64,000 bases of DNA from assembly GCA_011033025.1 (NCBI GenBank), contig WFMF01000667.1, forward strand, positions 1 to 64,000. The letters run 5' to 3'. The position numbers and the translations under genes are program-made. Within the stretch, counting starts at the first letter, position 1; every line of letters starts with the position of its first letter. The notes beneath the pieces are model-generated. The model worked only from the letters and a program-made list of their open reading frames with translations. It searched no databases and was not told the origin of the DNA. This DNA comes from Beroe forskalii (taxonomy: Eukaryota; Ctenophora; Nuda; Beroida; Beroidae). Positions 1 to 64,000 of this stretch are shown piece by piece.

Positions 1-179
1 GCGTATAATGACATTAAAAGTGACAGTCGACATATGAATCATTATAATTATTGATTTACGAATTTTACCAATTTATTTACGATCATACGGCTGACTACAA
101 GAATGAGAGTAAATGAATAGAAAATGAACTGTGGACGGCGATCATAATCTACAAGAGATTTAGTCTTGAACTTCTCCAG

Positions 180-335
180 CTGGCCTGGTCGACCAGCAAC
201 CAGTCGGCTAGCTGGTGAGCTAACCGGCCGGCTAGTCAGTCAGCCGGTCGGCTAGCCGGCTAGCTAGTTAGCCAGTCGGCTAGCTGGCTGGCTAGCCAGT
301 TAGCCAGTCCACTAGCCAGTGAGCCAACCGGCTAG
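180..335. repeat. GGCTAGC-rich minisatellite
   Basis: Imperfect tandem repeat built from variants of CAGTCGGCTAGC and GGCTAGCCAG. It is self-complementary in places, because GCTAGC is a palindrome. The surrounding 1-3870 region shows no convincing coding exon. Confidence 0.8.
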
Positions 336-807
336 CAAGTGGCGACTTACTGGCTACCTCACTTTACCCTTACTCCAACACTCCTTTGCCTTCCTTCTCC
401 AAATCAAACCCTCCTTCTCGCCGAGAAGCTGAAGCCTTCTTGGCCGGCCAGCTGGTGGTGTCGGACGCGGAGAAGTTCAAGACTGCCAAGAGCTAAATCG
501 CAATCTAGTATAGCAGTCACCCACAAAGCAGATGATCAAATGGAATTGGACTTATTGCAAAAACTGAAAGTACCTACTATCTATGATCTAGTATACTTTA
601 ACTCAAAGGCATTGTACATTTACTGTGCTAAAAGTGGAACCTGCCTGGTACTGCTGACAGTGATCAGTGTCACTACATCTTTTACTATGCTCCTTAGAGT
701 TATCAAAAGCTACCTGAACTAAAAGTGACATACGCGTATGCGTATCAGTATAACATTAGCAAAAGCATTGATCGCATGCCCGTCGCATGCGATGGGCAAC
801 TCTAAAA

Positions 808-853
808 GACCCTTTTCTCCACAGCGCGAGGGCGCGCAGAGAGAAAAGGTCTT
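808..853. repeat. Short GC-rich inverted repeat
   Basis: An arm reading AGACCCTTTTCTC is matched by GAGAAAAGGTCT around a core rich in GCGCG. It belongs to a run of GC-rich palindromic sequence (about 780-1670) that stands out from the AT-rich surroundings. Probably a non-autonomous element or hairpin; no gene seen. Confidence 0.5.
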
Positions 854-1140
854 CTTTTTATTGCGCTACGACGAAAGCGCGATCCACGGTCTTCACTTGA
901 CGAGTTACCACATAGTTACGTGTCCCTCGCGCAGCGCTCGCTCGCGCGCGCTTTTCTTTTGTCTGTGAAGAGGCGCTTCCGCGCGCAAAATAAGGCCGTT
1001 TCATGGAATCATGGAATAAGGGCGGAAGCAAGCGGATTCACTTAATCCAGGCTACTAACGCCGCGCGCGCAAAAGGGCGCTCTGGTTAGAGCGAGTAAGC
1101 AAGCGCAAGCGGACGTACGCGTAAGCAGCATGTTGATTTT

Positions 1141-1324
1141 CCCTAACCAGGGGCGTCGCGAAACGCTTGCCGCGCCGCGCACTCCGTGCGCGTAACCAGG
1201 GACCTGGTTAGGGCAACATGTTGATGGGTTTGTTCTTGCCCTAACCAGGGCCCTGGTTACGCGCGCCGCACGGAGTGCGCGGCGCGGCAAGCGCTAAAGC
1301 GTATCGACACCCCTGGTTAGGGGA
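1141..1324. mobile_element. GC-rich foldback element with CCCTAACCAGGG arms
   Basis: Long inverted repeat. The left arm starts CCCTAACCAGGGGCG and the right arm ends CCCCTGGTTAGGGG. Within the arms CGCGCCGCGCACTCCGTGCG is answered by its reverse complement. The loop is about 20 bp around 1215-1235. The structure fits a foldback or MITE-like element. I could not identify a clear target-site duplication. Confidence 0.6.
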
Positions 1325-1520
1325 AGGTTTGTTCCTAAGCCCGCATAGGTGTGCGTACGCGCGCGCGCGCTACCCTGAGGAAGCGCGCCGCGCAACGCAG
1401 ACAGGGATATACGTGTTTAGCAAATGGGTTTGAACATGAAGTCTTGAAGAATAATTTTAAAGAATCCATTATCTTTTGCATTGTGTTCATGATATTATGC
1501 AATGAAATATGATGGTTTAA

Positions 1521-1671
1521 CCGTGGTGTTTCCACATAAAAGACGGCGCGCACTCAGTGCGCGCCACTGAGTCCACGCCATTCCCACCTTGGAGATTTAA
1601 TGGTGGGAATGGCGCGCACTCAGTGCCGCGCACTAAGTGCGCGCCGTTTTTATCATGTGGAAACACCACGG
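1521..1671. mobile_element. 151-bp palindromic MITE with TAA flanks
   Basis: The terminal inverted repeats CCGTGGTGTTTCCACA and TGTGGAAACACCACGG are exact. TAA lies directly outside both ends (1518-1520 and 1672-1674). A 3-bp TAA or TTA target duplication is typical of PIF/Harbinger elements, so this is a candidate Harbinger-type MITE; the superfamily is inferred. The inside is GC-rich and itself palindromic (GGCGCGCACTCAGTGCGCGCC). There is no coding capacity. Confidence 0.65.
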
Positions 1672-1674
1672 TAA

Positions 1675-3320
1675 TACCATAATTTCTTTTTTCTTAAACT
1701 TAAAACAACACTATCTTTGTCAGGCGTTGCCTGACCCCTCAAATAATGGGTCTGACGACGTCAGACAACACTATCTATCACAATTAAATTTGAGAATGTT
1801 GTGTCACACTTTGTAAAATTCGCCTGCGGAATGGAAAAGAGATATTTTCGAAATTTATAAATGATAGTTGGAGTAGTGAATCATAAATACAGTTGTGTGA
1901 CATATGTTGATGTAAGTAATATCAAAATTGTTTATTTTATTTTATTCTTATTTCTACAATTCTACAATTCTACAATTATTTTATTTCATTTCAAAGTGTT
2001 TGGGTTTGATTTCATGTTAGAGAATTTTCTTGTTTCTTTGAAATGATCAATCACTTCAAACATAATTCATTTACTTTATATTATTCTCTTATTTCTGCAG
2101 TCAGCTTGATTATCAAAGTATCAAAAGCAAAATTTTGCTCTTACCAGATTCTTAGTCTTTTAAAAATGATTGTATCAAATGTGGACATAATAGTATCTAC
2201 TACTACTGGAACATTTCGGATGTTGTACTCTCCAAAATAGAAACTGTAAGCTACTTAGAGAATAGACAGCAGCAAGTGGAGTATCTTAAAACGAGACCAT
2301 TCCTAGCTAAGAAGAGGTTCTTCAACTTACAATATTAGTTTTATTTTGTTCTTTTTAAACTTCATTGAATTTCGCCTTTTTAATGACCTATCTCTTAATT
2401 TCATGGGAAGCTTATTTTCATCAGACTGATTACTTTAATTTAATTTAATTTAATCTAACTTATTATATTCAGTTTGATAATTTTTAATTTATCTCAATTA
2501 CTTGAAGCATATTTTCCAGTTTTTAATTAACAGATTAATTAATGCTCTGGTTAACACTTCTTTGCATTATTGCAGGTTTTGTTATATAGATTTAATTTAA
2601 ATTTTCAGTATCTCATTAGTGGCTGGAAGATCCAGTTAAAAGTGGAAGTTTGAAGGTAGTTTTATGAAAACAGTGTTGATGTACTTATCAAAATCATTTA
2701 TTTTATTATTTTATTTTTAGTTATATGCATGCAGTGTAGCGCCTTGCTCCAAAGGCAAGATTGTGTGCCTTTGATGTTGGAAGTTCAAAGTTACACCCAA
2801 GCAGTAAATTAACACATCTTTTTTGAGCTTTCATGTAATCATTGTGTCAGTATTTAAGGCTAAAACTCCACTTTAAGCCTGAGATACAATTGCTTCAATG
2901 CAGGTCAGAGGACAGTACATGTGTCTGCATATTGATGCACTGTCAGTCCACACCAGAATAGTCAATAATCAACTTATAGTTTTTACTGTCTACTTAATTA
3001 CGAATCTTCTCAGAATCTCCTTGGTAATAGACTTCCCCAAATTTGATTGTTTAAAGTAGTGCTGTAAAGTTTAAAACTCAATAAAAATAACCATTAAAAA
3101 ATCGTTTTCAATAACTAATTATGCACAAGTTTAATCATTATCTAAAAGCAGTTGCACATATGTGTGCAGACTGCTCGATTTCCTGCTAGAAAAAGACTCA
3201 CAAAATTGTGTGCTTTTGATAAAATCTATGTAGAATACAAATATGAATTTATACAAATATGAATTTATGTTCAAATCATTAAAAAATCTTTTTTTAAGAC
3301 ATCAATCTGCAAGACTTTTC
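1675..3320. other. AT-rich stretch without a recognised gene
   Basis: Long runs of T/A, (TTTAA) repeats near 2435-2455 and direct repeats of ATACAAATATGAATTTAT near 3236-3270. The short open frames at 1861-2046 and 2043-2240 are low-complexity and show no domain. I see nothing to support a gene here, although a 5' untranslated exon of the downstream kinase gene could lie in it unseen. Confidence 0.5.
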
Positions 3321-3327
3321 TCCAACT

Positions 3328-3781
3328 CTGTACTTGAACACCAACATGATCCTTTTAGGCAATGAAATGTGGAGAGCAGTAGGATCTAAGTGAGTCATAC
3401 CAAGAATATATGAAAATATACTATATAAATAAGAATGAGATCCATCCATTGGTGGATCCATCCACTGGTCCTTTACTTCTCTTCACTAAGAGTGTTGATT
3501 AATTTCTTGGTGCCTGGAGTAAAGACAAAGACCAAAGAGCAATTTTCTGTTTCATTCAGGCAGGTGGTCACTGCACTTGACAGTGCTATACCCTGGTACC
3601 AGGGGGTTACTGCTGGGGGGCCTGCCTCATAAAAATCTCTTGCAATTTAAACACCTCAAAAGCTGAGGTGGGTATTGGACTGATGATGCCTGCACACTAC
3701 TCATCTTGGTGTGACTCACTTAGATCTTACTGCTCTCCACATTGGATTACCTAAAGGGATCATGTTGGTGTTAAAGTACAG
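3328..3781. mobile_element. Foldback repeat with 77-bp arms
   Basis: The left arm (3328-3404) and right arm (3705-3781) are inverted copies of each other, sharing for example ACACCAACATGATCC and GATCTAAGTGAGTCA with few mismatches. About 300 bp of unrelated sequence separates them. The right arm ends some 90 bp before the splice acceptor of the first kinase exon. Confidence 0.7.
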
Positions 3782-3873
3782 ATTTATTTGATCCATATTG
3801 GATCTTTCTTCTTTTTCAAGTTTAAATCATATGTGATTCAATTTGTATGATTCAATTTGTTTTACCTTCATAG

Positions 3874-3959
3874 GAATATGAACAAGATTAAAAGGAGATT
3901 GTCCATGACAGTCAATGGTGGAAATGGTCCTCTTGCTACCATCACTGCTGATCAGCTAG
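3874..3959 (+). CDS. N-terminal exon of CDK14-like kinase (MNKIKRRLS exon)
   Basis: An acceptor (TTCATAG at 3867-3873) leads into an ATG at 3878 and 27 codons beginning [15 protein letters not shown], then a donor GTTTGT at 3960. A basic motif of the form MKK-x-KRRLS is conserved near the N-terminus of TAIRE-family CDKs (CDK14 and CDK16-18), which is why I assign this exon to the kinase gene downstream. It ends in phase 1. That phase fits an acceptor two bases before the ATG of either duplicated exon (TGAG|CC ATG at 7873 and 9800). The serine in RRLS is a PKA-like site. The acceptor upstream of the ATG implies at least one further 5' exon. Splicing of this exon is inferred, not seen. Confidence 0.6.
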
Positions 3960-6900
3960 GTTTGTCAAAATATTGTTTTTGATTGTGCAATAAATCTATA
4001 TGATGATTTTGGTAATGAATAATGAATCTGAATGATTTTAAGTATATCTACAAAAGTGTATTGTTTATTTGATCTAATTAGCTGCTTTATTCACCTTGGC
4101 ATTTCTTGCTGTGAAATCTTGCATGCTTTAGCTGTCCTATTTATGATGCAAGCATTTAAATTTGTGACTTTGAGTCACGAAAGAAATAGAGAAAACAAAA
4201 CCATCAAAATCATTTTCAAATTGTAGTTAAGTAGTTAGACAAAGGAACTTCACTGGATATGCAGTACCTAAATGTAAATATTGTTACCGTTTTTGATCTT
4301 TCATCTGAAAGTTTAATGTTTTCTTGGAATCTTTTTTCGTGACTATTTAAGGTCATTGAATATGTTATTATGCCATCCCTATCTTTATTTTCACTGGTAC
4401 CAAGTCTATTTTGGTGTTTTGTTGTAATGACTATTTAGTGAACTGCATATCTTTTTATATATTTATTCTTATACTGATACCATATCATATCGACATACGT
4501 TCTCTCATAATGGAGTAATTGAATATTTAGAAGCCTAAGGTTTACATTACATACCAGCAACATTTCTAGCCTATTATCTACTTATATTCCTCTTTGCTCA
4601 ATTATCATGAGAATAGGATACACATGTTTCCTTCCCATGGCTACTGGTAGATCATCTGATATATATATATGCAATGTGTGTTGATTGATAAAAACTGAGG
4701 ACATGCAAGCCATGTGATGCTTTAGGATGTAGGTTCTATAGGTTGATTATGATTTATGATATTCATACTTCCTGACAAATTTCAAAAAAACCAGAGAGTT
4801 TCAGCATCCAAAATTTATACCTACCTATCCTATAAATAGCTTCTATTCTACTGAAATATAGCCCATCATCTTTCTTTTACAGTACAGATATATAGTTTTG
4901 AATGGTGATATACTGTATACTTCAATCTACAAGAATCGGTATTTCACACTATCGTGCTAATGTGTTAGTGATGATAATGTACCACGTACTAATGAATGTA
5001 GGCACTATTTGTGCGCAGTCATCTATTATCAGCTAATCAAGTTGCTGCATCGAGGCATATTGTCCACTACTAGTACAACAATGCCAATGTGAAAGTTACA
5101 ATTGAGTAGGTATTTTGCCGTCATAACACAGCTCTGAGCTTATGTGGAAGTGTAATCTTTCTTCTTCCTCAGAATCATGATGTGCCTAATATTTGAGTGG
5201 AAAATAACATTGTAAATTCCATATCACAGTAAACAACCTTGCTTACTGGTACGGGCCTACGCCCGTGGAAGTATTAGATTTAAACGTTAAATTAGAAGAA
5301 ATATGGGCGATAGTGCTACCTAAATCGATGATCAAGTGATTACAATATATTAATTTGATTAGATATCATTATTAAGTAATAAAATTTTCGTAACATTATG
5401 AAATAGAAAGTTCTTCTAGCATATAATATTACATGTTTCTACATCAGAAACCCGGGTTTGGGAATTCCATGAGGACAAAACAGTCACTGTATTCTCCGAA
5501 TTCAACGTTTTTATAGATTTCCGAGTGCTCCTTCATAAAATCAACAAAATTAATTTAACGATATTCTGCCACTGTAAAGTGTATTATCTCATATTTCGTA
5601 TGAAAACGTACATAACTCATAATAATCCAATATGTTATCTGAAATATGTTAACTGAAATATGTTAACTGAAAGATTTTGGTACTTACGATAACATTTTAC
5701 TTTATAGGCATCTGAAAATAAAAGTATCGAAACCATAAAACATGACTGATCTCCTCCTTTTCACAAAAACTCTGGCAGTAATTCTAATGATTTATACTGC
5801 ACTCTTGGCACGACACGATGCCACCTATATTGCATTGTAATAGGATAATTGTAGCTCCTTGTCATCAAGTTGTCAAGTGGACTTCATGCTTACTGGAACA
5901 TCAGTGGACCTTGAGTCGTACGTTTTACAAGTTTCAAACTGGTCCTCTTTGAGATATAAAACCCCAATTTAACATTACTCCAAATCGCACATTTGCTACT
6001 GTATATATGTTATACAGCAGTGAATCTTGCCCCCGTCACAGATTAATAATTAGTTGCAGGGATGAAGCCATGGAATGATGAACTCTACGCCCTATTCCTC
6101 ATGTCTTTACGCCCTTTTAATTGATGATGAGCTCCTACCATCGTAAATCTAGTTGCTATATTGCCGTAAACGTAAAAGCATCACCAAACAGAAGACAAGA
6201 TTAAATTCTCGCTGTGAAATTAAAACGTCGCTGCAACAAGAGGCCATAATATTATTCCCATTTTAATATTCTTCCCAATAAATACCCACTATATTATAGC
6301 GTATGTTAATCGGACTTTATGAGCATGTCAACAAGGAACGCGTTTGTTAAACACTGTTCATTGACACTTCATCCTGTTGCGGCTCTATGGAAAGACCCGC
6401 TACTATTGGGTCCATCTTAGGATACTTTTCCAGGGCGCAGCCTGAGGGATGTATCCGGGATATAGACCCGCAGCCCGAAGGGTGAGGGTCTTAACTAACA
6501 TGGGCTCGATCAGGCAAGGGTCTATTCGAGTTAAAGACACCAATGACAGCTTCAGAAGGATCTCTATTAGTTCCAATCTCCTCAACCAATTGGTGTTCTC
6601 CTGCCTACATGTGTTATTTGTGGTGCCTTACGACACACATGCGCCAAATTATATAAACAACCACGAACTTTTGAAGTCTTGAAGGTTCACTGCAATTAAA
6701 TTTGACTTTTAACGCCCTATGCATGAATGATATACGATGCCACATCGGCATTGGCCCATTTTAAGCCCTGATAATTACATCACAGCAAGTGACCCACGTT
6801 TTGTTCATGTGTGACTTTCTCTCTTAGATGGATGCCCCGTACCTGTTTGTCAGTTCCTGTGTGTCAGTGAATGCTGTAGTAGGTTTTAGTTTGACACAGA

Positions 6901-9900
6901 GCGCCCTTAAATTTGACATGTGAGTTCTGTTGAATTTGACATGTGAGTTCTGTAGAGTCTCTGCTGTAACATATTCGACAAATAGTTGGCAGATAGTTGT
7001 AAATTTATGTCTATTGTATGGTCACGTGACCTTTTAGAACTTGAACTGGAGTTATTAGTACGATGCCAAAACCTTCAAGAATCTAAACAAAATATAGTAA
7101 AAATATTGAATAAAACATACACATATTATACCGCTATATTACATATAATTAACAAAACAAATTATAAACACTTCAACTTACAGTGTGACAGCCCACGGTG
7201 GCCACGTTCGCTAAATGACAGTGTTTTCATTTCCCCGGTTCTGTGTTATAGTACGCTCGAGTATATATAACAACACTCTCTCTCTCTCTCTCTCGTTCTT
7301 CTAAATAGAGCTGTCACATAATATACTGACTATAGCAGCGAGCTTCTTTAATATACCTCGTAGTGTTGTTGCCTGGGGTGGAACGTCACAGACATTGTAT
7401 GACCATGTAAGGTCATATCATGACCATATAAGGTCATGTACCGGTGACTTTTTAACTTTATATGGTAGTATCAGTGACGTCACCCAGTACATGCGAGTAG
7501 GGTTGAGTGAGGAGGGTATAGTGTTGACTGTTCTCGGTAGACTTGGTTCTCTCCTTGCACTTGTGTATATTCTCCTATAAGTTGGGTGTCACCGTGTACT
7601 CACTGTGTGTGCAGTAGGAGCTTTACAGGTTTTATATGTGTTGTCGTTGTGGTATAAAGCGGGTTCTTATATACTTATAGAGCTTGTTTGAGTTGCTACA
7701 CTTCTATAGTTTTATATGTTTACCGTTTTGAATATTATACTATATTTTAAATAATTCTGTTTTTAGTTCATTGCGCTCCGTTTTAAACGCATTCGTCGTT
7801 TTTGTCTTTGTATTAGCACAAAACAATATACACTCCGTTTTTCATTGACTCTAATAATTTGACAAGGTTCTGAGCCATGTTTTTCGTGCGATGCTTCAAA
7901 CTTGAGAAAGAATACGAGGAGTATCTGAAGAAAGAACACGGAAAATGCCAGCCGAAACTCAAATCCAAGTCCAAAGTCGGAGCTAAATCCAAAAGCCCTG
8001 ATTCCAAGTCAAAGGACTCTGAACCCCCTGCACCACCCTTGGAGCAACTCACCAAACCTCGATCCGACACTATAGACGAATACGGAGAGCACATCTCGGA
8101 GCTTCCAGACCTCATGGGTCTGCCTGGGATCCACTCCCGAAGTAACTCAGTGGGGGCTGCGTCAGTGGGGCGGCGCCCCTCTGGAGGGAGCCGTCAGCAG
8201 CCGGGGGCGCAGCCCCCCTCAGGGGCTCAGCCCCCCACAGCAGAAGGGAAGCATGCTGCTCTAGGGCGGAGTATCAGTGCAGGGATTTACGAGGACGATA
8301 TTCTGCTGGTGAATTATCTCAAGTTTCAGAGGGAGGGAGTGCCCTACGTGTTCGACGACAGGAAAACACGTGAGATTAATCTCAGTTTTAATTGTTTGCC
8401 AAGTTTATCACTCACCTGATGGCTAAGAGTAGAAAAGCCGCGCACTTGAGCCGCGCACTGGATTTGAAACTCATTTTTTCAATTAAAGAGTACGTCTCTG
8501 ACCCGTTTTCAAACCAAATATGCGTTTTAATAACCTTCCAAGTAATAATTTAGCATTTTCCAAGGTTTTTGGTCGATTTTTGCGTTTTTAACAAAATTTT
8601 TTATTTCTGGTAGCTCCGCGGCAAGCCAGGGTACTTCACGTAGGGTTGAGGTGCACCTTCCACCGCGTTTCAAAAAAAAATTTACTCCAGTGTGTAAAAT
8701 TGGTACCATCTTTTTCCGCACGTTTGGGCGATCACTTCTTTCAATAAAGAGACATTTTCTCTCCTTATGAGTGGGCGTGGTCAGCGCCGATGGTTTGTGG
8801 TGATTTGCGCGTGCGCCCATAGGAAAATAATGAGAAGAGAGAAGGGAGTCAAATTACACTATAATAGCGTTTTATTCCGTTCTTATGGTGGAGCTTTTTA
8901 GAGCAGCTATTTAACGATTAAAATAACCAATGTTTTATCATTCAACCACCTTGAACAACATAAGAACCACTATTGAGTACGTCTTGCTATTTTGAATTTA
9001 TAGAATTGACTCTGAAAACCGTATTTCACCAATTTGAACATGAAACTGCAACGGTTCCATGGGATGATTAAGTGTCATAACGGAAAAAGAAGAGTAGAGA
9101 GATGGTCTATGTAATCCAACACCTTGCATTCCTATGACAGTATGTTTTGACACGTGATCAATGTTTGTAAACATAGGGATAGGAAAATAAACAGGAAAAT
9201 AATGTAGAAAGATCTCTCTCTCTCGTTCTTCTAACTAGAGCTGTCACATAATATACTGACTATAGCAGCGAGCTTCTTTAATATTATACCTCGCTATAGT
9301 GTTGTTGCCTGGGGTGGAGCGTCACAGACATTATATGACCATATAAGGTCATATAATGCCCATATAAGGTCATATACCGCTGACTTTTTAACCTTATATG
9401 GTAGTATCAGTGACGTCACACCCAGTACATGCGAGTAGGGTTGAGTGAGGAGGGTATAGTGTTGACTGTTCTCGGCAGACTTGGTTCTCTCCTTGCACTT
9501 GTGTATATTCTCCTATAAGTTGGGTGTCACCGTGTACTCTGTGTGTGTGCAGTAGGAGCTTTACAGGTTTTATGTGTTGTCGTGGTATAAAGCGGGTCTT
9601 ATAGAGCTTGTTTGAGCTGCTACACTTCTATAGTTTTATATGTTTACCGTTTTGAATATTATACGCCGTTTTAAATAATACTGTTTTTAGTTCATTGCGC
9701 TCCATTCTAAACGCATTCGTCGTTTTTGTCTAGTTGCATTAGCACAAAATAATATACACTACGTTTTCTCATCAATTTTAATAATTTGACAAGGTTCTGA
9801 GCCATGTTTTTCGTGCGATGCTTCAAACTTGAGAAAGAATACGAGGAATACCTAAAGAAAGAACACGGAAAATGCCAGCCGAAACTCAAATCCAAGTCTA

Positions 9901-12900
9901 AAGTCGGAGCTAAATCCAAAAGCCCTGACTCCAAGTCAAAGGACTCTGAACCCCCTGCCCCACCTTTGGAGCAACTCACCAAACCTCGATCTGACACAAT
10001 CGACGAATACGGGGAGCACATTTCGGAGCTTCCAGACCTCATGGGTTTGCCTGGGATCCACTCCCGGAGTAACTCAGTGGGGGCTGCGTCAGTGGGGCGG
10101 CGCCCCTCTGGAGGGAGCCGTCAGCAGCCGGGGGTGCAGCCCCCCTCAGGGGTGCAGCCCCCCACAGCAGAGGGGAAGCATGCTGCCTTAGGGAGGAGTA
10201 TCAGTGCAGGAATATACGAGGACGATATTCTGCTGGTGAATTATCTCAAGTTTCAGAGGGAGGGGGTGCCTTATGTGTTCGACGACAGGAAAACACGTGA
10301 GATTAATCTCTGTACTAATTGTTTGGTCAACTTTGTTTTTCCCTTATTTCTTTAGTTTTTCATGTGGCATGGTTCTAAATCTTTTTCGTCCCTCGATTAT
10401 TCGATTAGAAGAGGATTGCTCAATAACTGTTCCAATTGCAGTGATTTTCCTACTCGCTGAAATTGCAATTTCTAAGAATACCAAGCCAAGATTAGCCATC
10501 ATGAGCATCGCCAATTTAAGTGAAATTCATGCTATTATTTTACTTTCTTTGAAATTTGAAATTAGGTATGTAATGGTTAGTCTTCACTGGCCAAAATACT
10601 TAATATCAAAGTATCAATGAATAACCAATAATAACTAATTAGATTAATTAATTGACGAACAAGCCTATAACTAAATTCGTTATAATGAGGCCTGCTGAAG
10701 CAAAAATAGATATTAATTAATAATGGTAGAAATTAATTATAAGTCCATTTTATCTCATTCCATCATATCATATTCCCGGTTATCTCATTATATTTTAATT
10801 TTTGAATAATATGAAGATTCTATGAACCTAACAATAAATTTAATTCAATTTCGCAGTTCCACAATAGTACCAGTTCCGAGAGCAAGAACCACTTATCTTT
10901 ATCCAAAGCATTTAAATTGAAATCACACGTAATGGATATAAATGTCTAAATTTCCAATGAAAGATACTTCGCAGATCAGTCGCAATTTTAAATGCCGTTT
11001 AATGATACCACGCCCAACAAAATGGTGAAATTTAATGGTGTGCACCCGTCCTGACCCATCGCTATTTTGGGAATTACCATTGCACACCATTGGTTACAAC
11101 TTGAGATCACTCAACCAATATTCATGAACTGAGACGATGTACCACGAATCTCGATCATTATAAAATCGGTACAATCTCCTGATTTGTCATGAAGTATGAG
11201 GTGTGAAGCATGAAGCAGTTTAGTGTGGAGTTATATGGAAATATAGTGAAGAAATAATGATGTCTTGGAGAAGTCGACAGACATTGGATAATTGGATGTA
11301 ACCGGAGTGATATACTTCTGTACTGTGGTTTGTAGATAAAAACACTTTCATTGAAGGCAGCTTAGATTGAGAATACGGTATCTATGTTGTACAAATTTAT
11401 ACAGAGTTTATTAATGTGGAATTCAATGCGGACACAGCTTTGATTGTACCGACATTACTTAGTAAAAGTGGAGAGCTGGATAAGGTATATTGATTGAAAA
11501 CCCTAGCAAGGGCACCTCAAAGGGCTTCTAAATATACTTTGTTTTGATGCTACGGAGAGACTGGAGTACTACGAAGTTCAGAAGTTTTGTGTCGGACAAT
11601 ATATTTTGCTCATCCAGGATCGTTTTGGCGACCATTTAGGATTTTAAAATGCAGAATCCGGTCATCACGGAATTACCGTGCAAAATCGCATCGAATCGTC
11701 TATTATTCTGCTTACAAAGTCTCGGCTTCGCTTCAACCATGTTTGTGGCGGTATGGGTACAGTCACGACTTTCGGACTTCGGCATGAAACTGCTTAATAA
11801 TGTCTGTGCGGCGTGAGGGAAAGAAGACACGATTCAAATCAGTAAATCAGCCTGAGTATTGTAAAATTTAAGTCCTTTTTAGAACTTTAGAAGAGATTGG
11901 GATGCCGGGATACCCCTCATCAAATGAAGGCACATCCCGATTCCTGCGTTGTCAGTGTCTACTACCACCGAGGAATGTTATGAAGTTATGACATTGGGAT
12001 TTCTTCAGAGAGCCAGAAATAGAGGTTGTGCATGTGAACAATTCAAGGGATACTCGGCATTCATTGGTATTTTAATTGTTCGGCAGAGTAAATCATAATA
12101 AATCCTTCAAGGAGCTCGAGCATGGCAGATTCGAAAGAGTTTGTGCTTTTTAAGGCTGAAGAGTTTCCGAATATCATCATGACTCTACGGAGTACCGATT
12201 AGTATTATCGCACTGGCTATATTTACTTAGTTTGTAACATTTCGTTACAAAATATCGCTAGATTCGATCCTTAGTTTCCCACTGCTGTAAGGCTTCGGAT
12301 GATAAAAAGGTGCCAACAGGTTCCCATCACAGATCCCTTAAAAGATTGAAGAGTTGTAGCTTAGTAGGTATACAGTATGAGTTGTAACAAGTAGTAAATA
12401 GTAATCGTGTAAATGATCTGTACTGCGACGCACATCATCTTGGTACCACTAAAATAGATCTTCACAGGCATTTCACTTTCATCGAGTTATGAAAAAATAA
12501 AACTTTTTGCCGAGTTCGTTTGGCTCAACACTTCTTCAACTAATCCATCAATTACACCTAACCACCTAAAAGTCCTGAATAGCCAAAGACGGAATAATAA
12601 ATGATCTATGATCCACGTTATCTTGTCTAATCCTCTCTCCCCTTTATCTTGGAGTCTAACAGTCTGACCCTCAAACCCCCTTCTTAGCTTTAAGTCTAAC
12701 AGTTTTCTTTGGTCCTCAAACCACCTCTTCAAATACAAATGTAACCCTCAAACTAGGCTTTCCATTATCGGCAACAAATTTTTTATCTAGATAAACCGAT
12801 AATTATTTCGGTTTTATCTAGATAAAATTTTTATCTAGATAAAATCTATCATTTTTAAAAACTTTTTTGCCACTGTCCATCTGGTTACTTTCGCTCAATA

Positions 12901-15900
12901 TACGTCAGTCTGATATCATGGTGATTTTTGATACACCCGACAGGCGTTAGTGAAAAGTGAGACTGTTTTTCACATAAAGACTAGCTTATATAACATCAAA
13001 TTGGAAATTAAATAGTACTGTGTGAGCATCAATTTTCAAACGCAAGGAAACATTTCCAATAGACAGAGGGTATAAAGCCAACTTTCGTCGTAGTACTAAT
13101 GAGTGTCTAAGTGCCTAACCATGGTGAACTCAGTGTAGCTCCTTGCTGTACGGCATGTTAAACAAGGAATCGAAACTGAGGGGCTCCGTACATGACATTG
13201 CTATTGCGACGAATGTGATTATACAGCCAAGATTTAGATTGATAACACTAAGTCTGAAAATTGTCAATGATACGTAATAGTGGTACCAAAGGCGCTTCCG
13301 ATTGGTTTTAGAGTTCATTCAGGTTGATATCATTGATGTGTCAGTGTTAGACTTATGCCATAAATCCGTCACAACAGTATTAGGAATACTCAGCAGACTA
13401 CGTAAGACTGGTGTCAGTGATACAGCATACTGGTGTCAGTGAAACGGCAGACTGGTGTCAGTGATCGAGCAGACTTGTGTCAGTGATACGGCAGAATAGT
13501 TTCAGTAATAAGTCAGACCGGTATCAGTGATACGGCAGAATGGTGCCAATGATACGGTAGACTGGTGTCAGTGATAAGTCAGACTGGTCTCAGTGATAAG
13601 TCAGACTGGTGTCAGTGATACGACAGACTGGTGTCAGTGATAAGTCATACTGGTGTCAGTGATATGGCAGACTGATGTCAGTGATAAATCAGACTGGTGT
13701 CAGTGATACGGCAGACAGGTGTCAGTGATACGGCAGATTGGTGTCAGTGATACGGCAGACTGGTGTCAGTGATACGGCAGACTGGTGTCAGTGATGAGTC
13801 ATACTGGTGTCAGTGATATGGCAGTCTGATGTCAGTGATAAGTCAGACTGGTGTCAGTGATACGGCAGACAGGTGTCAGTGATACGGCAGACAGGTGTCA
13901 GTGATACGGCAGACTGGTGTCAGTGATACGGCAAACTGGTTTCACTGAAACCAGTCTGCCGTATCACTGACACCTGTCTGCCGTATCACTGACACCTTTC
14001 AGTCATCTAGCAGATTGTTAGTGTCAGTAATACGTCTGGCCAGTTTCAATTATAAATATCTGACTTGTGTCTGTGAATAGTGTCACTGGTGCCAGATTTG
14101 TGTCGGTATCAGTTATCCATTAAACAAGTGTCAGTGATACATCGGAATAATTTCAACTATACATAAAATAGGTGTCTGTGGTATGTCGGACTGGTGTTGG
14201 TGTTTGGTCAGAAAGGTCCCAGTGACATGCTAGACTGGTGGCAGTGATCATTCAGGCTGGTGAAAGTTGAAACCAGTCCGAAAGTGAGCGTTTTTTATGA
14301 AATTTTTCAATTTTACAATCATTTTTCAACGCAATCTTTTTTGCTATTTTATCTAGATAAAAACAATTTTTATCTAGATAAACCGATAATTTATTTTGAC
14401 GAATTATCGGAGATAATTATCGGTTTCGATTATCGGACTGGAAAGCCTACCTCAAACCATGAAGTATGACCCTCATCCACCCCCGTCTAACCATCAGCTC
14501 CCACCAGCCAACATTGTCTTGAAGTCCCACTATCTTGAAGTCTAATTCCCCTCCTCCCCTCAGACCAATGATTTATCACCCTTTAATTTGAAGTCTAACC
14601 CCTCCTCCCTTCTCAGAGTCACTACAGAAGATCCACCATTCCCGCACCAAGTCGCAGGACTGCATGTTGGACAATGAAGTGGCAGAGCCCCCACCTAACC
14701 GGGGGAACATGGGAAGGAGACACAGCACCACCAGTCTCCTGCAGACGGTATGTTGGGTGTATAGTACGTATGGTGTATTATGTATGATGTATAGTGTATA
14801 GTGTATAGTGTATAGTGTATAGTGTATAGTGTATAGTGTATAGTGTATAGTGTATAGTGTATAGTGTATAGTGGTTAGTGTATAGTGTATACGAGTATAC
14901 CTTAGGAAATAAATTTACATGGAACAATAATTCCGGGGATCGAAATTTTGGGGGTACGAAATTTGGGGATATTTTTGGGAATATTTCGCATGTTAACGTA
15001 TGATGATGACGTCATTTTGGAATTTTGTGGGGAACGAAAATATGGGGATTTTTTCGAAAAATCCCCAAATTTCGTACCTTATAAATTTGTCTCGTAAGGT
15101 AGTAAGTATGGTGTATGGTGTATACATGTATACTCTATACAGTATCTCATACAGATTACAGAACTGAAACTCAGCTTGTTATCGCAGTAGACTGAACATT
15201 AATTTTGAAGCCCAGAGTCGTTTCAGCACTTCGTGCCCACTTCCTCTTGGAAACCGCCATAAGAACCGTCTATAAGTTGTATGTGGTTATTTGATAAGAT
15301 CTAGATGTTGATATAAGTGTGATGCCATGAATCCACTTAGATGTGTTAAACGCAACAGCATCGTATCTCAGATCTCTGTTTTGTTGAGTTGCGCTGTACC
15401 TGATTATTCATGTTTTCCTGCGACATCTAACTCTCATTGGATAGGCAGAAAGCATTATGAATATGTCAAATATTGGTATATTATAATTCTCAATATCATT
15501 AAGATGAACTGTTTGGTCGATGCGATTCTGTCAGTTGATAAAAGGCTAAATACTTCCTCAAATCTTGATTGGGAAGTACCATTAACTTACTAAAATGAAG
15601 ATATTTGTCACCAGATTTATATGAAACGATTTCAAATATTTATGATTGCAACCATTTAGCTAAGACCTGACACATCAGTTTACTTGAGCTATCTAAGAAC
15701 ATGGAAGACTGTGCTCTCAAAAGTTTAAAAGACTGATTTAAGAGAGTTCTGGGCATCCTGACCACTCCCAAGGTCGAATCTACACTAGAATTAAATTTAC
15801 CACTGGATGTGAAGAAGATTATTGATTTTCATCCATAGTATCTGATCTTTCGATTGAATTACCCACAGAATGCAGACATTATTTAGAACTATTTTCACAT

Positions 15901-18900
15901 CTTGATCACCCAATACGCATTACGTAGCCCATTAGGCACTACCCATAACTCCATGAAGTTTAATTCTTTCCTTAAGTTACCAAAATCTTGCTTAAAGTTT
16001 CCTACTTTTCCTATAATTTCCCTGACTCCACTAAAGTTTATGCACCCCTGTCTTTCTTCCTCTCGTCCAATAGATTACCACAGCATTATTTCGTAAGTTT
16101 CCTACCTAAGTGTGAATTTTGTCCAGTCTCGCCATGTCTAGATTTTGTAAATTTCACTTGTGAATTTTGTAATATTAAAGTATCTGGTATTGGGAAATCT
16201 GAGAATTATTGCAATATATTTGTTGTGAAATACCCGACTCATAGTTGCACTATACTTAATATCATGATGTAGCTCAAGGCTCAAAGTGGTCATGTTTGTC
16301 TAATGGCACTAGGGCGAAGCCGAGTGTTGAATCAATATATCTCTTAGAATTGTCCCCTGTCTCACTGCTTTCACTCTAAGAATTGTCCCCTGTCTCACTG
16401 CTTTCTCTCTTAGAATTGTCCCCTGTCTCACTGCTTTCACTCTAAGAATTGTTCCCTGTCTCACTGCTTTCACTCTTAGAATTGTCCCCTGTCTCACTGC
16501 TTTCACTCTTAGAATTTTAGAGGTGGATTCGGCGCCAAAGAGTCGTACAAGAAGCTGGAAGCTCTCGGAGAGGGATCCTACGCCACAGTCTACAAAGGAA
16601 TCTCCAGGTAAATAAATCTCAGTAATGCTGGCACCATCAATCTTAGAATATTAACAGTTAATTTTATTCAAATTTGACATGAAAAGTGTCAACTAAGCTA
16701 CTATAATTGTTCATATAATTTCTTGAATAACAATTAACTTGAAAGTAGCAAAAGATATAAGTTCCTCATTTCTGCATGTCAAGTGCCTCAGGATTCAGCA
16801 CCACAGTAACTCTTGAACTACTTCTATCATAACTTCTCTCATACCCCCTACTCTCATACTCCCTTCGTACTTTGACATATCCCCCTCACTGGACGTGTCC
16901 CGTTACCATGGTAACCACCTCAATATTGCCCGTCTAGCTAGCCCTATACTTGCGTGCTATGGTTACAGATAGTTTCAATATTACATGTAACATCTCATCT
17001 TAACGGGTCTATTGTGTGGCAAATCACAGCTTTCTTTCTTGTTTTGCTTCGGGTTTATTGGTGATTAATAATAGATCCATCAATTACTGGTATTGTCAAG
17101 AAGTTAAAAGCACTTAACATTGAACGTATATTCATTTATCTCAGAGTTCATGACTCGATGAACAGTACTTTCACGTACGTTAGACATAAAACCAGTATAA
17201 CATCGCTAAGTGTACGCATGACATTAGTTGCGTGTGTATAGACTGTTGTGATACTTTTATACACACTCTAAATCAAAGAAAACCCATGCCATGCTAGCTT
17301 TAAAGAATCATTTTCAATCATTTGAGTTCTAACACGCTCGTAGCTGATTACAGACAGGTGCGTATCCAGGTTTTTTGATAAGAGGTCGGCGAGTTTCATT
17401 CAAAACCTTTTGCTTGACTCCGAGCAATTAAATCTTAACAAAATTTCCAAAATCTCTGCCCGAAAAGGGGAGGCAGTTGCCTGTGCCGCCTTCCTCCTAG
17501 GTATCGACCTTCATAAATCAACCTATAATGGTCTCAGAATTATTCTGAAATGTTAGTTCACCCTTGAAGCATTACCTAACGTCATGAATAAATAAGCTTG
17601 TGTATGATTTCTAAATTCTGAAAACCAACTAACTAACTCAACCTTAAACCATTTAAGCATAATATTATTTGTTAACCTCATCCATTTAAATCTTCCTGGA
17701 CAGAGGTTCTGTCTGCTCCTTCATAAACTGCTTCATCACTCCAGACTCCTTCATAAACGTGTTTAATACACACACCTTCAATCATTGGTCAATTCACCTC
17801 ACCTCTAGTTGTCTAGAGCTTTTAATATTCGTTTAAAATATAAAACACCAATAATAAAGTAATAATAATGATGATATATCAAGATTAATCTTGAAGTTAA
17901 TCTCGATATATATCAATTACCTAGTACCTACCAACTTCCATCAATTATTATACCTCTCTTACGGTGGTTCAGAATTTCCATTCGATTAATTATTGATCAA
18001 GGAATTAAATCAATTAAATTCACTGGGGATAGGTCGAGATATATTTAAGTTGATAATGATCACTTTTATAGCTTTTAATAGATCTCAATTAAACGAATTA
18101 ACGTCTCGTACGATAGTGATGAATAATTGTACAGCTAAGGCAGGACTGTGGGAAATAATACATAACGCTTTGATCTAGGTGTTAAGAGGGTGACGTCATT
18201 ATCATGAACTAAAATAGTGTTTCATCGACACCAACACACTTTTATTTTCCAATAACACAGCATGAAGTGTCCTGATAATATATAAATTGTACTCTAAACG
18301 CCCCGATATCAGTGAGAACCATAACTCATAATAATCGGAGTAACTTTAAGTGGGGAGTTAACGACCCAGTTTGACGTCATTAACCGGTGATTATCGGTTG
18401 TGGGTTAGCAGTGTTGCCTAATAGGGCAATGGCTTAGGAAGGTAATGGCTTCTGGGGGTTTTGTTTAGCGTAAGCGGCGATTAGTATCGATACTTTGATG
18501 TATGGATTATGGAAACCAGTGAGATTAGTATCGGGTTATCAATACTTTTATATGGATTATGGAGTGACATTATAAGTAAAAGAATTTGACCAGTGGGATT
18601 TTTCATTTTAAACTTTTAAAGGTGTTCAAAAAGTACGGTTTTGGTTATCAATCCTCATCAAGAGAGAATAACTGACTTTCAGAATGTTCTTATTTTGTCA
18701 TAATTAGAGGAAAGATCAAAGAAAGAATTTATCAGGAAATAACCTGACCATGATCTCTTCTATATTCTGATAAGTAAAATTGAGATGAAAATCCAGGTAA
18801 AGGGAGGAGGTGAAGACCCACTAGTTCTTTAATTCCCTGGGGCAATGGGATATCAGCAATTCTACTGTAAACTTGTCATCTTACTAACGACTTTTTTGGG

Positions 18901-21900
18901 GAATTGTTGAAAATCTATCCCAACTTTCGTTGCAGATCTTAGTGGAAAAGGCTTTCCTCTTCGACCTTCCCTATCTAAGGAGTAAACCCAGTATAGTAGT
19001 TCGGCAGTACGAGGTAGGATTTACGGTATGATACAATATATTCTAGGCGTTATACCTACATATTCCTTGTTGGCTACTTGAGCTTGTCAGCAACTCTAGA
19101 ATTTACACCAGAGCCTTCACAACATGAACATCAGTTATATATTTACTTAATTTACAGGCCAGACCCTTGTTACTTCACTACTCTAGTTGCATATCACATA
19201 TGGCGAGCCTGTAGCCTTGTTACTTCACTCCTTTATTTGCATATGGCGAGCCTGTGGCAGTCCAGGACACTGAAAGACCTGTACAAGTCATTACCTCTGT
19301 AGTTACCAGCAGTGTACACAAGGCGCATGGAAATAACATCAGTTTTCCGCCATCAACGCACCATTCTAAGTCCTGATAATGACGTCACTCTCAACCGCTT
19401 ATATTGCTAGTCCGTACTAAGGGTTGCAGATCCAAGACGCTCGAAGCTATATTAGTATATTGAGAGCAACTACCCCGGCTTACAAGCAGTTAATAGATAT
19501 AAATATACGTAAAGTATGATGGGTCGTTCGACAATGCAGAGGTATTTATAGCTTGATCTAAATGAAGTTATATACAGATACACACACGGTGTACACGGCG
19601 TACAGCACACACAAATGCGCAAACAGACAATAATATATTCGAACATACAGACATACAAAGATACGTCCTATTCAGATTTATACACTTCACAGACACTCGC
19701 AAAGATACATTCTATTCAGATTTACAGACATACAGGCGGGTCCCAGAACAATTGAAAGCAATCATAGCGCACAAAAGCAACCATCAGACACTGCAATACC
19801 TGGCACTCATTCGTTCGAATATACTCCAACATTTTCTGCGTAAATGCGCCCACCGAAGTGCAACACGCACGCATATACTAACACAAAACGCGCACTCATA
19901 ATATCGCACAAGCACGAAACTCGCGCACACAAGCGCAAAACTCGCACACTAGGACGAAACGTGCGCACACAAGCGCAAAACTCGCACACTAGGACGAAAC
20001 GTGCGCACACAAGCGCGAAACTCGCACTCAGGCGCAAAATTTGCACGCGTACCTACTACCTATACACTCTACACACAAACGCTCGCGCTGACAAACATAC
20101 AAACAATATTATCATATTGAATAGTTAGGACACTTATATTATGGTTGATGTTGGCTAACTGTGTACTTGAATATTTTATGAACCAATATTATATAATATT
20201 ATGCTAAAACATTCAAACTTTATATAGTTCTTATAAGTATGTTGGCTAACTGTTCTAATGACGCGAATGTTACAGCTCGAATACCCGGCACAGGAACATC
20301 AGAAAGTCGAGAGTGACGTCATTATCATGATTTAAAATGATGCATTGTTGACGCAAAGCTGGGTATTTCCCGTGCCCGGTGTACAGTAATTTGTCAGACA
20401 TTATTAGTACATGAATCAGCTTTGTTAGGTCCAGTAAATATCATAAGAGTAGCTATCTATAGACTTGTAAATCGCTTGAAAGCAGGGGAATCGTTCTTTT
20501 AGTACTCTATTATAAAATCTGATCAGCCGCGAGACAAAGAGTTGTCTTCTTGTCTTTGTGTGCACCGAATCACAGAATGGTTATTATAGAATGAATATCT
20601 GCTGTACTATGATGAAATGTCTTAACGAGCAGAGACTCAGGCTTTAACGAGGGTCCAACATTCAAACCTGGCATTTGAAGTCCTGCTCATAAAAACTCCT
20701 ATATAATAACACCCCTTATGTCGATGAATATGCTGATATTAAAAGGTTTGTATTCTGCCGCTTTATTTGGAACTGTGTGCCGCTCTATCTTTGAATGAGA
20801 CCTCACTTCCTGCGAAAGAGACCCACTTCCTGCTTTCCTGATGTGAAGCTGAGTTATTATAAAGTGAGACACTTTATAATTATCATGATTCTCAGAATAG
20901 AAGCACTTAACTTCTTCCTTTGTGTGATGAGAAAGTGCAGACTGCAGCCATTTCAATGTCTCAATGTTACATGAGATGCAAACGTGATATTCTCTATTAA
21001 ATTCATACTGTGCCTCTTAGCGACAACGTTCTAAGAATGGTCTTTCTTGGGTGATGCAAAACTTTCTTTTAACAAAGAAATTTAATAAATTAAGGTAAGG
21101 ATTCGTGAGAAAGTCTCCATCTTAAAAAAGTTAGGGCGTAGTTAGGCACATATTTGGCATTTTTGAGGCACACTTAGGTGACAGTAGTACACAAATGGGT
21201 CTCTTGGTTAGATTTGAGCACTTGGTTTCAATGGATAATCCCTGCTCATCACTCCTGAGACATGTGAGCAAGTGGAATGTCTCCGTATGTCTCCTTAGAA
21301 CTGATAATTCTAGCTCTGTTGCAGTGCAATTTAGCAAATATTTTACTGATTGAATTCGCTGCAAAACCGCCTTCCGTCTAGCCGAATTGATGAAAACCAT
21401 TTAGTGGCTATGTTATCGAAGTATGGAGATCATTTAGAAAACGGCATCACACTCTTAAATTCGTTATCGACTATGTGTCATGATTGTTCTTGAATATGGA
21501 AGTGTTTTGTGAGTCGGGAGATGATATTATATCACTCTTCCATTTCACAGCTCACCTATTCACCACTTCCACACTTGTCACCAAATAACGTCCCTTTGTT
21601 AGCGATTGACATAATACGGTCTATATTCACAAGAAAAAAAATAAAAGACTGAGTAGATCCCCAATTCCCCCTATACTTTCACTTTGGTGATGTGCCAAAA
21701 CACCAGAGCCTCAAGAATATTGTCTTCTTCTTCTACTCGAATCTCCGTGGCTTCTAGAAAGCTAGAGCCTAGAAGTATATACTCCCATTGTCCACAGCTT
21801 GACGATCATTGTACAGCTGACAATGGCGCAATGCAGTGCCGTGTTAGATGCATTGTGATGAGTAAAATTGTACACAATATAGTGTTAAGTGGGTGCTGTA

Positions 21901-24900
21901 CTAGCAATGTCGTTAGACTCATGGCCTCCAGGGATGTGTGTGCAGTAATGTGCTCACTACTGGCAATGTGGCCATGTTAGATTTCTCAGGGGTGTCTTCT
22001 GCAGAAAAGACGGTGTCTCTAGGATGTCTCTGTAAAATTTCTGATTTCGTCCTAAAATTCAAGAGTAAAATCAAAGATTTCGATTAAAGAAAAAACTTTC
22101 TAGTTCGCTAAATAAGCAGATTAGCAAATAACAATGTTACTACTCACTATTTCAGTATAACTGGAACTGTAGTGGCACTGAAAGAGATCACGAGGAGTGA
22201 GGAGGAGGGAACACCATTCACTGCCATCCGGGAAGGTAACGTTTATTAATTGTTCATTAAAATTATGACAACTAGCAGAACCCATGGCCTCCGGCCATCG
22301 TTCACAATTTTTTCGCTTCAGCAATTCGTACAGTATAATGCAGTACTGTAGTTCTTATCAGTGATGAGGTCATATTTCAATCGAGTGTGCCCACTCCTCT
22401 AAGTGATGTCTATATACCTGGTGGTGTCAAACGTCACTGGAACATTCCGATCATCGGTATGCTTGATTGGGTACTGAGTGGTGTCAAAGAGGTCTGTGGC
22501 TATATATAAGGAAGACCGGACAGACAGATATACATTTATTTATTTATTTATTTATATATGAGGAAGAATTATAAGTAGTAAGATTTTACCTATTATTAAG
22601 TTTTTCATTAATTTTCATTTTTGAATGTAAAAAGTCCCCCCCCCTCCAATTCAATTTATTTCCAAGTGACAGTCATCAAGACTTATTCACTTATTCAGTT
22701 GTTTATAGTGCCTAACCACATTGAGTAAAGGAGAATCCATTGTTTTGATTCTAACTATTGTAACAATAGAGTGCTCTAAATAACGCCCTCTTTGTTTGAA
22801 CGTTGTCAGAGGCTGCTTTTCTTTCATTGTTTGAGAAAGCAAGCCTACCAATAAATATTCAAATTTTAGTGCAAAAACTTCAACTCACAAACGACTGTTA
22901 TTTTCGTGTGGGTTGAAAACGTGATATCTCCGATGATCATACAGGCTTGATTGGACAGAAATGAAAATGAAAATGCAGCAGACGATATTTCACTCGAAAA
23001 TGTTCAGAAATAACTTTTATGAAATTTCCATATTTCCCAATAACCCTAAACCCACTAACCCACACATTTCCCGATATAATATTCCCCACTTTTCCCAGTA
23101 ATCCACACTTCCCACCAATCCACACAATTTCCCGGTAATACACAAAGTGTTGTTTTCAGCGTCGCTGCTGAAGGAGCTGAAGCACTCCAATATCGTGGTA
23201 CTACACGACATTATCCACACTAAACGGATGCTAACACTCGTCTTCGAATACGTGGTACGTTTCTATACTTCTATGGGGCGAGTTTTAGTGTTGGTGTGTC
23301 TGTAAACCTGTAAGTGTGTTTTTCTGTACTCTGTCTGTCTGTCTGTCTGTCTGTTTGCTTGTTTGTTTACGTTTCTGTATGTCTGTCTGTTTGCGTTTCT
23401 GTGTAGTTTGTCGGTACGACAAGGACCCTACCAGTATTCGTCTTCGAATACGTAGTAGGATTCTATGGGGCGGGCTTACTGTTGGTGTGTTTGTGTTTGT
23501 GTGTGTCTGACGTCTGTCTGTCTGTGTGGTTGTACATTTGTTGTTTTGTGCCCTTGTTCGTGTTTGTTCGTTTGTAAACTAAGCCCCTTTTTGAGGGAAA
23601 AGGACGAAAGATCATGTATAGATGTATATCTACATTAGGGCGTTTCATAATTTCCCAACTAGAGAACTGTATATTGTTCGGGGTCAAAAGCTATCCTTTA
23701 GGACATAAAAAATTGACAGGAACAAGTTTCAGACGGAAAAAATAATTTTAAGCACGTGCACAGGCCACAGCCATTTTTACCTGTAAAAATCATGATTTTC
23801 GATAAAAAGTTACCCATCTCTTTTTCTGCTTGAGTGACATATTTCTAAGCCTTCTCATCGTGTTCTTCGGCCCAGAAAATGGGGGTATAGGTCCAAAAAT
23901 TTTTGACCTACGACCTTCAGAAGCTTAGTTATCACCGATTTTCATACGCCCATATATGGGCATGCGCCTGTTTTTGCTAGCGTATGCCCATATATGGGCA
24001 TATGCAAATCGGTGATAACTCAGCTTCTGAAGGTCGTAGGTCAAAAATTTTTGGACCTATACCCCCATTTTCCGGGCCGAGGAACACGATGGAGGGTTTA
24101 GAAGTATGCCACTCAAGCAGAAAAAGAGATGGGTAACTTTTTACCGAAAATCATGATTTTTACAGGTAAAAATGGCTGTGGTCTGTGCACGTGCTTAAAA
24201 TTATTTTTTTCGTCTGAAACTTTTTTCTGTCAATTTTTTATGTCCTAAAGAATAGCTTTTGACCCCGAACAATATACAATTCTCTATATGGGAAATTATG
24301 AAACACCCTAATCTACATATCTAGTTGTAAGTGACAGGGAGAGAAGGCGCGAGTGTGTCTTCAGCTGAGTAGCCAACCTGGGCCTTCAATCAATGAATAA
24401 TTCATCCAAAAGTCAGAATTATTTCCTGTGTAACAGTAATCTGCCCGCTCAATCAATGAATATATTGCATCCCTAAAGTCAGCAGTTCTGTCCTCACAGT
24501 GTAATTGCAGTGTCCAGGTCGCCCAACCAATGAATACCTAATGTAGCTCTTCCTGAATATATGCATGGCATTGTCTGTCCAGTCTCCCGATGTAATGTAT
24601 GTCTGTTCAGTGTTCCTATTATGCACCTTGTATAATGTTTATATGCATGCATAATACGCCTTACATGCGTCATGCATGTACTGAATCTTTGGCTTTTGGG
24701 TTTTTACCCTCCAAGTCTGCGAAGATATGTGGTATTGGAATACAAATTACACAGCGATAAGTGTCGACTTGTCGAGCCACGAAATGATTTGAAATGTGAA
24801 AGTCACTGATGTGAATGTCACTGATGTGAATGTCACTGATGTAACCAGATAGACGATAAATTGTGGCTTGATAGTTGAGTAGTTATGACTTGTATGCTTT

Positions 24901-27900
24901 AAGATCGTATAGCTAAGTTACCATCTAACTGCCTTTATTGAGACATTTAGAATTATCTCGGTTCTAGCTGTCTAGATGAATACTGCTATGGGATAAACAC
25001 GGATTACTCATACTTGCTCAATTTAATATAAGGGCAGGGTTATCTTCTGAAGGCTTCAATAATTGATCCATCACACTATATGATAATGCGCTCGCAAATG
25101 ATTTGCCTGAGTAACTGAATTTAATCTAATTGAATTCGTGCCGTGCTCCAATGCAGTTTGAGGTATTGAGTTGACCTCTCTAAACCATAGTTATTACGCT
25201 TCTCAAAGCAGCCTATTACTCGTAATAGCTGGAGGTTCTACAAATCTTAATGCTTTAAAATCAAGTGAGAGCATGTAATTGAGCATGTAATTATGGGATT
25301 CATAATTGGTAAAATTAATCCTCAACTAATAATCCTGCCGTGGAAGAGTAAAAGAGAAGAAGTAAGCTAGGTTTAAAGGCTCCGATGCAATAATCCTAAT
25401 TGAGCTTCGTAATTGAAGTTCTCCGAATTATAAAAACTGTAAAACTAAACATTTAATTACTAAAATGACTGATATGGATGAATATTATTGAATCACCCTG
25501 CTGGGTTCCAGTCTAAGCGGAATAATAAGGCATTGATAAGTTTATAGAATGATATACTGCTATTCAAACGCAGCAGGTGTTATTGTGATGACTCATTCAT
25601 ACAATGAAGATGGTAATCATTGCCACCTGCATTATAACTGGCAGCCTATCTTACCTTTTTAGGAAATTCAGGAGCCATATCATCAGGCATTCCCCCGATA
25701 TTTCCTCCTGATTGTGAAACCTAAAAACTTGTTATGTCGGCCGAGCTAAAATTCTTGCGGAGTCAGATTGCGTGCACTAATTTAGTAGTTGCTGGGCAAC
25801 TATCCTAGCTCTGAAGATAAACCCCTTGGAATAACCTCCAATACTCCTTTCGGATTTGTCAAAGTGACTGTCAAAAACGTCATCAACTGAGCACTTTAAC
25901 CTATGATAATGACGTCACACGCACACCCCCTGCCTGTTGTTTGTACTCCCCAGGGGATTATCCTTCACGTTCTCTCTGTGTTAGTGTGCCGCGCACTCCC
26001 TGGCATTATCCCTCACGATATGTGCGCGAGTGCACGGCATATCCTCATGGATTACCCTTGACTCTGAGTATAGGTGCGCGGCGTACCCTCTATGATTACC
26101 CTTCACCTTGTGTGCGCGGCTCACTCTAATCCCCCTGGGATTACCCTTCACTCTCTGTGAGTGTTACATGTTTACAGAGAGGGAGGAAACCCCAAAATGC
26201 TCTAATGTATGATAGGAAGACTATAATACGTTGGGTAGGGGCTTTGGCGGTTGAGAATGACGTCATTATCATGTTTTAGAATGGTAAATTGTTGGTATTC
26301 AGTCGCCTACATTTTTTAAAAGTAACAGGGTATACTGTTGATTATATTCCCAGCATATGGTGTGATAGCACAGGGTCTTGTTAGACTCTTGACTCACGGC
26401 CACTGTTCATTTACAACTGATGACAACACTTCGGTTTTTGTCGGTTGTTCAACTGAAAATGTTGTCAGTTTACACTTTCTAATTCTCTAATCCGAATCGT
26501 ACACGCTAGAATTAGTATTTCGCTGCTGAATGTATGTATTTATTCATCTAAAACCTCTTTTCTCCCTCAGTCGACTGACCTTGGTTCGTACATGGAGTTG
26601 TACCCTAACGGACTGAAACCTAAGGTCGTGAAGCTCTTCCTGTTCCAGCTGCTCAGAGGCCTACACTACTGTCACAACAAGAAGATATTACACAGGTGGG
26701 CGATTAGAGGAGGTGAGGGGGATAAGAATAGGATGTCCTTGTGATTAGAGGTGGTGTGGAGTAGAATAGGATGCAGGATGCCCTGATTAATTGAACCTTA
26801 TAATGTTTATGGTGTACTGCTATAGGTCTTATATCTTCTAGCCTATAATCGTGTGCAGCTTGATCAAATTTATAATGTCCCTACCTTGAAGCCTGCCTCA
26901 GGAGGTTATCAAACTTGTCATGACATTATTAATAACCATTATGTAATTTCAGAGATTTGAAACCCCAGAATATTCTGATTGATGACAAAGGCGAACTCAA
27001 ACTTGCAGATTTCGGTGAGTGGGTTTTATCCTTTGACTGATTGAACAATATGCTATTGCATTGTTGAAATAAACAAATAAGCGACTTGCAAGTTTTCTGT
27101 CCCTCCAAAAGCATCTCAGATATCCAATAAAACTTCAATACAAACCAATGGTTAGGACCATCCCATCCCACACTCAGCTGTACTTGTTTTGCAAGTTCTG
27201 GATAAAACTACACACTACAATTGGTATAACACACACATTTCCTATTTTTAAACGCGTACACACGTGCAGACGTACACACGTGCAGACAGCACCTGTTGAA
27301 ATCTTAATAAGTATTTCAAGTATAGAGAGGGCCTGCCCAAAGTTTGCAATATACGCCAAACTATGAGATCATTGTCATAGGTTAAAATGGTTAATTGGTG
27401 ATGATGAAATGCTGTTTAAGTTATAGAGGGCCTGCCCAAAGTGTGCAATATGCACAACCTGTGAGATCATTATCACAGGTTAAAATGGTTAATTGGTGAT
27501 GTTTAACTGTCGCTATAGTCGTGTTTTGCGTTTAGTGAAGTGTACTAACACCTTTCGTTTTCATAATTTGATTTATACTTAAAATAAAATACTAAGCACA
27601 GTGTAAGTGTGGTAGGTAAAGTAATCCTGAAAATATCGTTTAGTAAACATGACACGAGCTGAATTTCTGCCAAGAAATCTCAAATGTACGATGCTTATTA
27701 TAAATGTGCATAATATTATGCATTTTATGCTCTGTAAATTTGATATATTTCGTGCAAAACCTCGAGATAAAATGCAATTGATTTAATTTAGGGTAAAATA
27801 ATACAATATTATTTTTACTTGATTAAATCCGATGAACTTATCCAAGTTTTTTTTTAACTGAGCGAGTTAATGTAATCATATTATTGAGTTTAACGAGTAA

Positions 27901-30900
27901 TTTAGTAATCCGATGCCGCGAGTTTTGAATGTATTTTACGCTTCGAATTTTCCTTCTAGAACTTTCCGAACAGGTGATATTATATAAAAAAGCGTTGTGT
28001 GTGCCTATGTATGTGCTAGTTAAAGATAGCACATAATTTGGCACACAAGTGATTTATTAATACACAACTCTACCAGGACTTATTTTTCCTAACAAATTTA
28101 CTTGATATTTGAACTTGCGTTGAACTACACGTCAGATTATCGTAATTCTACTGTTCTCCTCCAATCTATCATACACCACCAACTTAACATATATTTAATT
28201 GTATTAATCACTCTATTTAATTGTATTAATCACTCTAATTATGAAGTAATTATGATAATGATCTTGTATTAACATCTGGTATAGTGTGTTCTTGACTACC
28301 TACCTACTTGACTTTTGACCAATAATATGAAGGTGTATTCAAACTTTGAAGTTACTCACTAAGAGTCTACATATTGTGTGCGATTGGATGAGTAGATGCA
28401 AGATGTAACTTCACAATGTTACTAGTTGGAGTCTATTTCTAGGATTGGATGAGTACATGCAAGATGTAACTTTAAAATGTTACTAGTTGGTGTCTATTTC
28501 TAGGATTGGATGAGTAGATGCAAGATGTGTAACTCCAAAATGTTGCACACTCCTGCTAAGTACATCCTAACATGAAATAGTTCCTTAGATAGTTCTTTAG
28601 TACATCCTCAGAGAGTTCTAGAAGACCACTCACCAGTCACCACTGGTGACTGGTGAGTGGTCTTCTAGAACTCTCTTCCTTAGTACATCCCCAGATAGTT
28701 CTAGAAGACCACTCACCAGTCACCAGCAGCTAGTTCCACACTGTACACATAACGCTATATTCAGCTTCTATAAGCTCTGCAGCAGATCAGAGTGATATGA
28801 TAGTATTTACATAGTGTACCACTCAAACAATAGGCGAATGTTTGTGATGTCATTATTAGGGCTTAGAATGGGGAACTAATGACGATCAAACGCCTATTCC
28901 TGAAGTGTGACCTACAAGTTATGAGCATTTGTAAACTAGCTACTCACATAGGTACACATTTTGTACACTGAATATACATCACTGTGATTGGATAAGATTG
29001 TAGAATACATCGCTCTGATTGGATGAGATTGTAGGATCTTGTTATTCCACATAAGGCATCCCATTGAACGATGTTGGGCACTTTTCTTCCATAATGCTTT
29101 ATGATGGTTTTGGAACCCTACGCCTTATAATTTGGGTTCATGGAATCTTTTTATCTACGGATATCTGGCATCCGATTGAACGATGTTTGGTACTTTTTCT
29201 TTCATAATGCTTTTATGGCTATAGGCTATTCGCAAATTTTTGCATATTCATGAATTATTGCATTCATAACTTTCAGTTGAGTACCATACATCACTTCATT
29301 CGCTGGGTATGCCAAGGAATCATGAGTTACATGAGAGACATATGCATTTAGTTCACGTGACGCGCATCGCGTGATATCACGTCATGGCACTTCCTCTGGA
29401 TTTAGAAATTCTATGAGCTGCAACGAGAGAATACTAGAATATCTCGTTATCTTCTTATTATCCTTTAGCGCCCAGATCTTGCTGAGCTGAATCCAAATAC
29501 TAGTATGTGTATGAGACGCTTTCTTCAGCTTCCTTGAGCTTTCTTCAGTCCCTCTCTCCTGACTTGAATCCAAATACAAGTAGGTGTATGTGCAGCATTC
29601 TCAGCACCACTCTCCTGACTTGAGTCCAAATACATGTAGGTGTATGAGGAAGCATTCTTCAGCACCCCTCTCCTGACTTGAATCCAAATACAAGTAGATG
29701 TATGAGCCAGGTACTGTGTATGAGCAGTATGATGGCCATTGTAATACAAATACACCACACAATCTAATATTAATTACCTCTTCAGAGTGTAGAATCTCTC
29801 CTCCTATAATATAACTATATGTATTTTACTTATATAATAATCTCAGTCCAATATCCCTCCAACCCTCTGGTCTCCAGAGACCAGAGCTTCAATACTATCC
29901 TCTCCCTCTCTCGCAGTCTCAAGATATTCAATGAAATCTCAATACAATCTACCCAAATCTCAATACAATCTCTCACAATCTCAATATAATCTCTCCCAGT
30001 CTCAACACAATTTCGAGGTAGTATGTTGCACCTGGTTATAAACTCTATAAGCCTCTAATAAAATTAATTCCCTTGGTCAGTTGGTCCAATGGTGCGATAT
30101 AATCTTGAGAAGGTATATTCTAAACAGCGAGGTATAAGCAATTTCCTGGATCAACTCTATCTCACTTTGCCCCATTTGTCAACCAGGCCTTCTTATATGG
30201 TTCATTAAATGGTTGCAGTCTGAAGATTGGATGAAATTCAGCATCAAGGTGGGGCAAACTAAAACCACAGTCTGTCCACACCCAGTGTCAAACTGATATT
30301 TATCAGCATATTAAGTCAACTGTGGTATTAGGTATTTAACTGATTTCTTGAAAACTGTTCGAGGCGTCAGAAGATGATTCGTCACGCAATTGAAATTATT
30401 TGACGAATATCAATGAATTATTGGTGATAGAATATAGCGTACGAAAAATTAAAGTGACTAGCTCCAATCTCCATTGAATTTACCTACCAGTCTTTCCTTC
30501 CCTAGATCTTAATAGAAAAGCATGAAGGATATGACTGTTATATTGACTCCTTAGTCTCTGATAGTCTGGTTAAATGGTTTTATAGATTATAAACAATAAA
30601 ATGGCCTACCCTTCAAGATAGCGAGCTGTCTAGATGCTAAGATAGCAAGTTATTATGTAAGCATGTAAGATGGTTGTTTCTTGTATCATTTATGATCTAC
30701 AAATCTATAACCTGTCATCTTAACCGAGTCTTGTTCATATCATCTGTTCAGATTATAGGCAAGGCTAGCAAAAACCACAACCAGTACCAATGCATTGACA
30801 TTTGACAGTATGTTATAAAACAACCATTATGACTTCTTGTTCATTGGAAATATCTGTCTAATATTGCAGTCGGAGTCTCATTTATAGTATTGATTTATTT

Positions 30901-33900
30901 CAAATGATTTGAAAACCATTCCGACGTCAGGGATGTGTTTTGTGATGCGGTCAAAGAGTTAACTAACATGTTGTTAAGAGTCATAAAGGTATTCAGAGTA
31001 AACGATCAAGTATGCAAATATAGCGTTTTAAGGTTTAAAGAATACAGCTTCCACTTCAGCACTTCACTATTTTCAGTGCTCTGGACCAGGATATAATGGA
31101 TAGAACTACGTCACGTCTTATTAACTATTCTATTAAAAGCGGTTTTTCAGAACCAACAATAAATGCTTTTTTTCGAGTGTTATTAGCGTTTTTCCTTGGA
31201 AAAGCGCAAGTAAAAAGCGCTTATTATCACTATTTGGAAAAAGAAGCTCTCCTTGCCACTATTTCCAGTGCTCTAAACCATGATAATGGATGCAACAACG
31301 TCACCTTCAAGTTCTTCTTGTACGTTTCTAATTCGCAAAAACTCATTGAATATCGTTGCAGGTTTGAGTTTGAAGGTTTAACTGAGTAGCTGAGTAGGTT
31401 GTTTCCTTCTTTAAATTAATAAAGCAATAACCATACCTTTCTACATCAACAACTGACTCACTATGTCAGGGGTCTCATGAACTCAGCATTTGAGAGTGAC
31501 GTAATTAGCATGGTTTATACTGTAGAATTGATAACGCCACACCTCGTTTTGGTCTCGTTTCTGTAAGAGCATAAGGTGTCTTTGTAAGGTGTACTCTAAA
31601 CACACCCTAGAGCATACACTCTATCATGTCCATGGGAGGAATAGGCGGTTAAGATGTCGTCATTATCATAGCACATAACTGTAAGTTGATGATGTTGAAC
31701 CGCCTTTTTTTCTGACACAGTGTTTACCAATATTCTCAGTGCAGCTTGGGAAGAATAATAATAAGATAATAGTGAGCTTTATGTGAGAGAGTCTTATGAA
31801 ATATATCTGGTGAGAAGATTACTTCTGACGTACCCTCTAATCTGGGATTAGAAGGAACGTCAGCTTGATGTCATATAAGACGTGTGCACTGCAGTCAGCG
31901 TCACTTCTTTGTGGAGACATTTTATTATTGACACTCCCAAATGGTGGGCCACGCCCCCTGAGTTAGATTTCTGCATTATTATAGGCATTGAAATCTTAAT
32001 AAAATCTTAGTCCTGGACAAAGTTCTTAGGAAGAATCCGGATTTGTATTTTGTAATCCCGGCCGAATTCCCCCTACGATAAAGTAATAACCATAATAAAA
32101 GGCATTATCATAATGGTAGTCTCCGAATTAAATTATGTTATCTTTTATCTATATGGACACCGTTACTGGCATGCATTATCGGATTTGAATTATTCGTAAG
32201 ATTATAATAGAGTCTATTATTAATAGAGTTAGAGGTATAATAACAAATTATTAATAAGTTAATCCATAGCTATTGTCAGACGTAACACAATGAATGCTTT
32301 GTCTACTAATATAAACCTTATGATAGCTTGTAAAGATGACGTCATTATCATGGTTTAGACTAGGAAATTAGTAACGTAAACCCGCATAAATCCTTTACCC
32401 CATGATGTATTGTAACCATAAGGTTATCAATAACTCAATACTACGTAGAGTATAGAACTCTGATAAAAGTCTCATATAATGCTTTTGTGACGTAGTTTGT
32501 CTACGTGTGGTTGCTTTGAGATGACTATACGGTTACTCAAGCATTAATTTGATGAATACTACCCCACCCACCTAACATTTACCAAAAATAAGGGATTCTT
32601 TTCTTGATACAACAACACAACACTGGCTTGTAATGAAATAACCGGACTTTTTCCTTTTTTTCAACCGGCCTCAAGACCAAAATCGCATTTTATTTCTATT
32701 TGAACCTTTATTCTGAGTTGGGTCAATGAATTGAGAAAAATGTTTTATACACGGCACCTCCCCACTCGGCACTCCCCAGTACCTTCATCAAAAAATCAAA
32801 GGGGGCTTGAACTTTTAATTTTTAGCATTCAATGATAAAGTGATAAGACAGCCACATGTCCACCAATTACTAAATTACTGAATTAAGGAATATATCACAT
32901 TACCCAAGTGGAAATGTGGATGGGACCTCTTCGCTTTCGTTTTTCAGGAATTACTGATAACGTTATCTGTTGCAGGTTTAGCTCGAGCGAAGTCAGTCCC
33001 CACTCACTCCTACTCCAACGAAGTGGTCACTCTCTGGTAGGTTTATTTAATATTATATTACTTATTTGGTAAGTTATCCTCTTTACCCGATTGTCTAGAT
33101 GAAAATATTATCTGGTACAATTTTATCTAACGACCATGCATCCATTTTCAAATTTTATTTCACGGACAAGCAGAAACTTGTAATTAATTCTGTTTACCAG
33201 TCCTTGAAAATTTTGTTCATCTTCTTGCATCTTTCAAGATTATTTTGGTGCTACTCCCATCCATCCACGGACCAACATAATATTTGATTGCAAAATTTGC
33301 GTGTGCTGATTGCGCCAGTACGCCAACACCCATCATCCCATCCTGAGATCCTGCACATTTCTTGATTAACCAATTAGTTTTAGGGCGGGACCCTTCGTCA
33401 GTCAAAGTTCCCGTAGTATTGTGGCACCCTATATAAATACACCCCGCCCATACGTAAGAAGATTTCTTTGCCCCCTGCTATAGCATGCGCAATAATATAC
33501 TACTACCTGCAATACTTAAATACTTTCTTCCGTACGACCAATCATTCTCCTAGATCTAAAAATACCAGCCAATCAAATGCTACTTTATAATAAAAGCGAG
33601 CTATATATACTATACGAAATGCGTATCTAGCTACAAAGACATTACTCAGGACATCTAGATTATATTACTTTGAACTTTAGAATATGTTTCCCAACAGCTA
33701 CAATCAATCCGTCATGATATTTCGCACATTGACAGGCCGCTGTGACATGTCTTTATAGAATTTCTCTTGAGTGGGTGAGCTGCAACTATCAATTAATGTA
33801 TTAAAATATATTTAACTAGACTGATGTGCCCACGCGAGAAATAGGTGGGTAAGATGACGTCATTATCAAAGTGGAACGTAGTAAGTTGATGACGTATTGA

Positions 33901-36900
33901 ACCGCGTATTTTTCGCGCGCGTGGTTTATACGTAGCGCGCGGTTTTTTATATATAATTTACTCTCCGATGTGTCATCTGGGGCACATGAAATGTCAGTTG
34001 GCAAATACGCAATTTTTACATAAATCAGGCTTTTTCAGCTGACAAACTGGTTAAATAAACCCCGTGACCTTGTAAGCTGAAAACCCGTCATTTTTAACCC
34101 TTTCAACCTGACAACCTGACAACCCGTGATCTTTAACCTGACATCTTATAAGCATATAACTTTGAACGCACCCCTGGTACCCTGTGCTAATGGTCCCCAT
34201 GATTCCTGCAAGTTGCTGAGAACGAATCACTGAGAGATTAGGATATCATACTGTTAGATCAGGAAGATACCCCTTATGGGCTGGTCAGAATATTATGATA
34301 CAGCAGTGTTACAATTGTTGCGACATCATACGAACTTGCTAATCTAACTGAACATTCTCTCAAGTTTTGAAATGATGTAACATTCTTTCATAAAGGTTTC
34401 TCAAAGGTGTATGTCTTACATTTTGGAGTATTGAAAAAAAAATCAAAAAGCGACTATAATATTCAAAATATTTCAAAAAATGAACAATGACATTGCTTGC
34501 ATCACTTTTCGTACGTAAAAATGCCCTCGATCTTTGTATTTTTCCAGAAAAATGACGAAAAAGGAATAATAAGATTTTTATATAATGTCAAAAAGTTTCT
34601 TAAATTCCTTTCTACTTCTAGGCGTACCAAAAGCCAGATTCTATCGAAGGAAAGAAAAGACATTGCACGATTTATCAAGTTTTCCCGTCATAAGCACGAT
34701 TGTACGAAGGAGTTTGTTTTCAATCATAATTTAATTCTTTCAAAATAATTCTATTTGCCAACTGATTGAAGCGATTAATAAATCACTTTCGTAGCACTCG
34801 TGCTATACCACGAGTGAGTGTTATAATTAGAAATCCTGGGCAGTGGCCAGTGGGTGTCTAGTAATCCAGTAGAATCTCCATTAGTAATTGTGGTGCAAGC
34901 AATCACCAATCTGCGGCCCCCTCTAGAATTCTAGAAGTAATGGTCATTAATCCCAATCCGCAAATTACATAATGCTCATTAATAAAATACCAGTAGCGTG
35001 CTGCGCAGCTCGATTAATAAATATAGCTAAAGCAGTTGACAATACTTTTGCTGCTTCTACTTCATCAACTTACTACTCAAACCCTTGATCGTGACGTCAC
35101 TCAGACGCGCATATGATGTTCGTGATCAAACCTCCACCAGGGCACACAGAAAGAGGGAGAGAGAGGGGGAGGTGTTTATTGATTTATTGATTGGTGGTAC
35201 TATTTTCAGTGGGATGCTATATACTGACTACTTTAATATCATTGGTGCAAATTGCAATGCCTGGAGAGTAGCGTTGTAATATAGTGAACACTGTATAAAT
35301 GCGCGTATAATTCTGTAATGAAGAAGGTATTGCGATACTGTGCAGACATTCAATTATAAAAAGGGGGATTTTCAATCACATTATTAATGGTAGCTAGTAA
35401 GCTACCAATTGTTTACCCATTATTGATCCGAAAATTGTTGTGGAGTGCTGGTAAACTAAACCCTTCTTGGATAATGGATAAGTGTTGCACCAAAAATGTT
35501 GATTATTTGATTAGCCAAGTTTAAGCCAAGCCTTGTAAGAATCCTCAGTCCATGCACGATATAAGCATGCTGTCATGTGGCCTCTGATATTCAATAATAA
35601 TATTTTGTTCTTTGACTTTTTGATGTGATTTCCGAGGGCACCTCGGATGCAAATAAAGACCCCTTTAAGTCATTTCGATTGCAGTTTCCACAAACCTCAC
35701 TATTTATGGGCCATGCAATAACTCATTGAAATAAATGGTTTAGGAGTGGTCGAGACATTATCCAATCCAAATGTTCTGAATTCAGCTCATTCTTACAGAA
35801 ATCACTGACAATGTTCTGAATTCGGTATTTTTTGCAGAAATCACTGACAATGTTCTGAATTCAGTATTTTTTGCAGACATCACTGACAGATTTACACCCC
35901 TTGAAAATCGGGTGTATTCGTGGGTGGCCCCCTCGGAGAATTCAGGGTTATTGAGCTATTATTATCTTACTCAAAATCATTGAAATGCCTTTTTATTTAG
36001 CCATGATAACTCACTAAATAATAAAGGCTCGTAAGTGGTTTGAAGCGTGATTTTAATTTTGTTAAGGTTTTTCTTGAATTAAAATTGTTTATTTTAGCTA
36101 CTTTGACAGAGGTTCAATACAAATGTCAGTTAAACCTCTTTAATATGACACTATGAAAATGTTCCTTTGAAAGTTTGAACTTTTGAATAGCTAGAAGCAT
36201 TCAAAGGAACATTTCCAACAACCAGAGCAATCAAATTGTTCATAATAATCTGAGGAATTAACCTCAAACCCTCGCGTATGCATAGTCATAGACCGGATTT
36301 CTGGATCCTTATTTCTGACGTGTTAGATTAAGAACCGAAGTGGTTTCAAATAAATTTACTTCGGGTATGTTATAACATACCCAAAGTTGGAATTTTCGAG
36401 AAATTTTCGAACCACGTAGTTTTCGATGGTTGTGCATGTTGTTCTGATTTATTTAATCAACTTCAATACTAAATTAGGACATGTTGCTGAAGCTGATATA
36501 TTAACGGTTTATTAGAGCATAGCAGTTTGGCCAATGAGCGTGTAAGATAATTTTTATGATTGATTGGTTGAGGCAAGAAGTTCTGTGGGTAAACTCTTAA
36601 CATGGATCAATCGATGAAAAGCGTAGATTTTGATAGAAACTCCATGAAAAGAAAATCACGCGCGCATTAAAATGCGCGTCTTTATCTATCCCTTCATCGA
36701 GTAATGCATGTGCACAGTGTACATATATGGGTTATACGCAGTCCTTTATAGTCCCACATAGTCTCTACAGTCCTCAATAGTCCTCTATAGTCCTCTATAC
36801 TTCTATAGCAAGGTATACTATGCGTTAAGGAAGCTCGCCCCTTCATCGCCATTAATTTATGCTGCATATTTTCTAATGATTTAGCTATTCAGGCGCAGTT

Positions 36901-39900
36901 TGGTAGTTTTCAGTATACCTTTGTGTTGATGTTCTGATTTTATAATTGAACGCAATACGTGAGATTTGCGTCATCAAAGTTGCAGAATTCTAAAATCGAT
37001 TAGGACCCCAATCTGTGCTATTCAATTGTGCTATTCAATGGAGAAACCTCGCCCCTCAAATCCCAAACAAAAAGCGTTCTTTGCGAAACACCCAGGCCAT
37101 ATCATAATGCAGGTATTTCTGACACGCCCTTCTGTATTCTCATCTGATCCTGGTACCATCCCCTATCAAGTATCGATCACTGACCCACCATCTTTCAGGC
37201 AAATACAGCACCTCTCTATTACTTTATTAACATGTCCACCATCTTCCAGGTATCGTCCGCCGGACGTGCTCCTCGGTTCCACGGACTACAGCACCTCGCT
37301 AGACATGTGGGGAGTGGGGTGTATCTTCGCGGAGATGATCTCAGGGATACCTCTCTTCCCTGGAATGAAGGACGTCAAGGACCAACTCACTAAGATATGG
37401 AATGTGAGTACCAGGATTGCAAATTTAATGCCCGAGTTACACTCACCTAGAATTTCCGTGGCGTGTTGACAGTGAGCCGCGCACAAGTACACCGTGCATA
37501 GAAAAACCGCGCATGTAGGTGGACAACACCCCCCTGTTAGAATATCTCTGCAAATATCTGAATTATACACACCACTCAGTGGAACCGTGGAATATTCATG
37601 AATTCTGGTGTCTCTCGGTCAGTGGATTATGCCCGTATTGCCTTCTGTGGCTTTAAAACTCGTTCCTTGGGCAGTTACGTCTGCGCGTTTGTTTTTCACG
37701 TGATCGAATGCTTCCATGTATTCCGGCCTACGTCAGTAGGCGGAACCTACGACTTGCACTACCTTACTACCGTCTTACTCTGGCACGTCAGACGTCAGTG
37801 TTTGGCAGCCCAACTCTACTCATACATCAATTTCAATGCTTTGTACCTAGCACATACAATGTAAATTGTACAATGTACTAATGTATACTCTGTTATCTGT
37901 ACTCATTCCACGAATATGATGTATATTCGCCAACAGTATACATAGCATTAAATAAGTATAGTAATATCCTGTAAATTGCTAAATATCGTCTGTAATTTAA
38001 TGATCACAATTACTATGATTAATGTTATTTAACTCTCTGTTTCATATTTAAGATTACTACATAATGCTGTTATGATCACTTACTAACTTACTGTAATTTA
38101 CGTTATTCAACTGTCTATTTTATAAAACGTTATACTACGTAATCATCACTTACTAACTTAGTATAATTATTCAAAAGTTAATTTCTCTATTTTATATTGA
38201 ACTTAACTACTTAAACCCCCCCGAAAAATAGGTAATTCACATATCATCAACTTACTACATTGCACTATGATTATGGCATCATTTTACCCGCCTATTTCTC
38301 GTGTGAACATGATATTTTAATATTTCTGGCTCGTACGTGACCAGTAATTGTGTAATTTGGTTATCTGGCTGTTTTTGTGCACTTTTCCCATGCCAACAAT
38401 TTGCTATTATTATTATTCTTATTATGTACCATGCACTACTAAATGCTAAAATGTAAGCTCTTCTTATCACACACTCACACAGGACACCATGTGTCTTGTT
38501 GTTTGAGATCACGCGAAGTGCTAATAGAAATGTAGCAATAATTGAAGTTGAATGGTGCTTTCAGTAAAGTTGACATTATTTCTTGAAAAATGCTACCTAC
38601 GCTGCCACCTACTTAAAACTTAAATATGTGAGTGGGCGGTTGATTTAACTCCATTTAACATTTAAACTTATACGATTTTACGGCTGTGAATATTAACTTT
38701 CTTGAGTTCTTGGAACCAAAATACTAACTTGGCAACTTACGGTGCTATATATGAAGGTATGAAATATAAATACTTTGCCGTCACCCTCTCACATGGCCTA
38801 TACTTAATCAAATCAAGGATTGTGTGTACCAGAACGCTTCTCAAATTCTATAACTTTCCCCTAAATTTGGTTAGAATGTGTCAAGATATTCTGTGATTTA
38901 AATACCAGTGAGTTAAATGCCAATCGGTGACATTTAAACCGCTATGTCTGTGAAATGTACGAGGGTATCGGATGTGATTTTCTAAGTTAGCTCTTCGTGC
39001 GGCTATTGGGTATACCTACAAAGTGTGTTTCTCAACACAACCCCAGATTTGAAGGTGTGTGTTTGCGCATGAAGCGCGCGCTTCCCTACGAGACAAAACG
39101 TGGTAGCCAAGTGCGCGCCACGCGTGAAACACACAGGGATATACGTGTTTAGCAAAGTTAGTTCATCTATCAGTGGTATTTGGGAGTGTAAAGATTTGCC
39201 TAAAACTCGTAAAAAATTTTCCCAATTTTGACTCAGTTTATTTTTATACCAGTACCTATAATCCATAAGAATCACTGTGATTCCGTTACTCCTTTGATCA
39301 TCTATACCTATTGTGGTTATAATATCCATACACATCTAATTACTTAATTATTACACACCTATATGTACCATATACTCATATATAATATGATGTACACAAC
39401 TAGTAGATTCATTAAATTACTATTGTATAAAGAATAGACTGGCTGATGAATGCCGCAGGGTTTTTGTGCCACTATGGTTAATATATACATTACTGCCCCA
39501 AAAGCTCTCAAACACTACGATTCTACCCCATAACATGCCCATATTTGGACTGTATGAAAGGGATTCCGCGGTAGATCAATTAATATTAATCTCTCTTTGT
39601 GAGTGTACGGTCGAGTAGCTACTTCCTTACTTTCATTAATAATACAGCAGTAGTAGTATATTGAATGGGAGAAACACCACATTCTATTGCAGGGAGATTA
39701 ATCTGTAATCTGTCACTGAAGCACAGCTCTGTCATTCTCCTTTATAAAGTTCTAATCAGCTTCATTTATGAGATGTGACAGAAAGATTTGAGGTATTCGC
39801 GGAGAAAAATGGAAATATTTCGTGAATTTGTCTTATGAAAATGTATTTGAGAGGCTATAGGATGAGGTATTCGAACCGAAAATGTAAAACCTGGTAAAAC

Positions 39901-41113
39901 TTAGAGGATTGGACATGAATGGAAGATCTTAGATCAAACGTTGATAGTTGAATCTAAAGTCTTAAGTTCCGGGATTATGCAGGTCTTCAGCTTTGGCCTT
40001 CCCACTGCATTCCTGTCGCTGTTTCTCACATCAATGTACTTCCATTCTAAAACCTGGCTAGTGAGTGTAAAATATACTTACTGAAATGGATCATTAGTCA
40101 TGCGATAAATTGGACTCCAAATGTGACTTTGCGTAACGCGCGGCGACATTTTATTGATGGAACGAACAAAGCTAAATTGTTTACATTGCTAGAAACGTGC
40201 GCGCGCGGCGCCGCGCACTTCTGCTTACGTCACGAAATTTACGTCACAACGCGCGTTTAGATTTGATTAAGTGGGAGATTTGAGACTGAATAATTTCAGG
40301 CTATCACGATTCACTAATTTTAACCTTTCGAGATCATTTTGACGTGTTTTTCTTTCAGATTATGGGGACCCCGACACCTCAAACTTGGCCCAACGTAACA
40401 AAATACCCTGATTGGGGCAAACGGAACTACGAAAAGTATTCTAAGCAAAGATTTGTAGATGTCATAGCCAAGTGAGTTAATATTTAAGCCAGAATGAATT
40501 TCATATTTCCTAGAGTCCTAGTATTGCTTTTACCCATGAATCAAGTCATGAAATCAGAAGCATTCACCAATGCAATTCATAATCACTTCAAATTCCAATC
40601 TGCTCTATATTCCCATCCCTTGAAATTAGTTTTAAACTAATTTCAAGGGATGTGAATATAGAGCAGTGATATTAAAATTCTCCTCAGTTTGTCAGACGAC
40701 TTGGAGAGTGAAGACCTGCTGGTTCAGATGTTGGTGTTTGAGCCTAGCGAGAGGATATCTGCCAGTGTGTCACTCAAACACAGATACTTCTCCGAATTCC
40801 CGGAGGCAATCCACCACTTGCAACCAAGTGAGTTTTAAATATACAACTAAGTTGAATATAAAACGAGTTTAAAATTTTCTATATAACCTAGTAAAGCAGT
40901 AAGGTTTAAATGTGTTTAATGTGCATTTCAAGCGTTCAGTGGATAGCAAAAATTGAAATTTGATTCTTCTGAAGTTTTGTGCCTTGTTTAATGAATGCTT
41001 CGTGATTCAATGGCCATGTTCTGTAAGTGTAATTGGCTCATGCCTTTAATAACAACGTTATAATTTCAGCGGAGTCTATATACACAGACGATTTAGTTGA
41101 ATTTCCGGGATAG
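3878..41113 (+). CDS. CDK14: PFTAIRE cyclin-dependent kinase, CDK14/15 family (whole gene)
   Basis: Serine/threonine kinase of the CDK14/15 branch; relatives are activated by cyclin Y at the membrane. Exons: 3878-3959 (optional), 7877-8369 or 9804-10296, 14617-14747, 16513-16607, 22156-22235, 23160-23254, 26571-26695, 26953-27014, 32976-33036, 37250-37403, 40359-40471, 40688-40827, 41070-41113 (stop TAG). Every junction is GT-AG and the phases agree, giving 530 residues from the 7877 or 9804 start. Visible landmarks: glycine loop [15 protein letters not shown]-binding lysine in VALK (about residue 249), the diagnostic PFTAIRE helix (260-266), HRDLKPQN (catalytic Asp about 341), DFG (359-361), and the activation segment running through [15 protein letters not shown]. 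The last residues are [13 protein letters not shown]. The N-terminal 208 residues are Ser/Pro/Lys-rich, with RRHS-type phosphosites as in human CDK14. All catalytic residues are present, so an active kinase is expected. CDK14 versus CDK15 cannot be resolved here. Confidence 0.92.
4000..7270. other. Intronic or upstream DNA without a recognised gene
   Basis: Mostly AT-rich unique sequence. The only notable patch is 6424-6500, a GC-richer stretch with repeated CAGCCTGAGGG / CAGCCCGAAGGGTGAGGGTC wording that looks like part of a dispersed repeat. The open frames at 6403-6682 fall on it and are not supported as genes. Confidence 0.45.
7424..7482 (+). promoter_or_regulatory. CArG box and CRE upstream of kinase exon copy 1
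   Basis: CCATATAAGG at 7424-7433 matches the SRF-binding CArG consensus CC(A/T)6GG, and TGACGTCA at 7475-7482 is a full cAMP response element. Two neighbours, CCATGTAAGG (about 7403) and ACTTTATATGG (about 7455), are one-base-off CArG boxes that are perfect in the second copy. They lie about 400-450 bp before the ATG, so promoter function is an inference. Confidence 0.45.
7877..8369 (+). CDS. CDK14: Kinase N-terminal coding exon, copy 1
   Basis: Encodes 164 residues starting [20 protein letters not shown] and ending [10 protein letters not shown], then donor GTGAGA at 8370 (phase 1). Joined to the exon at 14617 it reads [18 protein letters not shown], in frame. The content is lysine- and serine-rich followed by a glycine/proline stretch with QPPSG repeats, then an acidic-aromatic stretch (about residues 137-160, [20 protein letters not shown]). 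No catalytic motif lies in it; in relatives this region is regulatory. The ATG has an acceptable context (GAGCCATG). An AG two bases before the CC would also let it be spliced as an internal exon from 3959. It is an alternative to the exon at 9804. Confidence 0.8.
9339..9418 (+). promoter_or_regulatory. Three CArG boxes and a CRE upstream of kinase exon copy 2
   Basis: CCATATAAGG occurs at 9339-9348 and 9360-9369, CCTTATATGG at 9392-9401, and TGACGTCA at 9411-9418. All three CArG boxes fit CC(A/T)6GG exactly, whereas copy 1 keeps only one. The repeated unit ATGACCATATAAGGTCATAT is itself palindromic. Known biology: SRF binds CArG boxes and CREB/ATF bind CREs in immediate-early promoters; use here is inferred. 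Confidence 0.5.
9804..10296 (+). CDS. CDK14: Kinase N-terminal coding exon, copy 2
   Basis: The same 164 residues and donor as the exon at 7877, except for two Ala-to-Val changes in the QPPSG repeat. At least ten third-position silent differences separate the copies, so both coding sequences have been held by selection or by gene conversion restricted to the protein. It joins in the same phase to the exon at 14617. The two exons cannot both be used in one mRNA from their own ATGs unless one is spliced into the other, so they are best read as alternative first exons under duplicated promoters. Confidence 0.8.
10327..12750. other. Kinase intron, no gene recognised
   Basis: Unique AT-rich sequence. 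The open frames at 11587-11830 and 12487-12738 have no recognisable domain. The last part (12600-12750) consists of degenerate phrases such as AAGTCTAACAGTCTGACCCTCAAACC, which resume at 14450 on the far side of the element inserted at 12756. Confidence 0.5.
12756..14447. mobile_element. 1.7-kb TA-flanked element containing a minisatellite
   Basis: The element starts GGCTTTCCATTATCGG and ends with the inverse CGGACTGGAAAGCC. It is flanked by TA on both sides (12754-12755, 14448-14449) inside a matching CCTCAAAC context. Subterminal blocks repeat TTTTATCTAGATAAA, palindromic around CTAGAT, and CCGATAAT at both ends (12780-12850 and 14348-14430). TA target duplications suggest a Tc1/mariner-type or similar transposase in trans. 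No transposase frame is inside; most of the interior is a 22-bp minisatellite. Confidence 0.75.
13382..13995. repeat. 22-bp minisatellite with a terminal inversion
   Basis: About 25 units of ACTGGTGTCAGTGATACGGC with AG at the junction (period 22). Variants replace TACGGC by TAAGTC or TATGGC. At about 13945-13990 the unit switches strand (CAGTCTGCCGTATCACTGAC), making a hairpin with the preceding units. Degenerate units continue to about 14270. It lies entirely within the element at 12756-14447. Confidence 0.9.
14617..14747 (+). CDS. CDK14: Kinase exon 2 (Ser/Arg-rich linker)
   Basis: Acceptor TTCTCAG and donor GTATGT. It encodes [18 protein letters not shown] and, further on, [12 protein letters not shown]. 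The RRHS phosphosite and the TQS-like start align with the linker just before the kinase domain of human CDK14. Phase 1 in, phase 0 out. Confidence 0.85.
14775..14893. repeat. 7-bp microsatellite (TATAGTG)n
   Basis: About fifteen units of TATAGTG, 30 bp after the donor of kinase exon 2. The rest of the intron to 16.3 kb is unique or weakly repetitive, apart from inverted GGGGATTTTTCG / CGAAAAATCCCC phrases at 14935-15080. Confidence 0.9.
16346..16512 (+). repeat. Tandem array of duplicated 3' splice sites, 33-bp unit
   Basis: Five exact-length units (starts at 16346, 16379, 16412, 16445, 16478) lead into the real acceptor at 16511-16512. Each unit contains a pyrimidine tract (CTGTCTCACTGCTTTCACTC) and AG followed by AATT, as at the true exon start. 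Six AG acceptors therefore follow each other at 33-bp spacing (16347, 16380, 16413, 16446, 16479, 16512). From most upstream acceptors the exon frame would run into TAG at a later unit boundary (TCTTAG), so those would give truncated or decay-prone transcripts. Confidence 0.85.
16513..16607 (+). CDS. CDK14: Kinase exon 3 (glycine loop)
   Basis: Encodes [20 protein letters not shown], continuing [11 protein letters not shown]. It carries the glycine-rich ATP loop. The start is fixed by phase 0 from exon 2: only the acceptor at 16511-16512 gives an open frame. The donor is GTAAAT at 16608, phase 2. Confidence 0.92.
16608..22155. other. Kinase intron 3 with small palindromic repeats
   Basis: 5.5 kb without a recognised gene. 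It contains a degenerate copy of a CAGG(T/G)GCGTATCCAGG element (about 17350-17505), palindromic-element copies at 18189-18230, 19347-19398 and 20280-20380, a duplicated CATATGGCGAGCCTGT phrase (19196 and 19240), and a 40-bp minisatellite at 19912-20040. The open frames at 19807-20128, 20699-20956, 21131-21400 and 21684-21980 show no domain. Confidence 0.5.
19912..20040. repeat. 40-bp minisatellite
   Basis: About three units of ACAAGCGCAAAACTCGCACA followed by CTAGGACGAAACGTGCGCAC. The open frames on both strands here are a by-product of the repeat. Confidence 0.75.
22156..22235 (+). CDS. CDK14: Kinase exon 4 (ATP-binding Lys and PFTAIRE helix)
   Basis: Encodes [20 protein letters not shown], continuing FTAIRE. 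VALK supplies the ATP-binding lysine. PFTAIRE is the cyclin-binding alpha-C helix that defines the CDK14/15 group and separates it from PCTAIRE (CDK16-18). The Glu of TAIRE forms the salt bridge to the lysine. Confidence 0.95.
23160..23254 (+). CDS. CDK14: Kinase exon 5
   Basis: Encodes [20 protein letters not shown], continuing [12 protein letters not shown]. The N-lobe strands, HDIIHT block and hinge (VFEYV) are typical of TAIRE kinases. Donor GTACGT at 23255. A partial copy of the 3' end of this exon and its donor region lies about 200 bp downstream. Confidence 0.93.
23320..23520. repeat. (GTCT)n microsatellite and partial exon-5 duplication
   Basis: Runs of GTCTGTCT at 23330-23395 and again near 23508. 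Between them, at 23436-23490, TCGTCTTCGAATACGTAGTA plus the following intron words (TTCTATGGGGCG, TGTTGGTGTG) repeat the exon 5 end and donor region at 23239-23302. The copy keeps a GTAGGA donor-like site but has no acceptor of its own. Confidence 0.75.
23636..24310. mobile_element. 675-bp hAT-like foldback element
   Basis: Nearly the whole element is one inverted repeat. It begins TAGGGCGTTTCATAATTTCC and ends in the inverse, ATTATGAAACACCCTA, with arms of about 330 bp and a centre near 23970 made of CCATATATGGGCAT palindromes. It is flanked by an exact 8-bp direct repeat, ATCTACAT (23628-23635 and 24311-24318). An 8-bp duplication plus TAGGG termini is characteristic of hAT transposons. It has no transposase, so it is non-autonomous. 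Confidence 0.85.
25937..26165. repeat. Degenerate about 45-bp minisatellite
   Basis: Five units carry GGATTA(T/C)CCTTCAC followed by TGTGTGCGCGGCGCACTCC-like sequence. It sits in the intron before kinase exon 6; the open frame at 25941-26129 is a repeat by-product. Confidence 0.7.
26571..26695 (+). CDS. CDK14: Kinase exon 6
   Basis: Encodes [20 protein letters not shown], then [15 protein letters not shown] and the start of the catalytic loop (ILHR). The [10 protein letters not shown] block is nearly invariant in TAIRE kinases. Phase 0 in, phase 2 out (GTGGGC). Confidence 0.94.
26953..27014 (+). CDS. CDK14: Kinase exon 7 (catalytic loop and DFG)
   Basis: Encodes [20 protein letters not shown] and the first base of the Gly codon. 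Together with exon 6 it completes HRDLKPQN and supplies the Mg-binding DFG. Donor GTGAGT at 27015. Confidence 0.95.
28382..28545. repeat. 61-bp tandem repeat, three units
   Basis: GATTGGATGAGTAGATGCAA starts at 28382, 28443 and 28504. Single words of it recur at about 28985-29030 (GATTGGATGAGATTGTAG). Confidence 0.8.
28611..28675. repeat. 65-bp near-perfect palindrome
   Basis: GAGAGTTCTAGAAGACCACT and the following 12 bases are repeated exactly in inverse orientation around one central base (28643). A third partial copy in direct orientation follows at about 28695-28727. Confidence 0.9.
29470..29720. repeat. About 55-bp minisatellite
   Basis: Units contain CTCCTGACTTGAATCCAAAT followed by ACA(A/T)GTAGGTGTATGAG. 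Four to five degenerate copies. Read on the minus strand they give the repeated CIWIQVRR phrases in the open frames at 29382-29758, which I regard as repeat artefacts. Confidence 0.75.
31643..31705. mobile_element. Representative copy of a short palindromic element (about 65 bp)
   Basis: Starts AGGCGGTTAAGATGTCGTCA and ends GATGATGTTGAACCGCCT, so the ends are inverted. Copies with the core TGACGTCATTATCA, a gap of about 15 bp and GTAAGTTGATGACG occur at about 18188-18230, 19347-19398 (reverse), 20311-20353, 25873-25917 (reverse), 26246-26307, 28829-28898, 31490-31545, 32335-32390, 33843-33907 and 38227-38296 (reverse). Nearly all lie in kinase introns. It is too short to code for anything; it is probably a very small non-autonomous DNA element or a mobile hairpin. 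Confidence 0.65.
32976..33036 (+). CDS. CDK14: Kinase exon 8 (activation segment)
   Basis: Encodes [20 protein letters not shown] and the first bases of Trp. It has the LARAKS start and YSNEVVTLW end shared by the CDK14-18 group. The activation-loop position that carries Thr in CDK2 is Ser here (HSYSNE), as in relatives. Confidence 0.94.
33037..37249. other. Kinase intron 8
   Basis: No gene recognised. Contains one palindromic-element copy (33843-33907), a 39-40 bp repeat (35771-35889), a palindrome ACTTCGGGTATGTTATAACA at about 36360, and a TCCTCTATAG microsatellite at 36738-36800. The open frames at 34497-34748 and 35085-35279 lack any domain. Confidence 0.5.
35771..35889. repeat. 39-40 bp repeat, three units, each with an acceptor-like TTTTTTGCAG
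   Basis: Units ATGTTCTGAATTC...GCAGAAATCACTGACA start at 35771, 35811 and 35850. Two of them contain a strong pyrimidine-AG stretch, but no coding exon follows. Confidence 0.8.
37250..37403 (+). CDS. CDK14: Kinase exon 9 (substrate-binding C-lobe)
   Basis: Encodes [20 protein letters not shown], then [20 protein letters not shown] and [14 protein letters not shown]-equivalent PPD, DMWGVGC helix F and the GIPLFPG loop are CDK hallmarks. An upstream open extension (from 36966) is not needed and is intronic. Confidence 0.96.
40359..40471 (+). CDS. CDK14: Kinase exon 10
   Basis: Encodes [20 protein letters not shown], then [17 protein letters not shown]. The LGTPT/WP block of CDKs is recognisable; the rest (CDK insert region) is divergent. 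Confidence 0.9.
40601..40666. repeat. 66-bp inverted repeat just before kinase exon 11
   Basis: TGCTCTATATTCCCATCCCT and the next dozen bases are repeated in inverse orientation with one mismatch and practically no loop. It ends 21 bp before the exon at 40688, so a hairpin would include the usual branch-point region. Confidence 0.85.
40688..41113 (+). CDS. CDK14: Kinase exons 11 and 12 (C-terminus)
   Basis: Exon 11 (40688-40827) encodes [20 protein letters not shown], then [18 protein letters not shown]; the P-x-x-R-I-S-A block is the conserved end of the CDK fold. Exon 12 (41070-41113) adds [13 protein letters not shown] and stop TAG. The tail is shorter than in vertebrate CDK14. Confidence 0.92.
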
Positions 41114-41464
41114 TAGTTCCTTAGCAACACTCGATGTTGCTATAGCAACCTTTCCCCTTCCAACCACCGAATCCACTTTGACAAAGCCGGAGGTTGCTCG
41201 TATATAAGGAGATCGGAATTCAAAATCATTGCTGCTGAAAGTTCTGAAAGGACGATAAATGACAGTGATGGATGGACATTGTACAAAATACCGTGTGCCA
41301 CACTGTGTATAGTGTATAGTATACACATGATACAATATACACTGAATGTATACAATCAAGACTGACCATGGATTATTGAACGTATAGCATCTGTATGCAA
41401 AGAGATTATCGCATAAAATGTACCGATAATATGGATAAACCATGACGTTCTAAATGATAATAGA

Positions 41465-41496
41465 AATAAAAATTGACTGAGTTGGATATAAATAAA
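41465..41496 (+). terminator. Poly(A) signals for the kinase gene
   Basis: AATAAA at 41465-41470 and 41491-41496, 350-380 bp after the kinase stop codon. Confidence 0.5.
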
Positions 41497-41499
41497 CAA

Positions 41500-43000
41500 A
41501 TAAAGTTTGGATTTGGCCGCCAGTTGCCCTTCAATTTCGTGTGCCAATGTGCATTACCAAATTACTATTCCGCTAAGTTCTGCTGCCGTTATTCAGATCT
41601 GACAATTAATTAAACGTCCATGTGTACATATTATTTTGATTTATTTTAGAAATTTTATTTATTTGAATGATATAGACTCAATGTTAGAAATCATAGAAAG
41701 ATAGATGGAAGCGTATCAAAAAGAATGTATCAAAGGACCTGAAATTATCAATCACATTTTTTCTCGAGCCTCGTCAAAAAACAGTGACGTTGTTTCGAAG
41801 TATTATTCTATTCGGCATAAATAAACGTTACATATTGAAGCTGATCTGTACTACTATTTGTTGCTGTTTGAGCCATTATATCTGTGCAAGATATACTAGG
41901 AGTAGGATGTCAATGTTTTGGCCATTTTTGTGGCACATAGTTCAATCATACTGGGATGTTGTTGAATTATAATAAGCTGAAATAGGAATTTTGTCGAATT
42001 AGAAATATAGAATTCGAAGATTACGAATTTTCTGATAATATGATCCAATTGTTAGGGCATATTATCTTTTGATGAAGTGACACTTTTTGTAGAGGCAGGG
42101 GCAGTTCGAACTGCAGTTTGCTCGGCTTAGGTTTGCGCCAAAATGTAGGCCGCGCAAACTGCGGTTCGAAATGTCACCGTTAGCACTAGAATATCGAGCT
42201 AGATTCAATAAACTGACGATGTAGGACATGCCTAGAGAACAAAAAAGACTGACTCTAAATAACTTGAGTTTTGTATTGTTTCACGTTGAAATAGCGAAAA
42301 CTACAGTTTTTGAGATAACAACATCCGATCATATTCTGTTTTGATTTTAATATACATATTATGCTAGGAGTGACAAATTATTTTCGAAAATTACCGCGGT
42401 GTCTCGACCTTTTGGGGCGCGGCGTATTACGCCGCGCTTGGATAATTCTTAGCCGCGCGTGATAGCGCGCAAATGTGCTTTTTCTATGATTTGTATAGAA
42501 AGTAAATTTTACATTTGCGCGCTGTCACGCGCCACAAAAAGTACCCCAGCGCGGCGTAATACGCCCCGCCTCAAAACGTCGAGACACCATTACCAATGAT
42601 CTAGTTTTCGACCAATTCTAATGACTTAATATACGATTGGGGTTGCCGCTATGTTAAGTGTTATACAGTGTGTAATATTGATTGCTAATGTGATTGTCGA
42701 TAATATTATTTGTAATTTGTCCTTTTTAAAATTCCCGAATTTCATTTCGAACAGCAATTGAAAATCATTCGTAATGTTTTCCAATTTGAAAAGGGGGTTC
42801 AATGCACAACATCATGTGTCATATTGCAGAAATTCTTAGCTATTAAAAAGATTTATAAATATTAAATAATATTAAGAAGAATTAATCATGGAAAGATAAA
42901 CTTAAAAAGAAAAATTAATTCATACTGTTTATCAATATCGTATGCATATACTATGTAATAAAATATACTAAAAATTACAAATAAAGAAATATTATAATTT
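41500..43000. other. Spacer between convergent kinase and RRM1 genes
   Basis: No gene recognised. The frame at 41784-41972 is short and featureless. An inverted GCAGTTCGAACTGCAGTTTG / CAAACTGCGGTTCGAA pair lies at 42108-42168, and a larger GC-rich palindrome at 42397-42590. Confidence 0.5.
42397..42590. mobile_element. GC-rich palindromic element with GGTGTCTCGAC ends
   Basis: GGTGTCTCGAC at the left is answered by GTCGAGACACC at the right. Inside, GCGCGGCGTATTACGCC is repeated in inverse. The centre (42460-42520) has inverted GCGCGCAAATGT / ACATTTGCGCGC. The terminal words resemble the GGTGTTTCCAC end of the element at 1521-1671, so the two may be related families. Confidence 0.65.
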
Positions 43001-43004
43001 GTTT

Positions 43005-43010
43005 TTTATT
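43005..43010 (-). terminator. Poly(A) signal for RRM1
   Basis: TTTATT on the plus strand, that is AATAAA on the minus strand, about 165 bp after the RRM1 stop codon. Confidence 0.55.
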
Positions 43011-43173
43011 GCCATTGATCAATACTCCAAGAATTTAAAAAATAATTTGCGGCAGATTTAAAACAAGTATCCAGGCACATTGCAGATAGTTCCTTACAAA
43101 TCACCTGACCTCCTTGAACCACGTGACATAGTCACCTGACCTCTTGTGACCACGTGAATTGAGTCCATGGTAC

Positions 43174-43269
43174 TTAGCCGCTGCACATGACACAGTTTTC
43201 CTTGTTGGCAAGGGAGCATGCTGCAATAGCTTCCCTTTCAAGCTCCTCCTTACTCTTCTCTTGTAGGAC
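43174..43269 (-). CDS. RRM1: RRM1 terminal exon with CxxC
   Basis: Encodes [20 protein letters not shown], then [11 protein letters not shown] and stop TAA. The C-terminal Cys-Val-Met-Cys pair is the shuttle that re-reduces the active site and is essential in eukaryotic class I enzymes. The preceding exon ends in a Lys/Glu-rich linker that is longer than in human, which accounts for part of the extra length. Confidence 0.92.
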   Translation of the reverse strand, partial: VLQEKSKEELEREAIAACSLANKENCVMCSG

Positions 43270-46200
43270 CTGGAACGGTGTATTCCTCAATTTCATGAAT
43301 GAAACGCCTAAGCATGGGATTCTGGGTCTAACGGCTTACAGTAGGGGTATGTGCTACAATATGAAATGAAACTCATCATTAAAAACCACCTCCATCCTCC
43401 CCCCCTTGAATAACCGATTAATATCGGCGAGTAATATGAACGCACCTGTTTCTCGTTGTCCCCCTTGAGATCGTAGCTGCTCCCCTTGGAGTTCAGGGCT
43501 GCCTTCACCGTTCTCTCATTATCCTTCTCCGTCTGCTGTTTCCTCATCTCCTTCAGCTTAGTCTGATCCACAGTGAACTGGATGGCTTGTACAGCGGGCC
43601 TGGTTCGCAGGTAGTACATTCCAGTCTTCAGACCTGGGGTGGAGTTCAACTTCATGAGGTGTCACATAATGGAGAAAACATAGCAGCCAGCATGCAGCAT
43701 TCATAAAAAATCGCTTCGGACATACTATTGAGTTCTAAAGTTTAACAGTTTCTCGAATTCTTGATCAATTTCAAATCTCTCGATCAAATTAACTTCAGTT
43801 TCACTGAAATACAGCTTCCTTTCCCCATTGAAAAGAATGCACTGCTCACCTCGTTTCCAGGCATGGAAGTGCATGCTGGTAATCTTCCTGGGTTGCGGGT
43901 CTGCCAGGAACAGGTTCAGAGACTGACTCTGGTCAATGTACGGTCCTGCGAGGCAAGGCTATCAGTAAAGTGTATAGTGTAACATAACCAGTAGGGATCT
44001 ACTCATTCGCAGGTTATCAAAGTATCAAACGACTGGGTTGAAAAGAAAACACTTCCAAAGAAATAAGGTCGAGTTACCCCGTCCCCCCCCCAACTCAGAA
44101 TAAGATGTGTATTGTTTCTGCACTTCACAGTTACCTCTGTCAGCAGCCATGTCAATGATGCACTTCTGAGAAATCTCCCAGCTGGTCTTGTAAAGTGCTT
44201 TGATCTCATCGCTGATACCTTCAATCCTCTGGATGGAGCTCTGGTAAAAGCAGGGACTATGATAATGTCAATGATATGCGTGTATCTCCGGGCTTCTCAC
44301 CAAAGGGTACGCTTGATTGAAAGCGAGTAATTTAAAAAGTGATCGAGCGCATCAAATCCAGCGACTTGTGTAAAAATAACCTAATTATCGAACATTGTCC
44401 GGTATTTCTCTAAACTTGCTACCCACCTCTGAATAGAGCCGTTGTCAGCTATCATCTGCTGCTTGATGTCGCTGTTCCACACTCCCAAATCAGTGAGGTC
44501 TCGTAGCAGATGCTGGTTGATAACCTGGAAGGGATGCCATGTTATTGATACTGACCCTAACTTTGACAAAACAGTGCCGAACAGCAACCCTTCTTTAACC
44601 TTGCCCCCTAAAAAGCCTAAAAGCTGTGTTTTCATTGAGCTTCTCGATCTAATCTCAAACCAAATCATCTGCGCTCCAAAATAAAAACGAAGTGATTTGG
44701 AGCCTCCAAATCACTTCTTCTCTTCTACCCACCTGGAACTCCCCACTGAGGACTCTCCTGAGGTAGATGTTACTGGTGTAGGGTTCTATAGCCTCGTTGT
44801 TACCCAGGATCTGAGCAGTGCTGGCGGTAGGCATGGGGGCGAGAAGCAGAGAGTTACGAACACCCGTCCTGTGGAGCGGAGGGTGTGAGATTTCAGGGAA
44901 TTATGGGTGGGAATTTGAGAATATTAAGAAAAGCCTGAATCCAATATCATCCAAGTGAGCAAGAATCAATCCTAGATCTGGTCATTTAAATTCGATATAC
45001 CTGCTGATCTGTTTTCTGAGGGTTTCCCAATCCCAAAGGTCGGTGGGGGTCACATTCCACATGTCAAACTGCAGTTGACCTTTACTAACCGGACTTCCTG
45101 GGGATGATTAGAAGGTGAAAAGCTGTACGGAATTGAGTACCTATCTTTAGTTAGTAGGGCTAAACAAAGATGGCATAAATAATGCTTGATAAATACTATC
45201 CTGGATCACACGGGAACCGTTCTATTTCACAATTAAAACCGATAGTCCCCCGCCTCACCTTTGTAGGACTCGTAATGCCCTAGTTTCTCCGCCAGTTCAG
45301 CGCTAGCCTCCAGTGCCCCGTAGTAGATAGTCTCGAATATCTTGATGTTGAGCTTCTTAGCAGCATCACTGTCGAATGGGTACCTCATGAGGAGGAAGGC
45401 GTCAGCTAGCCCCTGAAATGTGTGTCACGTGATCAACGGGAACCAATGAAATTTAAGAATAAACAATGTGAAATTTGCACTGATTGCTATGAAAGTATTC
45501 TGTATTCTAATGGCGAATTCCACGGTTTACGGAACGGCACAGAGAATTTTAATAACCGCATTTCTTTTGATGAAAACCATTGAAGTTCTTAAACAAACCT
45601 GTACTCCGATACCAATGGGTCTGTGTCGAGTGTTGGATCTTCTGCATTCCTCCAGCGGGTAGTACGACACGTCAATCACTTTGTTCAGATTCCGTGTTAC
45701 CACCTGGGGTCAGAACTCTAAAAACCCTTGTAGAACAGTGTTCAAACTAAGGAAAATACAAGTGAAACCATATGGTCGGTATTCGGTAATCTGATTTAAA
45801 AGCACAGGAAAGGCTCATCGTGTGAAGAAGAATTACCTTGGATATCTCCTTGAGTTTCTGGAAGTCGTAAGTCTTATCATTCCTCACGAACATGTTGACA
45901 GCGATACTAGCCAGGTTACACACGGCGATTTCATCGGGGGAGGAGTACTCGATAATCTCTGGAAAAGGAAAAAAATGATAGCTTCATTGGTTGGATATTT
46001 GCAGATCTTAAATTCAAATTCAGGTAGCAGTACAACGAAGACAACCCGTAACCCAAATTAGCGCAAACTAATTCAGGTTTCAAATCTACGGAAACAAAGT
46101 CGAGGAACAATTTCACTTACCAGTACAGAGGTTGCTGCACTTGATAGTTCCCAAGTTCTGCTGATTACTCTTCCTATTACTCGCATCCTTGTACACCATG

Positions 46201-49200
46201 TACGGAGTTCCTGTCTCGACCTGACTGTCAATGATCGCAAACCACAGTTTCTGAGCTTTGATGGTTTTCCTGGCCCGTCCCTCCCGCTCGTACTTCTCGT
46301 ATAACTTCTCGAACTCGTCTCCCCAGACGTCTTGGAGACCGGGGGACTCGTTGGGACAGAACAGGGACCAGTCTCCGTTGGCTTCCACCTGGTATGAAAC
46401 AATGGCTTACAATTTTAATATGATATGAAAAAAGTAGAGGCTTAGTCAAGTGAAAATGTCACCCCAGGATCTATGAATGAGTGTAGAATGCATGCATGGA
46501 TTAAAATCGTGGAAGATATGCCTTAAAATTAAACAATTACCATACCCTTTTCATGAAAAGGTCAGGTATCCAGAGGGCGTAGAACAGGTCTCTAGCCCTC
46601 GCTTCCTCCTTGCCAGTGTTCTTCCTTAAATCCAGGAAGTCGAAGATGTCAGCATGCCACGGCTCAAGGTAGATGGCAAAGGAGCCTGGTCGCTGGAGAC
46701 AGGGACATAAGTTAGAAGGGGTGACAAAAGATGAGTCTTAAATGCAAATTCACAAATAATGCAGATACCAGAGATTGACAGTCATGTTCTTTTAGAATTC
46801 TTCAACTGCATTTATAAATATTAATCTAACAATGGGTATACTGAGTCTAGGTATTATCATTGAGCGTGACATGAGCGATCTCAGTCTGACAGCCCCTCCT
46901 CGTTACCTTATTGCCGCCTTGATCCACATATCTGGCAGTGTTATTGAACACTCTTAACATGGGGACAAGGCCATTGCTGGACCCTCCCGTGCCCCAGATG
47001 TAACTCCCTTTGGCCCTAATATTGTGCACATTCACTCCAATACCTGACAGTATCGCGAATTAATTTTGATGTCCGATAGGAATCATCATAGTGCACAACA
47101 GCTTGAGGCAATCATTGATGTGACGAAAGTTATAAGCCTCGGGCGTAAACATCAATATTATCATAACACAACACATAGAAAGGTGCTTTGAAAACAGAGA
47201 AAATTTAAAGCGAAAGTATTTGAATGTAGCATGGTGTCAAGTATTGCTTGAAGATAAAATGAGCATTTTAGGAAATTTGAAAAAGCGTTTCATATCCGAA
47301 AATTTGAAAAATAACAGTGTGCTGCATTTTGCTTGGTGAGACAAGTCAAATTTGGGAACTTTTTCGATCAATTTCATGGCAGTGAGACAAGTCTATATTT
47401 TTCAAGCATCACTTGGCGAGGGCAAAGAAAGACAGAGAATTTGTGTAATGTCTCACCTCCTGCTGACTTGCTTATCATAGCACACTGTTTTAGGGTGTCG
47501 TAGATGCCATCTATACTATCGTCTGTCATGGTGAGAAGGAAACAGCTGAAATGAGGTGGAGTTGGTGGATGGGTACCTAGACTCAGTATACGAAATAGTA
47601 TGGGGCAGAGAGGAGAGTGAAGGAGGGAGCTGACATGGAGATGATGCGATGTGAAATCCAGCTGACATGTGCAAAGATAGCTGATCAGGAAATCTTACGA
47701 TCCAAACATTGCAAAGCAGGATTAGAGACTCTGATTCATCGCACCCCCTCTGTCAACTCCCATTCCTCTCCTCCTCCCTAACTCTCTCAATCCCACCCCT
47801 ACCTTGCCTCCCTGGTCCACATAACGTGTCGTGTTATTGAACACTTGTAACAGTGGTACTATCCCTGAACTAGTCCCATTGCTCCCCGCAATGACACTGC
47901 CCCTACAGCGCACATTCTGCATGGATACGCCACAGCCTCCCGCATGGGCTGCCAGAATGGCGCAGTTCTTTAGTGTGTCGTATATATTGTCCATACTGTC
48001 GCTGCACTGCATTAGGAAGCAGCTGAAAATAATGAGCTATGGTGGGGACGATACTGTGCTACGAAATAGACCCTATGGCGTCATAGAATTGCCATTTCCT
48101 CTGTTTTGACCTTGAAGTGAGCAAAATAACGTTGATGGTTCATTCATGCATCATTAACACAACGTTTCCAGTTTCAAAACTGGCGTTTTGGGACAAAAAT
48201 GTGACGAAATTCTTCAAATTTCGCAAATTACCGCGCTACGAAATACAAAAAGCCGCGCGCAGCGCGCGCGTTTTACCGAGATAACAATTTTTCCTTGGTT
48301 CACAAAAATAAATAATGCATTTCGCGCGTTACATACACGACAGTGCTCTTTGAGCGGGAAAGAGCCTCTCTGAACAAAGCCGTGAGGTCACAACTCAACA
48401 CCCGGCAGGCTACTTGAGTAATTAACGTGTATAAATAGAACAGGAAGAAAAGCAAAAGTTTTGCCGCCTTTTCTGCCTGAAATCTTGGCAAAAATAACCC
48501 CTATTCATGCATTTTATAGCTAGCATAAAGGAACATGCAGCCTATGGATTCTGAAACAATATTTGAAATCAATAGCTGATGGTTAGCCCGACAAAACAAG
48601 GAAACAGCTGGCTAGCTGAGGTCTCACAGTTCCTGAGTTAAAGAGAGTAGGAGATGCATGAGTGAAGAACTTCTCTGACATTAGGTTGTAAGTTTCAATG
48701 GCAGCGTCAATGTCATCCCAGTGAATACCTGAATTGAAGTAGTAAACAGACATTTTCAACGATTCATTCTACATTTGATACAAAATGAGGACTCAAGTTC
48801 AATGATAGCGCGAGTAGTTTCTTCCAAAGTTTCAATTTCCAAGAAATCATCGGACTTCTCCAATTTCAACAAATAAACCCAGTGTCAGCCCTACTAACCT
48901 AGAGAGACTCGCATCAACATGTGCTGGGGTCGCTCAGCAACCTTCCCATTGATCTTCAGTAGGTACGTCTTTTCAAGGGTCTTTATTCCGAAGTAGTTGT
49001 AGTTGAAATCCCTGAGGTGTAAATAAAAATGAAGTCCTTTCAGGTTTACTTTGTTTTAGCATAAGAAATGTATGAAATTTTAAATTTCAACACAAAACAA
49101 TGGACTGACTCAGGGACGTAGCCAGGGGGAGGCGACACAGGCGGTCACCTCCACCTTTTTGGACAGATGATATGAAAATGTTGTTCATTTTGATAAAATG

Positions 49201-50952
49201 AGAGCTATGAGCCAACAAAATAAAACATTAAACAGGTTTTGAATGTAACTTGCCGCCCCCTCTTCAGAAATCTGGCTACGCCCCTGGACTGACTGAGTGA
49301 GAAGGGATAACCCGGGTCTCAATCAATCCCAGAAAAAGACCGATTTTCGAGTTCTGACAAAACCCACCTATCGTATATGAGGACAGAGTTGAGTAAGTCC
49401 TTGTGCTCCATTATGAGGTTGAATAACTCAGTGGATATCAGAGGAGCATGTCTGTTAGTGTCAGGGTTAATGTGGCTGTGTAGATCCTCCATCACATCAC
49501 TGAATACCTGACAAAAAGGTCACGCGTTTAGCTTCATACAACTATAGTTAACTTTGGTGCAAAGTAAGTTGATTCGATGATTTCCTTTTTCGGTAACATA
49601 GAAAAACATCCCAAAACCACCATTTACTATGCGATGGATCATTGGATCGTTGGATCATTGGAGACATCAAGCTATCTACAAATTACAGAAAAGCCACACT
49701 TCTCTCAGCTTGCTAATTTCTAAATTCCCAAACCTTCTTGGTCTCCTTGTGCAGGTTACTACAAGTTATCCTAGCAGCTAAGATAGCGTAGTCAGGGTGT
49801 TCTGTAGCCAGAGAGGCAGCTGTCTCAGCTGCCAACATGTCTAGCTCAACTGTAGTTACTCCTTTGTAAACACCGTTAATCACGTTCTTTGTGATCGTGT
49901 ACGGAGGAAAGAAGATTTTTTACGTCAATCAAATATAAAGAGGCAGAGCAGTAAGTTGTCATCAAAATCAATTTGCCATACTAATCATAATCATTCATAT
50001 CAATTATTGTGTAAAACTCACGGGATCCACGAACTCAGTGTTGAGGTTGTACATCAGCTTCTGAATACGGGACGTGATCTTATCGAAGTGAACCACTTCC
50101 TTCCTCCCGTCTGAAAAGGATGTTATAAAAGCTGAACTGAGATAAACTAGAATAGTTATCTGGCAGTCATATCGAACTGCTAATTATTTGTTTCCACTTT
50201 TCTAACCGTTTGAATGTAGAAGTTAGGTATCCACTATCCATACAAAGTAAATATTACACACCTCGTTTACAAATTTGCATTTCATCGCAACTTGGCTGCT
50301 CTACTACAGTCAAAAATCCTGGCATCCCTCAATAGTATTTAAATTTTAAAAAATCTGCAACTTAAACTCTTATAGATTAAACTAAAAACTGATCAAATCG
50401 TTGATGAGTGAAGACAACCGAAAATTAGAAAATATGACCCATCATTGACTACGAATAGCCCTTTGTACTACGCTTCTCTCCAATAGAGAAACGTAATAAC
50501 CAATCACAGAACAGTATATTGTCACGTGACACTTGATAACGCAGTAGCAGTATAATGAGCATTACAACAGTGGAGAGAGCTGGCATGTTTGGGCATGTTA
50601 GTAAGAGTTAGCACTGTTGTAGTGTTTAGAAGTGGGCATGTTAGGGCAGGTTTGAGGGAAGGGAGATTTGAATGCGTCGACAGAGGGGAGTTGGGAAAAA
50701 CGTATCAAAAGGCGGAAAATATGAAAAGGCAAAACGATCAGCAAAATTTCAAATGAAAATGGGCATTCAATGATTGAAATAACAAACCATAGATAAACCA
50801 TAGTTTAGTAATTTGTTCAAATACTCATGTTTAAGGCTGACACTGATAATTAGTAATTAAGGTTTAACTGTCAAAGTAATTCAATTAAAACCATATTTAT
50901 GTCTTATTATGTAGAAATATTTCCACAACTTACCTCGTTTGAAGACGAACAT
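43174..50952 (-). CDS. RRM1: Ribonucleoside-diphosphate reductase large subunit (whole gene)
   Basis: Class I ribonucleotide reductase alpha subunit; with the small R2 subunit it reduces NDPs to dNDPs in the cytosol. Exons in transcript order: 50952-50934, 50110-50022, 49886-49734, 49507-49368, 49011-48899, 48728-48608, then either 48022-47803 (A) or 47545-47457 plus 47043-46907 (B), then 46692-46546, 46388-46121, 45958-45837, 45703-45599, 45412-45259, 45097-45001, 44868-44733, 44524-44427, 44238-44135, 43945-43850, 43633-43446, 43269-43174. The phases sum to 823 residues with B and 821 with A (human 792). Landmarks: ATP cone at the N-terminus ([18 protein letters not shown]), first redox Cys in ASCFL (about 213), NLCTE (Asn, thiyl Cys and Glu at about 422-426), second redox Cys in VCNLAS (about 439), [15 protein letters not shown] loop, the Tyr-Tyr radical relay in GMYYLRTRP, and the C-terminal CVMC thioredoxin-reactive pair. 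All catalytic residues are present. The acceptor of the third exon is uncertain by four codons: an ITK-like stretch lies upstream of the only AG. Confidence 0.95.
46907..47043 (-). CDS. RRM1: RRM1 alternative exon B2 (allosteric loops 1 and 2)
   Basis: Encodes [20 protein letters not shown], then [20 protein letters not shown] and DQGGNK; donor GTAACG, phase 0 out. It corresponds to human residues from about 247 to 292, including loop 1 and the start of loop 2, which read the effector and set substrate preference. It follows exon B1 (phase 1). Trp in SYIWGTG replaces the usual Ala of SYIAGTNG. Confidence 0.9.
47457..47545 (-). CDS. RRM1: RRM1 alternative exon B1
   Basis: Begins with the last base of a Ser codon and encodes [20 protein letters not shown], then [10 protein letters not shown] (phase 1 out, GTGAGA). 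It is the close match to the standard eukaryotic sequence after the first redox Cys, with the DDS motif (human D226 region) and SKSAGG. B1 plus B2 total 226 nt and replace exon A (220 nt). Confidence 0.9.
47803..48022 (-). CDS. RRM1: RRM1 alternative exon A
   Basis: One exon covering the same segment as B1+B2: [73 protein letters not shown]. It starts one base before the redox Cys codon, like B1, and ends phase 0, like B2, so A and B are interchangeable in frame. Against B it lacks one residue in the TMTDDS stretch and the Asn of GGNK in loop 2, changes SKSAGG to AAHAGG, and adds several cysteines. No stop codon or frameshift, and good flanking acceptor (TTTTCAG) and donor (GTAGGG), so it looks functional and not degenerate. 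The redox Cys and the Asp/Arg of the effector site are kept. Confidence 0.88.
48608..48728 (-). CDS. RRM1: RRM1 exon 6, upstream of the alternative modules
   Basis: Encodes [40 protein letters not shown] and two bases of Ser. The reading frame demands that it end at 48608, where the next bases are CTGTTTCC and not a GT donor. The strong GTGAGA at the GT-V codon (about 48617) is inside the conserved RPQL segment and would remove it. Read-through gives SCFLVLSG and a stop. The 3' boundary is therefore non-canonical or misunderstood. Confidence 0.75.
49111..49286. mobile_element. 176-bp hAT-like MITE in an RRM1 intron
   Basis: Starts CAGGGACGTAGCCAGGGGG and ends CTGGCTACGCCCCTG (inverted ends). 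It is flanked by an exact 8-bp direct repeat GACTGACT (49103-49110 and 49287-49294). An 8-bp duplication with CAGGG termini fits hAT. No coding capacity. A degenerate relative lies at about 17350-17505. Confidence 0.8.
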
Positions 50953-51522
50953 GATTCTTGTAAGGGAGCTAGAACCTATGAAAAGTGCAATTGTTGATAT
51001 CAATTAGGAAGATAATTAGAAATAAAAAATTTTGCGTGAAGTGTTCTGAAACCAAAGATGAATTTTACTATCTTTCAGATCTGAAGGACACATTTCAATT
51101 AGAAAAATAATTGATTTGAATTAACCTACGACTGATTAGAACAAAGTATTGAAACAACCACAATGAATGAAAATCAATATCAATCAGTCAATGCTTTTTA
51201 CAAAATTATTTTCTCTATTGCATAAATCTTAAAACAGAAAACGTTAATCAGTCTAACAGACAGGGGAACTCATCTTTTTGACAAAATTAAAATGGACCAT
51301 GCCTCCATATTCAATCAAGAAATACTCGCCAGGTACATCCGAAACTAAGACGTGAAGGAGTGAAATCCGAGTCAATTTAAATAATCAATAGGATGACAAT
51401 GTTAGCAGGGAAATATTTGAAAAATATATATGGTCAAAAATGTGCGCTCAAAACTTTAAAAAGAAAAACAACAATCCGACTCAATCCTTCAATAAAACAA
51501 ACAATACCCCACTCAAAACACT
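50953..51522 (-). other. Nup160-RRM1 spacer with candidate trans-splice or 5' UTR acceptor
   Basis: About 570 bp separate the Nup160 stop from the RRM1 ATG on the same strand. On the minus strand, GCACTTTTCATAG ends at 50976, 23 bases before the ATG. It is a good 3' splice site for a 5' UTR intron or a spliced leader. No other gene seen. Confidence 0.35.
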
Positions 51523-51678
51523 TCAAGTCATTGTAAGAACCAGTTTATCTCGGTTCAGGAATGTGTTATCCTCGGAAACCCTTTCCAGGAGCTTGAAGTG
51601 ACTCTTGATATGATCTACCAGGTCTTTGTGGAGTTGAGCGGATGTCTTGTCTGACTTCTGTTTTAGTTGCAGTAACAC
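51523..51678 (-). CDS. NUP160: Probable last exon of Nup160
   Basis: Acceptor CCCCAG, 51 codons and TGA, phase 0, matching the phase 0 donor at 54242. Lys/Leu-rich helix VLLQLKQKSDKTSAQLHKDL, then VDHIKSHFKLLERVS. Human Nup160 also ends in a charged helix, so this fits. If right, the PAN/CCP gene at 52605 is nested in the last intron. Confidence 0.7.
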   Translation of the reverse strand: MLLQLKQKSDKTSAQLHKDLVDHIKSHFKLLERVSEDNTFLNRDKLVLTMT

Positions 51679-54600
51679 CTGGGGTTGATTATCAGCTTTC
51701 AATTGAGGGTTATAGCTAGTACTTTAAACTCTCAAACTCTAATACATCAAATGTTGTAGCAACACCTGGTGGGTGGAATATGGTGAGTGGAATGGAGGAG
51801 AACCAAGTCAGTTCTCCTCGATACACAAAAAGTGTTGCAGCGTGTTGAGGGTTATAACTCATTTAAATCACAAACTCTGATACATCAAATGTTGTACAAA
51901 ACTCCTGGTGGTGGAATATGGTGATTGGAGGAGGCCAATTTGTGATCTTACTAAAAACTAATGGTTTAAAGCTCATCGGCTTATAGCACTTTAAGTTTAA
52001 ACTGCAACAAAGGGTCCATGCTATTAATTCAAATCGAAATCGTGCGCTTACAAAATCATTTCTTCGAAAACTTTAACTTTGCGTGGTTACTTTCTGTAAC
52101 ATGTCTTGTGAATAATATTAATTAAATTTGGTCGAGAAGTGTCTTCAATCTATTCTCTCTTGACTGTGAAAGCTGTAAGCCATTTTGGCACACCTCAAAG
52201 ATGTCGTTGACCTCAAAGACGTCGTAGACCGAAGAAATTGATTTTCAGTAAAGAACATCATCGTTGAACACCTCGTACCATAACGAGTCAATTAAAAGAA
52301 TATAATTGAAAACTCATCTCGTCCAAATTATGGGAACAATATTCAATCAACGAATCCCTGAACTGAATATAATCAAATTTGATTTGATGAGTTTAAACGT
52401 TTTCTATTTTGATAGCTCTTATTTTGTTTTATTTTTGCTTTATTACAATAATCATAATACTTAGTTTGATAGCTCTAGATGGAATCAATTTTAGCATTTA
52501 TGAAAGATTTCGCTGTAAGCTATTAATATTCAAGAATATTATTTCTAAGAAACCATCCTTTTTAAAGCTGATCACACCAGTCACTCTTAATTTCTCTCAC
52601 AAGCATGATGTTTGTTGTACGCTTGGTGTTAACCCTTGTTTGTGTTTCGTGGACTTTATGTACCAATGGTCCAGAAGCAGATCCATCCCATCTTCAGGAT
52701 ACAGCCTTACAGAGTCCACAGGAGGCTGGAACCACAGAAGATGACACATTAAGCATGACCAAAAACAGAAGCTACCCTGAACGAGTGAAAAAGACAAAAA
52801 GAGAAAGGAAACAGGAGCAGAAGATGGAGAAAGAAAGAGAAGTGAAAAAGAAGAGCATAGCACTTGAGGACCTTGATCCTTATTGTCAAAGAGCTGTTCC
52901 AGATCCAATCCCTGACGAGTTGCTAGTTTCCAGAATCCACATCAGAGACAGGGACCAGTGCTTACAGTACTGTATCCAATACGTATGGAGATGTAAAGTG
53001 TTTTCCTATGATTTCACAAAACAAGAGTGTGTCTTGATCCAAGATGACAGTGACTTAGAGGAAGAAACCGGTCATAAGTCATCATCTGACATAGTGACCT
53101 ACAGTTTGCCATGCTTAGAAGCCGCTGAGACAATTGAGGCAGGATTCCACATTGGCGATACAAACCTCACCAAATGTTTGAAAATGACTGAATGTTCTAG
53201 TTATCAAATAAAAGAGCCTACAGTCGCATGGGGAAAATGTTCAGAGTCCCCGGATAAGTGGATAATAAGTCCGTTAAGAAACGTTGATTTTGAAGGAAGG
53301 AAACTTGTCCGAATTTTTCCACATGCTCGCCAATCTTACGCAATGGCAAGTTACAACAATTTTGATAGAGGGGTTGCCTGCCATAAGTCAATAACATTAG
53401 TAGAAGCTCTAGAAACAAGCGGCGTGGCATTGAAGGACAAATTACTAGGACAGATGTTTTTAGTAGACAAACATGAAAGCAAAAACATCTACACAATGAA
53501 AGAGTTTATTCAAAACACCATCGGACTGAGCAAGTACTTTTTCCTGAAATCCAAGTCATACGATCTATCAGTTGATAAAACCGTCGATGCTCCTGTGAGC
53601 GTTGCAATGCTTTCCAACCTTCGGATCTTTAAACCCCAAAATTGGACCCACACATGTTCCCTGATAGCCCTAAAAGTGAGCAACAGCACAGTAGATAACC
53701 CTGACAATCTGCCCTTTCTCCTAGAGGGAGGTAACATTACCATTCGGTGTGATGCAGGGTTTGGGGTGGAGGAACTTGACTTTGCATCAGAGCAGGAGGT
53801 GGTTTGTAGAGAGAATAATACGGTTGTAAAGCCGTGTGTACCAATCCCGGTTACTGGGACTACTGCCCTTACAACCTCTACAAGTTCACATCTCCCAGTG
53901 ACACTGACACCACCAGTTAACTATGCAATAAGTCCTGTGCGCTCCTTTTGTGGCACTTTAATGCTGTCAATTCATAGCCTCATTCTGAATTTTTAAAGAA
54001 AATCGTTCGAAGAACTAAGAAGATTCTGGATTTCAAGAAGTAGTTGAGTAGTTGCAGGTTAGGCCCAAATCTCTGGAGGATTTCAGAAACAGGAAGGCGA
54101 ATAAATTAACAAATCCGGGGAGGATTGGACTTAGTACTTACTAAATTAAACAGATCTACGCTGATTAGTTCAATAGTTAGCATTTTAATGAATGTGAAAG
54201 TATGAAGGATTGCATTACATGAGAATTGAGACCCTCAGTTACCTGATCGAATACTGTGTACGGCACGTAAACAGGAGGCAGATTGCTTTGTAGGGAGTTT
54301 TCAAGCCCGAAGTCAGCTGTTTCTCTCCCGGCTACAGCTCCTAAATAACCTGGGAGGGAGTGAGGTTGAGAAGAAGTGAGTTCACATTCGATTGATTTGT
54401 CAATTTGATAGTGTTTAATGAATATGTTGACTAATATTTTGTTTATAATTATTCTTTGTTTTGTTTGATGCCATTCAATAATAAACCCTTCGTATTCACT
54501 GCTCACCTATAGCCAGCTTCACGGCCAGCTTCAAACTATCATACTGAGCACACAGCCTGATAGTAGCCTCCGGATTAACTTCTTTACACAGCTTCAGCAA

Positions 54601-57600
54601 CCAGAAGGGTGGAGCGAAGGGGGCACTGAGCATCTGGGCCAGGACCTGTTTCAGAGCAGACCAGTCACCAGACAGAGCAGAGACTTTGGTTTGGAGGTAC
54701 AGCCAGGCTCTGTCAGAGGGGGAGAGGTCGGCTTTGGTGGGAACATCGTTCTGATTCAACCAATCCGTCAAACCTGGGAGGGAGGGGTGGGAATGAACAA
54801 AAGGGGGAGGTATAAGCAAGGGTACATTCAGAGCAAGGGGGTAGGCCTGAGCAGGGGAGCAGGCATGAGCAAGGGGCAGGCATGAGCAAGGGGTAGGCAT
54901 GAGCAAGAATTCCTCAATTGAATAATTTTACCATTATTATAGAGACACAGATTATGAAATATCAACAGATCAATTGACAGTACAGACAGGACTGGACTAT
55001 CTACAAACTTCAGACTATCATTGTTCGTTGCCACAATAATATGCCATTCAGATAATATTGAAAGATAATATTGTTTGATAAACTATTGTGATTTACACGA
55101 AACAAGTTCTCTGATGCGGCGAATTGATGAATTGAAATTATCGAGTAAACTTATAATAATTTGTATGTCAATATTACAACATCTCAGTTAGTTGCAATTG
55201 TTTCTGAATTCTGCCTCCAGTCGGCGATCTCAACTCTTCAGCTCTTATTATTGAACTTCAATATATGCCAATATTCGTGTCACATACAATCTTTTGAATT
55301 ATCTGTCACTATAGTCCTGTCACTATAGTCCTGCCACTATAGTTCTATCACTATAGTCTTGTCACTATAGTCCAGTCACCATTTGTCACTATAATCCTGT
55401 ACCTGGTGGGAGGTGGTTGTGTGTAGTGAAGTGTTGAGACAGGTTGATACACCGCGCAGTAAGGGATGCCAGAGGGGGAGGGAGGTCGTGGTAGGAAGCC
55501 AGGAGGAACGCTTGATCGAATAGTCCGCAGTTACACAGCAACCCCAAAACCTGGGAGAGGTGGGTTACACAACAACCCCAAAACCTGTGGGTGATGGGTT
55601 ATAGTGATAAGAAATAGAAATATAAATTACATAATATTATGTCAGACTTCCCTGATAATAAATAAGAGCCAAGAAAGTGATATGGGGACAACTTTAAATG
55701 ACACTTCATTGTTCATCGACAAAACAATCAGAAATCTTAGATCTAAAGTTCAAATGATTCTTTAGAAATCATAATTACCAACCCATTTAAAAGGCATAAC
55801 GACTTCATTAAATCACATCTTTATCAAAATCATCATGTACAACTCAAATGAAGAAAGCATTACAACATCAGTACCTCAGTAGGGGAGAGGTTGTGTAGTT
55901 TGACAGAGTCGGGTTTGATGGCTGATATCTTGATAAGGGAATCCACAACCAGATACCCTGCCCTCAACTCCTTAACTGATAGTAGGATGAAATCATGTTG
56001 GGATTCAAAACGTAAAGTAGATATGCCTCATTCCGAAATTATTCTCAAAATTTGTAGTTTCAAAATAACAGTTCGATTTTCGAGGGCCATACAACCGAAT
56101 AATTGCATGGATTGTTTACTGTCAAGAATGAGATGTTTCCACATGATAAAAGTTTTCACGTGCCCACTCACCCGTGATGAGAGACAGTTTGGTGGTAGAT
56201 TTCTTGCTCCTCTCGTCTGAACTCCTGGGTCGTTTAGGGGAGGCGTTTACTGCTACTCTCACGTCAGTGTACTGCGTAGGTTCCAGGATCCAAGCCTGGA
56301 AAGAATAGATGATGTAGGAACATAGAATGTATCGAACCGCGAATCAAACACAGCGCGAGAAATCTAATCTTTTGGATAACAATCGACTGGAACACCAAAA
56401 GCAGAGTATAACAGCTAGGAAGCTAGATAAAAAGTGCCAATACTGTACTAACGCGAAATAGAATTGTTCAAAAACAAGACGAAACTCACACAGCGCTAAG
56501 CTACGAGGCAACCACGGATCACTACACAACGTGAACAATACAGTTATCCTCGTCAATGAGAAACGGAGCAGTACCCCCAAACGGAATGACCTCGTAATAA
56601 TTAACAAACTCCTCTCTGGCTCCGCAAACGACCGAGGAGTTATAACGACACAGGGTGGAGTAGGAGTTTTGTGTAACCTTGGCAACCCACCGCAACCCGA
56701 GACAGAGCCAGGATGCAAGGAGTTTAGCAACACAGTGTATCATGAGTGTGGGGAAAAGAGTGGTTTGATAACATACAGCGAGCTTATCTGGTGTAAATTT
56801 GGGTACAACGACTCAACAAGTTGGAATGTACAGTGTATGATGAAGTGATGTATCATGCCTTTATTCTAAGATTTGATGATAACTGAAATGGAATATATTG
56901 CGAACTTACCCAAGCCAAGTGAATCTATTATGATAAACAAATCGATCATAAAACGAGCATTTCACATCTCAGAGTGTGTAATTTCAACTCACGTCCTGTT
57001 CTCTCAGTAGTTGCAGGCAGCTGATAGCACCCAAGTAACCGTGTAGCTGCTTGGTGAGAGATGCAGCACCTGGTAGTTCACTTTGTAACCGTAATACGTG
57101 CTCGTAGGAAGCTGCAGCGGCGTGCTGGTACATCTTATTAAACAGGGCAGGCGTGATTTTAATATCTGATATAACACGGTAGGCGTGATTCTTAGATCTA
57201 ATAACCCAGGGCAGGCGTGATTATAACATCTGATAGAAAAGGGCAGGCGTGATTCTTAGATCTGATAAAACAGGGCAGGCGTAACTTTTAAATCGTATAC
57301 AACAGGGCAGGCGTGATTAAATAGGGATCTTGTGATAGAATATATTTCCAAAGTCAAGACACTGAAATAGGGCCTTGGTAAGAAACAAAAGATTACTGAC
57401 ACCCCATCATATCATGTCAGTTTTGAGTGACCAGGGGCATCAGACCCGAGAAAAGGAAGGTGATATGGGAGCAGGGGCGGGGCGTCAGATATTTACTAGA
57501 TCGGATGCAACTAACACAGATCTCACAAAAACTTACCTTATTCTGGATGTGGAAAGCGACAAGGAGCTTGTAGTAGTTGTTATTCTGTCTCAAATCAGAG

Positions 57601-60600
57601 TTACGAGCTTTGAATTCCAGCACAGCTACCATCTCCTTTTTGAAGCCGTGGAAAGGGTAGTTGCAAAGCCGTTTAGCTTGCCCTCCCTCTACCATCACCA
57701 CAACAAACCTGAGGGAGGAGGGTCAGAGTTAGAGATGGGATGGTTTTAGGCGGTTCCGACTGATAATTTATGAGTATCATGAGTATTTAAACTTTTCGCA
57801 GCCGCAGCAGGGATTATTCTTTGATGATTTGGCAAATTTCATGCATCATTTTACAACATTAACAGGGTTCCAACGCTTTCAAACGGTACAAACCCAAGAT
57901 GATTTATGTATTTATAGCAACCAGGTGTGAATCCTTTCGGGATCGCCGAGCCCAAAAATCTTGAAATTACATGCAATTGTAAAGTAACAGTCACGTTCGA
58001 TACTTAGCTCGACACTATTCACAATCGCAAACTATCTGGGAATTATAGCCTTGGGAACCATAGGGAGAACATTATAGAATGTTTACAGGAAAAGAGGTGC
58101 CTTCACGCGATCTGACCCTAGATAATGACAAAATGACAACATAATGAGTTCGTATGATAGTTTGTAAGAAAATAATATGTTATACCTAAGTAACGTAAAA
58201 TGTTGCTGATAATTATAATTCAACTTTTATGAGGTAGAATAGGGTTGTTTCTCGAAGTTTGTAACTCTCAATGGCCATTCTAATATATCCAGATTGTAAT
58301 GAGTTATACGTTGAAGCTAAATTGTTGGATATTTCCTAAATTTCATGTGGAATAGGGTGGAGAATATTCATGGAGATTGTACAGATCTTCTAACTTCAAA
58401 GCGAAAATTATCACAGAATAGCAACTTTCGTAATTTCCGTGATTTTCAATAATTGCATGCTGTAAGATTTTGCCACCGTTTTTACTTTTGATCTATGCTG
58501 CTTTGCCAACGGATTACGCATTTCTTGTCTGGTTCATCATGTCTGGCACAGTTTAATTTTGAGACTTTAGATTTATCAGATCAATCGATTAATTTTACAA
58601 TTAGGAGTCAAACCTCAAGGATATTAGACGCAAATTAAAGCTATTAATTGGTATCCAACTGAACAACAAAAGAAATCGAATTAATGACATCAATTAAGAA
58701 CCAATTTGGCCGAATTAATATTGGTCTTTTGAGAGATATAAAATCATATTTATCGATGACGCTTATACTATAATAGCAACCTACCGAATCTCCTCCATAT
58801 AAATTAACCCTTACCCTTGTGGGACGTTTTTCATGGCTCTAAGGGCCTTCTTTTCCAGTACATTTTTCCTCTGACTCGTATGGTCTGACTGGTATGGTCT
58901 ATCGCTTGGTCATCTCTATTATCTTTTGATTATATCCGTTTAACGCATTGTAGACTGTGGTACATGTTTCTCATGAACCGACACCGTCTAGACGACAATA
59001 TAGAATTATAGACTCTATACGATCGTCTGGCTTGTCAGTGATCCTACAGAAACTGTAAACTTACCTTCTCGCCTGACTGTACATGTCTACTGTCTAGTTC
59101 ACCGTTTTCACCACATCTACTTCTAAACGGGGACGGATCTGCGAAAGATCCAGACAGACACCCCGACACGGGACCTCCCGCTGGGAGGTCCCTGTTGACA
59201 GGGCTACTGTGGATGGGAACAAGTCCCGTACCTCCCAAGGGTTGAGCGTTCACCAGATGTATGATTACATAATCACACTGTGGTTCCGGATATTAGCGCT
59301 ATTACTGCTGGTGATCCTACAGAATTTGAGTGGATCACGCCTCACTGCACATGCATGACTTTCTGTCTTGTTTTCTTCGTTATTGTTTTGTTTTCGTTTG
59401 GTTTCTGCGTTATGGATTGATTACAGCACTTCTGTACTGTGTGTACTATAGAATTTGCAGATCACACATCACGACGCAGGGGCATTTCGTGCATGACTTT
59501 TCGTTTTGATTTCTTCGTTATTCATACAAATTTAGAGTTTAGAATTGTGCAGTACACAGTGTAAGACAATCTCTCAAGCTACAAAGGATATCATTTGTTC
59601 TAAACTTTGTTACATTTCATCTAGATAAGAATACGATGCCGTTATGTCTGAGGACCAGTCTCTTTAGATTTTGCATTATTCTGATTGCTTTGCTGCAGCT
59701 TACAGGTAAGATCAAAGATCTGAGAGCATCATTCAAGTTTTGATGAGTTTGGACTTTGGGGTTGGGTTGTTTTATCATTATTCATGCCATCTTGATATGA
59801 AGGCTATCGGGAACATATTGCCATAATTTTGAGCAACAAATATATCTATATATGTAGCTATGAGTACCAACTTAAACAATAAAACTTTCAGATCAGAGAT
59901 TCGGCGACCAGATCCAACCTGTGAACATCACCTACCGGGGTGAAACCACTGCCGGCAGCACTCAGAGTCTCCTGGACCTGAACCTGAGCACAGCATTCAG
60001 TGTCTCCTCTCCCTCAGTAGGGGGAGGGGTGGAAGGGGTGTGGTTAATGCTGGAGCTGGGAGGGGTGTTTCCCATAGCTGAACTTGTACTGATGGGTGGA
60101 CAGTTCACTGGGAGTGAAGTGTACCGGACCGCCATGACAAAGAGTAACAATGTGAGGATCAAGAGCTACAGCGTGACTGTCAACAAGGTAAATGGGAGGT
60201 CAGGACATTCCTGTATTTGGAAGGATATAGACGGTGCTGTACAACTTCATGATTATTTTGGCAATAAGTCATCCAGTGCTTTAGATAATCTCTCTCCCTT
60301 AAGAACCCAGAGCATTAGCCCTCATCTCCTTCCCACAGAATAATACAGCACAAGGAGTCTGCAGCCATCTGGAACATATCTCCCCCAGTCAACACAGTTT
60401 CCATTGTCACGGGGTGGAGGGAGATAGTCTGGTTATAGGACACCACAACCACACTATGATGGTACTGTCCGAGGTCACGATACTGGAGGCAGTAGGTGAG
60501 TTGTGTGATGGGATTGGGAACACTGTGGTAGTGAGATCAGGGGTGTCAGTGAGGTAAGGGTGAGGGGGTCACTGGGGTGTCACTGCTTATCACATCAATC

Positions 60601-63600
60601 ATAAGCAAAAGTGCCACCACATCTTCACCCGATGTTAACACGGAAACACGTGATACAAATTACTGATTGACGAGTGTATATAATAACGTACGTACATGGC
60701 AGTCCGCAGTGCCGCACAAATTTGAAATTTCCCTCCAATGCTCTATTTCACTGACACGGGACACTCATGATACAGTGATACACTCACCACCTGGTAACCA
60801 ACTTACAAAGACCAACACGAAGACTGTCCAAGTTTTAAACTTAGCCTGTCATTTGAGAGCGCAAACAATCCACGTTAAACTTCACATAATAAAACTTTCG
60901 ATAATACTCTTAACTAAGATATCTAGAAGTGTCTAGAAGATCCGGGTACAAGCAATAGAGAAGTAGAAAGCAATTATAATTTATTGACAAATGTAAAGAG
61001 GGACTGGATTCGGGAAATGATAAAATTTTGGTGGGACATGACTTCGACTTTGTTCAAGCTTTTTGGGTCCTGTGTACAAGGAAACGTTCAAGGTCGATGA
61101 TCGCAAATTGACAGAGTGAGTTAGTACGATATTTTACTTTTTGCCTTGTTACCTTACCAATTTGAGATGGATAATCACGTAATTTCTTCCCCATTCTTGT
61201 AGTTATGAAGCTCTATACCAAAGTACTGGCTACACTAATTTAACCATAAATCAAACCCTCAATTGAAACTTTAAACAACAAACCTCTTCAAACAGGCGTG
61301 TTTCTGAGAAGAGCAAGGGTTGAGAGACATGGCCCTGTAGGCCTGATCGTAGTCCCCTGCCTCCACTGCGTGTTTGAAAGCCAGGGAGTAGAGTAGAGGA
61401 AGGTGCTCAGGAGCATCACAGAACGCAGTGGCTTGCCAAGCAAGGGTGAAGATAGACCTGCGGATTTAAACGTCTTTAATGATCCCAGATGCATCTGAAA
61501 AGTTGGAATCTGGAGTCTCAAGCCTGAATTGTGTGCGAGCAGGGAAGTTGAAGAAAATCCGGCATATCGAGTTGGCTCAGTGCCAAAAAGAAAATCTTAC
61601 TTACTTGTGGAGACCACTGCGTTCCAGCATGGAAATGCACTTTGTGATGTACTGCAGGAAGAGGGGCTTCGTGGAGTTTTCAGTGGATCCTGCGGGAGTT
61701 GAGATAAGGTTGAGACGAATCGGGGAACTTTGGACTTTGGAAAAATGTCAAAATTCAGGAAAACAGAATAGTGTTCTAATTGAGAAACTTTTCAAAACAG
61801 TGTTAAAATTTTTAGTTCTTTAGTTGAAAGTTTTGATACATTCATAGAAAAGTGAACGATTCAGCAGTCAGCACAATATGTTATTTAAAAACCAACCAAT
61901 AAAGTTTTGTAGAAGAGGGCTGGTCATGTCAATGTTCTTTGCCACACTGATGAATATCTTGACTGCCGTAGCATCATCCCCAGTTGCTGCGTAAGCTTGG
62001 GCGGCTATGTGCTTGAGGGCTACACTCGTGTTTGTAGAACGCGTGTAGTATTCCTAACGAGATGAAATATTCAAGTTCATTTTGTACATCAGTTACGTCA
62101 TGTGCTATTCATAAGTTAATAGATTTTGGCTTCATTCTAAGAAGTTTTCCTGAATCAATTTGACCATTCTCCAAAATTGCGCAAATTGATACCATATTAT
62201 CATGTGTAACTGTAGCTAAGCTCAATTCTGCAGCCTACAGAATTAGTTCTTTGAATGAAGCGCACCTTTTTACACTAACCTTCAGCTTCTCGTAATACTG
62301 AGAAGACAGCAGGAACTGTGGCAGATCCAGCAACTTAGACCCTGGGTACATAGCATTGATAATAGCCACAACTGTCTTCTTCATCTCCTCCACTCCATTG
62401 TACTCCAGATTAGGGTGTCTGGACGCCAGGTACTGATGTAAGATGGTCTTTGGCTTCCTAGCCTCACTCTGCTCCGATATCGTCAAATTACCAAAGTTAT
62501 CGTACTGTGGAGGAGGGGTATCTACAGGAGATGACAGGATCCACTGTAGGAGGGTAAAACGGCGCATGATCTCCACAGTGTCTGGAATCAGGGATTTCCT
62601 GATGAGAGCCATGGTGTCCTCTCCCACCCCATCTGCTTCTTGTTCAATGTACACCAGACACACCAGTAGGACTGTGTAGGTCTTGTGCGCGTCAAACACT
62701 CCCGTGTCAACTGCCCGGATCAGACACTCCGTGCCTGGGATGGTTAGAGGATGAGGAATTGAAGGAGGTTGTTGAGGGATCAGAATTCAGAGGGCAGTGA
62801 AAAAGGGGAGGGAATTATGAAAGAGGGAAAAACTTTTCTATTTTAGATTCTGAATGTTTTCATTTAAAACTAACAAAATTGATTGGTAATGCAAGTCACT
62901 AGCTACAGAGCAAAAGTCAACAGTCTGTCCTAAACACTCACCCTGGACGCTCCTGAACAAGGTAGGAAGCTGACACACAGTCTCCTGGTACTTGTGTATG
63001 GACTTCACAGCATCCCCCAACACCACGGATATATCCTCAATAGACAGAATTAACTCATCTAACTGCGCTGAATTCTCGGGTGTAATATGGTTACAAATCA
63101 AATCACTGGCAATGTCCGTGAGTCCAGTCTCAGGACACTGCTGCAACAAGTCCCACTGCTCCGCAGGGATGAATTCTGTGAGTTTTACGAAGGTTGCCAT
63201 CAGAGTGGAGTTCTCATTAACGTAGTAGTCTGTAGAGTTGGGTAGGAGGAGGGCTAGATCTCCGTCCATAACGAGCATTCCATCTGATACTCTCACTGGA
63301 GTGCTGTGAACATCATGGAATGTCATGCAGTCCGAGTAGAGAGTTCTCAAAGCATCCTCACTGTCTTCCATGGCTTCATGAGTTGACACGAAGGAGTGAA
63401 GAGCCTCTGCTACTGAGCTCTCCTCATCCATTTCAAAGTTAGATTTGTTGAGCGCTGCACAGATTGTGTTCTCCGTAAACTCTGCAAGACAAGTCTCCAC
63501 GAAAGCAGTGCTGTCCTCAAAGACTGTCTCATCGACTTCAGCTGGGTCGATCATGTGAACCTCTTCCCAACTACCTTCACGAGCACTGTCTCCAAGAGCC

Positions 63601-63911
63601 AGCGCCAGGATTCTGAAGAGGGTGTCACACTTGTTTATTAATCATAGAATTGCTAACGGAGTTAAATAAAACATGATTTGATTTTATGATTCATTTTTCG
63701 ATAACAGACTTACTTAGGAGTTAGGAAAATGGACGAGTTTCTAACTTTTAATTTCCGGTTCAAGAGGGTTTAAGAACCTACCTGGGTGCACCAGATTCGT
63801 TGTGGAGAGCTAGTATTTGTTGGGGTGTGATGTGGAAGTGTTTCAGGGGAACATCCCACGCAGAGCAGTCGAGAATAGGGGACATGTTCAGATTAGCTTC
63901 AGTGAACAATA
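51523..63911 (-). CDS. NUP160: Nuclear pore protein Nup160, C-terminal two thirds (partial)
   Basis: Scaffold subunit of the Y-shaped (Nup107-160) complex of the nuclear pore; helical C-terminal part. Exons in transcript order: 63911-63782, 63612-62942, 62734-62280, 62053-61897, 61689-61605, 61457-61284, 57708-57537, 57133-56993, 56295-56172, 55975-55875, 55550-55403, 54773-54507, 54349-54243, 51678-51523 (stop TGA). All phases agree, about 962 residues. Diagnostic blocks: STENSTKP with LQYITKCISMLERSGLHK, NNNYYKLLVAFHIQNK, AWILEPTQYTDVRVAV, LPPVYVPYTVFDQ. The N-terminal beta-propeller lies beyond the right edge. Introns at 57.7-61.3 kb and 51.7-54.2 kb contain opposite-strand genes. The last exon (LKQKSDKTSAQLHKDLVDHI) is assigned by phase and position; similarity there is weak. 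Confidence 0.9.
52605..53996 (+). CDS. Secreted or GPI-anchored PAN/apple and CCP-like protein, intronless
   Basis: 463 residues in one exon. Residues 1-20 (MMFVVRLVLTLVCVSWTLCT) are a clear signal peptide. A Lys/Glu-rich, probably coiled segment follows (about 60-85, KKTKRERKQEQK). Residues about 90-172 look like a PAN/apple domain: spaced Cys with DQCLQYC, WRCKVFSYD and ECVLIQDD. Residues 173-345 are unrecognised. Cys at 351, 382, 401 and 411 with GNITIRCDAGFG resemble a CCP/sushi repeat. A Thr-rich stalk and a C-terminal hydrophobic stretch (GTLMLSIHSLILNF) suggest a GPI-attachment signal. It lies opposite to Nup160, inside its last intron. Ligand unknown; PAN and CCP domains bind proteins or carbohydrates. 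Lack of introns could mean a retroposed origin. Confidence 0.85.
   Translation: MMFVVRLVLTLVCVSWTLCTNGPEADPSHLQDTALQSPQEAGTTEDDTLSMTKNRSYPERVKKTKRERKQEQKMEKEREVKKKSIALEDLDPYCQRAVPDPIPDELLVSRIHIRDRDQCLQYCIQYVWRCKVFSYDFTKQECVLIQDDSDLEEETGHKSSSDIVTYSLPCLEAAETIEAGFHIGDTNLTKCLKMTECSSYQIKEPTVAWGKCSESPDKWIISPLRNVDFEGRKLVRIFPHARQSYAMASYNNFDRGVACHKSITLVEALETSGVALKDKLLGQMFLVDKHESKNIYTMKEFIQNTIGLSKYFFLKSKSYDLSVDKTVDAPVSVAMLSNLRIFKPQNWTHTCSLIALKVSNSTVDNPDNLPFLLEGGNITIRCDAGFGVEELDFASEQEVVCRENNTVVKPCVPIPVTGTTALTTSTSSHLPVTLTPPVNYAISPVRSFCGTLMLSIHSLILNF
54100..54105 (+). terminator. Poly(A) signal of the PAN/CCP gene
   Basis: AATAAA about 105 bp after the stop codon at 53996, before the next Nup160 exon on the other strand. 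Confidence 0.5.
54790..54905. repeat. GAGCAAGGGG(C/T)AGGCATGAGC repeat
   Basis: Six to seven imperfect copies of GGCATGAGCAAGGGG immediately upstream (in gene sense) of the Nup160 exon ending at 54773. It extends an apparent minus-strand open frame that is not coding. Confidence 0.75.
55305..55395. repeat. 15-16 bp repeat TCACTATAGTCCTG
   Basis: Five to six units in the Nup160 intron just below the exon that starts at 55403. Confidence 0.8.
56494..56848 (+). pseudogene. Possible Cys-containing secreted-protein fragment
   Basis: Open frame without an early ATG after an acceptor-like CACACAG (56487-56493). It contains NNTVILVNEKRSSTPKRNDL and, later, CKEFSNTVYHECGEKSG and LIWCKFGYNDSTSWNVQC, ending at a stop at 56846-56848. 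The Cys spacing looks extracellular, but I do not recognise a family and found no partner exons. Overlapping frames on the minus strand are also open, so this could be chance. It sits in a Nup160 intron. Confidence 0.25.
57141..57322. repeat. About 35-bp repeat abutting a Nup160 acceptor
   Basis: Six degenerate units of AACAGGGCAGGCGTGATT plus a variable AGATCTGATA tail. The first unit starts within 10 bp of the exon edge at 57133. Confidence 0.75.
57709..59635. other. Nup160 intron, no gene recognised
   Basis: Unique AT-rich sequence. The frame at 59044-59253 (minus) is short and unsupported. An imperfect inverted GGGACCTCCCGCTGGGAGGTCC lies at about 59169-59192. Confidence 0.5.
59636..60495 (+). 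CDS. Secreted fucolectin-like (F5/8-type) protein nested in a Nup160 intron
   Basis: Exon 1 (59636-59705) encodes a signal peptide, MPLCLRTSLFRFCIILIALL. Exon 2 (59892-60187) encodes NITYRGETTAGSTQSLLDLN, then GVWLMLELGGVFPIAELVLM and VRIKSYSVTVNK. Exon 3 (60339-60495) encodes VCSHLEHISPSQHSFHCHGV, then a strand ending VLSEVTILEAV. The order WLMLELGG...IAELVLMGG...VRIKSYSV...C...FHC...LSEVTILE follows the galactose-binding jelly roll of fucolectin/tachylectin-4 domains (normally W-x-V-D-L ... V-x-I-x-N-R ... C ... F-x-C ... L-x-L-x-E-V). The Arg of the usual I-x-N-R strand appears replaced, so fucose binding is uncertain. All junctions are GT-AG in phase. Exon 3 ends with a donor; read-through stops at 60555-60557. 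Further exons are possible but none was recognised before 61284. Confidence 0.7.
60500..61283. other. Nup160 intron, right part
   Basis: No exon recognised on either strand. The open frame at 60667-60936 has no domain. It may contain the 3' end of the fucolectin-like gene. Confidence 0.4.
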
Positions 63912-64000
63912 CTGAAATATGAAATTGTTTGAGATTATTGGGGGCTTTTATCTGTGCGAAAATAAAATTTACTTTTTATATTTTTTACTTTTATCATTCC
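63912..64000 (-). other. NUP160: Nup160 intron running off the window
   Basis: The exon 63782-63911 starts with an acceptor (ATATTTCAG in gene sense) and needs one more base from an upstream exon, so the gene continues beyond the right edge. Confidence 0.8.

What the first reader, a model, noticed from the sequence alone, without database searches (positions are those of the whole stretch)
46907..48022. Two interchangeable modules for the specificity region of ribonucleotide reductase
Exon A (47803-48022) and exons B1+B2 (47545-47457, 47043-46907) both start one base before the first redox-Cys codon and both end in phase 0. Each gives a complete open protein when placed between the same flanking exons (823 or 821 residues). 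They encode the same part of the fold: from the redox Cys through allosteric loop 1 into loop 2. Loop 1 and loop 2 translate effector binding into substrate choice (established for class I RNR). Differences fall there: GGNK becomes GGK, SKSAGG becomes [14 protein letters not shown] versus SVIAGSNG, plus extra cysteines in A. Including both would shift the frame, since A+B is not a multiple of three with the flanks. Inference: mutually exclusive splicing makes two RNRs with different allosteric behaviour, for example for a tissue, stage or low-oxygen state. I do not know whether this has been described for this lineage.
Basis: partly seen in the sequence, partly recalled or inferred. Interest (0 to 1): 0.93.

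Follow-up and report, generated by a model that had tools for sequence, protein, structure and literature searches.

The report
Swappable specificity exons in ctenophore RRM1
A comb-jelly gene for the enzyme that makes DNA building blocks carries two alternative versions of the segment that decides which building block is made next, and splicing appears to put one or the other into the enzyme.

Summary
The window is from a ctenophore (B-form protein 92% identical to Mnemiopsis leidyi over 93% of the query). It holds the only RRM1 locus detected in the 216-Mb assembly. Exon A and exons B1+B2 are alternative versions of residues 217-292. Of the 8 possible inclusion patterns only {A} and {B1,B2} give full-length protein. 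Bolinopsis microptera has annotated isoforms of both kinds (X1/X2 = B, X3 = A); X2 and X3 are identical outside the module (119/119 and 517/517). Four A-type fragments from unnamed sources join them in one clade (100/98).

All 6 A-type copies lack residue 291 of loop 2; 5 of 6 have Ala at Lys243. A's two one-residue gaps match E. coli NrdA. A perfect 18-nt inverted repeat, exact nowhere else in the assembly, brackets B1-B2; I propose that it loops B out.

Against: as assembled, the shared upstream exon has no GT donor (CAG|CTGTTT) and the E2/E3 acceptor reads CG. I saw no transcript of this species. Altered allostery and the stem's role are inferred.

The parts
47803..48022 (-). Exon A: alternative module, residues 217-290 of the 822-aa form; lacks loop-2 residue 291
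   Evidence: open, strong splice sites, A-type clade
47457..47545 (-). Exon B1: first half of the standard module (redox Cys218 to Gly246/247)
   Evidence: B module 76/76 identical in Bolinopsis X1 and Mnemiopsis
46907..47043 (-). Exon B2: second half of the standard module (loop 1, start of loop 2, ends GGNK)
47574..47591 (-). Stem arm 1, intron positions -46 to -29 before B1 (branch-point zone)
   Evidence: perfect complement of arm 2; exact only twice in the assembly
46836..46853 (-). Stem arm 2, intron positions +54 to +71 after B2
48608..48728 (-). Exon E6, shared upstream exon (ends ...RPQLA + AG)
48598..48607 (-). First 10 bases after E6, CTGTTTCCTT: no GT donor; identical to B1's first 10 bases
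46546..46692 (-). Exon E8, shared downstream exon (starts [13 protein letters not shown])
50934..50952 (-). First coding exon E1a (MFVFKR), the form seen in Bolinopsis X1 and Mnemiopsis
50022..50110 (-). Exon E2 (ATP-cone)
49734..49901 (-). Exon E3 (ATP-cone); acceptor reads CCTCCG|TAC instead of AG
49368..49507 (-). Exon E4
48899..49011 (-). Exon E5
43174..46388 (-). Exons E9-E19, rest of RRM1 to the C-terminal Cys pair and stop

Best explanation
This is a ctenophore RRM1 (class I ribonucleotide reductase large subunit) with a conserved pair of mutually exclusive modules. One transcript carries exon A, the other B1+B2; each supplies the segment from redox Cys218 through the specificity-effector site and loop 1 into loop 2.

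Shown: both frames intact, only two productive splice combinations, conservation of A in relatives, annotated isoforms of both kinds in Bolinopsis.

Inferred: the A enzyme keeps the catalytic parts, which lie mostly in shared exons, but reads effectors differently. It lacks Lys243, which contacts the effector phosphates in human RRM1, and it has a one-residue-shorter, E. coli-length loop 2.

Inferred and weaker: the switch is helped by an 18-bp RNA stem that pairs the branch-point zone before B1 with the intron after B2. The stem loops out B1-B2 so that E6 joins A and A joins E8; opening it allows B. Wrong combinations run into a premature stop.
Against: No RNA data of this species. E6 has no GT donor as assembled: best candidate CAG|CTGTTT, score 2.4 against 5.8-12.0 for the training donors. 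E3's acceptor is CG. In 19 of 22 listed junctions GT-AG holds; the 3 exceptions are E2>E3 and the two that leave E6. Bolinopsis X3 is a database prediction whose read support I could not see, and it is N-terminally truncated, as is X2. The four fragments are from unnamed contigs, so their being ctenophore is inferred. Lys243 is Gln in 33% of the non-A rows, so its loss need not be drastic, and P0240 keeps it. The stem was not tested in any other species, and the window holds other inverted repeats, several longer than 18 nt. The structure alignment was almost wholly B-type, so a good fold of A was expected.
Confidence: 0.72

Rival explanations
1. A is an exonized or decaying duplicate that is not used as protein in this species.
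For: The shared donor of E6 is not GT as assembled, and A evolves faster than B (62/74 vs 76/76).
Against: A is open and in phase with strong sites. In its true frame it scores 0.01 in codon usage, above all 109 intron pieces (best -0.15). It is conserved as a distinct exon type in 5 other sequences and annotated as an isoform in Bolinopsis. The donor problem hits B as well, which must be used.
Confidence: 0.07
2. Both isoforms are made, but A is catalytically ordinary: the changes are tolerated drift and the switch serves expression control (for example through unproductive splicing), not allostery.
For: Asp226, Ser227 and Arg256 of the specificity site and Cys218 (in the 3 A rows that reach it) are kept; the model keeps the RRM1 fold. 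Six of 8 splice combinations end in a premature stop.
Against: A-type changes at nearly invariant positions (228, 242, 283 and the loss of 291) are kept in 6 of 6 sequences, which drift would not do.
Confidence: 0.17
3. The two odd splice sites are real and the splicing of this gene is unusual (a CT-AG intron with a 13-nt direct repeat at its ends, and a GT-CG intron or use of a downstream AG).
For: CAGCTGTTTCCTT stands at both ends of the E6>B1 intron. E2/E3 has a GT-AG alternative with the exon starting at 49886 that keeps frame at the cost of 5 residues.
Against: 6 of 6 introns that I read by eye in the R2 gene of the same assembly are GT-AG. The 10 bases after E6 copy the start of the next exon, which is also what an assembly polished with spliced reads would give (inference, not tested).
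Confidence: 0.3
4. The 18-nt inverted repeat is not a splicing switch: it is a remnant of a mobile element or a local inverted duplication, or it promotes circular RNA from B1-B2.
For: One search lists 63 inverted pairs of 14 nt or more in the window (many nested or in repeat arrays), some longer than 18 nt.
Against: Exact copies occur nowhere else in 216 Mb, so it is no common repeat, and the enclosed DNA is the conserved exon pair. It lies in the two introns that bound B. A circular-RNA role is not excluded.
Confidence: 0.5

Closest known systems
Human RRM1 / eukaryotic class Ia RNR large subunit
   Same: Whole protein aligns along its length; redox Cys218, Asp226, Arg256 and the shared exons are the same; the A model superposes at 0.9 A on 5tus_A.
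   Different: Human RRM1 has one version of this module here; the A module lacks residue 291 of loop 2 and one residue at 224/225 and has Ala at Lys243.
E. coli class Ia NrdA
   Same: The A module has the same two one-residue gaps and a similar start (ECSDSMDAI vs ECGDSLDSI); Gln-to-Arg spacing in loop 2 is 4 as in E. coli (numbering).
   Different: Overall A is of the eukaryotic type: profile E-value about 1e-27 to yeast/human chains against 7.5e-7 to E. coli. Descent from NrdA is not shown; the E. coli row is too long-branched to place.
Pyruvate kinase PKM exons 9/10
   Same: Mutually exclusive exons of equal role that make two forms of one metabolic enzyme with different regulation (passages of PMC6595688).
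   Different: Different enzyme; the RNR module covers redox Cys, effector site and loop start, and one alternative is split into two exons.
RNA-structure-controlled mutually exclusive exons (Dscam type: docking site and selectors)
   Same: Long-range intronic complementarity placed around alternative exons (abstract of PMC6071210).
   Different: Here one perfect stem encloses one alternative; no competing selector set was found (one search lists 5 pairs, the other four shorter or imperfect).

Membership tests
Class I RNR large subunit (RRM1) | Full-length similarity to solved RRM1 | tested here: met
   phmmer: residues 1-775 match human 3hnc, 1334.9 bits
Class I RNR large subunit (RRM1) | Redox Cys218 kept in both modules | tested here: met
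   TGC in A, TGT in B1
Class I RNR large subunit (RRM1) | Catalytic activity of each form | not testable with these tools
   needs purified enzyme
Mutually exclusive exons | Homologous alternatives in tandem for one protein segment | tested here: met
   45/74 identical; adjacent, A then B1-B2
Mutually exclusive exons | Exactly one alternative gives a productive message | tested here: met
   2 of 8 combinations full length
Mutually exclusive exons | Functional donor and acceptor on the flanking exons | tested here: not met
   E6 lacks GT as assembled; E8, A, B1, B2 have AG/GT. May be an assembly fault
Mutually exclusive exons | Transcripts of both kinds | tested here: inconclusive
   annotated isoforms X1/X2 and X3 in Bolinopsis; no reads seen, none from this species
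RNA-structure-controlled mutually exclusive exons | Intronic complementarity beyond chance | tested here: met
   18 nt perfect, 0 of 200 shuffles above 14; but other inverted repeats exist in the window
RNA-structure-controlled mutually exclusive exons | Covariation or conservation of the stem | not testable with these tools
   no genomic DNA of another ctenophore could be fetched

The most novel reading that the evidence does not exclude
Ctenophores make two ribonucleotide reductases from one gene by swapping the allosteric core itself. The A form carries a specificity site rebuilt to E. coli NrdA length with a weakened effector-phosphate grip, so it supplies dNTPs under other rules, and mixed A/B dimers add a third behaviour because the site lies at the dimer interface. 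The choice is set by an RNA hairpin that hides B1-B2.
Probability: 0.33. Interest if true: 0.92.

Novelty: new variant of a known kind. Interest (0 to 1): 0.78.

Why it matters
RNR is described as the master regulator of dNTP balance, and altered allosteric sites skew dNTP pools and raise mutation rates (passages of PMC3267527). A natural, conserved splice switch inside that allosteric core would give two versions of one enzyme that differ only there. That is a direct test of how loop 2 length and Lys243 set substrate choice, and of why an animal would want a second setting. It sits in a phylum whose place near the root of animals is debated (recalled).

Tried and rejected
Dead duplicate: rejected, because A is conserved as its own exon type. 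Second RRM1 copy or retrocopy as source of A: PF02867 gave 10 matches, all on this contig; the 2.2-kb region is single copy. The full-protein search of the genome never ran, so exons outside PF02867 were not checked genome-wide. Bacterial origin of A: not supported. The profile favours eukaryotic chains. A tree with E. coli NrdA put that row inside the A group on a branch of 9.7 changes per column, which I take as long-branch noise. In the 92-row tree A lies outside the animal rows with weak support, and holding A with ctenophore B is not rejected (p-AU 0.153), so whether A arose from B inside ctenophores is open.

Searches for A in viral contigs (81 stretches, no relative) and genome contigs (39 stretches, no relative) gave nothing. 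Rfam on 43000-51500 and tRNA search of the window: nothing. dS between A and B could not be computed (saturated in one method, error in the other). Canonical rescue of E6 by other GT sites: by hand, no choice keeps both Cys218 and the B frame. Papers: five searches on RNR with splicing or on ctenophores and one on ctenophore splice sites (0 papers) showed no title or abstract start on alternative RNR modules; only listings were seen, of capped lists, in an open-licence library. The B model was not searched against the PDB.

Full report
WHAT IS THERE. The minus strand from 50952 to 43174 carries a complete RRM1 gene. With exons B1 and B2 it encodes 824 aa, with exon A instead 822 aa. The protein matches human RRM1 along residues 1-775. 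The B form is 92% identical to a Mnemiopsis leidyi protein over 93% of the query and 88% to Bolinopsis microptera isoform X1, so the window is from a ctenophore that is neither of these records. The assembly has 216 Mb in 1134 contigs; a PF02867 search found 10 exon matches, all on this contig, and the 46600-48800 stretch has no second copy. One R2 locus was found (5 matches, one contig).

THE TWO MODULES. A and B1+B2 replace each other between exon E6 and exon E8. The window's B numbering equals human numbering in this part (Cys218, Lys243, Arg256, Asn291). Of the 8 ways to include A, B1 and B2, only {A} and {B1,B2} give the full protein; the other six stop at 225-299 aa. A against B: 45 of 74 aligned residues identical; differences by codon position 26/17/47.

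CONSERVATION. Bolinopsis microptera has isoforms X1 and X2 with the B module and X3 with an A module; X2 and X3 are identical outside the module (119/119 and 517/517 residues). B is 76/76 identical between the window and both Bolinopsis and Mnemiopsis; A is 62/74 identical to Bolinopsis; the flanks to Bolinopsis are 108/119 and 426/468. So A evolves faster than B and somewhat faster than the rest of the protein, yet stays open. A profile of the two A modules, run against proteins of about 41-130 aa, gave 8 hits. By my reading 4 are A-type (P0234, P0235, P0236, P0240) and 4 B-like (P0237, P0238, P0239, P0241). The A-type ones carry intron-like residues after GGK, always beginning with V, as expected if GGK|GT is a conserved donor. 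Their organisms are not named. Because the database is clustered at 90% identity, A isoforms of other animals could be hidden behind B representatives, so the distribution outside ctenophores is unknown. In a 92-row tree the six A-type rows are one clade (100/98).

WHAT CHANGES IN THE PROTEIN. I compared 6 A-type with 232 non-A rows (232 of 236 kept). Fixed in A: Met228 (Ile in nearly all others), Ala242 (Ser), Thr283 (Ala in 91%) and the loss of residue 291, in 6 of 6. Ala at 243 in 5 of 6; P0240 keeps Lys, and among the others the residue is Lys in 67% and Gln in 33%. Kept: Asp226 and Ser227 in the 5 rows that reach them, Arg256 in 6 of 6, Cys218 in the 3 that reach it. Of A's extra cysteines only the one at position 223 is general (5 of 5 rows that reach it); position 248 has Cys in 3 of 6 and position 257 only in the window. 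In human RRM1 loop 1 is residues 255-271 and loop 2 residues 286-295. Lys243 touches the alpha- and beta-phosphates of the specificity effector. One extra loop-2 residue compared with E. coli gives an additional contact to dATP (passages of PMC5819950). A removes that residue count: Gln288 to Arg293 is 5 steps in human, 4 in E. coli (Gln294 to Arg298) and 4 in A. In an alignment with E. coli NrdA both one-residue gaps of A coincide with gaps of NrdA. By profile A is still eukaryotic in type, so I read this as change of geometry, not of ancestry.

A POSSIBLE SWITCH. Two 18-nt arms are perfectly complementary: 47591-47574, at -46 to -29 before B1, and 46853-46836, at +54 to +71 after B2. The longest inverted repeat in 200 dinucleotide shuffles of the region was 14. 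In the assembly the 18-mer occurs exactly twice, here; with up to 2 mismatches there are 20 matches against 18 for the reversed control pattern. The pairs form with probability 0.86-1.0 in folds of 806 and 1421 nt. Against this, the window holds 63 listed inverted pairs of 14 nt or more, many nested or in repeat arrays, some longer than 18, so inverted repeats as such are not rare here. The special points are the place and the uniqueness. I infer that the stem covers the branch-point zone of B1 and loops out B1-B2.

THE PROBLEM. E6 ends CAG|CTGTTTCCTT. There is no GT, and the 10 bases after E6 are those that begin B1. The E2/E3 acceptor reads CCG. Of the 22 listed junctions 19 are GT-AG; the exceptions are E2>E3, E6>B1 and E6>A. 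In the R2 gene of the same assembly 6 of 6 introns that I read by eye are GT-AG. Either the assembly is faulty at these two places or this gene is spliced oddly. The same donor is needed for B, which is certainly a working exon pair, so the fault does not speak against A in particular.

ORIGIN. The intron before the module is not universal: in three B-like fragments of unnamed organisms (P0237, P0239, P0241) the counterpart of E6 or its last residues runs straight into the module. Whether A was copied from B within ctenophores is open (p-AU 0.153).

VERDICT. A real, conserved pair of alternative specificity modules in ctenophore RRM1. Mutual exclusion at the level of productive messages is shown by frame; its use in this species, its control by the stem and its effect on the enzyme are inferred. 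I found no paper on it in the searches listed under Tried and rejected, but the Bolinopsis isoforms are already in databases under the name of RNR isoforms.

Noticed in passing
window 50280-50262 (-): A second possible first coding exon, MQICKR, ends AAACGAG|GT like E1a and also gives 824 aa: a possible alternative promoter.
   Followed up: partly
window 49901 and 49886 (-): E2/E3 acceptor reads CCTCCG|TAC; a GT-AG alternative with the exon starting at 49886 keeps frame but drops 5 residues of the ATP-cone.
   Followed up: partly
P0001 and P0121 (Bolinopsis X3, X2): Both start inside the gene at MEDLYNH and lack the ATP-cone Pfam domain that X1 has: an RNR form without the activity site, or an annotation effect.
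   Followed up: no
window 23642-24304: Long nearly perfect foldback, arms of up to 51 nt exact pieces, probably a mobile element.
   Followed up: no
window 13410-13997: Repeat array of a GGTGTCAGTGATACGGCAGAC unit in both orientations.
   Followed up: no
window 52605-53996 (+): 463-aa ORF with a PAN_1 domain (E 2.7e-6), uninterrupted.
   Followed up: no
window 54499-54927 (-): Stretch matching Nup160 C-terminal TPR (E 1.7e-7).
   Followed up: no
window 36966-37469 and 26457-26741 (+): Pieces of a protein kinase domain (E 6e-10; and 3.3e-5, below the curated cut-off) about 10 kb apart, perhaps one gene.
   Followed up: no
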